Of a stretch of DNA of 64,000 nucleotides, positions 1 to 64,000 are shown in pieces. Both the position numbers and the translations under genes were made by a program. The stretch spans positions 124,001 to 188,000 of the forward strand of contig JACPTQ010000017.1 of the NCBI GenBank assembly GCA_016192705.1, written 5' to 3'. This stretch comes from Deltaproteobacteria bacterium. GTDB taxonomy: Bacteria; Myxococcota; JACPTQ01. A model generated the notes under the pieces. It saw nothing but the letters and a program-made list of their open reading frames with translations. It made no database searches and was not told the DNA's origin. The stretch's first letter is position 1; each line of letters opens with the position of its first letter.

Positions 1-774
1 CGGAAGCCCATAGTGCATCGACGACAAGTGGCAAAAAATCGGCGTTTCATCGGCGCGCACAAGCGCCCCATCCGCCGAGCCACCTAAGGCCGTTCCTGAA
101 ACTTCGTTCGTGTCGATCATGTCGGGGTAGCCCGCGTAGGCGCGCGTTTGGTCGAAGTTCGTTGGCCACGTTTGCCCCGCGCTGTCGCGAATTCCCGCGG
201 CGTTCAAATACATCGACGCGATCACTTCGTAGCCGTCCGCGAAGACGCCGAGGCGCGGCGCCGACGTCAGCGATCGTCGAACATCGCCCGTAAAGGCGGC
301 CGTTGCATCGTGAACCGCCGTCACGTTTCCGGCGCTGTGCCACGCGCGAACGATCGGTAGGGCGGCTGCGCGGTTCGTCGCGTCGATGACGAACGGGCCG
401 CCGCGATACCCGTGGTTCGAAATCGTGGCGTTCGTTTGAAAGTCTCGCGCCGACGCCGTGAAATCGACGCCCCCAGCGGCTTTCCCCGTCTTGATGACCC
501 ATTTCACCGGGACGCCGTTCGCGAGGAGCTTATAGACGAGCCCGTACGCCTTAAGCATTCCGTAATCTTGATACGCCGTGTCCATCGGGATGATGAGCGA
601 ACTGGCTGCGAACGATTGCGACACCGGCTGGCGAATCGTTTCAACTTTGGGGACGTTGGGCAGCGACGTCGGCGTGGTCGTGTTGCCATAATCGGAGCAG
701 CCGAACGCGGCGACGATCGTCGCGAAACCAAGGCCCCGCGCGTACTTCATGAATCTCAAGGTGTTCGTTTTCAT
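1..774 (-). CDS. Secreted lipoprotein, partial (runs off left edge)
   Basis: The frame is open from an ATG at 774 to the window edge (258 codons). The N-terminus is a lipoprotein signal: basic start, a hydrophobic stretch, then lipobox A-A-F-G-C near residue 26. The mature part begins with a Thr/Pro-rich spacer and then a globular region with segments such as IIPMDTAYQDYGML and LANGVPVKWVIKTGKA. I do not recognise the family; similar-looking sequences occur in large surface proteins of myxobacteria, which is a recollection and not a test. A GAGGAA ribosome site lies about 10 nt before the ATG. It follows the OmpA gene by 23 nt, so the two are probably cotranscribed. The C-terminus is not in the window. 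Confidence 0.75.
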   Translation of the reverse strand, partial: MKTNTLRFMKYARGLGFATIVAAFGCSDYGNTTTPTSLPNVPKVETIRQPVSQSFAASSLIIPMDTAYQDYGMLKAYGLVYKLLANGVPVKWVIKTGKAAGGVDFTASARDFQTNATISNHGYRGGPFVIDATNRAAALPIVRAWHSAGNVTAVHDATAAFTGDVRRSLTSAPRLGVFADGYEVIASMYLNAAGIRDSAGQTWPTNFDQTRAYAGYPDMIDTNEVSGTALGGSADGALVRADETPIFCHLSSMHYGLP

Positions 775-797
775 CGTTTTAATTCCTCATCCCGCCG

Positions 798-2519
798 TTA
801 CTTTGTCTCTTCCGCGCGCGATGCGATCGTCAGCTCAACGCGCCGGTTGTTTTCGCGACCCGCGGCCGTCTTGTTCGAGTCGATCGGCTTGTCGGGACCG
901 TAACCGCGCGATTCGAGTCGATAGGGTTCGATCCCCGCGCGCACCAAGTAATCGCGCACGGCCTTTGCGCGTGCGGCCGAAAGCGTCAAGTTGTAACCAC
1001 GTGCGCCGTGCGAATCGGTGTGCCCCTCGACGCGAACGAGCGCGATTTCGGGGTTTGTCTTTAAGACCGCGGCGACGCCATCGAGCAGCGCGAACGAGAC
1101 GGGTAGGATGGTTGCGCGGTTGTAAGCGAAGAGGACCTTTTCGCGAAGTTCGATGCGGCTTGGTTTCACAACAACCGCGGGCGCCGGGCGCAGCAGAGGG
1201 CAGCCGCGATTTGCCGTCGGGCCCTTGTCGTTCGGGCACCGGTCGTCGACATCGGGGATGCCGTCGCCGTCCGAATCAACGAGCGGGCAACCCTTATTGA
1301 TGACAGGGCCTGGAACCGTCGGGCAGGCGTCGAGGTGATCGGCGATGCCGTCGCCATCTGAGTCGGGGCAACCGCGGTAGGGGAGCGTCCCTTTTTTTCG
1401 CGGGCAGGCGTCGTCCGCGTTTCGTATGCCGTCCTTATCCCAGTCGAGGTCCGGGCAGTCGGCCGGCTCATGGGGTTCGCCTTCAACGCATTTTTCGGCG
1501 GGGGGCACGGGCGGTGGTGCCGGCGGCTCGACGGGCGGCGCCGCGGGTTTCGGCAGTGGCTCGATTCGCGGCATGGCGGGCGGCTCGGCGGGCGCCCGCA
1601 CAAGCTCGAAGCCCGCGATCGCACGCGCAATCGGCGTACCCGGCATTTCGCCAAACCCGTAACTTCCCATCACGAACGCCTTTGCGACGGCCGAAATCGC
1701 GAATCGCCCCGCGAGGAAAAGTTCGTTCGAAAACGGTGCGCCCGCGAAGGCAAAAGCTCCGCGCCATGCAAGCTCCGCGCGGAATTTCTTGAATCGGTCG
1801 CTCATTCCGACGCTGGCGCCGGGCGCGAAGTGGCTCGTCACGGTCGCGTTCGTAAGTTCTGTGGTTGGACGCACAACAACGCCGACTTCGCCGCCGAGCG
1901 CAACCGGGCCGAGCGTTCGCCCCGCCGAAACTTTCGGCCACACAAGAACGTTGCTCTCGCGCGAGAAGGTGTACGAAGTCCCGATTGGGATTCCAACCGC
2001 AAGGTCCGCCGAGAGGTCGAGGGGTGCGCGCGTCGACCGCGAATCGAGGATCGCGACGCGTCCGTTTAGCCAAGGCGTTCCGATCGCGTAACGCGGTGCG
2101 CGCTCAATTCCATAGCCCGTCAGGTTTTCGCCCGATTGCACGCTGAGCGCTGGCAAGCGAATGCCGAGCTCGAATCGCTTCAAAAGGCCAACCGCACCCA
2201 TGAGATGTAGGCTCGTTCGATCCTGGATGAGCGCCCCCGCGCGCGCGTCGTTTTTGTAAAGGACGTAAGGGTCACGCTCGTAGTGGAACGCCGCCGAAAA
2301 ACGGTAGTCGCCCTTCGGCAAAACGCGCCAACCCGCGAGGAGAAGTGAATCGGTCGCCGACGGGTCGAGCGAGAGGCGCTCGAAGTCAAAACTTGGGACA
2401 GGGCCGGCCTCCTGGGCGCCCGCTGATTGCGACGCGATCGCGACAAAAAGAGAGATCGCGGGGATCCAATGGCGCATAAGAATAACGCGGCGTCTTTCGG
2501 ACGCTGAGGAATGACTCAT
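798..2519 (-). CDS. OmpA family protein with thrombospondin type-3 repeats
   Basis: 573 residues. The GTG/ATG choice at 2519 is supported by a strong GGAGGG site 8 nt upstream; a second Met at residue 15 (2477) starts a more typical signal peptide but has no ribosome site. Order of parts: signal peptide ending around AGAQ; a beta-barrel-like region to about residue 300; a Pro-rich linker; three Asp-rich calcium-binding thrombospondin type-3 repeats (DKDGIRNADDACP, DSDGDGIADHLDACP, DSDGDGIPDVDDRCP) at about 345-445; then an OmpA/MotB peptidoglycan-binding domain with the signature VEGHTDSHGARGYNLTLS and a C-terminal NNRRVEL. Known role of the family: outer-membrane protein tethered to peptidoglycan. 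First gene of a probable two-gene operon with the lipoprotein at 774. Confidence 0.93.
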   Translation of the reverse strand: MSHSSASERRRVILMRHWIPAISLFVAIASQSAGAQEAGPVPSFDFERLSLDPSATDSLLLAGWRVLPKGDYRFSAAFHYERDPYVLYKNDARAGALIQDRTSLHLMGAVGLLKRFELGIRLPALSVQSGENLTGYGIERAPRYAIGTPWLNGRVAILDSRSTRAPLDLSADLAVGIPIGTSYTFSRESNVLVWPKVSAGRTLGPVALGGEVGVVVRPTTELTNATVTSHFAPGASVGMSDRFKKFRAELAWRGAFAFAGAPFSNELFLAGRFAISAVAKAFVMGSYGFGEMPGTPIARAIAGFELVRAPAEPPAMPRIEPLPKPAAPPVEPPAPPPVPPAEKCVEGEPHEPADCPDLDWDKDGIRNADDACPRKKGTLPYRGCPDSDGDGIADHLDACPTVPGPVINKGCPLVDSDGDGIPDVDDRCPNDKGPTANRGCPLLRPAPAVVVKPSRIELREKVLFAYNRATILPVSFALLDGVAAVLKTNPEIALVRVEGHTDSHGARGYNLTLSAARAKAVRDYLVRAGIEPYRLESRGYGPDKPIDSNKTAAGRENNRRVELTIASRAEETK

Positions 2520-2780
2520 CTTTTCTCTCCCTCCAGAGCCGCGGAGACATACCAGTTGAAAAATTTAATATCAAGCGGAAAAGTCGATTTCGATAAATCG
2601 AGTCGGGTTCGACGGGTTGTCGCGGTCGGGCGCAAAGCAACGAACTCAATCAGCTTGTCGCGTTATTTGGTTAACTCGAACCGATCGACTTCGACGCCAT
2701 TGATGTCCACGAACTGGCACGACCGGCGCCATCGTGGCTTGTTGTGGAGACTTGCGGTCCCCCCAGGTGTTAACGGTGAC
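2520..2780. other. Intergenic region, 261 bp
   Basis: AT-richer spacer between the OmpA operon and the secreted-protein gene. It carries the GGAGGGAGAG ribosome site of the OmpA gene and presumably that operon's promoter. I see no convincing sigma-70 hexamer pair, RNA gene or repeat. Confidence 0.4.
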
Positions 2781-3857
2781 TTACTTGCATCTTAGGATGT
2801 CGACGTAATCGAGGGTTGGATCGACGCGGATCTCCCTCTCGTAGCGGCCGCCACCGTAATACGTCTGAAACGTCGTGAGCTCGAACCGTCTGCAAAATGG
2901 CTCATCGGGTGTCGATGTGGTGACTTCGGCGACCTTTTGGCGTTGGAGCGGAATGCCGTATCGGTTCCTATAGACGCGCCAAGCTTTGGCGGCGACGACG
3001 CTTCGGACAGTTTGAGCCCGCGCGCCGTTCTTTTCGGCCGCCGCGTAAAACGCCTTGACGGCGCCTGACACAGCCTTGTCGAGATGGCCCAACATTGGCG
3101 ATCGCGCGGGTGGTTTTTCCAGAGTCTTTTTTAGGGCCGCTTCGACGGCCGAGTCGAGCGCCTTGATCGGGTCGAGAATGTCCGCGGGGACGGGCAGTCC
3201 GGCAAGGGTGTACGCCGGGACGAGGTCATTCTTCATGAGTCGGTCGCGATTCCCTGAATCCTTCACGAGATTGCGAATCCGTGCAAATGGGATTCGGGCC
3301 TTCTCCCGCAGGTCCCGAATCGTATCGTCGGTATCCGATGCGACCTTGCGAACGTACGATCGTGTCGTTGCGTCGACGAACCGACCGAAGAGTTCGGCCG
3401 CACGTCGTGAGTTTTGGCAGGCGGTTGCGGGTTTCAGATGCTCATCAAAGTCCCCGAGGTTCGATCGCGTCCACTTGTCGCACGCCGACGCAAAGTCGGC
3501 GATCTTTTTTATCTGAGACGTACGGGTCGCGCTCGTAGACGCCGAATAGTTGAGGTTTTCCACGAGGCCACGGAGGCTTCCCTCGAAGAAGCTCCCTTTT
3601 TCACGACCCGTCGCGATCTCCTGTAAGAACCAGAGTATCTCGCGGTGGTCGTGGATCGCGTCGAGGTAAAGGCTCCGACTTTTTTTGTCCACTCGGCCGA
3701 CATGGGTCGTTGGTCCAGCTGCCGCCGTCGGACGGGCTGAATCGCCCCTTGATGGGTCGACGACTCGCTTGATGAACGACCCGAAATCGGCGTGCGCCGC
3801 GCCTCCCGACAGAAGGACGCCGACGAGTGCGAACGGGACGACAAATCTGCGTTTCAT
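2781..3857 (-). CDS. Secreted alpha-helical protein of unknown function
   Basis: 358 residues from ATG 3857. The reading frame continues upstream to 3953, but that part lacks signal features, and an AAGGAAAAGAG site sits just before 3857. A Sec signal peptide (MKRRFVVPFALVGVLLSGG, cleavage after AHA) is followed by a basic, helix-rich protein. There is no lipobox, transmembrane segment or recognised domain. Cys residues occur at C-T-A-C-Q-N-like positions in the middle and at the very end (LRCK). The promoter region holds the TCTAAGACG repeat motif shared with the next gene upstream (3972-3996). Function unknown; the product is probably periplasmic or exported. Confidence 0.8.
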   Translation of the reverse strand: MKRRFVVPFALVGVLLSGGAAHADFGSFIKRVVDPSRGDSARPTAAAGPTTHVGRVDKKSRSLYLDAIHDHREILWFLQEIATGREKGSFFEGSLRGLVENLNYSASTSATRTSQIKKIADFASACDKWTRSNLGDFDEHLKPATACQNSRRAAELFGRFVDATTRSYVRKVASDTDDTIRDLREKARIPFARIRNLVKDSGNRDRLMKNDLVPAYTLAGLPVPADILDPIKALDSAVEAALKKTLEKPPARSPMLGHLDKAVSGAVKAFYAAAEKNGARAQTVRSVVAAKAWRVYRNRYGIPLQRQKVAEVTTSTPDEPFCRRFELTTFQTYYGGGRYEREIRVDPTLDYVDILRCK

Positions 3858-3971
3858 TTTCTCTTTTCCTTTCGTATTTTGGGCTTGCCTATGCCTTGTT
3901 GCGCGCCGGGACCCATTCCCAGTCGCCTCGGGGGCCGGCACAATGTCGCACACGGTTTGGAGGGTCGGCGG

Positions 3972-3996
3972 TTAGACCGTCTTAGATTGGGTTAGA
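3972..3996 (-). promoter_or_regulatory. Three TCTAA repeats at 10-bp spacing
   Basis: Read on the minus strand, TCTAA occurs three times with exact 10-bp periodicity: TCTAACCCAA, TCTAAGACGG, TCTAAC. It lies 115 bp upstream of the start at 3857. The core ATCTAAGACGGTCTAA recurs with one change 113 bp upstream of the gene starting at 5915. Helical-turn spacing suggests a protein bound on one DNA face, such as an activator or response regulator. That is an inference. Confidence 0.45.
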
Positions 3997-4037
3997 CGCA
4001 TGTGGGGGCGACGGAAGGGTGAATTGGGGCGAAGGGT

Positions 4038-5915
4038 TTACGGCTGAAACTGTTGTCGCGCCTGCTTGACCGGCTCGACCAGCTTTTCGTCACGCGGCCC
4101 CGCGACGAGCTCCTCGGGCGAAAACCCGGTGAAGCTGATCGCGCTCGTCCAGGTCGCGCGGCCTGGGGCGCTGCAATTGAAGGAATTACCCGAAGTAGCG
4201 AACACGCAAGTCCCCGTGTAGTCGCCGTTTCGGCAAATGTAACCGCTGCCTTCAACGTACGTGCACAAGTTGCCATAGGTGGGTTGAGTCCACCGGCATG
4301 TGCCCACCTCCATGGAGTGCTCATTGCGCCAGCTTGCGCTGAGCTCCGGGTCTGAGATGTGGACCCAGTAGTTTCCCGACAGGTTGAGCGTGCCGGTCAA
4401 ATGGAACGTCTCGACCTCGGGGTCGGTCTCGGGGCCGTTGTCGTAGATGTTGGAGTCGATGATGCGCGAGTCGGGGTGCAGGGTGTCGGCGCGCACGATG
4501 ACGCCGCGCGCGTTTCCTTTGATGTTGCAGCTTTCGACTTGCACGAGCTCGGGCGCTTCGACGAGAAGGCCGTACTCGGTGTTCCCTGTGATGTCGCTGA
4601 AGCGGAAGACCGGGTCCCGCCAGGTGGTCGGTGCAATCGGCGGCGTTGTGGGGCTCGCGGGGCAGCTGACCGGCGGATGGGTTCCCGGGTTCTGTCCCGT
4701 CACGCGGATGCCGCGCTTGTTTTTTGCGACCGTCGAGTCTTCCATTTCGAGCACAGCGCTGTCGATGTCGAGCCCCGTGCCGAACTTCGCAACCAGCGCG
4801 CGCAAGAAGTAGCTCTTCGCGCCGCTCCTGCTGTAGATCCCGACCCCGTCGCCGAGGCCGGTCACCACCGAGTCTTCGACCGACGTCGAGCCGCCGAGGA
4901 TGCGAACGCCGTTTTCGGAGTTGTTGATGTCGACGCCGCGGAGCGTGGTGTCGTCATTCACCGTGAGCGCGACGGACGCCTTTTCGATGAAAACTTTTTC
5001 GAGCGTGTTGCTCGCCCCGTTGAGGACGAGACCGAGCCAGCCTTTGGTTGGCTTATACGCACTAAAAAGAACCGGTTGGTCGATGGCGCCCACGGCCTGC
5101 AGCGTTCCGTTCACGGTGAGCGAAACGTTTCCGTAGGTCCCCGTGCCGAGGTAGTTGCCGAGGACATGCACGCCCGGCTTCACCGTGAGGAGCGTCCCCT
5201 CGCTCACGACGGTCGGCTCGAGCAGAACGACTTCGCACTTCTCCCACGTTTGCGACGTCGTGACCTTTCCTCCCTGGATGTACTTTCGCCCCGCAACACA
5301 CGGCCGACTCTCGACGGGGCGCAGGCACTGGAAGTTCGTGCCCTGGCATTCGAGCTTTACCGTGAACCGCCCAGTGCCGGTGTCTTCCCAACTCGAAAAC
5401 GCCAAGAGGTACTTTCCGTCCTTTTTGATCGTGATTGTCGGGAGCTCGGCGCTGAGGCTTGTGTCGGTGTCGTCCGCGTAGGCGAGGCGTTGGCCCGGCC
5501 TTTTGAGCGACACGAACGGGCCGTGTAGGACGGCGACGGTATCGAGCGCGACGCCGGGATCGACGCCGACGGCGTCATCGCCCGCGGTTGCCGTGAGTGT
5601 CACCTTGATGACGGCGCCTTTTTTTGCCTGAAAAACGTAACCGTAGCCGCGCGCGCGCGGGTCGAACGTCCCTTCGATTTCGCTTCCGAGCGCGATGTCT
5701 TTTGTGAGGCGTATCCCTTTCAAGAGATCAGCCTTCGCGTCGTCGTCGCTCAGAATCTGCTCGAACGGGAATTCCGATTTACCGCCGTTGCCGAGTTCGG
5801 CATCGCCAATGTCTGCCCCGCACGACCCGAGAAGCGAAAACGAGACAACCCACGCGCACGGAAAAGCGCGCCTCCATGATGGAACGGTACGGTCTGGTGT
5901 TGCATTGCCTTTCAT
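4038..5915 (-). CDS. Lipoprotein with pre-peptidase-like and right-handed beta-helix regions
   Basis: 625 residues. A long basic signal peptide ends in lipobox L-L-G-S-C at about residue 33. Residues about 60-170 look like a pre-peptidase C-terminal (PPC) type beta-sandwich, with the run DGKYLLAFSSWEDTGTGRFT, known from secreted proteases and surface proteins. From about 200 to 560 there are repeated short beta-strands (for example VSLTVNGTLQAVG, VALTVNDDTTLRGVDINN, GVRILGGSTSVEDSVV) typical of parallel beta-helix or pectate-lyase-like folds. A Cys-containing C-terminal part follows (CRNGDYTGTC). The beta-helix fold often binds or cuts polysaccharide, but no catalytic residues are clear. Likely an outer-membrane or surface lipoprotein. 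Confidence 0.85.
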   Translation of the reverse strand: MKGNATPDRTVPSWRRAFPCAWVVSFSLLGSCGADIGDAELGNGGKSEFPFEQILSDDDAKADLLKGIRLTKDIALGSEIEGTFDPRARGYGYVFQAKKGAVIKVTLTATAGDDAVGVDPGVALDTVAVLHGPFVSLKRPGQRLAYADDTDTSLSAELPTITIKKDGKYLLAFSSWEDTGTGRFTVKLECQGTNFQCLRPVESRPCVAGRKYIQGGKVTTSQTWEKCEVVLLEPTVVSEGTLLTVKPGVHVLGNYLGTGTYGNVSLTVNGTLQAVGAIDQPVLFSAYKPTKGWLGLVLNGASNTLEKVFIEKASVALTVNDDTTLRGVDINNSENGVRILGGSTSVEDSVVTGLGDGVGIYSRSGAKSYFLRALVAKFGTGLDIDSAVLEMEDSTVAKNKRGIRVTGQNPGTHPPVSCPASPTTPPIAPTTWRDPVFRFSDITGNTEYGLLVEAPELVQVESCNIKGNARGVIVRADTLHPDSRIIDSNIYDNGPETDPEVETFHLTGTLNLSGNYWVHISDPELSASWRNEHSMEVGTCRWTQPTYGNLCTYVEGSGYICRNGDYTGTCVFATSGNSFNCSAPGRATWTSAISFTGFSPEELVAGPRDEKLVEPVKQARQQFQP

Positions 5916-6027
5916 TTCATGCCCTCCAAAATAGTTTCATCACGCGTTGGACTTCGTTTGGTCGCGACGTGCGATCACCCGGTCCAATCGGTCGCGCAAT
6001 CTCTCACGGCTCGTCGGGGATCGGTGC

Positions 6028-6043
6028 TTAGATCGTCTTAGAT
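6028..6043 (-). promoter_or_regulatory. TCTAAGACGATCTAA direct-repeat motif
   Basis: Minus-strand ATCTAAGACGATCTAA, 113 bp upstream of the start at 5915. It differs by one base from the motif 115 bp upstream of 3857. The conserved distance and sequence suggest co-regulation of the two secreted-protein genes. Confidence 0.45.
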
Positions 6044-6172
6044 GTAGTTCGACGGCAAGAACGGGAGGATGTTTGAGAGGCGAGACAAGAGCGGAATGGT
6101 GAAGCGCCGCGGAAGTCGCAACGTCGACTTGCAAGGTCCAATCCTTTACGATGTGTCAGTGAGGGCCGATCG

Positions 6173-7300
6173 GTGATTCGCACAATCGGAATGTCGGAGG
6201 GGCATTCGCGCATTCACAGCGTGGGGTATTTCGTGCCTGAGCGGCGGGTCGCGTCGGAAACGATTGAGCGCGATTTTCAATTTGGCCGCTTTGGGATGCC
6301 GCCGGGGTCGCTCGAGCGGATCACGGGGATTCGCGAGCGTCGCGTGTCGGAGGAGGAGATGCGGCCAAGTGAGCTCGCGGTGCGGGCGTGCGTCGACGCA
6401 CTCGAGCGCGGGCATCTGCGCGCGGCGGATGTTGACGTCCTCATCTATGCGGCGGTCGGGCGCGATTACATGGAGCCCGCGACGGCGCACGTGATCCAGA
6501 CGCGGCTCGGCGCCGATGAGGCGTATGTGTTCGACGTGTCGAACGCGTGCCTATCGATGATGGATGGGATTCTCATCGGCGACTCGCTTATCGCGATGGG
6601 GCGCGCGCGTGTCGCGCTCGTGTGTGGCGGCGAGCCGTCGGGCGAGGCGCTGCGCGTTATGGAGAGCGAGATCGACAGCGTCAAGTCGACCGAAGAGTTT
6701 CGCGCGCGGTTCGCGATGTTCACGCTCGGCGAGGCGGGCGCGGCGGTCGTGCTCGAGGCGAAGAGGAAGAAAACAAAAAGAGAAACCACGGCAACACGGA
6801 AATACGGAGAAGATCACGGAGGTGGATTTCGGAATCGCGGGACGGCGGTTTCGTACATTCCATTTGCGGAGGCGGCGGCGGGCTTTGTCGCGTTTGAGTT
6901 TGCGTCGCGCGGCGAACATCACGAGCTGTGCACGATTCAGAGCGACGGCAAGACGCCGATGCTCACCGACAGTCGTCGACTTTTGAGGGAAGGGATCGGG
7001 CTCGCGGCCGAGGGGATCGACCCGATCCTCGAGCGTTCCGGGTGGCGGCGCGGCGACATCGACCTCGTGATTCCGCATCAGGTTTCGGTCGGGGCGAACG
7101 TCGAGCTCATGAGCGCGCTCAGACTGCCAGAGCATTTGGCGCACGTGGTCGTGACCGATTTTGGAAATACCGCGTCGACGACAATCCCCGTGACGCTGGC
7201 GCTTGCGGAGCGCGCAGGGAAACTCCAGGCGGGGATGAAGGTGTTGCTTGTTGGGGTCGGCTCCGGTGTGTCGGTTGGGCTCGCGACGCTCATTTGGTGA
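6173..7300 (+). CDS. 3-oxoacyl-ACP synthase III-like ketosynthase (KAS III)
   Basis: 375 residues from GTG 6173, preceded by GAGGG at 7 nt. The thiolase-fold Cys-His-Asn triad is visible: Cys in DVSNACLSMMDG (about residue 126), His in LVIPHQVSVG, and Asn in DFGNTASTTIPVTL. The C-terminal GVGSGVSVGLATL is typical of the family. KAS III enzymes join an acyl-CoA to malonyl-ACP or to a second acyl chain; relatives such as OleA do head-to-head condensation, so the substrate cannot be read off. It is first in a three-gene operon with a GH3 enzyme (6-nt gap) and a diiron oxidase, which argues for a dedicated pathway, not general fatty-acid synthesis. Residues about 197-221 (AKRKKTKRETTATRKYGEDH and following) are encoded by an inserted dispersed repeat, kept in frame. 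Confidence 0.88.
   Translation: MIRTIGMSEGHSRIHSVGYFVPERRVASETIERDFQFGRFGMPPGSLERITGIRERRVSEEEMRPSELAVRACVDALERGHLRAADVDVLIYAAVGRDYMEPATAHVIQTRLGADEAYVFDVSNACLSMMDGILIGDSLIAMGRARVALVCGGEPSGEALRVMESEIDSVKSTEEFRARFAMFTLGEAGAAVVLEAKRKKTKRETTATRKYGEDHGGGFRNRGTAVSYIPFAEAAAGFVAFEFASRGEHHELCTIQSDGKTPMLTDSRRLLREGIGLAAEGIDPILERSGWRRGDIDLVIPHQVSVGANVELMSALRLPEHLAHVVVTDFGNTASTTIPVTLALAERAGKLQAGMKVLLVGVGSGVSVGLATLIW
6761..6835 (+). repeat. Dispersed ACGGA-type repeat inserted in frame in the KAS III gene
   Basis: A purine-rich stretch with cacggcaacacggaaatacg, then ggagaagatcacggaggtgg. It is unlike the surrounding GC-rich codons, and it looks like the CACGGA-rich dispersed intergenic repeats seen in several environmental bacterial phyla. 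It adds about 25 basic, low-complexity residues without breaking the frame. The identity of the repeat family is from memory. Confidence 0.6.
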
Positions 7301-7306
7301 ACAAGC

Positions 7307-8818
7307 GTGCTGTTTGAATCGCTCGAGAGACTTGTCACCGCGCGGTATCGGCGGCGGCTCGGGTTGTTGCGCACCGGGCAGGCCGAAGCTGAGGCGCGGT
7401 TCATCGCGCGTTACATGGAGGCGCTTCGGGGTACGGCGTTTGGGCGCTCGCACGAATTCGCGAAGGTGCGGACGCCGGGCGATTTCGCGCGAGCGGTGCC
7501 GGTGCGGGCGTACGACGAGTTTTTGCCATGGATCGAAAGGACGTTGGATGGCGCGCCCGATGTGCTCGTGCCGGGGCGACCACGTTATTACGGCGTTACA
7601 ACGGGGACGACCGGCGGCGAAAAGCGAATTCCGGTTACGGAGCGGCTGACCGACGCGGCGAAGGCGGGCTTTCTGACGTTGCTCACGGCGGCGCTCGATG
7701 ATGTGCGGCGCGCGCATCCGCACGCACCGTCGGTGATCGGCGGGAAGTTGCTTGTGCTAGGTGCGACGATGCCGCTTCGTCCGGAGCGAGATGGTGTCCT
7801 CGCGGGCACGATGAGCACGATCGCAATTCGCGAGCGGCCGTGGTGGCTGCACCGCAAAATCGTCCCAGGCAACGAGCTCGACGAGCTGCCGACGTGGGAA
7901 GAGAAACTCGAAGCGCTCGCCAAACTCACGTCCCGTCTCGATGTGCGCGTCGTCGCCGGAATGCCGCCCTGGCTTCTTGCGCTGTTCGAGCGGCTCGTCG
8001 CATCGCACGGCGGCGCGGCAATTCGAACGATTTGGCCGAAACTCGCGCTTCTCCTTCACGCCGGGACTTTCATGCGCCCCTACCGCGACCGACTCGCGCA
8101 TCACGTGATCGCTGCGATCCCCTTTCGCAACATGTACAGCGCGACCGAAGCGGTCTTCGCGATCCAAGACACGAACGACGAAGGTCTCTTGCCGCTCGTC
8201 GACGAAGTTTTTATCGAACTCATTCCGGTCGAATCGGACGACGCGACTTCGCCGCCGCGCATTCCGGTTTCGCAGGCCGAGGTTGGCGTCGAGTACGCCG
8301 TTGTTTGCACATCGTGGACGGGCCTCGCCGCGTGCCGCATGGGCGACACCGTTCGCGTTGTATCGCGCAATCCCGTGCGGGTGGTGGTGACGGGGCGAAC
8401 GCGGCAACGCGCGAGCATCGCGGGCGAAAAGGTGACGATCGACGAAATCGAGCAGTCACTCATCGACGTCGCCGGTGAGCTCGGGTTTTCGTTCGCCGAA
8501 TTCGTCGTCGTTCCCGAGGGGCCCGATGCCGCATCCGACGGTCGTCCGCGACACCATTGGTTCATTGAGTTTCGCGCGACAGTTCCACTCGACGTCGTTC
8601 GACGCATCGCGGCCGCGCTCGATCGCGCGCTCGCCTCTCGCTCGGCGACCTACCGCGTCCGCCGCGAAGGGTCGACGCCGGCGCTCGGAGCGCCTGTCGT
8701 GACGCGGATTCCCGAGGGTTCGTTCGTCGCATGGCTCGCGCGCTCGAATCGGCAAGGCTCGCAGAATAAGGTTCCGCGCATCATTGAGGAGGTTCCCGAT
8801 GAGTTCAAACTTCATTGA
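7307..8818 (+). CDS. GH3-type acyl-adenylate-forming enzyme
   Basis: 503 residues, GTG start at 7307, 6 nt after the KAS III stop. It matches the GH3 (auxin-responsive promoter) branch of the ANL adenylate-forming superfamily. The N-terminal helices contain ARYMEALRGTAFGRSHEF. The phosphate-binding loop is YYGVTTGTTGGEKRIPVT at about residue 95. A second adenylate motif, NMYSATEAVFAI, lies near 270, and the C-terminal ASIAGEKVTIDEIEQSLI is the swivel segment. Plant GH3 enzymes join acyl acids to amino acids; bacterial members are little studied. Here it probably activates an acid made or elongated by the neighbouring ketosynthase. Its last 20 nt overlap the next gene, implying translational coupling. 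Confidence 0.88.
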   Translation: MLFESLERLVTARYRRRLGLLRTGQAEAEARFIARYMEALRGTAFGRSHEFAKVRTPGDFARAVPVRAYDEFLPWIERTLDGAPDVLVPGRPRYYGVTTGTTGGEKRIPVTERLTDAAKAGFLTLLTAALDDVRRAHPHAPSVIGGKLLVLGATMPLRPERDGVLAGTMSTIAIRERPWWLHRKIVPGNELDELPTWEEKLEALAKLTSRLDVRVVAGMPPWLLALFERLVASHGGAAIRTIWPKLALLLHAGTFMRPYRDRLAHHVIAAIPFRNMYSATEAVFAIQDTNDEGLLPLVDEVFIELIPVESDDATSPPRIPVSQAEVGVEYAVVCTSWTGLAACRMGDTVRVVSRNPVRVVVTGRTRQRASIAGEKVTIDEIEQSLIDVAGELGFSFAEFVVVPEGPDAASDGRPRHHWFIEFRATVPLDVVRRIAAALDRALASRSATYRVRREGSTPALGAPVVTRIPEGSFVAWLARSNRQGSQNKVPRIIEEVPDEFKLH

Positions 8819-9473
8819 CCAGTTAAAAGCCGCGCTCGCGCCCGAACAGATGCGGCTTTGGCAGACGCGCCTCGCGAAAGCGCTCATTGCCGACGACAAG
8901 GCGCCACTCTCCATTTGGCGCGCCTACCTTTGGGAGTCGTACCACTACGTGAAGCACAACGGCGTCAACCAGGCGCTTGCCGTGCTGCGAACGCCGGTCA
9001 CCGACAAGGAGCTTCAAATCCGCTACCTCAAACACGCCGCCGAAGAGATCGACCACGATTTGCTCTGCCTTCACGACCTTGAAAAGATCGGCGTCGCGCG
9101 CGAAACCGTCATCGCCTCGCGCCCACTCCCCGAGACGGCCGCCTTTTCGAGTTTCCTTTACGACTTCGTGATGCGCGAAAACCCGATCGGCCGCCTCGGT
9201 TATTCGTATTGGGCCGAGGGTTCGGCCGATTACGGCGACGTCCTCATCCCGCGCTTGAAGCACCACTTCGGCTTGCCCGACGACGCGATGCGATTCGTTG
9301 TCGAACACCGCGATCTCGATCGGGGCCACAAGGCGGCCTGCGAAAAAACGATCGAGAAGTTCGCGCTCAAGAAAGAAGACCAGGAGGCGATTCTTTATTT
9401 CGGCGTCGCGACCTGCCACCAGTTTTTTTACGTACTCGAAGCGATGTACGACCGCGCGATGCGCGAGGCGTGA
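8799..9473 (+). CDS. Haem-oxygenase-like diiron oxidase (TenA/UndA/CADD-type fold)
   Basis: 224 residues from ATG 8799 (GAGG at 7 nt). An earlier in-frame ATG at 8784 would lie deeper inside the GH3 gene. The all-helical protein carries a metal-ligand set like that of haem-oxygenase-like diiron oxidases (HDOs): E46 (LWESYH), E83-x2-H86 (EEIDHD), E140 (WAEGS), and H170-x3-D174-x2-H177 (HRDLDRGH). The last spacing equals that of CADD as I recall it. Known HDOs do oxidative decarboxylation, N-oxygenation or C-C cleavage (UndA, SznF, BesC). The substrate here is unknown; an acyl or aminoacyl product of the two upstream enzymes is the natural guess. Thiaminase II (TenA) is an alternative, but it uses a Cys and not this ligand set. 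Confidence 0.82.
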   Translation: MSSNFIDQLKAALAPEQMRLWQTRLAKALIADDKAPLSIWRAYLWESYHYVKHNGVNQALAVLRTPVTDKELQIRYLKHAAEEIDHDLLCLHDLEKIGVARETVIASRPLPETAAFSSFLYDFVMRENPIGRLGYSYWAEGSADYGDVLIPRLKHHFGLPDDAMRFVVEHRDLDRGHKAACEKTIEKFALKKEDQEAILYFGVATCHQFFYVLEAMYDRAMREA

Positions 9474-9518
9474 GGGCGCGCTGGGCGACGTTCGTACGCG
9501 ATCGACTTCCTGCTTTTC

Positions 9519-10169
9519 TTATTTCGCACGGTCGAATCCCCAAACGAACCGGACGTGCTTGCCGCCGCTCGGTCCGTTGTTCTTGGGAAGGTGCAGGTCC
9601 AGCGCCAATTGCGCGACGGAAGCGCTCACGATTCCACGATGTCGGAAACAAATCGTTCCGCGAACTTCGTATACCCACACCGGACCGCGGACCCAGATGC
9701 TCTTGTAAGCCGGCCGCCAAACCCGGCGCGTGCACTGGCCGCGCGTGCCCCACATATCACAAACCTGGATTTCGCCCGTTTTGCGACGCTGCTCGATGAG
9801 GCCAAAAAACTGCTTTCGTATCGGCGGATCGGACCAAAGTTCGGCTGTCACGATCGGCTCCAGATCTGGTGCTCTGAGAGTCGTTTGTGCCTGTTTCAAA
9901 TCGATGGCGTCTAAATCGCGCAGAGTCAAGTCAAAGCAGACCCGCGAGGAATCCGCTGTTATGAGCGCCGCATGGTCGGACAGAGACTCCGGGGGCAACC
10001 CGCGTTGAACTTCGATACCGGTCCGCAGCTTGATAATGCGGTTGGATTCAAGCGAGCCCGCCGCAATCGGATTCCGGATCCAGATGTCTGGGCTAAGGCT
10101 AACGCAAGCGATCGTGGTGACAACAGCAAAAGCCAAGCACCAACTCATCTTTTTGAGGTATCTGGACAT
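9519..10169 (-). CDS. Hypothetical exported or lipoprotein
   Basis: 216 residues, ATG 10169 without an obvious ribosome site. The N-terminus has a hydrophobic signal (MSWCLAFAVVTTIAC) that may be a non-canonical lipobox (T-I-A-C). The mature part has four further Cys residues (VCFDL, VCDMWGTRGQC, ICFRH). No family recognised. Codon use is less GC-biased than the neighbours, and the gene borders a duplicated, rearranged zone, so recent acquisition is possible. Confidence 0.6.
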   Translation of the reverse strand: MSRYLKKMSWCLAFAVVTTIACVSLSPDIWIRNPIAAGSLESNRIIKLRTGIEVQRGLPPESLSDHAALITADSSRVCFDLTLRDLDAIDLKQAQTTLRAPDLEPIVTAELWSDPPIRKQFFGLIEQRRKTGEIQVCDMWGTRGQCTRRVWRPAYKSIWVRGPVWVYEVRGTICFRHRGIVSASVAQLALDLHLPKNNGPSGGKHVRFVWGFDRAK

Positions 10170-10187
10170 TTCGCAAGGTTCCGTCAG

Positions 10188-10540
10188 ATTCTAACACCTA
10201 TTGATACTTCTGTTGCGTTACAGAAGCCCTTCGGTGCATGACGGAAGTGGTTCCAGGCGTGACGGACGCGAAAAACGGCGTGATTTTTGGCTAAGTTGGC
10301 GTGAGGGAGCTGTTTTCCCGAGGTCACTTCGAGCTACAAGTTGTTTTTGTTAGATTTTTTGGCATATTTGAGTGACCGTGGCGGCGCCTCGTTCGCGTGA
10401 GCCCGATGAAGGCGATGGCGAGACCGAACGGCCCGGCAGCCGATGAGGGCGCCGTGGTTTCGCATCCGCACGCGGCAACCGAGCCTTTTTCGAGCGGGTT
10501 GCTCGCAGGGTTCGAACCATTGCCGGTTGCGCCGGCATCC
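10188..10540 (-). repeat. Duplicate copy 1 of the MYXO-CTERM gene 3' region
   Basis: This 353-bp segment matches 12857-12900 plus 16744-17093 (copy 2, split by the transposon) with only scattered differences, a few short indels and one tandem-repeat block missing here. It starts at attctaacac and ends at gccggcatcc in both. Copy 1 and copy 2 lie in the same orientation on either side of a 2.3-kb island (10541-12856). Confidence 0.88.
10324..10540 (-). pseudogene. Truncated MYXO-CTERM tail fragment
   Basis: Encodes only the last ~70 residues of the 16883-19444 protein: a Gly/Asn/Ser linker, the ACGCETTAP cysteine motif, a short hydrophobic helix (FGLAIAFIGLTR) and the Arg cluster. There is no start or signal peptide, so it is a relic of the duplication. 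The last residues differ from the intact copy (HGHSNMPKNLTK). Confidence 0.8.
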
Positions 10541-10637
10541 ACGTTGACGCATTGAAATGCCCGCGCTCGCGACCCAACGTTCTTCGGTCCTTCTCTGTCC
10601 TTCTATACCGCCGATTGAGCGACACTCAAATCGCCCA

Positions 10638-10763
10638 TCCGTAGACGTGTCTCTTGAATCCGCCGAAACCGCTTCAACATCGCACCTCGCCCCCTCTTCT
10701 CCGCGCCGCCTGCTCACGTCGCCACCCCACCACAAACGACGAACCCATTTGCGCTTCCTGTCC
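10638..10763. repeat. 126-bp perfect direct repeat, left copy
   Basis: Identical to 11951-12076 over 126 bp as far as I can read. It begins tccgtagacgtgtctcttga and ends gcgcttcctgtcc. It sits 45 bp beyond the 3' end of the NmrA-like gene. Perfect identity at this length implies a recent duplication or active recombination. Confidence 0.92.
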
Positions 10764-10808
10764 ATGGCCCAGCGAAGTGCCCGTGACGCGACGCGGGCGA
10801 GCGCGACG

Positions 10809-11720
10809 TTACGCCGCCTTCTTTCGACTTCTTGACGGGGCGTCGTCGACCGCAGCGACCTCCAAGAACCATTGCCGCAGCGTCCTGAGCCCCGGGTGAA
10901 ACGCACGGAGCGCGGCGATGTCGGCGTGCCAACCGACCTCATTCATCCAACGTTTCGTCGCCGATAGGTGCCGGCTGAACAGCGTGAGCGGCTGAAGCGG
11001 AACGCAGATGTAGCGCGGCTTTCGGCCGAACACCGCGCGGTACGTTTCGATTGCGTCGGGAACGGTCATCTCGTCGCCTGCGAGTTCGACGGCGCGACCC
11101 ATGAAATCGGTCGGCCGCTCGAAAACGATGCGCGCGACGGCGCCGATGTCGTCGACCGCGATGAACTGCACCGGCTTGTCGCGGCTCATGAGGCTGACGA
11201 GCGTGCTCCAAATAAACTCAGGGCGGTACTTCGGGTCGCGAAACAAATCCATGAAAAACGTCGGCCGCAAGAACGTCGCAGGCAAATCGATCGACGTGAT
11301 GTGCCGCTCGATTTCGCCCTTGCTGTCGTAGTGCTCGACGCCGGTCGTGGCCTCCGCGCCCCCGACCGACGCATAAACGAAGTGCCCGACGCCCGCCGCT
11401 TTTGCCGCATCCGCGAGCAGCTTCCCTTGACGCACCTCCGCTGCGGCACCGTGCTCCCAATAGTCCTGCACGCCAAAGATGCCGTCGACGCCCGCGAGCG
11501 CGCGGTCGAGCGAAGCGCGATCATCGAGGTTTCCTTTGACGACCTCGACACCCGTTTCTGCCAGCGCCATCGCGCGCGGAGATCTCGGATCACGCGTCAA
11601 TCCGCGAACGCCGAACCCTGCCGACAGAAGATGTCGTGCGACGGCTCCGCCCTGACGACCTGTCACGCCAGTTACAACGATTGTCGATCTAATTTTTTCC
11701 ATCCGACCCATGTACCACAC
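10809..11720 (-). CDS. NmrA/HSCARG-type NAD(P)-binding protein
   Basis: 303 residues from 11720; Met codons at 11708 and 11699 (MEKIRSTIVV) are equally likely starts since none has a clear ribosome site. It has an N-terminal Rossmann dinucleotide loop, VVTGVTGRQGGAVARHLL, then the atypical short-chain reductase pattern of NmrA-like proteins (GVRGLTRDP, VDGIFGVQDYWEHGA, FVYASVGGAE, THFLRPTFFMD-like segment). It lacks the YxxxK catalytic pair, as is usual for this sensor-like or quinone-reductase-like family. Probably a redox sensor or NAD(P)-dependent reductase. It is flanked by perfect 126-bp direct repeats and lies in an island between duplicated chromosome segments, so it is likely acquired. 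Confidence 0.85.
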   Translation of the reverse strand: MWYMGRMEKIRSTIVVTGVTGRQGGAVARHLLSAGFGVRGLTRDPRSPRAMALAETGVEVVKGNLDDRASLDRALAGVDGIFGVQDYWEHGAAAEVRQGKLLADAAKAAGVGHFVYASVGGAEATTGVEHYDSKGEIERHITSIDLPATFLRPTFFMDLFRDPKYRPEFIWSTLVSLMSRDKPVQFIAVDDIGAVARIVFERPTDFMGRAVELAGDEMTVPDAIETYRAVFGRKPRYICVPLQPLTLFSRHLSATKRWMNEVGWHADIAALRAFHPGLRTLRQWFLEVAAVDDAPSRSRKKAA

Positions 11721-11749
11721 AATGTCACCAGCGTCAACACCCTTCTGAA

Positions 11750-11950
11750 AACGGATACAAGCGGGACTTTGCGCGCTTTCATCATCTGGATGAGGGCCGC
11801 GATGTGGCTGCCCGACGGAGGGATGCCGGGCTTTCGTTCAATGGCGCCCGCCTGTTTGATCCTAAGCCAACGCAAGAGGTAGCTCATGCTTTTGTGGTAC
11901 GTGATGACGAGCGATCCCCTGTGGGGCGCGATCTTCCGCTCCCAGCCCGC
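11750..11950 (-). pseudogene. Fragment of a metal-ABC-transporter substrate-binding protein (ZnuA/TroA type)
   Basis: Read on the minus strand, the frame gives GSLVITYHKSMSYLLRWLRI and then IERKPGIPPSGSHIAALIQM. These match the conserved late segment of zinc/manganese-binding ZnuA-type proteins (typically VxYHxSWxY, then EPKPGIPPSPxHxAELIxxM). The fragment is cut upstream exactly at the 126-bp repeat (11951) and downstream near 11750, where it fuses to the NmrA-like 5' region. It is not functional alone. Confidence 0.68.
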
Positions 11951-12076
11951 TCCGTAGACGTGTCTCTTGAATCCGCCGAAACCGCTTCAACATCGCACCT
12001 CGCCCCCTCTTCTCCGCGCCGCCTGCTCACGTCGCCACCCCACCACAAACGACGAACCCATTTGCGCTTCCTGTCC
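11951..12076. repeat. 126-bp perfect direct repeat, right copy
   Basis: Second copy of 10638-10763, same orientation, 1,313 bp away. It directly abuts the ZnuA fragment. Confidence 0.92.
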
Positions 12077-12169
12077 TCGAGGAGATCGACGGCAAGCCAG
12101 CCGAGCGTGCTACCGGCGATTCGGCTGACGCTTGCAAGCCGCGGTGAGCCGGCTCTACACGGGCGCTCG

Positions 12170-12847
12170 TCATTCGCGAAACACGCACGACGGGAGCTCG
12201 GGATCGTCATTGGTCACGAGCGCGTCGGCGATCGATTCCGGTCGCGCCTCGGCGAAGTACAGCTTCTGGCCTGGGATGTACTTGTCCTCGTAGCGCCGGC
12301 GAACCTTCTCTGCTGACCCAAACAGCGGTGGATCCCTCCGCACGGCGCGGTCAACGGTCTCCCGCCAGTCGACCTTCACGAACACGCGATACTCCCAATA
12401 TCGAACGAGCTCGGGCCGGAGCAGGAAGATCCCGTCGACCAGAAGGATGTCGCGGCATGCCGCCATGAGCTCGGGTGCCAGCGAAGGCTCGTCGCTTCGA
12501 TGATCGAACACGGCCACGCGATACTTTCTACTGCCCTCCGGACCGAGCGGCGAGAGCAGTTGGGAGCGCAGAAGCTCGTAGTCGAAGGAGTCGCGGTAGA
12601 ACGCCTCGGCGCTATCCCCGTACCGTGCCAGCCGCTCCCGTCTTGGTCGGTGGAAGCCATCGACAGAGGCTCGGATGACACGCCTGCCGGTCACTTCGAT
12701 GCTCATGGCCAACTCGCGCGCCAAGGTCGTCTTGCCGGCCGCGTCGGGGCCATCGATCGCCACGCGGATTGGATGCTCTCGGCGCAACGCGACGATTCGA
12801 TCGCGGAGTCCCTCGACGACGAACTCGCGCACGCTGGAAGCCGTCAC
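12170..12847 (-). CDS. Uridine kinase-like P-loop kinase
   Basis: 225 residues from ATG 12847. Walker A is GPDAAGKTTLA at about residue 35. A kinase-type region follows (VDGFHRPRRERLARYG, SFDYELL, VFDHRSDEP), then the Walker B-like ILLVDGIFLLRPEL and an Arg-rich lid (VRRDPPLFG...RRYEDKYIPGQ). This is the layout of the uridine kinase/phosphoribulokinase family, which phosphorylates nucleosides or similar small molecules. It lies in the island between the two duplicate segments, next to the transposon, so it is probably acquired. No partner genes are nearby. Confidence 0.88.
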   Translation of the reverse strand: MTASSVREFVVEGLRDRIVALRREHPIRVAIDGPDAAGKTTLARELAMSIEVTGRRVIRASVDGFHRPRRERLARYGDSAEAFYRDSFDYELLRSQLLSPLGPEGSRKYRVAVFDHRSDEPSLAPELMAACRDILLVDGIFLLRPELVRYWEYRVFVKVDWRETVDRAVRRDPPLFGSAEKVRRRYEDKYIPGQKLYFAEARPESIADALVTNDDPELPSCVFRE

Positions 12848-12856
12848 TAGAATGAC

Positions 12857-12900
12857 ATTCTAACACAGATTGGTACTTCTGTTGCGTGACCGAAGCCCTT
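12857..12900 (-). repeat. Duplicate copy 2, first part (split by the transposon)
   Basis: attctaacac...gaagccctt matches the start of copy 1 at 10188. Its last 8 bases, AAGCCCTT, are the left target-site duplicate. The sequence resumes at 16736. Confidence 0.85.
12893..12900. repeat. Target-site duplication AAGCCCTT (left)
   Basis: AAGCCCTT directly precedes the left inverted end and is repeated at 16736-16743 after the right end. Copy 1 (10188-10540), which has no insertion, shows this octamer once, confirming the duplication. Confidence 0.93.
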
Positions 12901-12930
12901 GGTAGTGGCCGGATTTGAAATCAAACGCGG

Positions 12931-12959
12931 GTGACGCACGATCCATTCGCGGCTATTAT
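12931..12959 (+). promoter_or_regulatory. Sigma-70-type promoter giving a leaderless start
   Basis: GTGACG (12931-12936), 17-bp spacer, TATTAT (12954-12959). Transcription should begin about 7 nt after the -10 box, exactly at the GTG (12966) of the first passenger gene. Confidence 0.5.
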
Positions 12960-12965
12960 CTTCGC

Positions 12966-13256
12966 GTGGACTCCGCAGGCATCCCCGCACTCATCGAAGC
13001 TATCCGTCATTTGCATGGATGCGCCGCGATGCATATCGAGACGGTTCATATTCACGAGACGCACAAGAATGAAATGGTGTGGGACGGCGATGTTGAAGTG
13101 TTCGCCTTGACCGGCCACACGGCGGCGTACCGCGCCTACGCATGGTCTGAATCGACAACTGGCACCAGGCGACGCTTCTTCGTCGCGCTTCACGTCACGC
13201 CGATAGATTCGCCCGCCGCCGCCGTCAGGGCCTCGATATTAGCCGACATCAGATAA
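12966..13256 (+). CDS. Small conserved protein carried by the transposon
   Basis: 96 residues from GTG 12966. The frame is also open upstream into the inverted repeat, but a start there is unlikely. The core reads MHIETVHIHETHKNEMVWDG (residues about 21-40), then EVFALTGHTAAYRAYAWS and FFVALHVTPIDSPAAAVRA. I recall similar unnamed proteins near mobile elements in proteobacteria, but I know no function. It is a compact alpha/beta protein with no signal peptide. The TATTAT box 6 nt upstream suggests leaderless translation. Being first inside the left end, it could be regulatory or an accessory to transposition; that is a guess. Confidence 0.65.
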   Translation: MDSAGIPALIEAIRHLHGCAAMHIETVHIHETHKNEMVWDGDVEVFALTGHTAAYRAYAWSESTTGTRRRFFVALHVTPIDSPAAAVRASILADIR

Positions 13257-13305
13257 TTTGCGCGCGCCACTTGCGCTGAATAATGGGCTATGATATTCAT
13301 TTGCC

Positions 13306-13770
13306 ATGGACACATTGGCTGCGATTGATACGGCTCGTTTGCGGAAGAAAACACGGACGGAGATAGCTCGACTGCTCGCGCGTCTGGCATCCGTCGATCG
13401 TTGCGCAGTGCTCTCCGATTTGTTGGTCGAGGAAGAAACGCCCCCCACCATGCCGAGTGTTGCTGCGCCCGCCTTGGCGACTCCACTCGCCCCGCAGAGC
13501 GCGAAGCGCGGCAGGCCACCTAAGCCCAAAGTTGTCACCGCCGAGGCCGATTCGGTCGATGGTCCAACAGGCGCCAAGATGGGACGGACCGATACGTTGC
13601 TCGCGGTGTTGCGAACGCGCCCAGGGATGCCGATTCGTGAGTTGGCTGCGGAGGTCTATGGTGATGATGACAAGCTGAACCAGAACAAAACTCGCTCGTT
13701 GCTGGCTTCGCTCAAGAAAAACACTAAAGTGAAAAACTCTGGCGTCGGTCATTGGGAGGTCGTGAGCTAA
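13306..13770 (+). CDS. AT-hook / winged-helix DNA-binding protein (passenger)
   Basis: 154 residues, ATG 13306. The N-terminal helices resemble a coiled coil (TARLRKKTRTEIARLLARLA). A Pro/Ala-rich linker ends in the AT-hook motif KRGRPPKPK at about residue 65, which binds the AT-rich minor groove. Residues about 95-150 (TLLAVLRTRPGMPIRELAAE...KTRSLLASLKKNTKVKN...GHWEVV) look like a winged helix-turn-helix. No enzymatic motif. Plausible roles are regulation of transposon genes or an architectural part of the transpososome. It is followed 30 nt later by a perfect 13-bp hairpin. Confidence 0.75.
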   Translation: MDTLAAIDTARLRKKTRTEIARLLARLASVDRCAVLSDLLVEEETPPTMPSVAAPALATPLAPQSAKRGRPPKPKVVTAEADSVDGPTGAKMGRTDTLLAVLRTRPGMPIRELAAEVYGDDDKLNQNKTRSLLASLKKNTKVKNSGVGHWEVVS

Positions 13771-13800
13771 GAGATACGGGAAAACATAGGTTCTAAAATG

Positions 13801-13833
13801 CGAAAGGGAAGCGGTACAAACGCTTCCCTTTCG
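13801..13833 (+). terminator. Perfect 13-bp hairpin after the AT-hook gene
   Basis: cgaaagggaagcg, loop gtacaaa, cgcttccctttcg. It sits 30 nt after the AT-hook gene stop. There is no T-tract, so termination may need Rho or the hairpin may serve mRNA stability. Confidence 0.6.
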
Positions 13834-14050
13834 TGGGATGCCCGATAGGCTTCCTCGCACGCAGTGTGCAAAGAAGACCCTACTCGATTCGAGTCATTCC
13901 GTCAACTTCCGCTTGCAGAATCGGGAATGCAAGGCGAGGAGGGTGGAGATTTGTGCGGTTAACAAACCGCGCCTCATCAATGGGGCGCAACTGACTGGAA
14001 GGGGGGGAAGCGGGTATGGGGGCGAGCGATAAGAAAAAAAGGGGGGTGGA
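13834..14050. other. Non-coding spacer inside the transposon
   Basis: About 220 bp without a convincing gene. It contains the short palindrome actcgattcgagt and the small hairpin gcggttaacaaaccgc, followed by G-rich runs (ggaagggggg, ggggggtggagggg). I see nothing else. Confidence 0.4.
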
Positions 14051-14099
14051 GGGGCCGACGATCGAAGATTGACCTTCGCCGTCGGCCCCGCTGTTTTTC
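14051..14099 (+). terminator. Intrinsic terminator shielding the transposase gene
   Basis: ggggccgacg (14051-14060) pairs with cgtcggcccc (14080-14089), and cgaag/cttcg pair inside; the T-tract ctgttttt follows. It ends immediately before the transposase promoter. This arrangement would stop outside transcription from driving the transposase, a known safeguard in insertion sequences. Confidence 0.75.
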
Positions 14100-14128
14100 T
14101 TGACAACAGACATTTTATGTATTACTCT
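14100..14128 (+). promoter_or_regulatory. Transposase promoter, leaderless start
   Basis: Perfect -35 TTGACA (14100-14105), 17-bp spacer, weak -10 TACTCT (14123-14128). The predicted start falls at or just before the ATG (14136), so the mRNA would have almost no leader. Confidence 0.5.
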
Positions 14129-14135
14129 TATTCTC

Positions 14136-14972
14136 ATGAATACACTTTCCCGTGAAAGACAGGTTTCGGTCGTGAAGGCGCTGGTCGAGGGTTGTTCTAT
14201 GCGATCGACGGCGCGGCTCATGAACGTGGACCGCGAAACCGTTGGGACATTACTCAAGCGTGTCGGTGACGGATGCGCCGACCTCTTGAACGAAACCATG
14301 CGCGACCTTCCGTGTAGTCGACTTGAACTCGATGAGCTATGGGCGTTCGTCGGCAAGAAACAGCGACACGTCAAGCGAACCGACGATTACGCCGAAGTCG
14401 GCGACACATGGACGTTTGTGGCAACGGATGCAGAGACGAAGCTGGTTCCGTCGTTTGCCGTTGGAAAGCGTTCCGAAGAAACCACAAGGGCGTTTGTCGC
14501 CGACGTGGCGAACCGCCTTCGCGGCCGCATTCAAATCAGTACCGATGGCCTTCGCTCTTACATTGAAGCGATTAGCGCCTCGTTTGGCGGTCGAGTTGAT
14601 TATGCACAGGTGATTAAGTCATACGAAGCCGAACCGATCGGGCCGGGGAGGTATTCGCCGCCCAAAGTCACCGGAATCGAGAAGACGCCAATCTTCGGTG
14701 AGCCGCTTGAAGAGTTCGTGTCGACGAGTTTCGCCGAACGAAATAACCTCAACGTCCGAATGGGCGTGAGGCGATACACGCGGCTTACCAACGCCTTCTC
14801 GAAGAAACTTGAGATGCACATTGCCGCGACGGCACTGCACTTTGCGCATTACAATTTTGTGCGCCGACACCAGACGCTTCGCGTGGCTCCGGCGATGGCG
14901 GCTGGCGTTACAAAAACGCTGTGGTCCGAGGAGGAACTGCTTGCCGCCGTGCTCGACGGGGTAAGGCCGTGA
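14136..14972 (+). CDS. IS1-family DDE transposase
   Basis: 278 residues from ATG 14136. An N-terminal helix-turn-helix (ARLMNVDRETVGTLLKRVG) is followed by the catalytic core: first Asp in LELDELWAFVGKKQRHVK (about residue 68), second Asp in QISTDGLRSYIEA, and Glu in STSFAERNNLNVRMG. The MGVRRYTRLTNAFSKK and HYNFVRRHQTLRVAPAMAAG segments are typical of the single-ORF IS1-like transposases (ISMhu11-type group). No frameshift is needed, unlike classical IS1 InsA-InsB. The 8-bp target duplication and GG-starting ends fit. The gene ends in GTGA, overlapping the next start by 4 nt. Confidence 0.92.
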   Translation: MNTLSRERQVSVVKALVEGCSMRSTARLMNVDRETVGTLLKRVGDGCADLLNETMRDLPCSRLELDELWAFVGKKQRHVKRTDDYAEVGDTWTFVATDAETKLVPSFAVGKRSEETTRAFVADVANRLRGRIQISTDGLRSYIEAISASFGGRVDYAQVIKSYEAEPIGPGRYSPPKVTGIEKTPIFGEPLEEFVSTSFAERNNLNVRMGVRRYTRLTNAFSKKLEMHIAATALHFAHYNFVRRHQTLRVAPAMAAGVTKTLWSEEELLAAVLDGVRP

Positions 14973-15160
14973 ACGCGAACCGACGCGGCCCGGGAAGGCC
15001 ACCGATGCCACCCGGCAAGGCACGGGACGGCGTGTTTGCGATCCGCCTCAGTGCGGAAGACCGCGCGGCGATAGTCGCGGCGGCAAAGTGTGCAAATACG
15101 CCAGTTACTCGCTGGGCGCGCGAGGCGCTGTTGGCGCAAGCGCGAACCCAAAACGTCTGA
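14969..15160 (+). CDS. Ribbon-helix-helix-like small protein (passenger)
   Basis: 63 residues from GTG 14969, overlapping the transposase stop by 4 nt (GTGA), so probably translationally coupled. A basic Gly/Pro-rich N-terminus (RRGPGRPPMPPGKARDG) precedes a strand-helix-helix pattern, VFAIRLSAEDRAAIVAAAKC, then TPVTRWAREALLAQA. This is like CopG/Arc-type or mobilisation-associated RHH proteins. It may repress the transposase or bind the transposon ends. Confidence 0.68.
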   Translation: MNANRRGPGRPPMPPGKARDGVFAIRLSAEDRAAIVAAAKCANTPVTRWAREALLAQARTQNV

Positions 15161-15255
15161 GCGGCCAACGCTCGACGCAACGCGCGGCTCGCTGTTGCCG
15201 ATAACCCTTTGTGGAACTTGTCTATCCCGCGCGCGCGTTGTTGCGCTCCGACCCG

Positions 15256-15360
15256 ATGGCCGACAACGCACTCTACACCGGCGACAATCTCAAGGTGCTT
15301 CGCGAGTATGTCGCTGCTCCATCGACATTGCCCTCGCCGCCCTTATCGCCTTGCCACCAT
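15256..15360 (+). pseudogene. Remnant of a DNA methyltransferase N-terminus
   Basis: MADNALYTGDNLKVLREYV is very like the first residues of type III/beta-class site-specific DNA methyltransferases (Y-x-GDNLxxLRxxV). After a frameshift the next residues (CSIDIALAALIALPP) weakly resemble the following SIDLIYLDPPF motif. The rest of the gene is absent. It appears to be a decayed passenger gene. Confidence 0.5.
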
Positions 15361-15431
15361 GACTTGAAACTGGGGAGCAGTGAGATCTCAAATAAGAATA
15401 ACTTGACCATATCGGCGAAGGGTGCATACTC

Positions 15432-15716
15432 ATGTCTAATAGGGGTGTAAACGCGGTGTACGTGATGCTATCAGAATTAGCCCAAATGCCTGAGCCGACG
15501 CGCAACGTGTGCCTAGATAAGCTCGTATCGCGCGCGACCGCCACACCTAACGGGCAACTGGCGGAGCTGGATGCACGGATTCGCGAATTCGAGGCGCGCT
15601 ATGAAATGACTTCTGCGAAAATGCGGGCCGCGTTCAAGAAAGGCGCCATTGCGGATACATCAGACATCGCAAAATGGCTGCTGCTTCTCGATATTCGCGA
15701 TCGTGTCGGAAAATAA
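15432..15716 (+). CDS. 94-residue partner of the TumE-like protein (candidate antitoxin)
   Basis: 94 residues, ATG 15432. All-helical, acidic/basic mixed protein (LSELAQMPEPTRNVCLDKLV, LDARIREFEARYEMTSAKM, IAKWLLLLDIRDRVG). No DNA-binding motif is obvious. Its 3' end overlaps the likely GTG start of the TumE-like gene by 14 nt, an arrangement typical of toxin-antitoxin pairs. Function by position only. A TTGACC hexamer at 15403-15408 may belong to its promoter. Confidence 0.7.
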   Translation: MSNRGVNAVYVMLSELAQMPEPTRNVCLDKLVSRATATPNGQLAELDARIREFEARYEMTSAKMRAAFKKGAIADTSDIAKWLLLLDIRDRVGK

Positions 15717-16203
15717 ACACGCTCCAAATCGTCTCGTGAATTATCGGGACATCCATGAAACGCGTATGCAGCAATATCGGGACGCGGGGTTCATTCTCAA
15801 GGACAACCTCACGTTTGACGATTTCGGCAACGGAATAATAACGCTCACGGGGCGAATCGAGTGTCTATATGGTCTCTATATCGACGTGACGAAGACCTTG
15901 CAGATCGTTGACGGAACGGGGCACAACGCGAGAGTGCAAACAGTTTCTTATAGCTACGATGCCGCAGTCCCCAAGGTGGGCAATGTCTTCCGTTACGACT
16001 CGCCGCACCCAGACCATCACCAGAATCATCATGTGCATCGATTTGAAATCATTACGGGCGGAGTCGAGGGTGTCGTAACATTTCATGGCATTGAGGGATG
16101 GCCGACGCTTGGCGAGGTGATTGGCGAACTGCGCGACTGGGCCGCAAGTAATGCAGACTGGCTAACTGCCCAGCAGCAACGCCGCGAACGACGTTTCCGA
16201 TGA
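15703..16203 (+). CDS. TumE-like (DUF6516) putative toxin
   Basis: 166 residues if GTG 15703 is used (GTG at 15736 is an alternative). The segment YDSPHPDHHQNHHVHRFE with the preceding GNVFR, and the C-terminal pattern PTLGEVIGELRDWA, resemble the TumE toxin family (DUF6516), whose members carry a His-rich HxHH region. A beta-rich middle (LTGRIECLYGLYIDVTKTLQ, VQTVSYSYDAAV) fits. Known TumE toxins are usually paired with an HTH antitoxin (TumA) downstream in the same direction. Here the partner is an upstream helical protein, and the only HTH gene lies on the opposite strand. Assignment from motif memory. Confidence 0.6.
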   Translation: MSENKHAPNRLVNYRDIHETRMQQYRDAGFILKDNLTFDDFGNGIITLTGRIECLYGLYIDVTKTLQIVDGTGHNARVQTVSYSYDAAVPKVGNVFRYDSPHPDHHQNHHVHRFEIITGGVEGVVTFHGIEGWPTLGEVIGELRDWAASNADWLTAQQQRRERRFR

Positions 16204-16337
16204 TGGGCCATTAGACCCCGACGCGGGCGCATCAACCGTCGGGTTCGTAAGGCGAATGGGCATTCGATGGTAAAGTCGGAGGACGCGAAGAATCTCAAGC
16301 GCAACAAAAACGGGGAACCGACATTTCTGTGCGAATC

Positions 16338-16673
16338 TCAGTCAGACGACGCTCGCCCGCAATGCGGGCACATCCCAGCGGGCGGCCATTCGCCGGAAAG
16401 GATTTGCTCAAGCGGCACACCGGCGGCACGCGCGGCGCGAAGCGCGATCCCGGCGCTTACCGCTCCACGGCGCGTCGCGAGCGCGACGCTCACCGTCTCG
16501 GGATTTGCGTTCATTGCTTGGGCGAGCTGCCTGGTGCCGCCGAGTCTCTTTCGTAGAAACAGCATGGCGCTGCGTGCGTTAGCCTGTTCGGCCGACGTCA
16601 GGCTGGAGGGGTGACGCGGCTTAGTCTGGTCACGAGGTTTGTTCCACGCTTTTCGTTCAACGAGGACGCCCAT
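16338..16673 (-). CDS. Helix-turn-helix protein (passenger, opposite strand)
   Basis: 111 residues from ATG 16673; ATG 16676 is adjacent. Residues about 35-80 (LRKRLGGTRQLAQAMNANPETVSVALATRR) fit a helix-turn-helix of Xre/Cro type. The C-terminus has a small metal-binding-like motif, MCPHCGRASSD, with VPLEQILSGEWPP before it. A TATTAT box lies 4-7 nt before the two ATGs, echoing the left-end promoter. It converges with the TumE-like gene and may regulate transposon genes or act as an antitoxin in trans. Confidence 0.65.
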   Translation of the reverse strand: MGVLVERKAWNKPRDQTKPRHPSSLTSAEQANARSAMLFLRKRLGGTRQLAQAMNANPETVSVALATRRGAVSAGIALRAARAAGVPLEQILSGEWPPAGMCPHCGRASSD

Positions 16674-16735
16674 CATCGAAATAATAGCACCGCGCCCCGC
16701 CGCCCGTGCGCCCGATTTCAAATCCGGCCACTACC

Positions 16736-16743
16736 AAGCCCTT
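16736..16743. repeat. Target-site duplication AAGCCCTT (right)
   Basis: Right-hand copy of the 8-bp duplication flanking the IS1-family transposon. Confidence 0.93.
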
Positions 16744-17093
16744 CGGTGCGTGACGGAAGTGGTTTTTCGCGTGCTGGAAGTCCTAGAGGGCGTGACGGAA
16801 GTGGTTCCAGGCGTGACGGACGCGAAAAACGGCGTGATTTTTGGCTAAGTTAGCGTGAGGGAGCTGTTTTCCAGAGGTCAATTCAAGCTACAAGTTGTTT
16901 TTGTTGGGTTTTTTGGCATATCTGTTGACCGCGGCGGCGCCTCGTTCGCGTGAGCCCGATGAAGGCGATGGCGAGACCGAACGGCCCGGCAGCCGATGAC
17001 GGCGCCGTGGTTTCGCATCCGCACGCGGCAACCGAGCCTTTTTCGAGCGGGTTGCTCGCAGGGTTCGAACCATTGCCGGTTGCGCCGGCATCC
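16744..17093 (-). repeat. Duplicate copy 2, second part
   Basis: Continues the segment interrupted at 12900 and matches copy 1 to 10540. It holds a tandem block of the GCGTGACGGAAGTGGTT motif (about 16749-16818) that is shortened in copy 1. From 16883 on it is the real 3' end of the MYXO-CTERM gene. Confidence 0.88.
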
Positions 17094-19444
17094 GCACCTG
17101 CGTCCGCATCCACCCCAGAATTGCCACCATCGACGATCTTGCTCCCCGCGTCCTTCCCCGATTCGGTGCCTGCACCCGCATCCACCCCCGCTCCCGCGTC
17201 CGCATCCGCAACCGTCCCCGCATCCGCCTTCTCTCCTGCGTCGCCTCCCGCGTCGACGTCACCGCCGCCCGCATCGCCGCCCGCGTCGTCCCCAGCGTCC
17301 GGGCCAGCGTCCACTCCGCCATCCGGCATCGCAAAAAACGTAATCGTCGCTGACCGCGTGTCTTTTAAGAACTGCTTTGCAGGGCTCGTGCTGCCATCGG
17401 GGTCTCCCGGGTCGACGATCGTGTGCCCTGTCGCCGTTACCGTCGCCGCGCGTGGGCCCGCATCGTCCGCAGGCGAGAACGCGACGCGCACCATGGCCGA
17501 CCCACACGTCTCTTGCACCGTAAACGGCATTCCCGCGTCGGCGCCGCCATCGCCATCCGCGCCGAAAAGCGCGATTCCCGAAATCGCAAACTCGCCGCCG
17601 CCCGGCGCGAGCGACACGCTCGTGACCCGCATCGGTTGCACACCGTGGTTTCGGATGCGCACATCTCGATTCTCGACGACGCCACCCAACTCAACGGCGC
17701 CGCCATCCGAAACCGTTTCGGGCGTTACTTCAATCGCGGGGCCACCCACGTTCACAAAGCACTTCGCGGGAACGGAGAACTGATATTCGAAACCACCGGC
17801 GAGGTCGGTTCCCATCGACGCCGCAGGGTAGGTCCCGGCGTCCTTCGAGAGCCGGTCGAAATTGGGGTTGCGCATCTTCGCAAGCAAGGCCGTGTTTTCG
17901 GCAATCTCCCACCTCAAGTACGGAATCCCCGCGAAGAAATACCCGTAGACGCCCGATGGGTCGATGAAAAAGAAATGGTCGTAGTTCGGAACGCCACTCG
18001 GCAATGCCAGGTCTGCCGGCGGATTGATTTCAACGGAGTCGTTAGCGCCCGACGCGCCGATCGTTCCGTCGATGTAGGCCAGAACCGTAAGGGCCAGCGG
18101 TGTTGCGCCGGTGTTTGTGAGGCGAAACGCCTGGTCGAACTCGAGCCCGTCGATCGCCGGTGCGTTGAAGCGCATCGCGAAGCCGAGGAGGAGCGACTGA
18201 TTTGCTTTGGGGCGCACGAGGCCGCGTGCGGGGTAAGGCCCTTTGTAGTCGCGCGGAAGAAGTCCGGGGTGAATGGCGTATCCGGCATCGAGTGGCGCCG
18301 CCGGAAAGAGACTGGCCGCGGAGTAAAAGAGCGGGTCGAAAAACGGCTCACTCACTTCGTACATCGGGCCCGCGTTGATCCGAAGGAAGAGCGATTTTTT
18401 CTTAAGGAGCTGGACCCACCCCAGCGTTGGCCCTGCGTCTGTCGTGTACTCGGCGACGTACGCGGTGCGTCCGATGTTGGCGTACGAAACGAAAGGTGTG
18501 GGCGCGCTCCACGTCAGGTGGTCGGGGCCGTACGTCGTTGCGGCTGGGCGCACGAGGCCGGCGTCAACTGCCGCCGTTCGCACGAGAGCACCGGTTTCGC
18601 CGTTAAACTCAAAGACGCTTCCCGACTGAAACGCCACCAAAACACCCGCGGATGCTGAGACCCGAACGCTTCCACCCTGAGCAAACGCGGCGCCCGACGC
18701 GAAGGTGCCGAGCGATGCGCCAGTCAGTCCGTGGAACTTGAAGACATTGGTCGTGGCGGCGTCCGTGACGTAGAGGTGGCCGTCGGGGCCGAAGGCGATG
18801 CCGCTCGGGTTGATGAGGTTGGGGTTCGACGCGAAGACGCCGATGTACGCGCCGGTCGCGCCGTTGAACTGCAACACCGTGCCGTTCAAGGTGCTTGCGA
18901 CGTACAGCTCAGGGACTCCATCGCCCGTTGCGTCCGGGCCAAACGCGATTGCCGCGGCACCTGAGAGCGTCGCGTGCGAGGCGAACGTATCGACGAACGC
19001 GCCCGTCGTGCCGTTAAATCGGAGCACGTTGTTCGTGGAGAAGCTCGAAACATAAAGGTCTGGAAAAAAGTCGCCGGTGCCGTCGGGGCCGAAGACGACA
19101 TCGCCTGGACCATCCATTCCGCCGCCGTCTGCAAAGGTCGCAAGGAACGCGCCGGTCATTCCATCGTACCTGTTGATGAAGTTCGTTCCACCGTCGGAGC
19201 TCGCGACGTAAAGGTGGCCGTCCGGTCCAAACGTGAGTCCGCGCGGCTGGCTCAAGCCCCCGCTCCCGGCCGTGACGAACTCGGCGATAAAGGCACCGGT
19301 GTCGTCGTCGAAGGTGAGGACGCGGTCGTTGCCACTGCTTGAAATGTAGAGCGTGATTGCTTGCGCTTGTTGGCTCTGGAGGTGCGTTGCGATGAGCGCG
19401 AACCCAACAAACGTCCACCATCTGCGAGAGCGTATTCGTTTCAC
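16883..19444 (-). CDS. MYXO-CTERM surface protein with NHL-type propeller and choice-of-anchor D domain
   Basis: 853 residues from GTG 19444, chosen over GTG 19459 because GGTGAGG lies 9 nt before it. Signal peptide (RRWWTFVGFALIATHLQS). Residues about 35-330 hold repeated blades of the type FGPDGHLYVASSDGG and LTFDDDTGAFIAEF, an NHL/streptogramin-lyase-like beta-propeller. The middle part is unassigned. Near 620-730 lies a choice-of-anchor D (ASPM-SPD2-Hydin) domain (VRIRNHGVQPMRVTSVSLAP). A low-complexity DAG tract (about 735-805) leads to the MYXO-CTERM signal: ACGCETTAP, hydrophobic helix, RTRRRRG. Known role of the signal: sorting and anchoring of surface proteins in Myxococcota. Unusually, about 15 residues follow the Arg cluster. 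Confidence 0.9.
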   Translation of the reverse strand: MKRIRSRRWWTFVGFALIATHLQSQQAQAITLYISSSGNDRVLTFDDDTGAFIAEFVTAGSGGLSQPRGLTFGPDGHLYVASSDGGTNFINRYDGMTGAFLATFADGGGMDGPGDVVFGPDGTGDFFPDLYVSSFSTNNVLRFNGTTGAFVDTFASHATLSGAAAIAFGPDATGDGVPELYVASTLNGTVLQFNGATGAYIGVFASNPNLINPSGIAFGPDGHLYVTDAATTNVFKFHGLTGASLGTFASGAAFAQGGSVRVSASAGVLVAFQSGSVFEFNGETGALVRTAAVDAGLVRPAATTYGPDHLTWSAPTPFVSYANIGRTAYVAEYTTDAGPTLGWVQLLKKKSLFLRINAGPMYEVSEPFFDPLFYSAASLFPAAPLDAGYAIHPGLLPRDYKGPYPARGLVRPKANQSLLLGFAMRFNAPAIDGLEFDQAFRLTNTGATPLALTVLAYIDGTIGASGANDSVEINPPADLALPSGVPNYDHFFFIDPSGVYGYFFAGIPYLRWEIAENTALLAKMRNPNFDRLSKDAGTYPAASMGTDLAGGFEYQFSVPAKCFVNVGGPAIEVTPETVSDGGAVELGGVVENRDVRIRNHGVQPMRVTSVSLAPGGGEFAISGIALFGADGDGGADAGMPFTVQETCGSAMVRVAFSPADDAGPRAATVTATGHTIVDPGDPDGSTSPAKQFLKDTRSATITFFAMPDGGVDAGPDAGDDAGGDAGGGDVDAGGDAGEKADAGTVADADAGAGVDAGAGTESGKDAGSKIVDGGNSGVDADAGADAGATGNGSNPASNPLEKGSVAACGCETTAPSSAAGPFGLAIAFIGLTRTRRRRGQQICQKTQQKQLVA

Positions 19445-19616
19445 GGTGTTTGGCCTCACCCTTCTATTATCTCGACGCCGCTATGAATTGCACGTTGCGG
19501 CCGAATCGGCGGTTGGACGGTTGGAAACCGCTCGGTGGCACGGCATCTGCTTTACCTGTGGACGTTAAACGATGAATCGCAATTAACGCTTTTTTCGGGG
19601 ATGAGGAGATCGAAAA

Positions 19617-20492
19617 ATGAAAACACAGGTTCAACGATTGATCGGCTTTGTGGTGTGCGCGGCGGTTTCGTCGTGCGCGGACTTTGGTGGCGTCGACGAC
19701 AGCGGTGCAGCGGGGGTTGGCGACGACCGAACGAGCGCGTCGCAAGAGCTCGCCCCGAAGCGGCTGCTCCCGACGACGAGGACGTATGACGGGCAGGGCG
19801 GCCTCGCGATTCCGGACAACAACACGACCGGCATCTCGAGTCGCGCGAGTGTTCCAGACAGGGTGGTCGTGGGCGCGGTGTCGGTCGAGTTGAACATCGA
19901 ACACACGTACATCGGCGATCTCAGCGTCACTTTGTCGAAGGGCAACGTTGTGCGCACGCTTCACAACCATGAAGGCGGCGGGACCGACAACATCGCGCGG
20001 ACGTTTGCGGTAACGGGTTTTGCGGGCGCGAGTGCGCTTGGCGATTGGACGCTGCGAATCGTTGACAACGCGGCGCAAGATGTCGGCACGCTTGTGAGTT
20101 GGCGGCTCAAGGTGACGCCGGCTGCGGGCACGGCCATTCCGACCGAGCTTGTTTACGGCGCGACGCCCGGGCTCGCGATTCCCGACAACAACCTCAATGG
20201 GGTTTCGCACACGATCAATGTTCCCGTTAAGGTCGCGGCGCGTGGTGTGACGATCGACGTTAATATCTCGCACACGTACATCGGCGATTTGGCCGTCACC
20301 GTGACGCACGGCGGGCGCACGCGGACGTTGCACCAGCATTCGGGGGGCGCCACGGACAACATCTCCGCGAGCTATCCGGTGTCCGATTTCAACGGGTTAA
20401 GCACCGCGGGGCCGTGGACGATTCGCGTGGTTGATGCGTCGGCACAAGACGTCGGAACGTTGCAAAGCTGGGCGGTTCGCACCACGCCGTAG
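19617..20492 (+). CDS. Lipoprotein with two proprotein-convertase P domains
   Basis: 291 residues, ATG 19617 with GAGGAG 8 nt upstream. Lipobox V-S-S-C at residue 20. Two tandem P/Homo B domains follow, about 60-160 and 175-290. Each has the pattern GLAIPDNN...GI, IEHTYIGDLSVTLS, TLHNHEGGGTDNI, GDWTLRIVDNAAQDVGTL. P domains are beta-sandwiches best known at the C-termini of subtilases and in secreted bacterial proteins. No protease domain is present, so binding or adhesion is more likely. It is divergent from the MYXO-CTERM gene. Confidence 0.93.
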   Translation: MKTQVQRLIGFVVCAAVSSCADFGGVDDSGAAGVGDDRTSASQELAPKRLLPTTRTYDGQGGLAIPDNNTTGISSRASVPDRVVVGAVSVELNIEHTYIGDLSVTLSKGNVVRTLHNHEGGGTDNIARTFAVTGFAGASALGDWTLRIVDNAAQDVGTLVSWRLKVTPAAGTAIPTELVYGATPGLAIPDNNLNGVSHTINVPVKVAARGVTIDVNISHTYIGDLAVTVTHGGRTRTLHQHSGGATDNISASYPVSDFNGLSTAGPWTIRVVDASAQDVGTLQSWAVRTTP

Positions 20493-20516
20493 GCGCGCGA
20501 GAGTCGGCTCTCGAGC

Positions 20517-21941
20517 TTACGGTACGGCGACAATCCACGTCTGCAGCGCGCGCCCGTAAGTGATAACCGCGCGACCGCCTTCATCGATCGCCACGGCGGG
20601 AGCCGCGAACGGGCCGGCGTCGATTTGCCAAGTGGCGCCCCAGCCTGCGTCGTTCGTGAAGCGGCGCGCCTGAATTCGGCCCGGCGACTCCCAGGTGACG
20701 ATCGCGGTGCCCGCGCTGTTCGTGTCGACCCGTGGGTACCGCGAGCCAATGTACGAAACCGGCTCGTCGAGAAACCCGTCGTCGGTCCACTCCGCACCTG
20801 GCGCCGCATGCGCAGCAACGAGGCGGGTGGCCGATCCGGCGTCAACGAGCCAGACGAGGTGGGCGGACCCTTGCGGATCGATCGCGCCTGCCAGAGTCGG
20901 CGATATACCGACTTGCAGTTGAGGCACGACTTTGTCTTCGTATCGTCCGGTGTTGGTAGGGAGCGGTTCAACGGTGCTCCAACCACCGTCGTGCGACCGA
21001 ACCGAGTAGAGATTGACGGTATTCGGATCGATGTCGCCCGGAAAGAGGAATAAGACGAGCGCGTCGCCGGGATCATTTACGTAAGGAAAGAATTGAGGCG
21101 CGGCACTCGCATCGCCCACGATGACATCTGATGTTCCCCAGCCGCCGTCCAGCTTGCGTCGCGCGAGAACATCGCCACCCGGTGTGCTCCACGCGGCGAG
21201 AGTTGTTTCCGAAGCGGATGACGTGACCGTAACGATGACCACATCGCCGAGCCAAACCGGCTCTGGAGGTCCAACGGTTCCGTCGGGCGCGACGGTCACG
21301 GACCAGAGACCGGCCGGTAGGCCCGCGTCGTCGGCGCCAGCATCTTCGGCACCCGCGTCTTTGTCGACCTCGCCGGCGTCGTCAGTGGAAATCGTCTTAG
21401 AAGCGGAAGCCGGCTCGGTCCAATAGATCGTCACGATGCCGAGAGGGCTAACGGTCGTTGTCGGCTGGCCCAGTGTTCTTTCGCTGGAAACTGGAGTGAA
21501 CGGGTAGCCGTTTAAACTCGACTCGGTCCAACCGGCGCCCGGCGCGTAGACGAGTACCTTCGGGTTGTTTGCTCCGCTCGTGAGTCCGACGATCTGCCCA
21601 TTTCCACCAATCGCCCACACAGGCGCGACGCTATCAAGTCCCGTTTCGGGTGTTCGCGCGACCCTAATCTCTGCGCCGTTCGGGTCGAGCGACGTCGCTG
21701 AGAGTCGAACGGTGAACCCGTCGAATGAATCGGCCCACACCGCAACGTAACCACCGTCATGAACGCGGCGAACATCTTGCGCGACGGATAACGTGAACTC
21801 CTCAGACAAACGTCGTGGCTCGCCCCGCCACGGCGAAGTCGCGGGCGCCGACGCGTCCGGTGGCGAAACGCCGAATGACGTTCGGACGCAACTCGCCCCC
21901 GCAAACAAAAAACCGAATGCCCAAAGCCGTTTTGCGCTCAT
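20517..21941 (-). CDS. Hypothetical lipoprotein, repetitive beta-rich
   Basis: 474 residues, lipobox A-G-A-S-C at residue 18. The body consists of recurring beta-propeller-like motifs (DGGYVAVWADSFDG, GTVGPPEPVWLGDVV, GSAHLVWLVDAG, NSAGTAIVTWESPGRIQARR, DEGGRAVITYGRALQTW). A short Asp/Ala/Gly-rich insert is near residue 195-210. The repeats resemble those of secreted sialidase-like or exo-alpha propellers, but I see no Asp-box set or catalytic residues. Likely surface-exposed. It converges with the P-domain gene. Confidence 0.82.
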   Translation of the reverse strand: MSAKRLWAFGFLFAGASCVRTSFGVSPPDASAPATSPWRGEPRRLSEEFTLSVAQDVRRVHDGGYVAVWADSFDGFTVRLSATSLDPNGAEIRVARTPETGLDSVAPVWAIGGNGQIVGLTSGANNPKVLVYAPGAGWTESSLNGYPFTPVSSERTLGQPTTTVSPLGIVTIYWTEPASASKTISTDDAGEVDKDAGAEDAGADDAGLPAGLWSVTVAPDGTVGPPEPVWLGDVVIVTVTSSASETTLAAWSTPGGDVLARRKLDGGWGTSDVIVGDASAAPQFFPYVNDPGDALVLFLFPGDIDPNTVNLYSVRSHDGGWSTVEPLPTNTGRYEDKVVPQLQVGISPTLAGAIDPQGSAHLVWLVDAGSATRLVAAHAAPGAEWTDDGFLDEPVSYIGSRYPRVDTNSAGTAIVTWESPGRIQARRFTNDAGWGATWQIDAGPFAAPAVAIDEGGRAVITYGRALQTWIVAVP

Positions 21942-22053
21942 CGGCCTCCACGGACCCCCACGATGAATTGTAGCGACCGGCGCGCGAAATGCCCACCGCG
22001 TGGGGTGATTTACGGGGCCGAATCGGATACATTTTCCCTAATCGGAGGAATTG

Positions 22054-23652
22054 ATGATCGGTTCGGGCAAATTTTTTCGCTTCACGGTGGTATCGGTCGG
22101 GGCGCTTGCGTGCTCCTCGGGCTCGAACGGTTCGTCGCCTGGACCTGGGTCAGACGCCGGCACGGGAGCGGATGCTGGCGTTGATGCTGGCGTGGACGCG
22201 GGCGTCGGTGCCTCATGGGCGGCAAACATTACGGTCTCGAAGACGGGCGGCACGACGATTGACGGCGGCGCCATTTATTCGTCGACGAAGCTGCTCGTGA
22301 CGTGGACCTCGCCGACCGACGCGTCGATCGACCATATGGCGATTGCGGCATCCGAGACGATCGGTGGCACCGTTGTCGCGGTTAGCGTCGATGCGGGCCT
22401 AACATCGCATACGCTCACGGACCTTAAAGCGGCGACCTCGTACCTCGTGACGGTCCTCGCATGCCAAAATGCCGGTTGCACATCGACGCTTGCGGCAACG
22501 GGCTCCGCACCGGACGCCTCAACCGAAGCCGAATATTGGCAACTTCAAGGCGCGGGCGAAACGCTCGATGCCGCGACGCGCGTACCCGCGGACGGCAACG
22601 TCAAGTTTCATGCGTTTCGTTACGGGGCCGATGCGGGCGCCAGTCTCGCTGGGAAAGTGCAGATGTATTACGAGACAAACAATTTCACTTACAAAGGAAT
22701 AGCGGTTGCGACGACGACATCGGTTGCGACATCGTCGCCATCGTCGGTCGCGTCGTTCACCGTGCGCACGGGCGACGCGGGGCTGTTGAACCCCGACGCG
22801 GGCGGGAGCGCCATCGTTGAGCTGAACGCGTGCCAGGGCGTCCCGTTGTCGGGAACGATGGGCGCGAAGGTGCGGCTCCTCTTTGAGGCGCGCGCGGCGG
22901 ACGGCAAGACGCGCATCTATTACGTCGACAGCCAGGATGGTTACACGGGGCTCGACTTCAACGCGGGATCGTCGGGCGTTTGCCGCACGTTGGGAGATTA
23001 CAGCGCCGACGGAGGCTGTGCGCCGATTGTCGCGATCGGCGTCGAAGGCGATGCGGTCTCGGCGAACGCCAACATCTCGAATGCGCGGCAATTCAAAGTT
23101 GGGTATCCGCTGCAGGACGACTGGGCGTGGAACGGCGCCGATGGGACGTTCATGGTGTTCACGCTCAATACCGTGACGACGTGCGCGACCGAGAACATGT
23201 ATGGGTACGCTGTCTGGACAAGCAATGCGTGGCAAGTGCAGTACGATGGCGGTTGTCCAAAGGCGTTTTTGAGCGCGCAGGCGCCGATGCCGGTGCACTT
23301 GGGCGGTGTGCGCTACAAGATGTACTACGGCAAGAACAACGATCAGACGGGGAAGGTCCAGGGGTCGCCGCTGCCGTTCCCGGGGCCGAAGAAGATGATC
23401 TACGCGAACGGCGCGAAAACGGGAGATGTGACGCGCGTCGATTTCGAGGATTGGGAGGCGCAGAGTGGCGCGCGCGACATTCACTTCTTGTGGCCGAGTG
23501 GGAAGAAGCTCACGGACGGCGAGGAAGGGTACTTGGACGATTTCGTGGTGCTGACGCCGACGGGCGACATGACGAACCAAGTTTGGTACGGCGCGGCGAC
23601 CGAGGGGACCCAGCCACCGTTTGGAATCATGGCTGTGCTTGTGAATCCTTAG
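22054..23652 (+). CDS. Lipoprotein with DAG linker and fibronectin-like domain (paralogue A)
   Basis: 532 residues from ATG 22054 (GGAGG 5 nt before; TTG 22051 is too close). Lipobox A-L-A-C near residue 18, then an Asp-Ala-Gly repeat linker (GSDAGTGADAGVDAGVDAG). Residues about 55-150 look like a fibronectin type III sandwich (LLVTWTSPTDASIDHMAIAA, LTDLKAATSYLVTVLACQNA). A larger C-terminal domain has the signatures EYWQLQG, GKVQMYYETN, DSQDGYTGLDFN and FLWPSGKKL. It is clearly homologous, domain for domain, to the protein at 37733-39352. Function unknown; probably a cell-surface receptor or binding protein. Confidence 0.87.
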   Translation: MIGSGKFFRFTVVSVGALACSSGSNGSSPGPGSDAGTGADAGVDAGVDAGVGASWAANITVSKTGGTTIDGGAIYSSTKLLVTWTSPTDASIDHMAIAASETIGGTVVAVSVDAGLTSHTLTDLKAATSYLVTVLACQNAGCTSTLAATGSAPDASTEAEYWQLQGAGETLDAATRVPADGNVKFHAFRYGADAGASLAGKVQMYYETNNFTYKGIAVATTTSVATSSPSSVASFTVRTGDAGLLNPDAGGSAIVELNACQGVPLSGTMGAKVRLLFEARAADGKTRIYYVDSQDGYTGLDFNAGSSGVCRTLGDYSADGGCAPIVAIGVEGDAVSANANISNARQFKVGYPLQDDWAWNGADGTFMVFTLNTVTTCATENMYGYAVWTSNAWQVQYDGGCPKAFLSAQAPMPVHLGGVRYKMYYGKNNDQTGKVQGSPLPFPGPKKMIYANGAKTGDVTRVDFEDWEAQSGARDIHFLWPSGKKLTDGEEGYLDDFVVLTPTGDMTNQVWYGAATEGTQPPFGIMAVLVNP

Positions 23653-23756
23653 CGAAGAACACTTTTCCCTACATTGGGCGCGATTTGTGGTATTATTCAA
23701 GGTTCTAGGTGAGTTAGGTGGAGCAGAGCGCTCGTGTAAAGCGTGGGAGGAGTCAC

Positions 23757-26573
23757 GTGAGGTTCCATATCGACAATAGAATCGTAAATCCGAGCGTCGC
23801 GTGGAGAGCAGCGGCGATTGCGTTGCTGGTTGTGGCCGGGTGCCGCGCGGAGGGGTCGAGTGGGCGAATCGTCGTTCACGCGAGCGAGGCGCTTCACGCG
23901 GGGGTGAAGCTCGCGGTTGACGATCTTGTCGCGGACTTCGGGCGCATTTCGGGGCGCGCGGTCGAGCGTGTCGCGGGGCCGGCTGCGAGATGCGTGCGTG
24001 GCGAGTCCCACATCGAGGTTCAGGGGATCGTTCCCGAGCGCGAGGGCGGCGAGGCGCTTCATGCGCAGGCGTACGAAATCGCGGAGGAGCGGTGTGGCGA
24101 TGGCGGACGGCGCGTGATGCTGCGCGGCGGCGGGCTCCTTTCGGCGCAGTGGGCGGTTTACGATTTGTTGCAGCGGCTCGGGGTTCGTTACTTTCACCCC
24201 GAGCAAACGGTTTACCCGAAAGTGATCGCGTGGCCGGCCGAACCGATTCGCGTCGTCGAGCGCCCCGCGTTCCAACAGCGCTATCTTCATGCGCATCGCA
24301 CGCATCCGATTGAACTCGTGGCGCCGCTGGGTGCGCACGGGCTCGATATGGCTGGGTATCAGCGTCGGTGGATCGATTGGAACGTGAAGATGCGCCAGTC
24401 GAGTGTCGATGGCACCGACGAGACATACATCGGGGACTATCGCAATGTGCGTGGGTTTCCGTGGGGCGGCGGCTTGAACTTGCTCAACGCACAGCAAGGT
24501 GGGCGCCCGCTTTTGAGTCCCGACGACCGGCGTCCCGAGTCGCAGCAGATTGCCGAGGCGATCGACCGCCAGATGCGGCCGCGCGACGGGTTTCCGCCAC
24601 CCTCGTCGTTTGGGTTTCAGTTTAATGCGAACGAATTCACGCCGGTCGACGATGTGAAGACGGTCGAGCGGATTCGGTTCATCACGGATTACGTGTCGTC
24701 GAAATATCCGGGCGTCGACATCTACACGATCAACCACGGCACCGCGATGGCGCCGACGCCGAATTTTGGTGTGCGGTTTTTCGACCTTTCGCAGTTCGCG
24801 TCGGGGAATCTTGGCGTCAAGGTTCATACGCTGATGTTCTATGACCTCGAGCGCGCGGCGCCGGTTTATGGCAACACCGATTTTAGTCACATGCTCGCGT
24901 GGCTCAGGCGGGAAGCGGGCAAGCGGCGAATTGTCCATTACCCCGAGTCGAGCTGGTGGCTCACGTTCGATTTGCCGGTGCCGCTTTTCTTGGCGCCGGC
25001 GACGCTTGAGGCGCGGCAGCACGACATCGATTTGGTGCGAGACCTCGTGGTGAGCGATCCGAAGTCGAAGACGGGCGTTTATGGGCACGAGCTTTTTAGT
25101 TCGGGGCAGGAGTGGGGTTACTGGCTCATCGATTACTGCGTTGCGCAGATGGCGTGGGATTTGTCGATGACGCACGCGCGGTGCTTGGACGATTTTTTTG
25201 CGACGATCGAGGGTGGCGACGAAGTGCGCGCGGTGTGGCGCGAGGTCGAGGCGCGGCAGGTCGTCGACATGCGCGACACGGAGATCGTGCGGTTCCTCGT
25301 GGGGAGCGACGACGCGACAGAGACGGCGCTGAAGGCGGGAATCAATTTTCATCCGCTGCCGCCGGCGCCGGGCGACGTGCTGGCTTGGGACGATGCGAAG
25401 GTCGCCGAGCTTGAGCGACGAAGTCTCGCGCCGCTTCGCACGATGGCGGCCGACTACGCGCGATGGACAGCGCGAATCGACGCGATTCTTGAGCGTCAAT
25501 CGGCGAGTCAGGCGTCGTGGGTTCGCGAGATTCGCGACGGGCTCAAGGTGTTTGGGCTGCGCGCGGCGCATGCGGTCGCGGTTTACGAGACAAGTGTTGC
25601 GCTTCGCGCGGCGCTCAAGGCGCGTGACGATGCGGCGGTGCAGGCTGCGAAAGCGGGGCTCTTGCGGGCGCGGGCGGTGACCGAGGACGCGACGGGCGTC
25701 ATTCGTGCGCGCGAGGCGGACTATCGGTATCCCGCGGCGCTGACGATCGAAGGCGACGAAGCGGGGACGCCAGGCGCGCTGCAGAACCCGACCGTTTACC
25801 CTTACCGATATCTGTCGCGCACGCATCGCGCCTTTTACTGGACGCGACCGGATGCGCAGCTTGCGGCGCTCTTTGAGCCACGGCCCGCGGGGGTCACGTC
25901 GGAAAAGGGCGTTGTGCGCGTTGGCGCGCCGTTCGATTTGACGGTCACTGCAGACGGCATCTCGCGCGTTGAAGTCGATTGGGGCGACGGAACAACGCCG
26001 GACGCGGCGACGCAACACGCTTTTTCGCGGCAAGGATTTTTCACGTGGCGCGCGGCGGTTGACCACGCGCGCGGGCGAATCGATGCGAGTGGAGTCGTGG
26101 CCGCGGTTGCCGAGCGCGTCGTCGTTGCGAAGGGCGCGCTTGCGATAGTCGAACCTGCGGGCGCGTCGGCGATTGGAAGCTCGCTCCCGGGATTCGAAGT
26201 CGGGCTGGGCGACGATGGAGCGTCCTTTATGGCGGTGCGCCCACTCGAGCGCGGTGTGGCGGTTGAGCGTCGCGCGCGAACGGGAACGACGAGTGCGGCT
26301 GACGATCTCGCGTTGCCGCTCGGAGCGAATGGAAGCGTGACGATCTTCGGAGCGACGCTTGAGGTCGCCGATGCGGATGCGGCGGGCGCCCGAAAAGTGA
26401 CCGTGCGCGGGAAATTGTCGACCGACGAAATCGTCGCGCTCCTTGTGCGAGTCGGCGGATTTGACGCAGTGGGCGCCAAGCGAACCATTGCGCTACTTCT
26501 TGGGTATACGCCCGAAACTCTCCCCGCGCAGATCGACGTCGTCGCCGAGGGCCCGGGTCGCGCTGAGGATTGA
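23757..26573 (+). CDS. DUF4838-type lipoprotein (glycoside-hydrolase-like)
   Basis: 938 residues from GTG 23757, chosen because GGGAGG lies 6 nt upstream; the frame is open to 23718. Lipobox V-V-A-G-C at about residue 29. The N-terminal part (GRIVVHASEALHAGVKLAVD, RVMLRGGGLLSAQWAVYDLL, RYFHPEQTVYP) matches the alpha-glucuronidase/hexosaminidase N-terminal fold found before DUF4838. The large central region (about 190-600; GFQFNANEF, HYPESSWWLTFDLPVPLF) is DUF4838-like. Near 760-800 a PKD-like sandwich occurs (EVDWGDGTTPDAATQHAF). Suggests action on polysaccharide or glycoprotein at the cell surface; the catalytic residues are not established. Confidence 0.8.
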   Translation: MRFHIDNRIVNPSVAWRAAAIALLVVAGCRAEGSSGRIVVHASEALHAGVKLAVDDLVADFGRISGRAVERVAGPAARCVRGESHIEVQGIVPEREGGEALHAQAYEIAEERCGDGGRRVMLRGGGLLSAQWAVYDLLQRLGVRYFHPEQTVYPKVIAWPAEPIRVVERPAFQQRYLHAHRTHPIELVAPLGAHGLDMAGYQRRWIDWNVKMRQSSVDGTDETYIGDYRNVRGFPWGGGLNLLNAQQGGRPLLSPDDRRPESQQIAEAIDRQMRPRDGFPPPSSFGFQFNANEFTPVDDVKTVERIRFITDYVSSKYPGVDIYTINHGTAMAPTPNFGVRFFDLSQFASGNLGVKVHTLMFYDLERAAPVYGNTDFSHMLAWLRREAGKRRIVHYPESSWWLTFDLPVPLFLAPATLEARQHDIDLVRDLVVSDPKSKTGVYGHELFSSGQEWGYWLIDYCVAQMAWDLSMTHARCLDDFFATIEGGDEVRAVWREVEARQVVDMRDTEIVRFLVGSDDATETALKAGINFHPLPPAPGDVLAWDDAKVAELERRSLAPLRTMAADYARWTARIDAILERQSASQASWVREIRDGLKVFGLRAAHAVAVYETSVALRAALKARDDAAVQAAKAGLLRARAVTEDATGVIRAREADYRYPAALTIEGDEAGTPGALQNPTVYPYRYLSRTHRAFYWTRPDAQLAALFEPRPAGVTSEKGVVRVGAPFDLTVTADGISRVEVDWGDGTTPDAATQHAFSRQGFFTWRAAVDHARGRIDASGVVAAVAERVVVAKGALAIVEPAGASAIGSSLPGFEVGLGDDGASFMAVRPLERGVAVERRARTGTTSAADDLALPLGANGSVTIFGATLEVADADAAGARKVTVRGKLSTDEIVALLVRVGGFDAVGAKRTIALLLGYTPETLPAQIDVVAEGPGRAED

Positions 26574-26597
26574 TGCGGCATTCCGCGGGCGTCGATT

Positions 26598-27929
26598 TTA
26601 GGTCTTCGCGAAGTTGAACTTCTCGTAAAGCCCTTTGAAGACACCGTGCGGATCGATGCGGGCCTTGAGCGCGCTGTAACGCGGGCGGTTGTAGATTTTC
26701 CAGAAGGTCGCTTCGTCGTAAAAGTTTTTGGCGATGAGCGCCTTCATGCCACGCCATTCAAAAACTTTTTCCTCGAACACCTTGTAGTAGTTGAGGTCGG
26801 GGCGGTTGTTCGCGAGGCCGTAGATCGCGCAGTCGATGTAGAGGAGGTCGTTGGTTTCGGCGACGTAGCGATCGTCGAGCCACGGATACGGCGCGGGGCA
26901 GCGGTAAGGCACGATCCAGAGCGGGTAGAAGTTGACGTCGCGCGCGTACCACGTGTTGAACGCATCCCAGCGGTTTGACGGGATGAAAAGGTCGATGACG
27001 ACGTCGGGGTGCTTTTGGAATTTCAGCAGGGCGCGAAGGCGGCGCGCCCAGTTGAGGACGTTGGTCGAGCCGAGGAGAAGTTTGCCGAAGAGGAAGCGCA
27101 TGAACTTCGTCTCCATGCCGGGGAGCGGCAAGCGGCGCGAGAGCCAGTGGCATTCGGTGTCGTAGCGAAAGAAGTAGTCGGGTGTCGTTAGGAAGTCCTC
27201 GGTGCGCGTTGCGGTGCTCTTGTAAAAGATTTTCAAGAATGTGTAGTCGCTTGTGTGGGGCGCGGTGTCGACGAACGAGCCGAGGCAGAGGACGTGCTTC
27301 GTTTTGCTGTGGATGATGCCGTCGACGAATTCGGTTTTTGGGTCGGCGCAGCGTGCAAGGAGCGCGTCGCGGAAATCTTCAAAGCGCTCGAACGTGACGT
27401 AGTCCATACGCACAAACGGTTTCGCCGGGATGAGTTTGAACGTGAGCTTTGTGAGAATGCCGAGCGTGCCGTACGAGCTGTGCATCATATGAAAGAGTTC
27501 GCCGTCGTGCGTCTGTGAGCAAATGACGATGTCGCCGGTGCCGGTCACGACTTCGTATTCGAGCGCACTGTCATGAAACCCGCCGTGCCGATACGAAAGC
27601 GACTCGACCGAGCACCCCGACACGGCGCCGCCGATGGTGATGGTTTTGAGTTCGGGCACGAGCATCGGAACGAGTCCGTGTTTCAGCGTTTCGCGAACGA
27701 GGTCGACAAACGTGACGCCCGGTTCGGCGACGCACGTGCGCGCGGCCGGGTCGATCGCGAGGATGCTGTTCAAATCGCGGATGCTGACCTTCGGCGCCGA
27801 ATGGCGCGGGTCGTGCGGGTTCGGAACGAAGTGCGAGACGGCGGCCTTCGAGAGCGACACGGTTTCGCGCCGCGCGGTGCGGGCCCGCACATCCGCGGCG
27901 ATGGCTTGTACGCGTTCGTCGTGGGTCAT
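26598..27929 (-). CDS. FAD-linked oxidoreductase of the DHCR24/DIMINUTO type
   Basis: 443 residues, ATG 27929, no clear ribosome site. The PCMH-type FAD-binding domain is visible: RTCVAEPGVTFVDLVRETLK, PELKTITIGGAVSGCSVESL, HDSALEYEVVTGTGDIV and the SSYGTLGILTKLTFKLIP end. The C-terminal part (YTFLKIFYKST, PYPWLDDRYVAETNDLLY, NFYDEATFWKIYNRPRY, GVFKGLYEKF) follows the plan of 24-dehydrocholesterol reductase relatives. In eukaryotes the family reduces a sterol side-chain double bond. Bacterial members may act on sterols, carotenoids or other polyenes; nothing nearby fixes the substrate. Single gene, convergent with the DUF4838 gene. Confidence 0.85.
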   Translation of the reverse strand: MTHDERVQAIAADVRARTARRETVSLSKAAVSHFVPNPHDPRHSAPKVSIRDLNSILAIDPAARTCVAEPGVTFVDLVRETLKHGLVPMLVPELKTITIGGAVSGCSVESLSYRHGGFHDSALEYEVVTGTGDIVICSQTHDGELFHMMHSSYGTLGILTKLTFKLIPAKPFVRMDYVTFERFEDFRDALLARCADPKTEFVDGIIHSKTKHVLCLGSFVDTAPHTSDYTFLKIFYKSTATRTEDFLTTPDYFFRYDTECHWLSRRLPLPGMETKFMRFLFGKLLLGSTNVLNWARRLRALLKFQKHPDVVIDLFIPSNRWDAFNTWYARDVNFYPLWIVPYRCPAPYPWLDDRYVAETNDLLYIDCAIYGLANNRPDLNYYKVFEEKVFEWRGMKALIAKNFYDEATFWKIYNRPRYSALKARIDPHGVFKGLYEKFNFAKT

Positions 27930-28009
27930 AAAGAACGGTTATCGCATTTGCGCGCGCGGCGCCATGGGCGATGGAGGTGCGTTGGATTTGGAGCGAGTCT
28001 GCAAAGCGT

Positions 28010-28762
28010 TCAATACGACGTTTGAAGATTGTTGAGCTGGCCCTGCGGCTGGAATCGCTCAAACCCAGCTTTCTTCACGACGTAACATTTCACCTTGTCG
28101 ATCTTGCAGTGGTACGACCACGCGCATTCAAAGGAGATGCTGAGGCTGTACATCGACACCGACGCGAGCGGTCCGCACGTCGTCTTCTGCCAGACATCTT
28201 TGGCGGTCACCCTGCGCTCACACGAGTCGATGACGCGGCCGTTTTTGTCCCGCGTCCTCATGATCATGTTGAGGTTGCCGCTTGAGTAGGTTTTCTTGTA
28301 CGAAACGCGCGTTTGCGCTTCGCACTGAACCGGGTACCCAGCGGCGACGGCGTCCTTGACCGCCTGGCTCCAGTCGTAGCTGGGGATCGCTTCCTCCATG
28401 GAGAAGAACCCATCGTCGTTGTCGTTGCCGGGGTCGCGGTACGTGATGATGTCAAAGACGTTGCTGTTCAGCGTCGCGTCGTACGCGAAATTGAGGTCGA
28501 TGAACCCGGCCTTCATGACCGCATCGACCCATCCGATGTAGTTTCCGTGCGAGTCGTACCCCAAGTTGGCTTCGGGATTCCCGAGCGTGAACGGAATTTG
28601 CTCGTCGGCGGTCGTGTCGGTTTCGTCCGCGATCGGGTTGGACCTTAACTCTTGGCTGGCGCTCGCTGCGTTGGTGCTCGCATCGTTCGCATTCCCGCAC
28701 GCCGTGGCGACAACGAACGCGAACCCTGCGTATGGCAATGTGTGCGTCAATATCTTCTTCAT
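28010..28762 (-). CDS. Hypothetical Cys-rich lipoprotein
   Basis: 250 residues. Lipobox V-A-T-A-C at residue 22, then a Ser/Ala/Asp spacer ending in QELRSNPIADETDTT. The mature domain has eight Cys residues, most in the C-terminal half (VQCEAQ, SCERR, TTCGPL, FECAWSYHCKIDKVKCYV), suggesting a disulphide-bonded fold. No family recognised. It lies 186 bp downstream of the haem-uptake cluster on the same strand, but that gap makes it uncertain whether it belongs to the operon. Confidence 0.75.
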   Translation of the reverse strand: MKKILTHTLPYAGFAFVVATACGNANDASTNAASASQELRSNPIADETDTTADEQIPFTLGNPEANLGYDSHGNYIGWVDAVMKAGFIDLNFAYDATLNSNVFDIITYRDPGNDNDDGFFSMEEAIPSYDWSQAVKDAVAAGYPVQCEAQTRVSYKKTYSSGNLNMIMRTRDKNGRVIDSCERRVTAKDVWQKTTCGPLASVSMYSLSISFECAWSYHCKIDKVKCYVVKKAGFERFQPQGQLNNLQTSY

Positions 28763-28948
28763 AGGATTGCTCTCCCTTTTTATGATCGAACCCCGTCGAC
28801 GTTGATGGGGTGCAGTCCGTCGTTAATGCAGGGATGGCGCCAGTTTGCGGGCGAGAAACCAGAGGCGAATCAAGGGCAGAGATTGTCGTACATGGTAACG
28901 GCGATTGTCACGACGGGTTCGCGCGACAAGAGCAGATCGCAGACGCGG

Positions 28949-29206
28949 TTAGTTCTTATCGGTGAAAGTGGGTCCCGCGAGGGCGCTGTTGGTGTGGGTG
29001 TGGGCGTCGTTTGTGCGCGCGAGAAGCGCCTGTTGAAGCGTCGCGACGAGAGATTCCGCAGCCGCGGGTTCGAAGCGCAGCGTCATGGGACCGATGGCAA
29101 CGTGAAACATTCCACATGCGCAGTGGTCGACGCGACAGACGGGGCCATCCGCGACGGTCATCCGGTGATGTGTCGGTTGGCGTTCGGTCGAGTGCGGCGG
29201 CTTCAC
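28949..29206 (-). CDS. Small Cys-motif protein downstream of the HmuY-like gene
   Basis: 85 residues if GTG 29206 is used, beginning one nucleotide after the HmuY-like stop; ATG 29161 gives 70 residues. The core reads GPVCRVDHCACGMFHVAIGP and then MTLRFEPAAAESLVATLQQA. The C-x5-C-x-C cluster with nearby His residues could bind metal or haem. I recall similar short unnamed proteins in Myxococcota. There is no signal peptide, so it is probably cytoplasmic. Tight coupling to a haem-binding lipoprotein suggests a role in iron or haem handling. Confidence 0.62.
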   Translation of the reverse strand: MKPPHSTERQPTHHRMTVADGPVCRVDHCACGMFHVAIGPMTLRFEPAAAESLVATLQQALLARTNDAHTHTNSALAGPTFTDKN

Positions 29207-29207
29207 T

Positions 29208-29834
29208 TCACTTCACCGTCCGCGTGCCATTCGGCTGATACGCCCACTTGATCGTCATCTGCCCGCTCGCGTAGTTCACGATCGCGAGCTTCGCGAATTT
29301 CCCGGCGGCCGTGCGAAGGCAATAGACGGCGCCCTTCGATGACACCGCGTGCGTCGCCGCATCGTAGTTGTACCAGGCGTTCAAAATGGCGTTGCCAGAG
29401 AAGTTCCCAGATCCCGGCGGGCCAGGGAGCGGAAGCGAGGCGTCCGCCGTGTATCCCGATTCGGGGCACTCCTCGACCGCGGCGAAGTTGGTCGATGCGG
29501 TGTCGATCGCGCCGGCCTGCCCCATGCCGCTCGTGCCGCTGTTCGTCGCGAACTGCGTTCGACGGAGGCGCAGGTCCCATTCGTTCGACATCGCGGGGTC
29601 GGTGACCGCGACCGTCGCGCCTTTCGTGAAGCTCCAGTAGACCCATTCGGTTGTGCTCGACACACTAAGGACGCTCTCGCCCGTCGTCGCAGCGTTGCTG
29701 CCCGACGCGGGTGGTGTTCCCGGAGGATTACCGCCCGACCCGATCGGTTCCTCTCTGTCTTTCACGCCACAGGAAATTGCACATGCGAGTGCGAGCATCC
29801 CCATTCCCAGTGTCCATAAGCTTTTCGTTGCCAT
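29208..29834 (-). CDS. HmuY-like haem-binding lipoprotein
   Basis: 208 residues, ATG 29834 with GGAGG 5 nt upstream. Lipobox A-I-S-C at residue 22. After a Gly/Pro/Ser linker, the domain shows HmuY family features: TTEWVYWSFTKGATV, EWDLRLRRTQFATNSGTSGM (residues about 86-105), NAWYNYDAATHAVSSKGAVY and a C-terminal strand KLAIVNYASGQMTIKWAY. HmuY takes haem at the cell surface and passes it to a TonB-dependent receptor. The receptor gene lies directly upstream (54 nt), as in known hmuYR loci but in the reverse order, and the operon has a Fur box. Confidence 0.82.
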   Translation of the reverse strand: MATKSLWTLGMGMLALACAISCGVKDREEPIGSGGNPPGTPPASGSNAATTGESVLSVSSTTEWVYWSFTKGATVAVTDPAMSNEWDLRLRRTQFATNSGTSGMGQAGAIDTASTNFAAVEECPESGYTADASLPLPGPPGSGNFSGNAILNAWYNYDAATHAVSSKGAVYCLRTAAGKFAKLAIVNYASGQMTIKWAYQPNGTRTVK

Positions 29835-29888
29835 CTGTTCCTCCTTTGTTCCTTTTCTTGTTGACCGCTATTCTTTTTCAAAGGCTCG

Positions 29889-31667
29889 TTACGGCGTCTT
29901 CATTTCAAGTCCCGCGAGCAGCGTTCGCGGGAACATGGGTCGCCCTTGAAACGTTTCGTAACGGACGTTGAGGAGATTTCCGGCGTTCAAGAACGCGCTG
30001 AATCCACCGGCGATCGCGCGTGACGCGAAGACATCGATGAGCAGGGCGTCGGCGATCTGAGTCGGCTGGCCGCCCATCGTTTAGGTGCCGAACTTCGAGC
30101 CGATGTAACGCGCGGAAAGGCGCGCGGTCGTTTTTTTATCGCCGAAAAAGAGTCCCGCGGTTGCCGAATGTTCGGGTGGGCCGTACGCGACAGGGATTGC
30201 GTCGCCTTCGCGGCGAACGTGGTTGAGCGTATACGACGCGAACGCGCGAAGGCCGCTGATGACTTCTGCCGAGACGTCGAATTCAAGGCCGCGCGACATC
30301 GTACGAAGCGGGCTGTTGCCGTAGGTGCCGGTCGAAGCGTCGATGGTGAATTCGCGGTCGAGCGAGAGGTAGAACCAGGTGGCGCCGAGGGCGAGGCGAT
30401 CGGCAAGGAACGATTGGCGGAAGCCGGCTTCGACGCCTTCGAGCGATTCGCCGCGTAGGCGCGTGCCGGGCGTCACCTCGCCGACGGATGGCCAGCGCGT
30501 GCTCCGCGACCAGCGGGCGGTTGCAACGCCGCCGCGCCACGGGCGGCCGCGCACGGTCGCACTCGGGTTGAAGTCGGGCGGGCCGAGGTCGCTGGCGTCG
30601 GCGCGAACGCCAACGGTTACGTCGATGGGATCGATGGGCGTCGCGGCGTATTCGAGGAACGCGGCGGCCGTGTTGAATGAGCTCAACCCTTGCGGATCGC
30701 GGACTTCGTTGAGCGCGAACTCCGCGCCGGTGGTCACAGATTGTCGCAGCGGAAGTGCGATCGTCGCGTGGGCGCGGCCGCCTTGCTTTGAGCGCTCCTG
30801 CGACGAGATGTCGGGGTGCATCTTGAGACGCAGGAAGTAGTCCTCCATCGAACGAAAGAGCGTCGCGCAGAGCTCGACGCGCTTCCCGAGCGCCTGCGTG
30901 AGCGCGAGGCTCGTGTTCCAAAACCAGCGGTTCCGGTACTCGTCGTCGGCGAACTGTTTTCGCCCTTTTAAAAAGAGCGAGACGAGTCGGAGGTCGGTGC
31001 CGGCCCGCGGGGAGAAGTGCGCGAAGAGCGACGGCGCGATGTCCCAATATGAGCGGTCTTGGTACTTCAGCGTTTCGAGCGGCGGCGTGCGCGCGAGGCC
31101 TGAGAGGTTCGCGCTGTTTGTCATTCCAACGTCGAGTGCGACCCAGAGATTTCGGGCACCGGTCGTACCGCCGAGGTCGGCGCGGTAGGTGCTGAACGAG
31201 CCGCCCGCGGCTTGGGCGCGCGCCGCATGGCGACGCTCGGGGTCGGCCGTCACAAAGCGAATCACGGCGTGGTAGCCGCCAAACCGTGCGGGGAGCGGCG
31301 GCTTCCAAACTTCGACGCGCGTGACTTGGCTGAGCGGGACATCGAGCAGCTCAACGCCCTCGGACGCGGCGTTATTGAGAGGGACGTCGTCGAGAAGGAC
31401 GAGAACGTTGCGCGACGAATCGCGCGGCAGGCCGCGGATGAGAATCCAGTCTTCGGAGGCGGTGTCGCCGCTCGAAAGGAATGTAAGGCCCGCGCGGAGG
31501 GCGAGCGCTTCGGTCACTTCGTAAAACGACGTGCCGTACGTTTGAATTTCACGCGCGCCGATGACGATGTCGGGCGTTCGCGGCGATTCGACGGTCTCCG
31601 CGTGGACGATGCTGCCCCCGGCGATCAAGGGAGCGGTTAACGCGAGGATTCGGAATCCGTTTTTCAT
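29889..31667 (-). pseudogene. TonB-dependent receptor, broken by one in-frame stop
   Basis: From ATG 31667 (GGAGG 4 nt upstream) the frame encodes a signal peptide, a plug domain (TPDIVIGAREIQTYGTSFYE, WILIRGLPRDSSRNVLVLLD, GVELLDVPLSQVTRVEVWKP) and most of a beta-barrel. At 30081-30083 a TAA follows SARYIGSKFGT. The very same frame continues for 62 more codons (MGGQPTQIADALLIDVFASR, FLNAGNLLNVRYETF, PRTLLAGLEM), which are the standard last strands of such receptors. Without the TAA it would be about 591 residues, a normal length. A CAA-to-TAA change is the simplest cause. It may be a true nonsense mutation, a readthrough site or an assembly error. Role: outer-membrane haem or siderophore import. 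Confidence 0.85.
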
Positions 31668-31702
31668 GGCTCCTCCGCAAATAGGCACGACCGTTCGAAA
31701 AC

Positions 31703-31721
31703 GATAGTGATACTAATTATC
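31703..31721. promoter_or_regulatory. Fur box overlapping the TonB-receptor promoter
   Basis: GATAGTGATACTAATTATC matches the 19-bp Fur consensus GATAATGATAATCATTATC at 16 positions. It covers the -10 box of the receptor operon, so ferric-uptake regulator binding would block transcription when iron is plentiful. Confidence 0.85.
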
Positions 31722-31738
31722 AATATCGTAAATGTCAA
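31710..31738 (-). promoter_or_regulatory. Sigma-70 promoter of the haem-uptake operon
   Basis: Minus strand: TTGACA (31733-31738), 17-bp spacer, TAGTAT (31710-31715). Predicted start near 31703, about 35 nt before the ATG at 31667. Confidence 0.72.
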
Positions 31739-31766
31739 GTGGCTTTTGCGATTGTCGCGGTCTCTG

Positions 31767-33347
31767 TCAGAACCCGCCGTCGTTCAGAAAACGCAAGACG
31801 AAATAATCTACGCTGGCGTCCGCTGCTTCTAGCCCAAGCAAGCCGCCATCGAAACTTCCAACGACATAACCCAAGTCGCCGGCCGCGCTGAGAGCGATTC
31901 CGTTGGCGCCGACGCCGCCCGACGAGCCGAACTGTCGTACCCAATCAAGGGTTCCGTTTACGTAGTTAAAGCGCGCGATGAAGATGTCCGAGCCGGCCGA
32001 TGCGTCGGCGCCTGCCGCAACGACTCCGTAAGTCGTGCCCGTGAAGTAGGCATACGCCCCGTTGACGGCGAGCCCACTCGCCCAATCGTTAGCGCTCGAC
32101 TGAACGGCGATCCTGTTTTGAATCGCGAAATCTGTGTCGTACTCGACGAGAAAGACGTCTCGGCCGCCTAGAAGGGGAATGCCGCCGAACCCGACCGACG
32201 TCTCGAAGAGAATGAAGTACCTGGTTGGAGGGGTCGGTGGAGTTCGAACGGCTCGCGCGAAGTCGTTTGAGCCGCCAAATTGGAAGGTCCAGTCGTGTCC
32301 ACCGTCCGAGTCGAATTGAGCGATGTACGCAGCACCACCGCTGTCGGCGCCGGGTAACGACCCAGGCGTAAATGTCTGTCCGACAACGTAGATGTCGTAA
32401 AGGGCAGCGGTGACACCTCCGACGCCGGCATCTTCAAGTCGCGGGACGACTCCGACGGTCATACCCCCAACGTAATCGTTGGACGCGGAGCCGTATTGCA
32501 AGGCCCACGCGCGCGCTCCCGTCGCGGATTCAAACCGCGCCAGAAAGATATCCGAGGCACCGCCGCCTCCGTCGCTGATGAATCCGAACGTTTCACCCGC
32601 AAGGTAAACGTTTCCCAAAGGATCGAGCGCCACGGCTTTTCCGTAATCAACCGCGCTGGTGCTAACTTTTTGCGTCCAAGTAACGCCACCGTTGGTCGGA
32701 TCGTGCCTTGTGAGGAATGCGTCGGTGCTGCCGCTGGCCACAAACCCTGCGACGTACGGATTCCCGACTGTATCAAGCGCGATCGCGAGCGCCTTGTCGT
32801 CACCGGCGGTTGCAACCTGTTGCGCCCAGATGTTGTTTCCGGTCGAGTCGAATTTCGCGATGAAGTAATCGGTGCCACCGCCGGAGCTGCTGTAAAGATC
32901 CCCGCTGGTGAAACCCGTCACGTAAACCGAGCCCGACCAATCGACGGCAACGGCGGTCGCCTGGTCGCTCGCAGATTTTCCATCGCGGATCGGCCAAAGC
33001 GGAGGTGGGCCCGCATCAAAGCCACCATCGGCTCCACCGTCAGCGCCTGCATCCTCAGCAACCCCCGCATCGTCGCCGGAGTCAACACCTGCATCGCCTC
33101 CGTCCACTTCAATCGCGCCGCCATCGCCCGCATCGCTTCCGCTGTCATACCCAGCATCCTTCTCAACGCCAGAGTCGGCCCCCTTGTCGATTGACGCGTC
33201 GTTTCCCGCGGGCGCGCGCGGCGAAAGCCCCGTACAGTTCGTCATGGCGCCAACCGCACAGCAGAGCGCAAGGCGCCCCAACAAGCGCAGTCGAACGTGC
33301 GTCCGCGCCTCGTCGGTCGACGTCGTTTCGGATCTTCGTTTGCCCAC
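31767..33347 (-). CDS. SBBP-repeat beta-propeller lipoprotein with Asp/Ala/Gly-rich linker
   Basis: 526 residues from GTG 33347. A long basic N-region precedes a lipoprotein signal ending M-T-N-C. An acidic linker of D-A-G and D-S-G units spans about residues 55-115. Residues 125-520 are SBBP (seven-bladed beta-propeller) repeats: AVAVDWSGSVYVTGFTSGDL, DYFIAKFDSTGNNIWAQQV, AIALDTVGNPYVAGF, AVALDPLGNVYLAGETFG, IFLARFESATGARAWALQYG. These proteins are surface-located, often in Myxococcota and Planctomycetota, with no known enzyme activity. It lies upstream of the TonB operon but is separated from it by the Fur-controlled promoter. Confidence 0.9.
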   Translation of the reverse strand: MGKRRSETTSTDEARTHVRLRLLGRLALCCAVGAMTNCTGLSPRAPAGNDASIDKGADSGVEKDAGYDSGSDAGDGGAIEVDGGDAGVDSGDDAGVAEDAGADGGADGGFDAGPPPLWPIRDGKSASDQATAVAVDWSGSVYVTGFTSGDLYSSSGGGTDYFIAKFDSTGNNIWAQQVATAGDDKALAIALDTVGNPYVAGFVASGSTDAFLTRHDPTNGGVTWTQKVSTSAVDYGKAVALDPLGNVYLAGETFGFISDGGGGASDIFLARFESATGARAWALQYGSASNDYVGGMTVGVVPRLEDAGVGGVTAALYDIYVVGQTFTPGSLPGADSGGAAYIAQFDSDGGHDWTFQFGGSNDFARAVRTPPTPPTRYFILFETSVGFGGIPLLGGRDVFLVEYDTDFAIQNRIAVQSSANDWASGLAVNGAYAYFTGTTYGVVAAGADASAGSDIFIARFNYVNGTLDWVRQFGSSGGVGANGIALSAAGDLGYVVGSFDGGLLGLEAADASVDYFVLRFLNDGGF

Positions 33348-33470
33348 TAACTAAATATTATGACGATCGCAATCGCACGATGCAATTCGCAGGGTTGAGC
33401 CTGATTCCTGGATAACGGGCAAGATTTTCGTGGGGCGGGGGGGGTCTGGGCTCGCTCCGGCTCGCGAAAG

Positions 33471-33876
33471 TCCTCGGGTCTGACAGGGAATGTGAGTCTG
33501 TACGAAATGATTTAAACATCATGAGAACGGCAATTCCACGCCCCATCGGCACCTCATCCCCTGCGGACGCGAGCCGTCGCTTGCCCAATCCCCGCCCGCC
33601 CAACCAGAAACCAGCCGTTTCCCTGGAACGACGGTTGAGAGACTTGGGGGTCGATCGAACGCTGGCCGACACCCAACGGGTGAACCCTTCGGTCCGCCCT
33701 CAAGCCTGAAGAATACGTTCCCGGAAAGCGGTCCGCCCGGTTTTGCGTGGGGTCGGCAGGAGCACCGCGCAGGCGCGCCTCCGCAGGGTCTGCAGCGCAA
33801 TATCGGTTGGAATCTCCGAGTTTTCGCACGCCATAAAACGGTGGCTCGATCGGTCGTTCGCATTCAGACCCGAGGA
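33471..33876 (+). repeat. 406-bp MITE-like repeat, copy A
   Basis: The ends are short inverted repeats: tcctcgggtctg (33471-33482) and cagacccgagga (33865-33876). A second copy with the same ends lies inverted at 41513-41919, about 80% identical by eye. Both contain a 62-codon frame starting MRTA and ending RPQA that stays open despite substitutions. No transposase; it fits a miniature inverted-repeat element or a repeated RNA. Similarity continues beyond the right end (gcgcgccgaagcgg; ccgggaatcgag). Confidence 0.8.
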
Positions 33877-33954
33877 CCTCGGCGCGCCGAAGCGGCACCT
33901 GCCGACGCTACGCGCGGAAGAGAACTGGCTGCTTATCCGGGAATCGAGGAGGGT

Positions 33955-33982
33955 TGACAAGGTGGTGGACGCGCGTAGCGTC
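33955..33982 (+). promoter_or_regulatory. Promoter of rlmKL, near-leaderless
   Basis: TTGACA (33955-33960), 16-bp spacer, TAGCGT (33977-33982). The start is predicted at about 33989, only a couple of bases before the ATG at 33991. Confidence 0.55.
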
Positions 33983-33990
33983 GGGAAGCC

Positions 33991-36141
33991 ATGCCGCACC
34001 GGTTTTCTTTTTTCGCACCGTGCCCGAAGGGGCTTGAGACACTTCTCAAGGACGAGCTCCACGCAACAGGCATCGCGGCCGCAAAAGAAACGCGCGCGGG
34101 CGTTGCGTTCGACGGCGATCTCCCGGATGCGTATCGCGTTTGCCTTTGGTCGCGTCTCGCGAGTCGTGTGCTGATGCCAATTGCGCGGTTCGCGGCTCCG
34201 ACGCCGGAGGCGCTTTACGACGGTGTGCGCGCGGTGGCTTGGCGTGACCACGTTTCTCGGCAAGGAACGCTCGCGGTTGATGCGACGACGGTGGAATCGT
34301 CGCTCACGCATTCGCATTTCGCGGCGCTCAAAGTAAAGGACGCGATCGTCGATCAATTCCGCGACGCGACCGGCGGTCGCCCGAGCGTTGACGTTGAGCA
34401 TCCCGACGTTCGCGTTAATCTTTTTCTTCGCCGCGACGAAGCGACGGTCAGCATCGATCTTTCGGGTGAGGCCCTACATCGGCGCGGGTATCGCCAGGCA
34501 GCGGGCGAGGCGCCGCTCAAAGAAAACCTCGCGGCGGCGATTCTGCACCGAGCCGAGTGGTCGCGCATCGCCGCTCGGGGTGGCGCTCTCGTCGATCCGC
34601 TTTGTGGTTCGGGGACGCTTCTCATCGAAGGCGCGATGATGGCGGGCGATGTCGCGCCGGGACTTATGCGGCGAGCGTTTGGATTCTCGAAGTGGCGTGG
34701 GCATGAGGCCGCATCGTGGGCGAAGTTGCTCGACGAGGCGCGCGCGCGACGTGAAGCGGCGCGTGGTGGAATTCCATTGGTGCGCGGGTACGACCACGAC
34801 GATCGAGCCGTAGCGGCGGCACTGGAGAATGCGCGTCGCGCGGGCCTCGCAGATGTTGTGTCGGTGCAGATGCGGCCTCTCACGGCGAGTGCGCGCGAGG
34901 TGGGGGCGCCGGGGCTTGTCGTTACAAATCCGCCGTACGGCGAGCGGATGGGCGATGCGGCCGAGATGCCCGCCCTCTATAGAGAGTTGGGTGTGGCGCT
35001 TCGGCGCGATTTCGTTGGTTGGCGCGTGGCGGTCCTGACTGGGAACGCGGATTTTGGGAAAGTCATGGGGCTGCGTGCGTCGCGGATGCACACGCTATGG
35101 AACGGTGCAATCGAGTGTCGCCTCCTTCATTTCGAAATCGACGAGAAATCGTTCGTGCGAGAACGAACGAAGCCCGTGTCATTGTCGCCGGGCGGCCAGA
35201 GCTTCGCGAATCGATTGCAAAAGGACTTGAAGCACTTCGGGCGTTGGGCCAAGCGGAACGCCGTGTCGTGCTATCGCGCGTACGACGCGGATATTCCGGA
35301 GTATAACGTCGCCGTCGATCTGTACGAGGCAGCCGATGGAGTCTTTGCGCACGTTCAAGAGTACGCGGCGCCGGACGAGATAAACCCAATCGTGGCGCGA
35401 AATCGGTTGCGCGAAGCAACGCGCGTCGTGACCGAGGCGCTTGCCGTGCCCGCCGCACACGTCGTCGTCAAGGTGCGGCGTCGCCAGCGCGCGGGGGCGC
35501 AGTACAACAAGGTTGCGAGCACGGGCGTTTTTTACGAGGTGCGCGAGGGTGATGCCCGGTTCCTCGTGAACCTGACGGACTATTTGGACACCGGGATTTT
35601 CCTCGACCACCGCGAGACGCGCGCGATGATTCGGTCGCTCGCGAAAGGGCGCCACTTCTTGAATCTCTTTGGGTACACCGGAACGGCAACGGTTCACGCG
35701 GCACTTGGCGGCGCGTCATCAACGACGACGGTCGACCTGTCAAACACATACGTTGATTGGGCGGCGCGCAACTTCGCGCTGAACGGGCTACCGCGCGGTG
35801 GGGGTCACGAGCTCATTTCGGCCGACGTGACGAAGTGGCTACTTGCGAACGACCGGCGTCGTTTCGATCTCATCTTCCTCGATCCACCGACGTTCTCGCG
35901 CTCCAAAAGGATGACCGAGACGCTCGACGTACAGCGCGATCACGCCGATCTCATTGTCAGCGCGGCATCGCTCTTGGCCCCCGACGGCATCCTCATCTTC
36001 TCGACGAACAACCGCCGCTTCAAGATCGACGCGGCGGCGTTGCCTGGGCTCGACGTCAACGACATTACGCGCGCGACGATTCCCAAGGATTTCGAGCGCA
36101 ATCCGAGAATTCACCAGTGTTTTAGAATCCTCAGAAAATAG
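33991..36141 (+). CDS. rlmL: Bifunctional 23S rRNA guanine methyltransferase RlmKL
   Basis: 716 residues, close to the ~700 of E. coli RlmKL. An N-terminal ferredoxin-like and THUMP region (about 1-160; FFAPCPKGLETLLKDEL, THSHFAALKVKDAIVDQF) is followed by the first methyltransferase domain (DPLCGSGTLLIEGAMMAGD, NPPYGERMGD). The second methyltransferase domain lies at about 400-716, with NLFGYTGTATVHAALGGAS and the catalytic motif FLDPPTFSRSKRM. Known function of the fusion: m2G2445 and m7G2069 in 23S rRNA, during ribosome assembly in the cytoplasm. Both catalytic motifs are intact. Standing alone between the repeat element and tRNA-Cys. Confidence 0.95.
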   Translation: MPHRFSFFAPCPKGLETLLKDELHATGIAAAKETRAGVAFDGDLPDAYRVCLWSRLASRVLMPIARFAAPTPEALYDGVRAVAWRDHVSRQGTLAVDATTVESSLTHSHFAALKVKDAIVDQFRDATGGRPSVDVEHPDVRVNLFLRRDEATVSIDLSGEALHRRGYRQAAGEAPLKENLAAAILHRAEWSRIAARGGALVDPLCGSGTLLIEGAMMAGDVAPGLMRRAFGFSKWRGHEAASWAKLLDEARARREAARGGIPLVRGYDHDDRAVAAALENARRAGLADVVSVQMRPLTASAREVGAPGLVVTNPPYGERMGDAAEMPALYRELGVALRRDFVGWRVAVLTGNADFGKVMGLRASRMHTLWNGAIECRLLHFEIDEKSFVRERTKPVSLSPGGQSFANRLQKDLKHFGRWAKRNAVSCYRAYDADIPEYNVAVDLYEAADGVFAHVQEYAAPDEINPIVARNRLREATRVVTEALAVPAAHVVVKVRRRQRAGAQYNKVASTGVFYEVREGDARFLVNLTDYLDTGIFLDHRETRAMIRSLAKGRHFLNLFGYTGTATVHAALGGASSTTTVDLSNTYVDWAARNFALNGLPRGGGHELISADVTKWLLANDRRRFDLIFLDPPTFSRSKRMTETLDVQRDHADLIVSAASLLAPDGILIFSTNNRRFKIDAAALPGLDVNDITRATIPKDFERNPRIHQCFRILRK

Positions 36142-36357
36142 TAACGACGTCTCGCGTCGAGTTGTAGGACGAACGCGAACCGCCACAAAACTCAATAGCC
36201 AGTCTTCTGGAAGCGCGCGCTCACTTCGCGACCGCCGTGTGCCGAGGTCGGCGAAGCAGCGACTTTGAGGGCGCATGGTTTTGTTGCGACCACAGGCTGA
36301 GAAGGCAATGGATGGATTGCTATGTAGCCCTCGCGCTCCCTAAAGGGGCGCTCGGGA
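36142..36357. other. Intergenic spacer after rlmKL
   Basis: About 215 bp before the hairpin that separates rlmKL from tRNA-Cys. I see no gene, repeat or clear promoter in it. Confidence 0.4.
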
Positions 36358-36407
36358 TTTTTTCGGCACGCGCAAGCCACTGGCTTGCGCTGAAGACACC
36401 GAAAAAA
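36358..36407. terminator. Two-level hairpin between rlmKL and tRNA-Cys
   Basis: Inner perfect stem gcgcaagcc (36370-36378) with ggcttgcgc (36382-36390), loop act. Outer stem ttttttcgg (36358-36366) with ccgaaaaaa (36399-36407). The A/T tracts make it a plausible bidirectional terminator for the tRNA (minus) and for rlmKL (plus). Confidence 0.65.
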
Positions 36408-36408
36408 T

Positions 36409-36480
36409 AGGCGGCAACCGGAATCGAACCGGTGAATGAAGGTTTTGCAGACCTCTGCCTTACCGCTTGGCTATGCCGCC
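36409..36480 (-). tRNA. tRNA-Cys(GCA)
   Basis: Minus-strand cloverleaf: acceptor GGCGGCA/TGCCGCC, D-arm AGCCAAGCGGTAAGGCA, anticodon loop CTGCAAA (anticodon GCA) on an AGGT/ACCT stem, T-arm CCGGTTCGATTCCGG. The discriminator U is as expected for tRNA-Cys. The CCA end is not encoded. Confidence 0.96.
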
Positions 36481-36485
36481 ACAGC

Positions 36486-36603
36486 GCGACGATAACCTTC
36501 CGGCTGCTGCGTTCGGCACGGACCCACTCGCTTCAACGTACATCTGAGTACGCCTTCGCTCGCGGGTCTTCGCGCCTGCCTTGCATCCGTCGGTTCTCGT
36601 CGC
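36486..36603 (-). ncRNA. Candidate structured RNA directly upstream of tRNA-Cys
   Basis: A 118-nt GC-rich domain ends 6 nt before the tRNA. Its ends pair: GCGACGA (36603-36597) with TCGTCGC (36492-36486), then ACC with GGT across a small internal loop. Inside are ACGGA/TCCGT, the hairpin CGTAC-TCAGAT-GTACG and CGCG-aagac-CCGCG. I have the impression of having seen this sequence upstream of tRNAs in other deltaproteobacteria, where it is mis-annotated as small proteins. This is not verified. It could be a separate RNA or part of the tRNA precursor. Confidence 0.45.
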
Positions 36604-36657
36604 CCTGACTCCCAACAACATTGTCAAAAGGCGCTCGCTTCTCGGCTCGTTGCATCC

Positions 36658-36687
36658 GACCGTTTTTGAGCAGCTTGAAAAACGGTC
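36658..36687 (-). terminator. 10-bp hairpin downstream of the WD40 gene
   Basis: gaccgttttt (36658-36667), loop gagcagcttg, aaaaacggtc (36678-36687). It is 69 nt past the WD40 stop and upstream of the tRNA transcript. T-rich arms suit an intrinsic terminator. Confidence 0.55.
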
Positions 36688-36755
36688 ACGCCATCGCACA
36701 CTTGAAACGCCACATGCCCGCAACGTTCGACTATTTTGCCCCTAAGATATTCCCG

Positions 36756-37700
36756 CTACGGAACGTTCCAGGTTTTATAAACCCGGTCGTAGGCGGCCGT
36801 CAAAAGCTTCCCATTCGCGAGAAACGAAACGATATGCACCGCCTTCTTGTGCCCCTTCAGCACTTTGACCTGCCTTCCCGACTTCGCGTCCCATATGCGC
36901 ACTGTCGCGTCATTTCCACCCGACGCAATCCGCCGCCCATCGGGCGAAATCGCGACCGCATATACGGCGCCGCTGTGCCCGTTCAAAATCGACCGATACC
37001 GCTTCCCCTCCATCGGCCACACCTTGAGCGTCCCGTCGCGGCTCGCCGACACAACCATTTGTCCGTCCGGACTCACCGCGACCGAATCGACCGCATCGGA
37101 ATGACCCGCGTGCGAGTTGAGCTCCGTTCCATCCCCCGCGCGCCAGACCTTTACCTTCCCTGCCGCATCGCTCGAGACGATCGTTCCGCCGTCGGTCGTC
37201 ATCGACAAACTGTGAATCGGCTGCTCGTGCCCTTCCCACGTCGCCGTGACCTTCCCGTCGTCGACGTTAACGACCCGCACCTTCTTGTCCGGACAACCCG
37301 CGTACAGGATCGCCCCGTTCGGACTAAAAAGCAGCGTCTGCGCCTCCTTCAACTCCGTCAGCGTCGTCTTTTCGCTTCCGTCGCCGACGTTCCAAATCCG
37401 CACCGCTTCCTTATCCGCAGCCGCAACCAGCGCACCATCTCGCGAAATGACGATCGCCCGCACCTCGTCACCGAGCCCATCGACTTTCTTCGTGACTGAG
37501 CGCGTCGCGAGGTCCCAAATCTGGATCTTTTTCGACTCGTACAAAACCGCAAGTCGCTTGCTTTCAATCGAAATCGACGCCGCAAGCGGCTCTTCGGAAT
37601 CCTTCCAAACCTTTCCGACGGACCGTGTTCGCTTGGCCGCGAGCGCGGGGACGCTCAAGCTGCACAACACCAGAAAAGCTGCGACTCGACGATGACGCAT
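36756..37700 (-). CDS. Secreted WD40-repeat protein
   Basis: 314 residues from ATG 37700 (GGAGG 6 nt before). The frame is open far upstream, but this start gives a Sec signal peptide (RRVAAFLVLCSLSVPALA). About six WD40 blades follow; GHSDAVDSVAVSPDGQMVVS and ASRDGTLKVWPMEGKRYRSI are consecutive parts of one, then GHSGAVYAVAISPDGRRIAS and GHKKAVHIVSFLANGKLLTA. WD40 propellers are protein-interaction platforms, here probably periplasmic. It follows the lipoprotein gene at 37733 by 32 nt and is likely cotranscribed with it. Confidence 0.92.
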   Translation of the reverse strand: MRHRRVAAFLVLCSLSVPALAAKRTRSVGKVWKDSEEPLAASISIESKRLAVLYESKKIQIWDLATRSVTKKVDGLGDEVRAIVISRDGALVAAADKEAVRIWNVGDGSEKTTLTELKEAQTLLFSPNGAILYAGCPDKKVRVVNVDDGKVTATWEGHEQPIHSLSMTTDGGTIVSSDAAGKVKVWRAGDGTELNSHAGHSDAVDSVAVSPDGQMVVSASRDGTLKVWPMEGKRYRSILNGHSGAVYAVAISPDGRRIASGGNDATVRIWDAKSGRQVKVLKGHKKAVHIVSFLANGKLLTAAYDRVYKTWNVP

Positions 37701-37732
37701 GTAATCCTCCAGAGCCGATAGATTACCACAAT

Positions 37733-39352
37733 TTAGGGATTGATAAGCACCGCCATTCCGAGCCCCGCGGGTGCGGTGTTCCAGGTTGGGTCGTCCACAC
37801 CGCCTAAGTTCATGTACATGACCTGCATGTTGACGTCGCCCGTTGGACAATAGATCACGTGGTCGCCGAGCCCGCTTTCGCTCGACGCCGACAGCTTGTT
37901 GCCACTCGGCCACAGGAAATGGACCTGCCGCGCCGTCGCCGATGATTCCCAGTCGTCGAATTCGACCGTCGTGGCAGCGCCCGTGCGGGTTCCATCGGCG
38001 TACGCGACGCGAAGCGGCTTGTTGCTATTTCCGCTCGTCGAATCTTCCCAGTAGAGCTTGTAACGAACGCCGCCCAAATGGACGACGACCGGGCCGTGCC
38101 CCGCCGCGGTTAGGAAACGCGGACACGATCCGCCGTCGACCTTTTCCGTGGACCAAGTCGTGCCGCTCCACGTGGCATACGCGAGTCCGTTCGTCGTCGT
38201 GCCGCACGCATCTTCAGCCGTGATGAACATGAAGGCTCCGGCCGCGCCGTCCCAAATCCACGACGATAAGACCGGGTATCCAATCTTGAATTGGCGCGCG
38301 TTCACGAGACCCGTCCCGGCATCGTCTGCGGTGACGCCCACGACCACCGTCGGCACACAGCCGCCGCCGCTGTAATCCCCGGCATCTTGGCAGCGCATCG
38401 AGGCGCCCGAATTAAAGTCTTCGCCAAGGTAGCCGTCGTTGCTGTCGAGCGAGAGGATACGCGTTTTGACGTCAGCGCCCTCCGCCTCGAAAAACAATCG
38501 CATCTTCGCGCCCATCGAGGCCGGGAGCGGAATGGATTGCGACGTTAAGATTCCAGGCAGCGTATCGATGTAGGTCGTGTTGGACGACGGCAGAAAGAGG
38601 CCGGCGTCGGCGCCCAGGGTCACGAAGCTGTTAACGCTCGACGCATCGGCCGTCGCGATGTTCGTCGAAAGCGCAATGTTAACGCCCTTTCGCGTTGTGC
38701 CGATCGCATCGTAGTAAAGGCGAACTTTTCCGGCGACGCTGGCCGGCGCCCCAGCGTCGGTCGGGTATCGAATCGAATAAGCTTTCGTGTTCCCGTCGGC
38801 GACGATAAGCAATCCGCCGTCGAAGTTATCTTTGGTGGTTGAACCTTGAATCTGCCAATACTCTTCCTCGGTTGTGGCGCTGGCCGACGCATCGGCCGTG
38901 GTGACCGCTGTGCATCCGAAATCGACGCAGCCGGCGACGCTGATGGTGTACGCCGTTCCAGACTTGAGGCCGGTGAGCGTCGTGGAAGATGTGCCGGCGT
39001 CGACGAGAACGATCGACGAGGTTGCAGTGACGCTATCTAATGATGTAACGCGGTAGCGCGCGAGCGAACCTGTGCCGGCGGTCCAGCTAACAAGTAAGCG
39101 CGTTGACGAGTAGATCGCGCCGCCGTCGATCGTCGTGCCGCCCGTCTTAGCGGCCGTCACGCCGCTGCAGCAGGATGCGCCCGAATCCGCGACGGCACCC
39201 GCGTCCGCACCCGGTCCCGCGTCCGCTACGCCGGAATCGACGGGCGAAGGTGTCGTGGTGCCACGACTCGAGCAGGCGAAAAAAATGCAAAAGACGCCCA
39301 TTGTGAATCGAGAAAAACATTTGATCCCTGGAAGAAAATCGTTGTTTCGCAT
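37733..39352 (-). CDS. Lipoprotein with DAG linker and fibronectin-like domain (paralogue B)
   Basis: 539 residues from ATG 39352; the start is uncertain, as no ribosome site stands out and GTG 39370 is in frame. Lipobox F-F-A-C near residue 27, then a linker with DSGVADAGPGADAGAVADSG. It shares with the 22054-23652 protein the segments KTGGTTIDGGAIYSST, LLVSWTAGTG, EYWQIQG, DSNDGYLGEDFNSG, ARQFKIGYP and FLWPSGNKL. Paralogous surface lipoproteins of unknown function. It shares a short divergent promoter region with the gene at 39379. Confidence 0.85.
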   Translation of the reverse strand: MRNNDFLPGIKCFSRFTMGVFCIFFACSSRGTTTPSPVDSGVADAGPGADAGAVADSGASCCSGVTAAKTGGTTIDGGAIYSSTRLLVSWTAGTGSLARYRVTSLDSVTATSSIVLVDAGTSSTTLTGLKSGTAYTISVAGCVDFGCTAVTTADASASATTEEEYWQIQGSTTKDNFDGGLLIVADGNTKAYSIRYPTDAGAPASVAGKVRLYYDAIGTTRKGVNIALSTNIATADASSVNSFVTLGADAGLFLPSSNTTYIDTLPGILTSQSIPLPASMGAKMRLFFEAEGADVKTRILSLDSNDGYLGEDFNSGASMRCQDAGDYSGGGCVPTVVVGVTADDAGTGLVNARQFKIGYPVLSSWIWDGAAGAFMFITAEDACGTTTNGLAYATWSGTTWSTEKVDGGSCPRFLTAAGHGPVVVHLGGVRYKLYWEDSTSGNSNKPLRVAYADGTRTGAATTVEFDDWESSATARQVHFLWPSGNKLSASSESGLGDHVIYCPTGDVNMQVMYMNLGGVDDPTWNTAPAGLGMAVLINP

Positions 39353-39378
39353 TGGGAACTCTGTTATCACAGCGCGCC

Positions 39379-40029
39379 ATGTCGGTCTATTCGACCATTC
39401 ACATTCAAAACGCGCCGCAGCGCGACGTGGAAAAGACGGTTCGCGCGTACATGCGGTCGATCGGTTACGAAGCGATTGAGCGGCGGCTCAGTGAGCCAGG
39501 GCGCAGCGAGGCGAAGGAGATCGAGGCGGGGCGTACGTTTCGGAGTATCGCGATTTCGCCGATCTGCCGTGGCTGGGTTTCGATCGTCGAGGACGACGGG
39601 CACGCGTCGGACGTTGGCATGGCGGCGCAGCTCGCGGAGGGGCTCGAGCAGCCGACGGTTTGGGTGCGGCTCGATGCGGTGACTGAGACCGACCTCGCGG
39701 TTCAGTTTTTGAGCGAGGAAGACTACGCGACGGTTTGCGCGCACAAGTGGGAACTCGAAGAAGAGATGACCACGTGGGAAGAGGCGCTCGCGTGGGAGGA
39801 CCTGAACAAGGGGTTCCGAATGGAGGAGTTCCTTGAGCGGCGCGGGATTGAGGCGCTTGAATGGTCCATCGAGCTCATCGGCGAAGGGGCGAGTGAACCC
39901 GCGGACCTTGGATTTATCGACGGTTTTCGGTTCACCGATTTCGCGGTGTTGCATTTCCGACTGAAGGACGAGAAGCGGTTTCGCGATCGTTACGTTCCGA
40001 AGGAAGGCCACTCAGCTTATTTTGAGTAA
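39379..40029 (+). CDS. Hypothetical cytoplasmic protein
   Basis: 216 residues from ATG 39379. An acidic, soluble alpha/beta protein: STIHIQNAPQRDVEKTVRAY, RTFRSIAISPICRGWVSIVE, ADVG-like MAAQLAEGLEQPTVWVRLDA, EDYATVCAHKWELEEEMTTW. There are no signal peptide, membrane or catalytic motifs that I recognise. It starts 26 bp from the divergent lipoprotein gene. The pattern resembles immunity- or SMI1-like small proteins only vaguely, so I leave it unassigned. Confidence 0.78.
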   Translation: MSVYSTIHIQNAPQRDVEKTVRAYMRSIGYEAIERRLSEPGRSEAKEIEAGRTFRSIAISPICRGWVSIVEDDGHASDVGMAAQLAEGLEQPTVWVRLDAVTETDLAVQFLSEEDYATVCAHKWELEEEMTTWEEALAWEDLNKGFRMEEFLERRGIEALEWSIELIGEGASEPADLGFIDGFRFTDFAVLHFRLKDEKRFRDRYVPKEGHSAYFE

Positions 40030-40147
40030 GACTTCTGGTCTTCTGCATTCTTACGTAGTCGTTGTCGTGCTCGATCCGCGAGAATTCGTTCACGATCACG
40101 TTCACGTTTACGCCAACGGGTACGGTCGCCTATCACGTGGGCAACGC

Positions 40148-41302
40148 TCAATTAAAGGTTGGCGGCGGTGTTGTCGTCGCGACGCACGCGGGTGATGTTG
40201 GTGCGCAGTATTGGCCTGGGAAACACACCTGGAGTTTGTCCTCACAGCGATACCCGCTCGCGCATCGAACTGTCGCGCAAGTGAGGTACGGGCGGCAGAC
40301 CGCGACGCCGTTCGTGCCGTCGCAATACGTTAGCGCCGCGCAGCGCACCGACGCGCATGGGTTCGGGTTTGCGACACATTCGACTTGAGTCGGTGGGCAA
40401 TACGAGCCGGCCGGGCACGCGACGATTCGGTCTTCGCAGTGGCTGCCCGCGATGCAGACGAATGTGGCGCTCGCGCAAGTGTCGTAAGGTGTGCAGAACG
40501 CCGCACCCGACACGATGTTGCAGTACGTTCCCGCGGCACAGCGGACTTGCGAGCACGACGTCGCGTTCGGTACGCATTCGGGTGTTGTCGGTGGGCATGA
40601 TGTGCCGGCGATACACGCCTGGATGCGGTCTTCGCAGTGCCATCCGACAAAGCAAACCCTATTCGTGTTGCTGCAGGTGTCGTAGGCGAGGCACGCTGGG
40701 CGCCCAGAAACCATCTCGCAGTAAGTGCCGCTCGCGCACCGCACCGACGCGCAGGTCGCGGGCGGGTCGCAGTTTCGCGTCGTGTCGCTGCGATAATACC
40801 GCTGCGCCTCGGCCCATTGCGGTTTGTTGTACGCGACCATGACCCAAGGCTTCGTTTGGTTAAGCGGCGCGAGACAGCTTGCCGATGGCGAATCGAGGCG
40901 GGCCGTGACTTTGAGCACCGACCCGTTGGTGTTCGTGCGAAGGCGCACGATGCTCGCCGCATAGCCGGCACGCGGTTTTAAGCCGGCGCTAAAGAATGTG
41001 ACCCACTCGCGCGAGAAATCGATCGACGCCGGCGCCGACGCGCCGAAATACGATCGGAATTCGGTTCGCGTTTTCAACGTGCGGTAGCTCGTGGATCGTC
41101 CGATACTGGCCGCAAGCTGAAAGCCATTCACAACTCGAAACGGAATATTCGCGCTGTCGGCCTTGCCGTCCAGTTCCGCACCCTCGGCAATGGCGCCGTC
41201 GGATTCCAAAATGTCATTGCCATCGCTGCCGAGGCCATCGGGGCCACCGCAACCGCCGAATGCGAGCACACAGCCCGCCACGATTCCTAATCTCTTTCTC
41301 AT
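40148..41302 (-). CDS. PrcB-like lipoprotein with Cys-rich EGF-like repeats
   Basis: 384 residues from ATG 41302; ATG 41314 lies directly on the AGAGG site and is less likely. Lipobox F-G-G-C at about residue 18. Residues about 65-160 fit a PrcB-C domain (SYRTLKTRTEFRSYFG, IDFSREWVTFFSAGLKPRAG, VRLRTNTNGSVLKVTARLDS). The C-terminal half has four Cys-rich repeats of the form CASVRCASGTYCEMVSGRPA followed by C..YDTC...CF.G.HCEDR...C, probably disulphide-bonded EGF-like modules. Such repeat proteins are common at myxobacterial surfaces and likely mediate adhesion or binding. Confidence 0.86.
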   Translation of the reverse strand: MRKRLGIVAGCVLAFGGCGGPDGLGSDGNDILESDGAIAEGAELDGKADSANIPFRVVNGFQLAASIGRSTSYRTLKTRTEFRSYFGASAPASIDFSREWVTFFSAGLKPRAGYAASIVRLRTNTNGSVLKVTARLDSPSASCLAPLNQTKPWVMVAYNKPQWAEAQRYYRSDTTRNCDPPATCASVRCASGTYCEMVSGRPACLAYDTCSNTNRVCFVGWHCEDRIQACIAGTSCPPTTPECVPNATSCSQVRCAAGTYCNIVSGAAFCTPYDTCASATFVCIAGSHCEDRIVACPAGSYCPPTQVECVANPNPCASVRCAALTYCDGTNGVAVCRPYLTCATVRCASGYRCEDKLQVCFPGQYCAPTSPACVATTTPPPTFN

Positions 41303-42013
41303 CGCTTTATCCATCCTCTTTGTGCGCGCGACCTTTTCGCGCAGCGGCGGGCGGGAGTGCAGCGGCTGTGCCGTCGAAATAGATGGATAATCTATCAGCG
41401 CTCGACAGAAAACTGATCGCAGAGGATCAAATCGAGATCCCCGATCCCCGGTTAAGCGGTGATTTCACTCGAGGGCGTCGGGTTGGCAGGGGCCCGCTTC
41501 GGCGCGCCAACGTCCTCGGGTCTGGCTTTCAACGCGTGCGCAACCCGCACTAACGAGAATATGCGAATAGGCGCAGTTTCATGCAGGCATGGCACCCCAG
41601 ACCCTGCGGAGGCGCGCCGACGCTGTGCTCCTGCCGACCCAACGCTAATCCGGGCGAACCGCATACCCGGGAGGCATTCCTTAGGCTTGAGGGCGGTACG
41701 AAGGGTTCACCCGTTGGGTGTCGGCTGACGATCGAGCGACCCCCAAGTTTCTCAAGCGCCGTTCCAGGGAAACGGCCGAATTCTGATTGGGCGGACGGGG
41801 ATTGGGCAAGCGGAGGCTCGCATCCGCAGGGGATGAGGTGTCGATGGGGCGTGGGAATGCCGTTCTCATGATGCTTGATTCGTTTCGTGCAGACTCACAT
41901 TTCATGTCAGCCCCGAGGACTTTTGCGAGCCGAAGCGAGCCCGAACCCGGCCGCCCCGCTCTGGACTTGGCCGTTACCCGGGAATCGAGATCGGTTATGG
42001 TATTTTCGACGGC
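41303..42013. other. Intergenic region carrying MITE-like copy B
   Basis: 711 bp. It contains the upstream region of the PrcB-like gene (41303-41450), the inverted repeat element (41513-41919) with its flanking homology (about 41446-41945), and a short leader before the TPR gene. No protein gene beyond the 62-codon frame inside the repeat. Confidence 0.6.
41513..41919 (-). repeat. 407-bp MITE-like repeat, copy B (inverted)
   Basis: Inverse of 33471-33876. The ends are tcctcgggtctg (41513-41524) and cagccccgagga (41908-41919). The conserved 62-codon frame here runs on the minus strand, ending in a stop near 41681. Flanking homology includes ttcggcgcgcc and a ccgggaatcgaga box just outside. 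Confidence 0.8.
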
Positions 42014-42895
42014 ATGGTTTTCACGACTTTCGTTTTCAGCTTGGCTTTGGGCGGCGTCGATCACGACGAGGCGGCGCGGTACTTTAAGATGCGGGCGTAC
42101 GCCGAAGCGGAGCGGCGGTACGGCGTCCTTGTGGCGACGAATTCGAGCGATGTCGTGGCGGCGCTCGGGCTTGCCGATGCCATCGCAAAACAAGGGGACT
42201 GGGAGCGCGCGGCGGCTTCGTATCAGGCGTTCGTCGATGCCGTTGCGCGTTTGCCCGCGAAGAGTCACGCGGCGCACGAGGCGAATGTCGCGCGGGCGTT
42301 GAATTCCATCGGTGTCGTCGCGGCGAGTCTCAATCGCTTGGAGGATGCCGAGAAGGCTTTCACGCGCGCCGTCTACCTTGCGCCCAAGGTCGGCCTTTAC
42401 ATCGCGAACCTTGCGTATGTCATCCAGCTGAATTCGTGGACACACTCGACCGCCGAGCTTAGATCGCCTGATGGCGGTGCGGCTTCACGCCTCGCCAGGC
42501 TGTTCGCGAACGTTGGTGCAGGCGACCCGGCGCGACCGCTGGTTCGGCTTTGGACCGACGACCTTTCCCCCTCCAAGACGTTGCAGCGTCCGTCATTTCG
42601 CAGCTTTGTGCGATGTAAGGCGCCCGGAGAGCCGCGCACCGCCGGACGAGATGGCGCCGTTCTATCGATTCTCGAAAAGGAGCACCCCCAATTTGCGGAC
42701 GCGCTCGACAAGCCCGATTCTCCGTACACGATTTCCGTTTGTGAGCGGGATGCCATCGAGATCGACATTGTCGTGTCAACCGGTCAGGGGCGCGTTGCCG
42801 CTGTTTTCGCGAGCGCTCCGTCGTGGTCCGAAATCGGGCCGGCGCTTACCGCGTTGGTCAAGAAGGCGACCGCGCTGGCGAAACAGCGCAACTAG
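42014..42895 (+). CDS. TPR protein of unknown function
   Basis: 293 residues, ATG 42014. A short hydrophobic start (VFTTFVFSLALGG) may be a weak signal peptide. Two to three TPR units at about 20-150 (AARYFKMRAYAEAERRYGVL, ALGLADAIAKQGDWERAAAS, ALNSIGVVAASLNRLEDAEK). The C-terminal ~130 residues are unassigned (FVRCKAPGEPRTAGRDGAVL; IEIDIVVSTGQGRVAAVFAS), a pattern reminiscent of the C-terminal beta region in myxobacterial TonB-like or AgmX-like TPR proteins. Placed directly upstream of the yebC-ruv operon, which has its own promoter. Confidence 0.8.
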   Translation: MVFTTFVFSLALGGVDHDEAARYFKMRAYAEAERRYGVLVATNSSDVVAALGLADAIAKQGDWERAAASYQAFVDAVARLPAKSHAAHEANVARALNSIGVVAASLNRLEDAEKAFTRAVYLAPKVGLYIANLAYVIQLNSWTHSTAELRSPDGGAASRLARLFANVGAGDPARPLVRLWTDDLSPSKTLQRPSFRSFVRCKAPGEPRTAGRDGAVLSILEKEHPQFADALDKPDSPYTISVCERDAIEIDIVVSTGQGRVAAVFASAPSWSEIGPALTALVKKATALAKQRN

Positions 42896-42920
42896 CTGAA
42901 AATTAAGTGGAATCCGTTCG

Positions 42921-42949
42921 TTGACAGGTTTCGTTCGCTCTGCTAGGTT
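42921..42949 (+). promoter_or_regulatory. Sigma-70 promoter of the yebC-ruvCAB operon
   Basis: TTGACA (42921-42926), 17-bp spacer, TAGGTT (42944-42949), predicted start about 42956, followed by the GGGAGGAGG ribosome site of yebC. Confidence 0.72.
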
Positions 42950-42980
42950 CTGCGCCCAATTTTCGGGAGGAGGATGCGCC

Positions 42981-43718
42981 ATGTCGGGCCACAGTAAATG
43001 GAGCACGATAAAGCACAAGAAGGGCAAGGCCGACGCGGCGCGCGGGAAGGTCTTTACCAAGCTGATAAAAGAAATCACAGTCGCTGCGCGCATGGGCGGC
43101 GGTGACATCGATGGCAACTCGCGACTGCGGAAGGCCGTGACCGACGCGCGATCGAGCAACATGCCGAGCGACACGATCACGCGGGCGATCAAGAAGGGGA
43201 CGGGCGAACTCGAAGGCGTGAATTACGAAGAGCTTGTTTATGCGGGGACGGCGCCGGGCGGTGTTTTTGTTTTGATGGAAGTGATGACCGACAACAAGAA
43301 CCGCACCGTTGGCGAGATTCGAAACATCATCGAGCGGCTGAATGGGGCGCTGACGGACCAGTCGGCCGTGGCGTGGGCGTTCGACAAGAAGGGCGTGATC
43401 GTGTGCGCGCGCGAGATCGCGAGCGAGGACGACGTGATGGAGTATGCGCTCGACAATGGCGCCGATGACGTTGTGGCGGGTGAGAAGGAGTTTGAAGTTT
43501 ATTGCGATCCCAAGGCGTTCGACGGGCTCAAGGCGGCGTTTGACAGGAAGGGGTGGGCGACGATCGTTGCCGAAGTAACGATGAAGCCGCAGAATCCCGT
43601 GAAGCTGACCGGGAAACCAGCAGAAAGTATTCTCAAGCTGCTTGAGGAGCTCGACGACCACGACGACGTGCAGCATGTTTACTCGAACGCGGATATCGAC
43701 CCGGCGCTGATGGCGTAA
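42981..43718 (+). CDS. yebC: YebC/PmpR family translation/transcription factor
   Basis: 245 residues from ATG 42981, with GGGAGGAGG upstream. The family start SGHSKWSTIKHKKGKADAAR and the segments MPSDTITRAIKKGTGELEGV, GTAPGGVFVLMEVMTDNKNR, TVGEIRNIIERLNG and VYSNADIDPALM are all present. YebC-type proteins help ribosomes through proline runs or act as DNA-binding regulators, depending on paralogue. Placement immediately before ruvCAB is the widely conserved order. Confidence 0.96.
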   Translation: MSGHSKWSTIKHKKGKADAARGKVFTKLIKEITVAARMGGGDIDGNSRLRKAVTDARSSNMPSDTITRAIKKGTGELEGVNYEELVYAGTAPGGVFVLMEVMTDNKNRTVGEIRNIIERLNGALTDQSAVAWAFDKKGVIVCAREIASEDDVMEYALDNGADDVVAGEKEFEVYCDPKAFDGLKAAFDRKGWATIVAEVTMKPQNPVKLTGKPAESILKLLEELDDHDDVQHVYSNADIDPALMA

Positions 43719-43746
43719 CGCTGGGTGCAAGGGCGGTAACGGGGTG

Positions 43747-44373
43747 ATGCGGTTGAGTGCGAACGGAGGCGCTGGTCGGGCAAGTGGGGGGCGCGCCATT
43801 GGTGTCGATCCTGGGACGGAGCGCGTCGGTTGGGGGGTTGTCGAAATGCGGGGCGGGAGCGTGGTGCACGTGGCGTACGGCGTGATACGGCCGGCGGCGG
43901 GGTCCCTCGCGGCGCGGCTTGCGGAGATTGATCGGGCGCTCGGCGAAGTTGTTCTGCGGGAGCGACCGGTTACCGCAGCGGTTGAGGGGGTTTTTCAGGC
44001 GGGGTTTGCGCGAAGCGCGCTCATGCTTGGGCACGGGCGCGGCGTGGCGCTCGCGGTGCTCGGACGCGCGGGGCTCGATGTTGCGGAGTATGCGCCGGCG
44101 GCGGTGAAGGCGACGGTTGCGGGGAGCGGGCGCGCCGAGAAGGAGCAGGTCGCGCGGGCGATAGCGGCGGTGCTGGGGCTTGGCGAAGTGCCGGCCGCCG
44201 ATGCGGCGGATGCGCTGGCGGTTGCGCTTTGTCATGTGGTGCGAAGCGGCGGGTTGAGGCGAGGAGGAAGAGATCAACGCAAAGACGCAGAGACGCTAAG
44301 GGAAGGGGCTCTGTCTTTGCGGCTTGGCGCCTTGGCGTTAAATCCGGATCCGGAAGCGGGGTCAGGGAAATGA
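43747..44373 (+). CDS. ruvC: Holliday junction endonuclease RuvC with repeat-derived tail
   Basis: 208 residues from ATG 43747 (GTG 43744 is adjacent). Catalytic acids: Asp in AIGVDPGTERVG, Glu in TAAVEGVFQAGF, and the Asp pair in PAADAADALAVALCH. RuvC resolves Holliday junctions with RuvAB. The enzyme core ends at about residue 172. The last ~36 residues (GGRDQRKDAETLREGALSLR and on) are encoded by a dispersed repeat (44265-44352) and have no counterpart in normal RuvC. The stop overlaps the ruvA start (ATGA). Confidence 0.95.
   Translation: MRLSANGGAGRASGGRAIGVDPGTERVGWGVVEMRGGSVVHVAYGVIRPAAGSLAARLAEIDRALGEVVLRERPVTAAVEGVFQAGFARSALMLGHGRGVALAVLGRAGLDVAEYAPAAVKATVAGSGRAEKEQVARAIAAVLGLGEVPAADAADALAVALCHVVRSGGLRRGGRDQRKDAETLREGALSLRLGALALNPDPEAGSGK
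44265..44352 (+). repeat. Dispersed AACGCAAAGACGC repeat at the ruvC-ruvA junction
   Basis: Left arm aacgcaaagacgcagagacg, right arm ctctgtctttgcggcttggc followed by gccttggcgtt: an imperfect palindrome of a kind dispersed in many bacterial genomes (AACGCAAAGGCGCAAAG type, from memory). It lies in frame and supplies the RuvC C-terminal tail. Confidence 0.75.
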
Positions 44374-44957
44374 TCGCGACGCTCCGGGGACGCGTGACGG
44401 AGAAGGCGGTGCGCGGTGTTGTGATTGAGGCGGGCGGAGTTGGGTACGATGTGGCGGTTTCGGTCACGACGCTCGCGGCGTTGCCGGAGGCGGGCACGGA
44501 AGCCACGCTGTTTGTCCACACGCACGTTCGCGAGGATGTTCTTGCGCTGTATGGATTTGCGACGCGCGAGGAGCGGGAGGCGTTTCGATTGCTTTTGGGG
44601 GTGTCGGGTGTCGGGCCGAAAGTCGCGACGGCGGTCTTGTCCGGGTTGACGGCCAAGGATTTGGCGGATGCGGTTGAGGAGCGCGATGTGGCGAGGCTGT
44701 CGCGCGTGAACGGAATCGGGAAAAAGATGGCCGAACGGATCTTGATGGACTTGCGTGGGAAGACGGTGCCGCTTGCGGGGCCGGTTGAGGGGCGGAGCGA
44801 AAAGCGGCGAACGATGGATGAGCTCGCGGCGGCGCTCGTGAGTTTGGGGTATTCGGCGACGGAGGCGGAGCGTGCGGCGGCGCGCCTCAAAGACCGGTCG
44901 TCGGAATCGGTCGAGAGTTTGCTGCGTGACGCTCTTAAGATCGTGGGGAAGGTTTAG
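44370..44957 (+). CDS. ruvA: Holliday junction branch-migration protein RuvA
   Basis: 195 residues from ATG 44370, overlapping the ruvC stop by 4 nt. N-terminal OB fold (MIATLRGRVTEKAVRGVVIE), then two helix-hairpin-helix motifs (LLGVSGVGPKVATAVLSGL; RVNGIGKKMAERILMDLRG) and a C-terminal RuvB-binding domain (ELAAALVSLGYSATEAERAA). RuvA binds four-way junctions and recruits RuvB. Confidence 0.97.
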   Translation: MIATLRGRVTEKAVRGVVIEAGGVGYDVAVSVTTLAALPEAGTEATLFVHTHVREDVLALYGFATREEREAFRLLLGVSGVGPKVATAVLSGLTAKDLADAVEERDVARLSRVNGIGKKMAERILMDLRGKTVPLAGPVEGRSEKRRTMDELAAALVSLGYSATEAERAAARLKDRSSESVESLLRDALKIVGKV

Positions 44958-44966
44958 GTCGGCGGC

Positions 44967-45992
44967 GTGAAGGAGAACGAAGGGGACAGGCTCGTGGCGC
45001 CGGGCGCCGCGACCGATGACGAGTTGGTCGACGCAACGCTTCGCCCGCGATCGTTTCGCGAGTATGTCGGGCAGCACGCGGTCACAGACAATTTGAAGGT
45101 GTTTGTCGAGGCGGCCAAGCGGCGAAGTGAAGCGCTCGATCACGTGCTCTTTTGTGGGCCACCGGGATTGGGGAAAACGACGCTCGCGCACGTCATTGCG
45201 AATGAGCTTGGGGTCGAACTGCACATTTCGTCAGGGCCGGCGATCGAGCGAAAGGGCGATTTGGCGGGGCTTCTGACAAATCTCGGTGAACGCGACGTGC
45301 TTTTTATTGACGAGATTCATCGGCTGTCGGCGGCGGTTGAGGAGAATCTTTACCCCGCGATGGAAGATTTTGGGTTCGACGTGATGCTGGGCGAGGGTCC
45401 TTACGCGAAGAATCTTCGGATGAAGTTGAATCGCTTCACGTTGATCGGTGCGACGACGCGCACGGGACTTTTGACGTCGCCGCTTCGCGACCGTTTTGGG
45501 ATCGTCATGCGGCTCGATTTTTATGGCGAGGATGAGCTCGATCTCATCGTTCGTCGATCGGCGAAAATTCTTGGCGTTGACGTCGATGATGATGCGGCGC
45601 GGGTCATCGCGGGGCGTGCGCGCGGGACGCCGCGCATTGCGAACCGGCTGTTGCGGCGGGTGCGCGATTTCGCGGAGGTTGAGGGCACGGGGCGAATCGA
45701 CGTGGCGATGGCTGAGGCGTCGCTTAGGCGGCTCGCGGTCGATGAGCGCGGGCTCGACGAGATGGACACGCGGCTCCTGCTCGCGATCATCGATACGTTT
45801 CAAGGTGGGCCGGTTGGGCTCGAAACGCTCGCGGCTGCCGTTGGCGAAGAGGCCGATACAATTGAAGACGTGTATGAGCCGTTCCTCATTAAGGAGGGGT
45901 TGCTTCATCGGACGCCCCGGGGACGTGTTGCTGCGCCACGCGCTTACGAGCACTTTGGGCGGAAAGCGCATGGCCAGGGGACTTTTTTGTAG
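44967..45992 (+). CDS. ruvB: Holliday junction helicase RuvB
   Basis: 341 residues, GTG 44967, 9 nt after ruvA. Walker [16 protein letters not shown], Walker [11 protein letters not shown], sensor 1 [20 protein letters not shown], and the C-terminal winged helix ([20 protein letters not shown]). Hexameric AAA+ motor that drives branch migration with RuvA. All family motifs are present and the length is normal. Confidence 0.98.
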
Positions 45993-46016
45993 AGAATGTG
46001 GTAGGAGAGGGACGCG

Positions 46017-46925
46017 ATGTATCGACAAAGGACACTTCAGTCGGAAGTGGCGGTTGCGGGCGTTGGCCTGCACACGGGACGAAACGTCACCTTGACGCTG
46101 AAGCCGGGTGCGGCGGACAGCGGAGTACGGTTTGTGCGTACGGACGGGGCGGCGCGCGTTGAGATTCCCGCGACTGTGGAGTCGGTCGTTGACACGACGC
46201 TGGCGACGACGCTCGGGCGCGGTGGGACGACGGTTGGAACGGTCGAGCATCTGCTCGCCGCGCTTTACGGGATGGGAATTGACAACGTTGTTGCAGAGGT
46301 GGACGGCCCGGAGATACCGGCGCTCGACGGCAGCGCGGAGCCGTTTGTGGCGCTCGCGCGGAAGGCGGGGATCGCAACGCAGGACGCGGCCAAGACGTTT
46401 TTCGTGATCGATCGCGCGGTGCGGGTCGAGGAGCCGGGGAAGTGGGCGGAGCTTGCGCCGGCGCGGGGCTTGTCGATTGAGTACCGCGTGCATTTCAATC
46501 ACCAGCTCTTGGGCGAGCAAAAGGTTACGGTTGATTTGTGTGGTGAGGATTTTTCGAAGGTGATCGCTCCGGCGCGGACGTTTGGATTTGCGAAAGAAGT
46601 CGACGCCTTGCGTGCGCGGGGGCTGGCGCTGGGTGGTTCGCTGGAGAACGCGGTCGTGCTGGACGGTGACCATTATTTGAACCCGGACGGGCTTCGGTTT
46701 GCCGACGAATGCGTGCGTCACAAGGTTCTCGATGCGCTTGGTGATTTGGCGTTGTTTGGGATGGTTGTCGTGGGGCGGTTTCGGGCGGACCGTTCGGGCC
46801 ATACCCTCAACAATCGACTGGCCAAGGCGGTTCTTGCAGATGCATCTTCGCACCGGCAAATTCGGCCGACGCCTGAAGAGGCGAAGGCGCTGGGTCTGTA
46901 CGTCCCAACGTGGGTCACCCCGTAA
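46017..46925 (+). CDS. lpxC: UDP-3-O-acyl-GlcNAc deacetylase LpxC
   Basis: 302 residues, ATG 46017 with GAGAGGGACGC upstream. N-terminal QSEVAVAGVGLHTGRNVTLT; zinc His in TVEHLLAALYGMGI; catalytic-site segment EIPALDGSAEPFV; second zinc site in the FADECVRHKVLDALGDLALF region. LpxC is the first committed step of lipid A synthesis, so this cell makes a lipopolysaccharide-type outer membrane. It lies 24 nt after ruvB, possibly in the same transcript. Confidence 0.97.
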   Translation: MYRQRTLQSEVAVAGVGLHTGRNVTLTLKPGAADSGVRFVRTDGAARVEIPATVESVVDTTLATTLGRGGTTVGTVEHLLAALYGMGIDNVVAEVDGPEIPALDGSAEPFVALARKAGIATQDAAKTFFVIDRAVRVEEPGKWAELAPARGLSIEYRVHFNHQLLGEQKVTVDLCGEDFSKVIAPARTFGFAKEVDALRARGLALGGSLENAVVLDGDHYLNPDGLRFADECVRHKVLDALGDLALFGMVVVGRFRADRSGHTLNNRLAKAVLADASSHRQIRPTPEEAKALGLYVPTWVTP

Positions 46926-46967
46926 CGGGTTGTTGCGAAGCGCCCATCCGCGTGATTCGAAATCATC

Positions 46968-47906
46968 GTGGAACGAAACACCGCTGAGACTTTTGTTGTT
47001 GATTCCACGGACGCGGGACAGCGTTTAGATCGGGTGGTTGGACGGCATTTCGCGCTTGCGCGGGCGCGGGCCGTGGAGTTGTGCGAGCGCGGGCTGGTTC
47101 GGATCAACGGGCGGCGCGCGGCGAAGGGCGAAGTTGTTTCAGTGGGCGACGAGGTTGCTGTGACGGCGATCGATGTTGTCGCGACCGACTTTGCGCCGAA
47201 GCCGAATCCAGCGGTTGATATTCGCGTGCTCTACGTGGACGACGCGATGATTGCGGTCGACAAGGCGGCTGGGATTGCGACATTTCCTCTGCGGTCCGAG
47301 GAGGTCGGTACGCTGGCCAACGGGCTTGTGGCTCAGTTTCCCGAGCTGGCCGCGATTTCACCTCGTCGCGAGGCGGGGATCGCGCACCGGCTGGATCGCG
47401 GAACGTCGGGTGTCGTGGTGGTTGGTCGAACGGCGGCAGCGTACGCGGCGCTCCGAGCGAGGTTCGCGCGGCACGAGGTCGATAAAGAGTACGTTGCGTT
47501 GGTGCTTGGGCGAATCGCAGAGGCTGTGAGCGTTACGGGCGCGCTTCGAAAGCGGGGACGCGCTCACGTGGTTCGCGTCGAAGAGGATGGGCTTCACGCG
47601 GAGACGCGGTATTCGCCGATTGAGGCTTTCGGCGCAACAATGACGCTCATTCGTGTCGAGACGCGCACGGGACGACGACATCAAGTGCGTGCCCACCTGG
47701 CGTCGGTGGGACATCCGCTTGCAGGGGACGCGACGTTTCAGAGCGAGCACAAGCAGGCTGTCGACCCAACAGGCCTCGCTCGGCCGTTTTTGCACGCCTC
47801 GCGCGTTGTTGTACTTCATCCCGTGACGGGCGCGCGAATCGATCTGTGCGCGTCGCTGCCCGACGACCTTGAAGCCGTGTTGCAGGGCCTTCGCGCGTTG
47901 CGCTAA
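46968..47906 (+). CDS. RluA/RluD-family pseudouridine synthase
   Basis: 312 residues, GTG 46968. An S4 RNA-binding domain (QRLDRVVGRHFALARARAVE; RINGRRAAKGEVVSVGDEV) is followed by the synthase domain with the catalytic Asp in HRLDRGTSGVVVVGRTAAA and the C-terminal motifs TRTGRRHQVRAHLASVGHP and FLHASRVVVLHP. Modifies uridines in rRNA or tRNA; the exact target (for example RluD sites in 23S) cannot be told from sequence. Its 3' end overlaps the convergent M14 gene by 4 nt. Confidence 0.94.
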   Translation: MERNTAETFVVDSTDAGQRLDRVVGRHFALARARAVELCERGLVRINGRRAAKGEVVSVGDEVAVTAIDVVATDFAPKPNPAVDIRVLYVDDAMIAVDKAAGIATFPLRSEEVGTLANGLVAQFPELAAISPRREAGIAHRLDRGTSGVVVVGRTAAAYAALRARFARHEVDKEYVALVLGRIAEAVSVTGALRKRGRAHVVRVEEDGLHAETRYSPIEAFGATMTLIRVETRTGRRHQVRAHLASVGHPLAGDATFQSEHKQAVDPTGLARPFLHASRVVVLHPVTGARIDLCASLPDDLEAVLQGLRALR

Positions 47907-48613
47907 CGGCGCGTTGCGCGTTCGCGACCGACAATGAAAGCGAGCGCTGCGTCGAGAGCCGGCTTATGGCGGCGCCACGCGATGGCGATCGGCTCGCGGA
48001 TGCACTCGAGCGTGATGACCGGGATTCGACGTTCGACACCGAAGTAAGTCCCGAGCGAGCCGGGTGTCGGATAGCCAATGCTCGCTTTGACCGCGTAACC
48101 GTTCGCGCAGCCGATTGCGCGCGCCCATCGGCGGGCCGGGCCGTCATAGTTCACGAATCCAAACGGCTCGTGGAGCGTGAGGATGTAGAGGTTCGGTTTG
48201 TGCTTGGCGGATTGGGCGATGCGACCAACTCTGAGAAAACGATCGACGAGCGCGAGGAGGGCTTTTACCTCGGGCTCGCTGGCCGGTTCATTTCCGGGGC
48301 AGTATCCCGGTCGGACATTTCGTCCCCAATTGCGGGACGGGAAGTTGCGGTTCAAGTCGACCCCCCCGGCGTTGTCTTTTTTTTTTCGCACGAGGCCGTC
48401 GGGATTCGCGGCGTCGACAATGATGACGCGCACACCGCGCGGCGGGCGCTTCGCGAGTTTCTGCGCAAAGCGGCGCGCCAAACGCGGGCCGAGGGGTTCG
48501 TCGCCGTGAACGCCAGGAATGACGATGAGCGTTGTCGCGCCTCTGCCGATCGTTGTTGTCGTGATGGGGCGACCCTCGACACTTCGGCCAATCACGCCGT
48601 TCTTCGCTTTCAC
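47903..48613 (-). CDS. M14 metallopeptidase, MpaA-like
   Basis: 236 residues, GTG 48613, overlapping the stop of the giant TPR gene (GTGA). Zinc carboxypeptidase features: H-x2-E in VIPGVHGDEPLG, Asn/Arg in GGVDLNRNFPSRNWG, third zinc His in YILTLHEPFGFVNYDGP, catalytic Glu in PVITLECIREP. The size and lack of a signal peptide fit murein-tripeptide amidase MpaA or related cytoplasmic peptidases, which act on recycled peptidoglycan peptides. Coupling to the TPR gene is unusual for such an enzyme. Confidence 0.9.
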   Translation of the reverse strand: MKAKNGVIGRSVEGRPITTTTIGRGATTLIVIPGVHGDEPLGPRLARRFAQKLAKRPPRGVRVIIVDAANPDGLVRKKKDNAGGVDLNRNFPSRNWGRNVRPGYCPGNEPASEPEVKALLALVDRFLRVGRIAQSAKHKPNLYILTLHEPFGFVNYDGPARRWARAIGCANGYAVKASIGYPTPGSLGTYFGVERRIPVITLECIREPIAIAWRRHKPALDAALAFIVGRERATRR

Positions 48614-51600
48614 GTGCGCCGCGACCGAAGGAGCTGCAGCCCGTCGGGTGAACCCGCAAACTTCACGAGATCCGCAAGGGCCTCGTTGGCGAGGAGGAGT
48701 GTCCGCCGCTCGTCGGACACGGAGGAGAGCTGCGTGACGCTTCGTTCGAGGCGGGCGATGATGTTGAGTGCCGACGACAAATCGCCCGCGAGAGCAAGCC
48801 CAACGCGATTGGCGGTCGCGTGGCGGGCAAACGCAAAGGTTGTAAAGCTCATCGAGTCCACGGCAGATACATAGGCCTCGGCAAACGGCGCAATTTGCTT
48901 TCGCACGGCGCGCGGGATGAGCGCCTTGAGTCGCTTCAGGAAGTGCGCGACGCGGCCCGGATCAACGCCAACGATGTCGACGTCGGACGCGCACAACTTG
49001 CAAATGAGCTGAAGGATTTCCTCGACGCTGCGCGGTCCCAAGTGTTCAACCGCGGTTCCCCCGGCATTAACGAGTGCCGCCGCGCGTCCTGCGATGAACC
49101 GCCAGTCGATCGCCGATGCGGACGTGGCGACGGAACGTGCAAGCACCAGCGTGGGCGGCGTCGTGGCGCCAAAAGAGAAGCGTACGGTGGGGTCGTTGGT
49201 GATGGCGACGGCGAGCGCGCGGATGCCAGCGGCTCGAAGAATTCCTTGGACCTCGGCGGGCGCTGCGTACGGTTCGACGTCGCGCGTGCGTGTGTTGGGG
49301 ACGAGGTCGGCGAGGTAGGGCCCGGCGATGCGCAGCATTTCCTGAGCGGGGCCGTGATCCGCGGGGTGGACGAGGATCGGCGGAATCGAGCCGTCGCGGA
49401 AAACGCGGCGTGCGACCGCCTGGATGTCCTCGCCGCGTGGGGGCGCCACCGTGCCCAAAGCAGGATTCAGGAATGCGGCCACCGCACCGTGAAACGCGGC
49501 GCGCCCCGGTTCGTTCGATGCAAACAGCGATGCCAATCGGCGGTGCGCTTCAGCGTCAAATGGAATCGCGTCGAGCCGACGTTCGAAGAGCGCGATGGCT
49601 TCGTCGCGATTCGCGCCGCTGTCCGCGAGCAACGACGCGAGAAGGAGTTCGGCTTCAAGGAGCGGTTCGAGCGTGACTGCACGGCGCAGGGCCGCGAGCG
49701 CACGAGGGATCCGATTGGCGTTGTTGGGCTCCGCGATGATGACGCGTGCGAGCTCGAGAAGTTCGCGTGCGCCGAGTGACGTGTCGCGCTCGCCTGAATC
49801 AAGGGCCTCAGCCATGTAACGCTCGGCCAGTTCCGTATCGCCGGTTCGCCGGGCAATCTCGGCGAGCGTGTGAAGTCCTCGTGGATCACCTGGGCGGAGA
49901 CGGCGAAACTCGTTGAACGCGTCATGCGCCGCCGCGAGACGATCGGCCTTGAGCGCCAGATCGCCCCACGACGCAAAAAAATCAGCGTCGAGGATGTTGG
50001 CGGCAAACTTCCCGGCGATCGCTTCACCGACTTCCAGTGCCGCCGTCGTGTCACCTTTCTCGACGAGGACGAAAAATAGGCGACGGTGCGGAAGCCATTC
50101 ATTCTCGCAAAGTCTTATCGCACGACGGTACGCGGCCTCGGCGCCGTCAAGATCTCGCAGGAGGTCGTGGTTTATTTCGCCGATGCGCATGAGAAGCGCG
50201 CACGCACGCGCGTCGTTCGGTGCGAGTGCGAGAAGCCGATCGAGCGTCGCCTGCGCGTGCCGACCGCGATTGGCCGCGACGTGAAGCTCGACGAGAGCGG
50301 TCAGAGCTTCGTCGTGTGTTGGGTCAAGCTCGGCAACCTCTTCAAACAACTCGACGGCGTCCGAGAGGCGCCCCGATTCCCAAGCTGCTCTCCCGACTGG
50401 GAAGAGCACGCGCGCGGCGTGGACCGGGTCGGACACGCGAAGAATGGCGACAGCGTGCCGACTCGCCTCGACGGCGCCGGCCCGATCGCCAACGTGCAAT
50501 CGGACCCGCGCACTCGCCTCCCAAAAAGTGAGACTCTGTTCGGGCGACGCAGAATCCAGCGCGGCGTGGGCAATATCAAGTTGGACAAGCGCCGCACCGT
50601 CTCGGCCCGCGCGCTCTTCAACGGATGCCCAAAGGAGACGCTCTTCGAGCGAGAGTTTTCGCACGGTTTCAAGTCTTGCGAAACAGCTGGCTGCCATCGC
50701 GTCGCCAGCACGCGCCGCTCGTTCACCGAGGATCGCCAGGGCTTTCGGTTCGAGCGGATCATTTTCGAGGACCTGACGCAGGAAATGCGCTTCATCTTCG
50801 CTGCGGCCAGATTCAGCCGCGTACCGGGCCGCATCGAGGAGGGCCGATGCGCGCAGAGCGCCCGTTGGGGCCTGAGCCGCGATCGATGCTTTAAGGTCGG
50901 TGAGGGCGTTCCAGTTCTCGAGGCGAAGGAGGAGCGCCGTGAGGCGGTCGATAACTGTGCCGTTGGTCGGGTCGATGGCGGTGACGCGCCGATACAAGGG
51001 TACCGCGGCTTGCGGGCGTCCGAGTCGTTCGTCGAGAAGCTCAGCCATCGCCAACATTGTGTGTGCGCGATCGGCCGGTTCGGTTTGTCTGTCGAGGCGG
51101 CGGCAGTGAATTTCGTAGAGGTCGTCCCAACGGGCCTGATCGGAAAGAAGGGCCGCGAGGGGTTCGAACGCACGGGTGTCGCCTGATTTCCACGCTTCGC
51201 GGAACAGTTCCTCCGCGTCGGTTTCGGCGCCGCGACGACGTAAGACTTCGCCCAGGCGGATGCGAGCACCAGAGGTTGATGGGCTCAAGCCGTCTTCGGT
51301 AATTCGCTTTCGCAGCGCTGCTTCGGCCTCTTCGAGTCGCCCCAGCGAGATCCAAACGTCGTTTCGGAAATCCCACGCTTCGCGAGAGTTTGGGGTCAAG
51401 GTGTGCGCTTCATCAACCGCCTCGAGCGCACCGGTCGTGTCCCCGAGTTCGAACGAGAGTCGCGCAAGCTCAACGAGGCGGAGGCTTCGCTCGTCGAGGC
51501 GCGGCGTCGCGTCGATCTCCTGTCTCAAAAGGGCGGCGGCGGCAATTCGATCACCCTGTTCAAATTTCATTCGCCGAAGGGTTCGTGCCGCACCGACGCA

Positions 51601-54600
51601 CTGCGGGTTGATCCGAAGCGCTGCGAGAAGGTCGCGCTCAGCGTCGTCGCGCCTGTGGAAGCGATTCAGGAGAATTCCCCCGCGCGCAACGAGCGCTTTC
51701 GCGCGAAGAAGCGGTGCTTCAAGTAGAGCTAAGATGCGGTCGAGTCGATCGAGGTCGTTCTGGTCGTCCGCGGACGTGCCGACGGTGTCCAAGAACAGAC
51801 TGAGCGTTGCGTCGTCGGTCGGGTCCGAGAGGACGAGGCCGAGCGCGAGTTGCTTCGCCTCCGCGTGACGACCAGAAGTCTGGTAAGCGGTTACCAGCGA
51901 GGCACGTGCGTCGTGGACCGATGCGGCGTCGGTCGAAAGGGCGGCGACGGTTTCAAGCGACGTCGTTGCGGTCGTGGCATCACCCGCCGTCAGAGCGAGT
52001 TGCGCGAGGTGTTTGTGCGCCTCGATGTTGTGCGGTTCGATGGTCAGAATCGCGCGCAAGTCGCGAATGGCGGCGTCGGGATCGTTCAGCGATGTTGCGA
52101 GCAAATGCGCGCGTTCACCGAGAATCGCCACGCGTTCCGAAGGGGGCGCAACCTTGCACCACGTTGCCGCGACTTCGGCTGCCCGTTCCGCAAGTCCGGA
52201 TTGGACGAGAAGTGAAAAGGCTCGCGACAACGGCTTTGTCCACGTTGGGTCCGCTTCATGGGCGAGAGCGAGGAGGTCCGCCACCTCGGTCGCCTCTCTG
52301 TTCGCACGAACCGCGGCCTCTGCGGCGTCCGCGAGAATCGCCGCGCGGTCACGCCCCGTATAGAGTTCCGCGCGAGATGCGAGGAGCGCCGCGCAAAGTT
52401 CATGGTCCGGTTTCGATTCGGCGAGGGGAATGGCCCTTGAGAAATAACCGTCGACAACGGATGGTTCGAGGGAAGTTTCGCGTGCGAGCTGGGCCGCGCG
52501 CGCCCACGCTTTTGCGGCGGCGACCGCGTCGTCGAGTGGCGCTTCAAGGAAAGTCGCGACGGCGATTGTGATTTGGAGAGCCGCGTCGGGAGGGAGCGTC
52601 TTGTCTTTCGGTGGAGCCGAGTCGAGATGGGCGGTTGCGTGCGACATCCACGCCTGGAGGCGGTCAAGGAGAGCTGGTGTCGCGGGGCTTTCGGCAGAAC
52701 GGATGGCGCGAGCGCCGCGGAGAAGAAGTTCAGCAAGTCGGTCGGTTGATGACAGGCCTTGCGCGATCTCGGCGATCAGTGCGTCAAGGAGGGCCTCGCG
52801 CGCTCTGGGCGCGACGGTGATGAGCGACGCCAAGACGGCAGCGGCGTCATCCAGCGCCTGATTTCGCGACTTGGGATCCTCCGTTGGGCACGACAAGATG
52901 TGCGCGTGAAACGCGGCGCCGGCGCGTGTCAGAAGATCGATTTCGGTGGCGTCAAGCGCGGACCCGTCGCGGCCGGAAATCGACGCCGCCATGGCGCGCA
53001 GCCACGGCGCAATTTCGGTGGTTGCATCGGGTGTCCCAACGGCCATCAGCAACTCAGCCGCTTCGACCAAACGTCCGGCGAGGCGCAAAACCCGGGCGCG
53101 CCGCAAATCAAACGCAGGGTCGGCTGTGGGAAGGGTGACGGAGCTCGGAACGGCGTTCGTGAATGCGACGCACGCTGCGTCGGCGTTTCCGCGGTCGTCT
53201 GCGATTTCACCCAACCGTTGCCACGCGAGCGCCCGCTCTTCGGCGGATCCGAGACCGTCGTGATCGACAAGGCGCTTGAAAAACCCCTCGGCCTCGTCGG
53301 GCTCGCCTTTTGAAAGATGGTACTCGCCAAGAAGAAGAATGAGGGGTGGGTGGTTGGATTCGAGTTCAAAGACGCGATGGAGGATTTCGAAGGCGCGTTC
53401 GTCTTCGTTGAGGTTCTGGAGCGCCGCGCGGCCCGCGTCGAACAACAGATCGCGTTCATCGCGGGTTGCCTTCGCCGAGCCGCTCATTCTCACGGCCGTG
53501 TCGACGTAACGTGACCACGAGCCGGTCCGCTCGTACAGCGGGCGCAACGATTGCCACAGCGAGAGATCCGTGGGCGACGCTTGGGAGGCTCGCTCGAGGG
53601 CGCCAATCGCCATTTCGAGATCGCCGAGTTGCTGGGCGGCTTCGGCCTTCCCAACGAGTGCCTTGGTCGCTTGGTCAAATGCGCGGTTTGAATCGAAAAG
53701 CGTTGCCGCTCGTTCAAACAGATCGGCGGCTTCCGCGAATCGGCCGTCTGCAACGGCCAGGCGCGCCAGTGCCATTCGGGCCAGCGCCGCCGCTCCGTCC
53801 GCGTCGATGGCCGCGCGATATTCCACCTCAGCCTCTGGTAACCGCCGAAGCGCCTCGAGGATCTGGCCACGCCGCACGCGGATTTCGGCTGGGTCGACGT
53901 TGTGCGGCAAAGCAGCGTCGGAGCCGCGGGAGGTTGCCACCGCGCTTTCCGCGACATCTTTTGTAGCGACGAATCGATCGAGCGCCACCAGGCTCTCATT
54001 CCAACGCTCCGCCTCGACGAGCAGCTCAGAGAGGAGACGCCAGGCGGGTGAAAAAGCGGCGTCGCTGGCGACCGCTTGTTCGAGTCTCGCGATGGCGTCC
54101 GCGAGCCCACCCGGCCGCTGTCGAAGGCTCTCGGCCTCGCGGGTCAAACGCACTGCTTCGCCCTCATGCCGAGCCAGGGCGATCTCGGATTCCGGCGCGG
54201 ATGCGGATTCGGGAGCCGATGCGGTTGCGGGCGCGGATGTGGGAGCGTGGACGTCGGCGCCGGCAAGCACGCGGCCTTCGAGGAGCTTTGAGAGAAGCTC
54301 GGCTCCGCCGTCGATGCCCGGATGAAGGTCGAGGGCCCGGCGACAGGTCGTGATCGCGGACGCTGCGTCTCCCATCCGGTGGGTGATTTCAGCCTTGAGG
54401 AGGAAAATCTGCGCGGCCTTGGCGGTTCCCGCCGCGTTTCGAATCGCGGTCTCAAGCGTTTCGAGCGTCTTGGCCGCTGTCGCGACGTCATTTCGATCGA
54501 GCGCAATGCGAACACGGGCCTCGAGCGCCTCGGGATCCGATGCGACCAAGGGATTTGCGAGGAGCGCCTCTGCCTCGTCGACACGCCCCATTTTCAAAAC

Positions 54601-57108
54601 GACTCTCGCACGTCGGGTCACGATGTGCGGCCGCTCATCGGCGGCGACAACATCCGAGAGGCCGTCGAGGGCTCGGGCCGCAAGTGCAAGATCGCCCGTC
54701 TCTTCGGCGAGATTTGAGAGCATTTCGAGCGCGGCCCGGTAACGGCCATCGCAGTTGAGGGCTTCCGCGAGGAGCCGGATCGCGCCCGTCGAGTCGCCCA
54801 GCCGGTGGGCGAGAACGATGGCGGCTTCGTGCGCGACTCTTGCCGCTTGCGATCCTTCGCACACCCGAAACCAATCGCGACTTGCTGACACAAACGAACG
54901 CCATTCGCCAAGCTGTTGGAGCAAACGCGCGCGGGCCTCGTGGACATCGCGGCGAGTCGGGTCGGCCTCGAGCGACAACGTGAGATAACGCAGCGTTTCT
55001 CGCTCGTCGCCGTGTGACGCGGCAACCGTGAGCGCCGCCTCAAAAAGAACGTCCGCGCGAACGGTGTCGTTCGTTTCGTCCTTGACGCTTTGAGCGAGGG
55101 CTTCCGCGACCTCGCCGATTCGGCCGGTCAAGCGGAGGAGACGTGGCCGCAGCTTGAGCGCAGAGGGCTCCGTCTTAATGACAGCGAGAATGTTGTCGAT
55201 GGCCGTCAGCGCTTCGTCCGCGGCCTCAATTTGGTCGGGGTGGCCGAACGGTGCGACGTCCGCGTCAGACGAGAGAATCCGCGCGAGGCGAAGTTCGGCG
55301 TCGACCCACTCGCGAACCAAATTGGATTGGGCTTCATTGGGTTTTGCGTCGACCGCTCCCTTCTCGCGACGCGGATCGCACTTCTGGATCAGTGCGTAGA
55401 GCCACTGCCTCGCTGTTTTGTTGTGGCCGAGCCGCTCCGCGAGCGCCGTTCCGCGCCGAAGCGATTCGATGATATTTGCCTCGGACGCGTCTCCGAGTCT
55501 TGCCTGAGATTGAATAAGCTGTTCGACCTCATGAAACGCCTCGGGCAATCGGCCGGCCTGCTCGAGAGCGTCGACCCACGTGATGCTGGCCGCGAGCCAC
55601 AGCGACTCGTCAACTCCGTGCGCTGCCGGAAGGAGTGGGTCGAGGAGGGCGAGCGCCGCGGCAGAATCGCCGGCGCCAAGCCGCGCGCGCGCTTCACCCC
55701 ATGTGGCACGCGGAGCGACCGATTGAACGGTGCGGGCACGACTGAAACTCTGAGCCGCATCTTCAAAGCGCCCCTCGGCCAATAACGCTTCGCCAAGCTC
55801 AACGAAGTCCTGACCGCGCTCGTCCGTGGTACGCGTTGGAAGCGCGAGAAGGGCTTCGAGCGCGCGGATTTGCGTGCGTCGGTCGCCGGCGTCTCGCGCT
55901 GCACCGAGCAGATCCAGGAGGACCGAACCGTTTTGGGGCGTTTCGCGATGGGCCCGCGCGAGAATCTCGACGGCCTTCGCCGGGACCAAGTAGCGAATGG
56001 AGCGGGCGGCGGCCAAGAGCGCGTGAAGCCCATCAACGACTTCGCCGCGGGCAAACCACAGGTCCGCCATCTTGAGAAACGCCTCGCACGCGCCGCGATG
56101 GTCGATCTCTTGCTCACGCGTCAGCGCCAAGATGTTCCACGCCCAGATCTGCGAGTCGTCGACGGCGAGAGCACGCTCCGAAACGCGCAGAGCTTCTTCC
56201 AAGCTGCTGCCGTGCGCGACGTCGAGCCACGCACGCGTTGACGCGAAGTCGGCGGCATCGCGCGCCTTGGGAAGGTCCACCGAGCGCACGCGCGGGTTTT
56301 CGCGAAGCAGGGCGTCGAATCCCTCGGGCAACGGCGCGGCAAATGGCGTGGCAACCGCTCGCGCACCATATGGGACGGGTGGAACGAGCGCCGGCCCAGC
56401 CGCAAACTCGGCAACAAAGTCGGCGCCGTCGCGTCGCAGTCGGTGAACAACGACGCCCGTCACGCTCGGGATCTTAAAGCCGAAGCGCGGGACGAGCGAC
56501 TTCACCGCGAGTGCGAGCGGGGCGATGCGGATTGAGGCGGGACCATCGAACGAAACATGCGGGGCGATGGGAGCGAGAAGGCGTGCGAACCATTCAAGCA
56601 GAGAGACCGGCAGCCATGCGTAAAGAGCGGGGTCTGATGCAACGACTCGAATGGACGCGCCATCCGCGGCCAATCCCAAGCGCGAAGTCAGAACCGCCTC
56701 GCGGGATTCGATTCGCCACCGGGATTCAACGAGCGCGCCGTGCGGGCCGAGGGTCACCGCGGTTTCGCACGCTGTTCCTGAGTTCTCCGCGGAATCGTCC
56801 CCTGCGTTGAGGATGTGCGTGCCGAACGCACGCGCGATGATTCGCAAGTCGACGCGCACCAAGTCGCCGCGCCGCGTTTTGAAAGCGGAGAGCCCTTGGC
56901 CAGCGGCGCTCGCGTGGGCGCCCTCGGGGAACGCAACTTCGAGGTTTGTGATTTCGAGCCAGGGGTGAACGAGAGTCAACGGGAACCGGACAATGGCTTT
57001 GCCGTGGCGGAAGCTGAGCGTGGGAGCGGGGTTGCGCGCGGTCGGTCGAGAGGCCGCGGAATCCGGCGTTGACGTCGATGTTTCTGGTGGCGGCGGTGAC
57101 ACGTCCAC
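48610..57108 (-). CDS. Giant TPR-repeat protein (2,832 residues)
   Basis: GTG 57108, 3 nt after the upstream gene. Residues 1-300 form a non-repeat N-terminal domain (TLSFRHGKAIVRFPLTLVHP; NLEVAFPEGAHASAAGQGLS). From about 300 to 2,550 there are dozens of TPR-type helix pairs (for example YRAAIDADGAAALARMALAR, AYRRAIRLCENEWLPHRRLF). A low-complexity Ala/Pro/Glu/Ser linker lies at about 954-976. The last ~180 residues are a distinct domain (SVEEILQLICKLCASDVDIV; FARHATANRVGLALAGDLSS) recalling the C-terminal part of M48-like peptidase domains, but I see no HExxH. No signal peptide or TM is evident. A cytoplasmic scaffold is likely, as for other long myxobacterial TPR proteins. The open frame over 8.5 kb makes it certainly coding. 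Confidence 0.93.
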   Translation of the reverse strand: MDVSPPPPETSTSTPDSAASRPTARNPAPTLSFRHGKAIVRFPLTLVHPWLEITNLEVAFPEGAHASAAGQGLSAFKTRRGDLVRVDLRIIARAFGTHILNAGDDSAENSGTACETAVTLGPHGALVESRWRIESREAVLTSRLGLAADGASIRVVASDPALYAWLPVSLLEWFARLLAPIAPHVSFDGPASIRIAPLALAVKSLVPRFGFKIPSVTGVVVHRLRRDGADFVAEFAAGPALVPPVPYGARAVATPFAAPLPEGFDALLRENPRVRSVDLPKARDAADFASTRAWLDVAHGSSLEEALRVSERALAVDDSQIWAWNILALTREQEIDHRGACEAFLKMADLWFARGEVVDGLHALLAAARSIRYLVPAKAVEILARAHRETPQNGSVLLDLLGAARDAGDRRTQIRALEALLALPTRTTDERGQDFVELGEALLAEGRFEDAAQSFSRARTVQSVAPRATWGEARARLGAGDSAAALALLDPLLPAAHGVDESLWLAASITWVDALEQAGRLPEAFHEVEQLIQSQARLGDASEANIIESLRRGTALAERLGHNKTARQWLYALIQKCDPRREKGAVDAKPNEAQSNLVREWVDAELRLARILSSDADVAPFGHPDQIEAADEALTAIDNILAVIKTEPSALKLRPRLLRLTGRIGEVAEALAQSVKDETNDTVRADVLFEAALTVAASHGDERETLRYLTLSLEADPTRRDVHEARARLLQQLGEWRSFVSASRDWFRVCEGSQAARVAHEAAIVLAHRLGDSTGAIRLLAEALNCDGRYRAALEMLSNLAEETGDLALAARALDGLSDVVAADERPHIVTRRARVVLKMGRVDEAEALLANPLVASDPEALEARVRIALDRNDVATAAKTLETLETAIRNAAGTAKAAQIFLLKAEITHRMGDAASAITTCRRALDLHPGIDGGAELLSKLLEGRVLAGADVHAPTSAPATASAPESASAPESEIALARHEGEAVRLTREAESLRQRPGGLADAIARLEQAVASDAAFSPAWRLLSELLVEAERWNESLVALDRFVATKDVAESAVATSRGSDAALPHNVDPAEIRVRRGQILEALRRLPEAEVEYRAAIDADGAAALARMALARLAVADGRFAEAADLFERAATLFDSNRAFDQATKALVGKAEAAQQLGDLEMAIGALERASQASPTDLSLWQSLRPLYERTGSWSRYVDTAVRMSGSAKATRDERDLLFDAGRAALQNLNEDERAFEILHRVFELESNHPPLILLLGEYHLSKGEPDEAEGFFKRLVDHDGLGSAEERALAWQRLGEIADDRGNADAACVAFTNAVPSSVTLPTADPAFDLRRARVLRLAGRLVEAAELLMAVGTPDATTEIAPWLRAMAASISGRDGSALDATEIDLLTRAGAAFHAHILSCPTEDPKSRNQALDDAAAVLASLITVAPRAREALLDALIAEIAQGLSSTDRLAELLLRGARAIRSAESPATPALLDRLQAWMSHATAHLDSAPPKDKTLPPDAALQITIAVATFLEAPLDDAVAAAKAWARAAQLARETSLEPSVVDGYFSRAIPLAESKPDHELCAALLASRAELYTGRDRAAILADAAEAAVRANREATEVADLLALAHEADPTWTKPLSRAFSLLVQSGLAERAAEVAATWCKVAPPSERVAILGERAHLLATSLNDPDAAIRDLRAILTIEPHNIEAHKHLAQLALTAGDATTATTSLETVAALSTDAASVHDARASLVTAYQTSGRHAEAKQLALGLVLSDPTDDATLSLFLDTVGTSADDQNDLDRLDRILALLEAPLLRAKALVARGGILLNRFHRRDDAERDLLAALRINPQCVGAARTLRRMKFEQGDRIAAAALLRQEIDATPRLDERSLRLVELARLSFELGDTTGALEAVDEAHTLTPNSREAWDFRNDVWISLGRLEEAEAALRKRITEDGLSPSTSGARIRLGEVLRRRGAETDAEELFREAWKSGDTRAFEPLAALLSDQARWDDLYEIHCRRLDRQTEPADRAHTMLAMAELLDERLGRPQAAVPLYRRVTAIDPTNGTVIDRLTALLLRLENWNALTDLKASIAAQAPTGALRASALLDAARYAAESGRSEDEAHFLRQVLENDPLEPKALAILGERAARAGDAMAASCFARLETVRKLSLEERLLWASVEERAGRDGAALVQLDIAHAALDSASPEQSLTFWEASARVRLHVGDRAGAVEASRHAVAILRVSDPVHAARVLFPVGRAAWESGRLSDAVELFEEVAELDPTHDEALTALVELHVAANRGRHAQATLDRLLALAPNDARACALLMRIGEINHDLLRDLDGAEAAYRRAIRLCENEWLPHRRLFFVLVEKGDTTAALEVGEAIAGKFAANILDADFFASWGDLALKADRLAAAHDAFNEFRRLRPGDPRGLHTLAEIARRTGDTELAERYMAEALDSGERDTSLGARELLELARVIIAEPNNANRIPRALAALRRAVTLEPLLEAELLLASLLADSGANRDEAIALFERRLDAIPFDAEAHRRLASLFASNEPGRAAFHGAVAAFLNPALGTVAPPRGEDIQAVARRVFRDGSIPPILVHPADHGPAQEMLRIAGPYLADLVPNTRTRDVEPYAAPAEVQGILRAAGIRALAVAITNDPTVRFSFGATTPPTLVLARSVATSASAIDWRFIAGRAAALVNAGGTAVEHLGPRSVEEILQLICKLCASDVDIVGVDPGRVAHFLKRLKALIPRAVRKQIAPFAEAYVSAVDSMSFTTFAFARHATANRVGLALAGDLSSALNIIARLERSVTQLSSVSDERRTLLLANEALADLVKFAGSPDGLQLLRSRRT

Positions 57109-57111
57109 GCG

Positions 57112-58572
57112 CTACTTCACTTCCGTAAGGACGGGGCGCGCGACGACATGGTCTTCGGTCAGCGCGGGTCGCAGTGTGCGATTGAAGGACGCGTCGTTCT
57201 CCGCGACCTCTTCGACTGTGAGGCGAAACCGTGCGCCGTTTTGCCACCCGCGAAGGGCGCAGTTAAGCTCGGTCAAGACCTGCGCGGCGACATGGTCGTT
57301 CCGAAAGCCCACGTTTGTCGCAAACGTGACGCGCAGCGACCCGTTGGGGGCGAGGTGTGCCTCTGCATCGGCAACGCCCGGGAGAAGCTTAAGGCGTTCG
57401 ACGATGTTCCCGGACGCGACCGGAACGAGGTCGCCGCGGTGATCGGCCATCCACACGAGGTCGCCGTCGTGGCCCTCGAGCTCAAGCGGTGGCAACGCGC
57501 TGCCGCACGGGCACGATGGAAGAAGGCGCGCGCGAAACGGAAGCAGCACCCGCAAGATGGGGAAAGTGCGGAGTCGAAGTGCGGTCATCAAAACGTCGGA
57601 ACCTTCGACGCCCATGGGAACGGGTCGGAGCTCGCGATCGACCGGCTCAACGATAAAGTGGTCTGCAACGATGTGCAGGGTTCCGTGCGGGAGGCATGAC
57701 GCGGCAATCGGCAGGCCGAGCGATGCGCCAAGCCAAGCGATGACGTGGGCGAGTGGGAACGCTTTTTGGATGAGGGCGCGGCGGCTTCGCGTGAGGTCGC
57801 CCGCCGGGACCACGACCCATTCAACCGATGTGCGCCACCCGTTGGCAATGACGTGAGACGCGAAAACTTCGACGGGGCCCGCGGGTCCCCAGAGCGTCGT
57901 CGGGTCGAATTCGTAAATGCGCCGAGCGTCGGCGTCGCCCGCGGTTGCTGGGAGATGGAGAATTTTTGTTCGCACGCGGCGCCAGAGTCCGAGTTTGGAG
58001 AGAAGGCGTTCAGGGCCTCCTGCGGCGTGCGGCGAAGTGAAACTCACAACGCGCGGCCGACGGGGTCGTGTGAGTGCGGCTGGAACCGACGTGCGGTGGA
58101 GGAGGGCGGCCGTTTGCTCATGCCACTCGTCTTCGTTGAACGGCAAAAAAAGGTCATGCGTTGCATTGGCGCCACACACAAAACGAAAAGCGGTTCCCCC
58201 GCAAATCGATCGTCCCGACGATCGCCCGTTTCGCGCGAGGCTTCGCAATTGGTCGACGGAGACGCGGGGATCGGTGAGGACACGGGCACCGTCGCGTGCG
58301 AGCTCGGCGAGTTGGACAACGGGCAACAAGGCGAGGTTTCGGCGGACGGGTTCGGCGTCTGCGCTGTGAACGCCGTCGGGCCCGATCGGCTGTTCGGCGA
58401 GAAAGGCGCGGGCGAGTGAGCCAAGGCGGCTTCGGTAAAAGGGCGAGCGCGCGGAGGCGTAGCGCACAAGGTCGCCGAGCCGTTGACCCGTAAGGGCTTC
58501 GATGGCGTCAGCGGGAAGCGCCTTCGCGATTTGCTCGGCCGCTTCGGGGTCTTGAAGGTTCAACGGGCTCAC
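57112..58572 (-). CDS. Degenerate PaaK-like adenylate-forming protein
   Basis: 486 residues, GTG 58572. The N-terminus (LGDLVRYASARSPFYRSRLG) and C-terminus (LLPSCPCGSALPPLELEGHD, then GDLVWMADHRGDLVPV) follow the phenylacetate-CoA ligase (PaaK/CapK) plan. The glycine-rich ATP loop is replaced by RNGRSSGRSICGGTAFRF, so normal adenylation may be lost or altered. Family members activate aryl acids or act in polysaccharide modification. First gene of the operon with the giant TPR protein, where it may be a binding or structural partner. Confidence 0.72.
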   Translation of the reverse strand: MSPLNLQDPEAAEQIAKALPADAIEALTGQRLGDLVRYASARSPFYRSRLGSLARAFLAEQPIGPDGVHSADAEPVRRNLALLPVVQLAELARDGARVLTDPRVSVDQLRSLARNGRSSGRSICGGTAFRFVCGANATHDLFLPFNEDEWHEQTAALLHRTSVPAALTRPRRPRVVSFTSPHAAGGPERLLSKLGLWRRVRTKILHLPATAGDADARRIYEFDPTTLWGPAGPVEVFASHVIANGWRTSVEWVVVPAGDLTRSRRALIQKAFPLAHVIAWLGASLGLPIAASCLPHGTLHIVADHFIVEPVDRELRPVPMGVEGSDVLMTALRLRTFPILRVLLPFRARLLPSCPCGSALPPLELEGHDGDLVWMADHRGDLVPVASGNIVERLKLLPGVADAEAHLAPNGSLRVTFATNVGFRNDHVAAQVLTELNCALRGWQNGARFRLTVEEVAENDASFNRTLRPALTEDHVVARPVLTEVK

Positions 58573-58635
58573 GCGTTCAGGTTCCCCTTCATCGGGCCCG
58601 CCTGGACCCAGAAACGTTCCAATTATACGCTGGGA

Positions 58636-59358
58636 TTAGTTTCTAGCGCCATCTTCTATGATACGAAAGTGCGAGAGGAATCCACGGGTGTGGTGGTGGT
58701 GAACGGCTGCGGGGCTGTACGCGGAATCACGGCCAATGGGGCACGCGCGGCGCGCATCGCACCCCGACGCGCACGGCTCGCCTTTTTGGCACTCCGCGAC
58801 GCAGCGGGTGGCATCCCAGCCTTGGACGGTCACAGCATGGCCCGGGCACGCCGTGATGCACGGTTTTTCGATACACGTGTCGCACACGCGCGCGAGCGGT
58901 GGTACGTCGGGCGCCGGCGTGGCAATTGCGATGGCGGCGCGAAGCGCGAACCACGGGCCGTGGGCGGGATGAACGAGGAGACCAAGGGGGCTCGGCTGCC
59001 CGAGGCCCGCAAGAACGCCAAGCTTCTGGAAGGGGAGGCGAGGCTCGAACGAAAAGAAGGGGAAAAACGCACGAACGACGTCGGTCATTTCGCGCGTTGC
59101 TTCGTCGACGGCGATCCGTGTGAAATCGTCGAGCGGGTTTTCGCGCGCGAGCCATCCCGGATGTTCCTTCGCGTAACGCGCGAAGCTCTCCCAAAAGTCA
59201 CGACCCGCACTTGCGGCGACAACGACCGACTCCGCGCCAGGGGCGAGCTCGCCGAGGCGAAACCCAGACGGCGCGTCGGTGTCGAATCGCGCACGCGACA
59301 CAAACCCGATGTGTGCAATCCCCGAAAGGGCGAGTCGGCGCGATAACTCTGGCAACAC
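58636..59358 (-). CDS. QueG-like 4Fe-4S protein
   Basis: 240 residues, GTG 59358. The layout matches the epoxyqueuosine-reductase/QueG-like family: N-terminal domain HIGFVSRARFD; central KLGVLAGLGQPSPLGLLVHP, followed by GPWFALRAAIAI; then a Cys cluster VCDTCIEKPCITACPGHAVT with TRCVAECQKGEPCASGC after it. QueG proper has a catalytic Asp and two CxxCxxCxxxC clusters and is longer (~350). This shorter form lacks the C-terminal HEAT part, so it may act on another substrate. Divergent from the kinase gene. Confidence 0.8.
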   Translation of the reverse strand: MLPELSRRLALSGIAHIGFVSRARFDTDAPSGFRLGELAPGAESVVVAASAGRDFWESFARYAKEHPGWLARENPLDDFTRIAVDEATREMTDVVRAFFPFFSFEPRLPFQKLGVLAGLGQPSPLGLLVHPAHGPWFALRAAIAIATPAPDVPPLARVCDTCIEKPCITACPGHAVTVQGWDATRCVAECQKGEPCASGCDARRACPIGRDSAYSPAAVHHHHTRGFLSHFRIIEDGARN

Positions 59359-59423
59359 ACGTGAATGGTCCGCCCCTTCCCCGTAGGCGTCAAGCGGGTT
59401 ACCATCATTCAGAGACCAGAATC

Positions 59424-61487
59424 ATGATCCTTCCGCAATCGTTCGGCCCTTACACGCTCATCGAGCGAATCACCGTCGGCGGAATGGCCGAGGTGTATCG
59501 CGCGAAAGCCCGCGGCCCGCATGGGTTTGAGAAGGTGCTGGCCGTCAAGCGCATCCACCCGAAATATTGCGCCGACCGGCAATTCATCAAGATGCTGATC
59601 GACGAGGCGAAGATCAACGTTCAGCTGACGCACCTCAACATCGCGCAGGTGTTTGATCTTGGGCGCGTCGACGACGCGTACTACATCGCGCTCGAATTCA
59701 TCGACGGGCGAGATCTTTACCGGATGCAGCGTCGCTTGGGCGAGCGGGGCGACGCGTTTTCACTCGAAGCGGCGCTCTATGTGACGCATGAGATTGTTTG
59801 CGGCCTCGATTACGCGCACACGAAGCGCGATGTGACGGGTCGCGAGTTGCGCATCGTGCACCGCGACGTGAGCCCGCAAAACGTTTTGGTGTCGTTTGAC
59901 GGGCAGGTCAAGCTCATCGATTTTGGAATCGCAAAGGCCGCGACGCGAACACGCGAAACCGAGACGGGCGTTATCAAAGGGAAGTTCTCGTATATGTCGC
60001 CGGAGCAGGCGTGGGGCGATCCGATCGATCACCGGAGCGACCTGTTTTCGGCGGGAATTGTTCTGTACGAGCTTTTGACGGGGCGTATGCTTTACGATGA
60101 GCCCGACGATCTCAAGCTGCTCGACCTTATCCGAAAGGCCGACATTGTTCCGCCATCGACGCGGCGCGCGGAGATCCCGGTTGAAATCGATGGCATCGTG
60201 TTGAAGGCGCTCGCGCGGCGGGCCGACGATCGATACCAGTCGGCGTACGAGTTTGCGACGGCTCTGCGGCGTTACATGTTTGCACAGTATTTGGACTTCG
60301 ACATGGACGACCTGGCGAAACTCATGGCGACCGTTTTTCCGGAAGCCGATCCGGGGCGCGCGCGGCCACTCGAGGTTGCAACGAATTCGACTTTGTTGCC
60401 GGAGTCGGCGCCGGGGAACGGGGGTGCGGGTGACGCGTCGATCGATATCGGGTCACGGGGTGAGTCAGGCCGGGACGACGCCGACACGCGAGAAACCAAT
60501 CGCCGACGTGGTGACGGGCTTGGCGGTGGGACGGGGCGCGCCGGGCGGCGCTCGTCGAGCTCCAATCCGTTCGATGGGGCGGCGACCGATCCAGGCGAGG
60601 GGGGTCGCGGCGTCGTTCCCTGGGACGCTCCTCCGTCGAGCTCGCCGGGGATATTTCCTCCGTCGCCGGTTGCGGATGAAGGACGGCGTCGGGATGCGTC
60701 GACACGGTCGCGGGTTGGTGAGTCGCGGCGCCTTGTTTGGGGTGCGGCGATCATGGTTCTGACGGCGGTCGTCGTCGCGGGCGTCGTCATGATCGCGTCT
60801 GACCGGCGTGGCGGGGCAGGGAATTCGGCCGTGGGTGCGGAATCGGTGCGCGGGGGCAGCGACGACGGCGCTGGCGCGCGGCGTGATTCTGTTCGCGAGC
60901 GCGCAATCGGTGACTCACGAGATATGCGTCGCGCTGGGGAATCCGCTTCGGCGGCGAGCGCGGCAAGAACCCGTCCGTCGGTGACGCCGGCAGATGGACG
61001 TCGCGAGGGCGTCGGCGCTGTGAGCGAACCGCGGGGCGCGGTCGAGGGCGCGACGGGTCATTCAATTCGGGACGGTGCGCGGACTTTTCGAAAGGATGAG
61101 ATGGCGCGTCCGGCGCTGGCTGGAGCCGGTGCACGTGAAAGCGCGCGTCGCCGTCGAGCTGCGGCGGTGCGTCCGTCGGCGCGAGAGACCGCGCGCGAAG
61201 AGTCGTCGGCGGCCCGCGAGGAGATTCCGATCTCGCCGCCCCCGTTGCTGTCGACCACGAGCGCTCGCGCCACGGGCCCTGGGTTTCTGACCGTCAACGC
61301 GAATCAGTTCGCGGAAGTATTTATCGACGGGCGGAACGTTGGTATGGCACCGGTGATTCGGCACGAGCTCCCAGCCGGTGCCTATCGTGTCCGCGTTTTT
61401 TTTCCGATTCAACGAAGGAACTCGGCGACAGAACGCGTGATCGTGCGACACGGACACACCATTACGCTCAATTTCAAAGCCGATTAA
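59424..61487 (+). CDS. Ser/Thr protein kinase with PEGA domain
   Basis: 687 residues from ATG 59424; the frame is open upstream but is not kinase-like. Hanks kinase: Gly loop VGGMAEVYRAK, Lys42 in AVKRIH, HRDVSPQNVLVSFDG (catalytic Asp148), DFG at Asp166 (KLIDFGIAKA), GKFSYMSPEQAWG. Residues about 340-430 are a disordered Arg/Ser/Gly linker, then one transmembrane helix at about 435-455 (LVWGAAIMVLTAVVVAGVVM), another basic linker, and a C-terminal PEGA domain (VNANQFAEVFIDGRNVGMAP, LPAGAYRVRVFF). Such PknB-like kinases control development and cell-envelope growth in myxobacteria. The PEGA domain probably senses an envelope ligand. Confidence 0.95.
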   Translation: MILPQSFGPYTLIERITVGGMAEVYRAKARGPHGFEKVLAVKRIHPKYCADRQFIKMLIDEAKINVQLTHLNIAQVFDLGRVDDAYYIALEFIDGRDLYRMQRRLGERGDAFSLEAALYVTHEIVCGLDYAHTKRDVTGRELRIVHRDVSPQNVLVSFDGQVKLIDFGIAKAATRTRETETGVIKGKFSYMSPEQAWGDPIDHRSDLFSAGIVLYELLTGRMLYDEPDDLKLLDLIRKADIVPPSTRRAEIPVEIDGIVLKALARRADDRYQSAYEFATALRRYMFAQYLDFDMDDLAKLMATVFPEADPGRARPLEVATNSTLLPESAPGNGGAGDASIDIGSRGESGRDDADTRETNRRRGDGLGGGTGRAGRRSSSSNPFDGAATDPGEGGRGVVPWDAPPSSSPGIFPPSPVADEGRRRDASTRSRVGESRRLVWGAAIMVLTAVVVAGVVMIASDRRGGAGNSAVGAESVRGGSDDGAGARRDSVRERAIGDSRDMRRAGESASAASAARTRPSVTPADGRREGVGAVSEPRGAVEGATGHSIRDGARTFRKDEMARPALAGAGARESARRRRAAAVRPSARETAREESSAAREEIPISPPPLLSTTSARATGPGFLTVNANQFAEVFIDGRNVGMAPVIRHELPAGAYRVRVFFPIQRRNSATERVIVRHGHTITLNFKAD

Positions 61488-61571
61488 GGCGGTAACCGGC
61501 GCCCCGCTTTACGCGCTTGATTGCGCGGCACGTCGACCCTATCATCCGTCGCGGAAATCGGAGGAGGTGTC

Positions 61572-62006
61572 ATGTCGTTTGGGTATTGGTTCGAGGCGCA
61601 TCTCCAGATCTTGGCGTCGTGGGTGATGATGGTTGGGGGCCTTTTGGGCGGCGCGTATCTTGGGCTTGAAATTGTTGCGAAGGCATTTCCAGATTTGCGG
61701 CGGCGCATAGAAGCGATTCGCCCGTACGCAACGCCGCTCGGAATCGCGACGCTCAGCGCTGGGGCCTTGCGGCTTGTCTGGCCGGGATTTGGGACCGTGT
61801 TTGTCGAGCATCTGTTGCCGGGAGTTTTGTCGATCGCGGTCGGGCTCATACTGATCTCGGATGCGATGCGCGCTAAAGCGGAGGCGAGCGGCAGTCCGGC
61901 CGCCGGGTTTATGGACTTCGCGAAGCCGTTTGCGCCGATCATCGGTGTCTCTTCGATGGGCGCGGCGGCTCTGCACTTCTTTGCGGGGTTTGTCACCGTT
62001 CTTTGA
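61572..62006 (+). CDS. Small integral membrane protein
   Basis: 144 residues, ATG 61572 with a strong GGAGGAGGTG site. Four hydrophobic segments: about 8-30 (QILASWVMMVGGLLGGAYLG), 50-70, 72-92 (LLPGVLSIAVGLILISDAMR) and 118-140 (IIGVSSMGAAALHFFAGFVT). Charged loop PDLRRRIEAIRP between. No family recognised. Confidence 0.82.
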   Translation: MSFGYWFEAHLQILASWVMMVGGLLGGAYLGLEIVAKAFPDLRRRIEAIRPYATPLGIATLSAGALRLVWPGFGTVFVEHLLPGVLSIAVGLILISDAMRAKAEASGSPAAGFMDFAKPFAPIIGVSSMGAAALHFFAGFVTVL

Positions 62007-62060
62007 CGCGGGGGCACCCTGGCATTTGACCCGCGCGCGGCCGATGCCTACCATGAGATC

Positions 62061-62990
62061 ATGGCCCGAGCGGGTGCCATCGATATTGGCACGAACACAG
62101 TGTTGTTTACTGTTGCTGATTCTGGCGTGGCGGAAGGACCGCTTTGCGTGGTTGAAGACCAATGCGACATCACGCGTCTCGGCGAAGGGGTCGACCGCAC
62201 GGGACGTTTGTCGGAGGTTGCGGTTGAGCGGACGCTCGTTGCGGTATCGCGGTTTGTTTCGCGGGCGCGCGAACTCGGTGTCTCGCGGCTGAAGGCTGTC
62301 GCGACGGCGGCGGTACGCGTTGCGGAGAATGGAAGTCTTTTTGTCGCGGCAGCGTCCGACCGCTTGGGGATTCCGGTCGAGGTGATCGACGGCCTTCGCG
62401 AAGCGGACCTCGTTGCGCGCGCGACGTCGGGTGATCCGGCGCTGCCCACGGGAACAAAGTTGGTGTTCGACGTGGGCGGCGGTTCGACGGAGCTTGCGCG
62501 TGTCGTGAGCAACGAGGTTGTCGATCGTATCTCACTCCCCATCGGTGCCGTGCGGCTGACGGAACGATTTATCGACGGCGAATTGCCGAGCGAACGTGCG
62601 GTGGCGCAAATCTCAGCGTGCGTGAACGACGCGCTATCGGTGGTGCCGCGCAGTCTTCGTCGTGGCGCGTTCTCTGTTGTTGGTGTTGCGGGAACCGTCA
62701 CGACGCTTGTTGCGGTGTCGTTGGGGCTGGACCCGTATGAGCCGTCGAAGGTTCACGGTGCGCGGCTCGATTGGCGCGAAGTGGATCGGCAGATCAAGTT
62801 GTTTCGAACGACGACCTTAGGCGAGCGCCGAAAAATGCGTGGCCTCGCGCCCGGACGCGCGGATGTGATTTTGGCCGGGGCGATCATCGTTGCTCGCGTG
62901 TTGCGCTCGCTCGAACGCGGCGCCTTGTGGGCGTCGGATCGTGGTGTGCGATTTGGACTGTTGTCGGAGATGATGTCGGAGGCGGCGTAG
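62061..62990 (+). CDS. Exopolyphosphatase / pppGpp phosphatase family protein
   Basis: 309 residues, ATG 62061. The ASKHA fold is clear: AGAIDIGTNTVLFTVADSG, the Glu-bearing VTCIDGLREADLVA-like region (EVIDGLREADLVARA), phosphate-2 loop LVFDVGGGSTELARV, and VGVAGTVTTLVAVSLGLDPY. Single-domain Ppx/GppA proteins of about 300 residues hydrolyse polyphosphate or pppGpp; which one cannot be told. It precedes a membrane-protein gene by 5 nt. Confidence 0.94.
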   Translation: MARAGAIDIGTNTVLFTVADSGVAEGPLCVVEDQCDITRLGEGVDRTGRLSEVAVERTLVAVSRFVSRARELGVSRLKAVATAAVRVAENGSLFVAAASDRLGIPVEVIDGLREADLVARATSGDPALPTGTKLVFDVGGGSTELARVVSNEVVDRISLPIGAVRLTERFIDGELPSERAVAQISACVNDALSVVPRSLRRGAFSVVGVAGTVTTLVAVSLGLDPYEPSKVHGARLDWREVDRQIKLFRTTTLGERRKMRGLAPGRADVILAGAIIVARVLRSLERGALWASDRGVRFGLLSEMMSEAA

Positions 62991-62995
62991 CGGCG

Positions 62996-63718
62996 ATGGA
63001 CGTTGGGTTTTTTGCGCATGAGATCGTCGTTTATTTCTTCGCGCTCCTATTCACGATGACCGTTCTCGGGACGGCCTTGATTCGAACCATCGTCAAGCGG
63101 CGAAGCGAGCGATGTGCGCGAGCGAACTTTCCCGAACGGCGGCGTCGGCAGCCGGTGCTTCCGTTCGTGGCGGCCGCATCTGCTTTTTTTGTCGGCGCGG
63201 CTGCGGTGTTTTCGGTCGTGGCTTATCACCCACTTCTCGCGGATCGGCATTTGGCGCGGGCGATGCGGATCATGAAGGAGAGCCCGCGTGAGCGGATGCA
63301 GATGCGGGCTGAACTCGCGCGTGCCACGGCGCATCTGCGCGAGGCGGAAACGATGATCGGGAGCGAGCCGTTTATGGCGCTTCTGGAGCGGCGTTGGGGA
63401 TCGTTTTTGGATCTTGCGTCGCGCGAATTACCGGGACCCTCCGACTTCGACTCTTGCCCGGCGAGATTGAACGCGTTGATGGCCGAGGTTGATGCGTTTC
63501 GTCTTACGCGGCGAGCGGACGAGCGACGGCGGGACGCGCGTCTGCAGGCGGAGCGAACCTATTTTTTGGCGCGGTGCCTTGCCGAAGCGGGTGACGAGGA
63601 GCGCGCGGTTGAATATTTGTCTCAGGCGTTTCTCATCGATCCGCGCTATCGCGATCGGGCGCAGTCGGGGGAGCCGATGCGGCGAATCATGGAGATCGCG
63701 CTTCAAACGTCGCGTTAG
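62996..63718 (+). CDS. Two-TM membrane protein with a TPR-like soluble part
   Basis: 240 residues from ATG 62996. The frame is open upstream, but that part overlaps the Ppx gene. Two transmembrane helices (about 5-30, VVYFFALLFTMTVLGTALIR; and 52-78, VLPFVAAASAFFVGAAAVFS). A helical soluble domain follows (ARAMRIMKESPRERMQMRAE; ERTYFLARCLAEAGDEERAV), with a single TPR-like unit. Unknown function; probably cotranscribed with the phosphatase. Confidence 0.85.
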   Translation: MDVGFFAHEIVVYFFALLFTMTVLGTALIRTIVKRRSERCARANFPERRRRQPVLPFVAAASAFFVGAAAVFSVVAYHPLLADRHLARAMRIMKESPRERMQMRAELARATAHLREAETMIGSEPFMALLERRWGSFLDLASRELPGPSDFDSCPARLNALMAEVDAFRLTRRADERRRDARLQAERTYFLARCLAEAGDEERAVEYLSQAFLIDPRYRDRAQSGEPMRRIMEIALQTSR

Positions 63719-63942
63719 CGGGGTGCGGAAAAACGGCCGCCGCGCGCTCCGGTTGGCTCCGCAGCTCCAAGCTCGCAGACCTCTTGGTCTGCTCGCTCTT
63801 CGGGCGATTCCATAATCGTACAGAAACCCGTAGATGTCTGATGCGCCCTCAGAGTCGCTGCTGCACCAACCGTGCGCATGGCGGGCGTTTTAGTCGCCCC
63901 AGAGGCGTCAATGCGGTTTTTCCGCATCCTGTTAGGGAATTA
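63719..63942. other. Intergenic region with two hairpins
   Basis: Contains GCAGACC-TCTT-GGTCTGC (63775-63792), a plausible terminator for the plus-strand gene, and atgcggtttttccgcat (63911-63927), which lies just past the 3' end of the tRNA-Ser. No gene seen. Confidence 0.5.
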
Positions 63943-64000
63943 CGGAGAGAGAGGGATTCGAACCCCCGGGACTCATCGTCCAGCGGTTTTCAAGACCGCC
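63943..64000 (-). tRNA. tRNA-Ser(UGA), partial at right edge
   Basis: Minus strand. The anticodon stem-loop GCGGT-CTTGAAA-ACCGC (anticodon TGA), a long variable arm (GGACGATGAGTCC) and T-arm GGGGGTTCGAATCCCTC, acceptor TCTCTCC and discriminator G. The long variable arm and discriminator G are as expected for tRNA-Ser. The 5' half lies beyond the window. Confidence 0.93.

Follow-up and report, generated by a model that had tools for sequence, protein, structure and literature searches.

What could a bacterium make with an operon that places a ketosynthase III (KAS), a GH3-type adenylating enzyme and a haem-oxygenase-like diiron oxidase (HDO) side by side? The three genes lie in a stretch of 64,000 nucleotides, referred to here as the window. 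Each of the enzyme families is known; going by the sequences, it is their combination in one operon that appears to be new. In the literature covered, with most subscription journals outside its scope, no description of OleA and GH3 in one pathway was found. A reaction is known for only about a dozen of more than 10,000 HDOs (PMC13108848), and the trio gives an HDO a minimal, well-defined set of partners. Our reading, to which we assign a probability of roughly 0.5, is that the trio would be a small operon of scattered occurrence that makes an oxidised N-acyl amino acid, either an aminolipid or a lipid signal.

All three genes are on the forward strand; KAS is followed after a 6-nt gap by GH3, which overlaps HDO by 20 nt. 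The coordinates, strand and spacing reported in a first-pass annotation of this DNA were confirmed on the sequence. The features, in window positions, are as follows.

6173–7300, + strand: OleA-like ketoacyl synthase III, 375 residues, GTG start
6473–6478, + strand: KAS Glu101-Pro102, where OleA has its general base Glu117-Pro (alignment with OleA)
6548–6550, 7076–7078 and 7166–7168, + strand: KAS catalytic residues Cys126, His302 and Asn332
about 6758–6877, + strand: about 35 residues inserted in frame in KAS, with a core (6763–6822) that is a dispersed genomic repeat
7307–8818, + strand: GH3 acyl-acid amide synthetase-like protein, 503 residues, GTG start
7598–7627, + strand: GH3 motif I, TTGTTGGEKR (residues 98–107)
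about 8132–8149, + strand: GH3 motif II, MYSATE
about 8347, + strand: GH3 motif III, with GD at its end
8786–8792, + strand: GAGGAGG ribosome-binding site of the HDO gene, within GH3 (read from the sequence)
8799–9473, + strand: haem-oxygenase-like diiron oxidase, 224 residues, ATG start
9045–9047, 9054–9056 and 9216–9218, + strand: predicted HDO ligands Glu83, His86 and Glu140
9306–9308, 9318–9320 and 9327–9329, + strand: predicted HDO ligands His170, Asp174 and His177
4038–5915, − strand: upstream neighbour, a beta-helix protein unrelated to the trio
9519–10169, − strand: downstream neighbour, a protein without a Pfam match, unrelated to the trio

The start of the HDO gene is placed at ATG 8799 because GAGGAGG ends 6 nt upstream of it. 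Since unrelated minus-strand genes stand on both sides, the operon consists of these three genes alone. Promoter and terminator scans gave no signal above chance. The host genome comprises 5.2 Mb in 88 contigs, and its relatives in our sample are no closer than the phylum level.

Do the three genes belong together? The first-pass annotation had proposed a search for conserved co-occurrence, and the outcome bears it out: KAS and GH3 adjoin the trio-type HDO in five of five genomes from three phyla, the window included, with the trio complete and in the same order and strand each time. The other four are L049, L050 and L051 (Planctomycetota) and L152 (a gammaproteobacterium, genome G624). The planctomycete trios turned up when two HDO peptide patterns were run against 84,980 species genomes of bacteria and archaea, an approach that misses divergent members; five loci were returned, three of them full trios, all in Planctomycetota MAGs. 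L152 was found by searching 274 genomes in the class of Aestuariibacter. Across the four trios the identity to the window is 34–53% for KAS, 35–45% for GH3 and about 45–71% for HDO. By global alignment the planctomycete proteins share 50–53, 43–45 and 68–71%, respectively, and those of L152 34, 35 and about 46%. In L152 the GH3 and HDO genes overlap by 4 nt, given an upstream GTG start.

The surroundings of the trio were read partly by eye. L050 is flanked by hslUV-like genes; L049 has YhhQ-like and MMPL neighbours, and L051 also has an MMPL gene, with an upstream gene other than that in L049. No trio-type HDO was found in the remainder of 195 genomes from the window phylum, 392 Planctomycetota and 398 Pseudomonadota. 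The stretches around GH3s of 31–33% identity in the phylum of the window held no KAS or HDO match, and two other genomes sampled from the order of G624 held no second copy of the trio. In phylogenetic trees the trio HDOs form one clade (support 100/99), as do the trio GH3s (81/88). The trio is a rare cassette held together by descent or transfer, and its being kept together argues strongly for a joint function of the three proteins. A point against our reading is that, because the cassette is rare, five genomes in all speak for co-occurrence, and two of them (L049 and L051) are near-identical at the locus.

The KAS carries the domains PF08541 (ACP_syn_III_C, 2.3e-20) and PF08545 (Pfam). Its closest solved structures are 3row and 3s21 (PDB comparison), which we take to be Xanthomonas OleA. 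The first-pass annotation had called a ketosynthase III with a Cys-His-Asn triad. The family and triad stand, with Cys126, His302 and Asn332 invariant in all five cassette KASs; the protein is, however, not an ordinary FabH. The pair Glu101-Pro102 is likewise invariant across the five, and the second OleA-like proteins that the planctomycete hosts encode have it too. The window genome also encodes two FabH-like proteins, which read Met-Pro or Phe-Pro at this position. The Glu117-Pro general base is a mechanism unique to OleA homologues (PMC7064751), and we consider the KAS OleA-like because it has this marker. The cassette KASs group with OleA against FabH with support of 100/100 and, the placement of L152 aside, form a clade apart from canonical OleA. 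The marker and the tree rule out the FabH reading, and the window KAS probably condenses two acyl-CoAs instead. In two planctomycete hosts the second OleA adjoins OleB-like and OleD-like genes (neighbours named by eye), so the cassette KAS is a paralogue there.

The GH3 protein matches the N, M and C domains of its family above the cut-off (Pfam PF03321 at 2.7e-26, PF23571 and PF23572). The loop TTGTTGGEKR singled out in the first-pass annotation is present at residues 98–107; its letters vary in the other cassettes, although the positions of nucleotide-binding motifs I, II and III are recognizable throughout. The sole NCBIfam match of the window GH3 is the OlsH model NF052613, with 252 bits where the cut-off is 620; the same model gives 254 bits for L049 and 187 bits for L050. 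Judged at this level, the class assignment is secure and the protein is a distant relative of OlsH. Membership of OlsH itself is ruled out by these scores and by the neighbouring genes: sequence and gene calls placed no OlsI-like hydrolase or OlsG-like methyltransferase adjacent to the cassettes. OlsH from Singulisphaera couples free fatty acids to ornithine with ATP and Mg2+, yielding N-acyl-ornithine, and Ser115 is essential for this (PMC12493201). In cassette GH3s the equivalent position, from a motif reading by eye, is Thr or Gly, an observation that stands against our reading.

The HDO belongs to PF14518 (Haem_oxygenas_2, 3.5e-18; Pfam). Its best PDB match by sequence is 3dde (4.6e-30, 36% identity over the aligned part). 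The first-pass annotation had suggested modelling the structure. An AlphaFold model, built with six homologues, predicts a haem-oxygenase fold with a pLDDT of 90.3, and Foldseek matches it first to 3dde (TM up to 0.89) and also to CADD, TenA, UndA and PqqC. Identity as CADD or pABA synthase was ruled out, at 30.9 bits against a cut-off of 200 (NCBIfam TIGR04305). The best characterized sequence match in a profile search is MboA (1.2e-5); that this similarity is weak counts against our reading. The crystal ligands of MboA are Glu86, His89, Glu143, His172, Asp176 and His181 (PMC13185094). They align with Glu83, His86, Glu140, His170, Asp174 and His177 of the HDO, the spacing of the last histidine differing by two residues, and Asp87 aligns with Asp90 of MboA, an occasional extra ligand. 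These six residues, already named as ligands in the first-pass annotation, are invariant among the homologues, including the other four cassettes. On this high-confidence model, the HDO is a haem-oxygenase-fold protein with a full predicted diiron ligand set of three histidines and three carboxylates, as in crystallized MboA.

We then consider the relatives of the HDO outside the cassette, the nearest of which share about 33–39% identity. Cousins adjoin FeeM-type N-acyl-amino-acid synthases in L052 (a cyanobacterial MAG, just below the Pfam cut-off), L053 (Aestuariibacter), L090 and L091 (planctomycetes), and L096 and L097 (myxobacteria). Weaker cases are L092 (planctomycete) and L094 (myxobacteria), and a more distant HDO in L153 also has a FeeM-type neighbour. 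A DUF3419 gene lies 3' of several cousins, and in planctomycetes a penicillin amidase gene does so. The host genome has two DUF3419 genes, both away from the cassette and not counted as members; in the literature covered, with most subscription journals outside its scope, nothing was found linking DUF3419 with haem-oxygenase proteins. These neighbourhoods suggest that HDOs of this family work alongside N-acyl amino acid synthesis. The FeeM-type synthases beside the cousins and the GH3 in the cassette both point to such compounds.

From the gene arrangement, family memberships and active-site residues we infer the substrates, the order of steps and the product as follows. The OleA-like synthase, to judge by its active-site residues, would join two acyl-CoAs head to head and free a 2-alkyl-3-oxo acid. 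The GH3 enzyme, as its family suggests, would use ATP to adenylate this acid, or a different long one, and join it to an amino acid through the amine, filling the place that the adenylating OleC takes after OleA in the pathways to olefins and beta-lactones. The HDO may then hold the N-acyl amino acid by its free carboxylate at one of the irons, as its fold, ligands and cousins would allow, and oxidize the amino-acid part with O2 by desaturation, C–C cleavage or decarboxylation. Since GH3 enzymes leave their acid amide-linked to an amino acid, this part, rather than cleavage or decarboxylation of the fatty chain, is the most likely target. MboA desaturates the C-terminal residue of a tripeptide, the carboxylate of which binds Fe1 (PMC13185094); we count this, the tyz/oxz precedent discussed below and the FeeM-linked cousins in favour of an HDO that oxidizes an N-acyl amino acid. 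The first-pass annotation had a chain built, activated and then oxidized. That outline fits, but the oxidation likely falls on the amino-acid part and not on the chain, and the product is as conditional as before. We hold more tentatively, and at somewhat below even odds, the fuller version in which a phylum-crossing cassette links OleA-type condensation to GH3 amide formation and an HDO that rewrites the amino-acid side chain or carboxylate, giving new alpha-branched, oxidized N-acyl amino acid lipids. The products of OleA are unstable beta-keto acids and the cassette is without an OleD-like reductase, which weighs against our reading.

Two other assignments of the steps deserve consideration. 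UndA is among the structural matches of the HDO and likewise has a set of three histidines and three carboxylates (PMC13108848), and the first gene of the operon encodes an acyl-chain enzyme. The HDO might therefore resemble UndA in function and decarboxylate or desaturate the acid from the OleA-like enzyme, with GH3 activating or capping that acid and an alkene, ketone or modified fatty amide as the product. We regard this as unlikely: the sequence profile finds MboA and not UndA, GH3 is left without a clear role, and the cousins adjoin N-acyl-amino-acid synthases, not fatty-acid genes only. Less likely still is a variant ornithine lipid, for which a divergent OlsH-type GH3 would acylate ornithine or lysine with an ordinary fatty acid, while KAS and HDO tailor the acyl chain or head group. 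It would suit this variant that the GH3 has no NCBIfam match besides OlsH and that HDOs with basic amino acids as substrates are known (PMC13185094). The tested cassette GH3s nevertheless score 187–254 bits against the cut-off of 620, and whereas OlsH and OlsI share one operon in planctomycetes (PMC12493201), neither an OlsI-like nor an OlsG-like gene is among the cassette neighbours.

The window KAS raises a further doubt. Set against the KASs of the other four cassettes, it alone carries about 35 additional residues, and the core of this insertion has four further copies elsewhere in the host genome. The first-pass annotation had missed this repeat-derived segment. It could impair the window KAS, which is a point against our reading. 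A mobile repeat might have landed in a decaying pathway, leaving an operon that is non-functional in the window organism and intact elsewhere; the presence of the repeat in this KAS only speaks for such decay. We think this improbable, to about the same degree as the ornithine lipid, as the insertion is in frame and without a stop, the catalytic residues are all retained and KAS has the same codon bias (GC3 0.77) as GH3 and HDO. AlphaFold modelled the KAS poorly (pLDDT 52.6), and that model carries no weight for the protein or its insertion.

Should an oxidized N-acyl amino acid be the product, OleA chemistry would extend from hydrocarbons and beta-lactones to amides and bacterial GH3 enzymes would gain a second lipid pathway. 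A substrate class would also be suggested for the structural-genomics orphan 3dde and the FeeM-linked relatives.

Comparison with known systems places the cassette between several of them. As in OleABCD and OleACD (PMC7064751), an OleA-type enzyme with a Glu-Pro general base comes first and an adenylate-forming enzyme follows; the cassette differs in having GH3 for OleC, no OleB or OleD and an added diiron HDO, and canonical ole genes stand separately in planctomycete hosts (seen in two, neighbours by eye). With OlsH/OlsI (PMC12493201) it shares a bacterial GH3 and, likely, ATP-dependent N-acylation of an amino acid, but its GH3 is far under the OlsH cut-off, OlsI and OlsG are not nearby, and KAS and HDO are foreign to that pathway. 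The mangotoxin HDO MboA (PMC13185094) is of the same fold class, and its six metal ligands and neighbouring aspartate align with the cassette HDO. MboA, however, has a tripeptide substrate, the redox partner MboB and ATP-grasp ligases, whereas the cassette partners are KAS and GH3. The Shewanella protein 3dde, of no known function, is the closest solved relative of the cassette HDO, yet its Aestuariibacter relative sits in a FeeM–HDO–DUF3419 setting and not in a KAS–GH3 operon. The acyl-oxazolone pathways tyz/oxz (PMC10404671) employ an N-acyltransferase, a flavin oxidase and ThiF where the cassette has an OleA-like KAS, GH3 and a diiron HDO, but their logic is the one that we propose: an N-acyl amino acid is made and its amino-acid part then undergoes O2-dependent oxidation.

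Several repeats and some further genes were recorded in the window, the first of the repeats lying within the ketoacyl synthase III gene of the trio.

6763-6822: dispersed repeat, an in-frame insertion in the ketoacyl synthase III gene, with four further copies elsewhere in the host genome
10188 and 12857: 44-nt repeat (89%)
10638-10763 and 11951-12076: 126-nt direct repeat in two identical copies, which flank an NmrA-like gene at a spacing of 1313 nt
14100-14972: IS1-type transposase gene (PF03400, 1e-8)
48610-57108, minus strand: 2832-residue protein with many TPR repeats

Outside the trio, a more distant haem-oxygenase-like diiron oxidase (HDO) of gammaproteobacteria is repeatedly flanked by an AMP-ligase-like gene and a short-chain-dehydrogenase-like gene, both named by eye (loci L130, L131, L132, L134 and L151). 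A set comprising an FeeM-type N-acyl-amino-acid synthase, an HDO and DUF3419 recurs across gammaproteobacteria, planctomycetes and myxobacteria, with the addition of a penicillin amidase in the planctomycetes.

L053 (Aestuariibacter): 9358-11777
L090 (planctomycete): 7580-10274
L091 (planctomycete): 7400-10115
L094-L097 (L094, L096 and L097 myxobacterial): around 8200-10800

No description of this set was found in the searchable literature, from which most subscription journals are excluded. The host genome itself carries two strong DUF3419 genes, both located away from the HDO gene of the trio.

Contig C14, 56548-57612: 225 bits
Contig C73, 53740-54690: 214 bits

These two genes are candidates for betaine-lipid synthesis or, alternatively, for a partner acting in trans.
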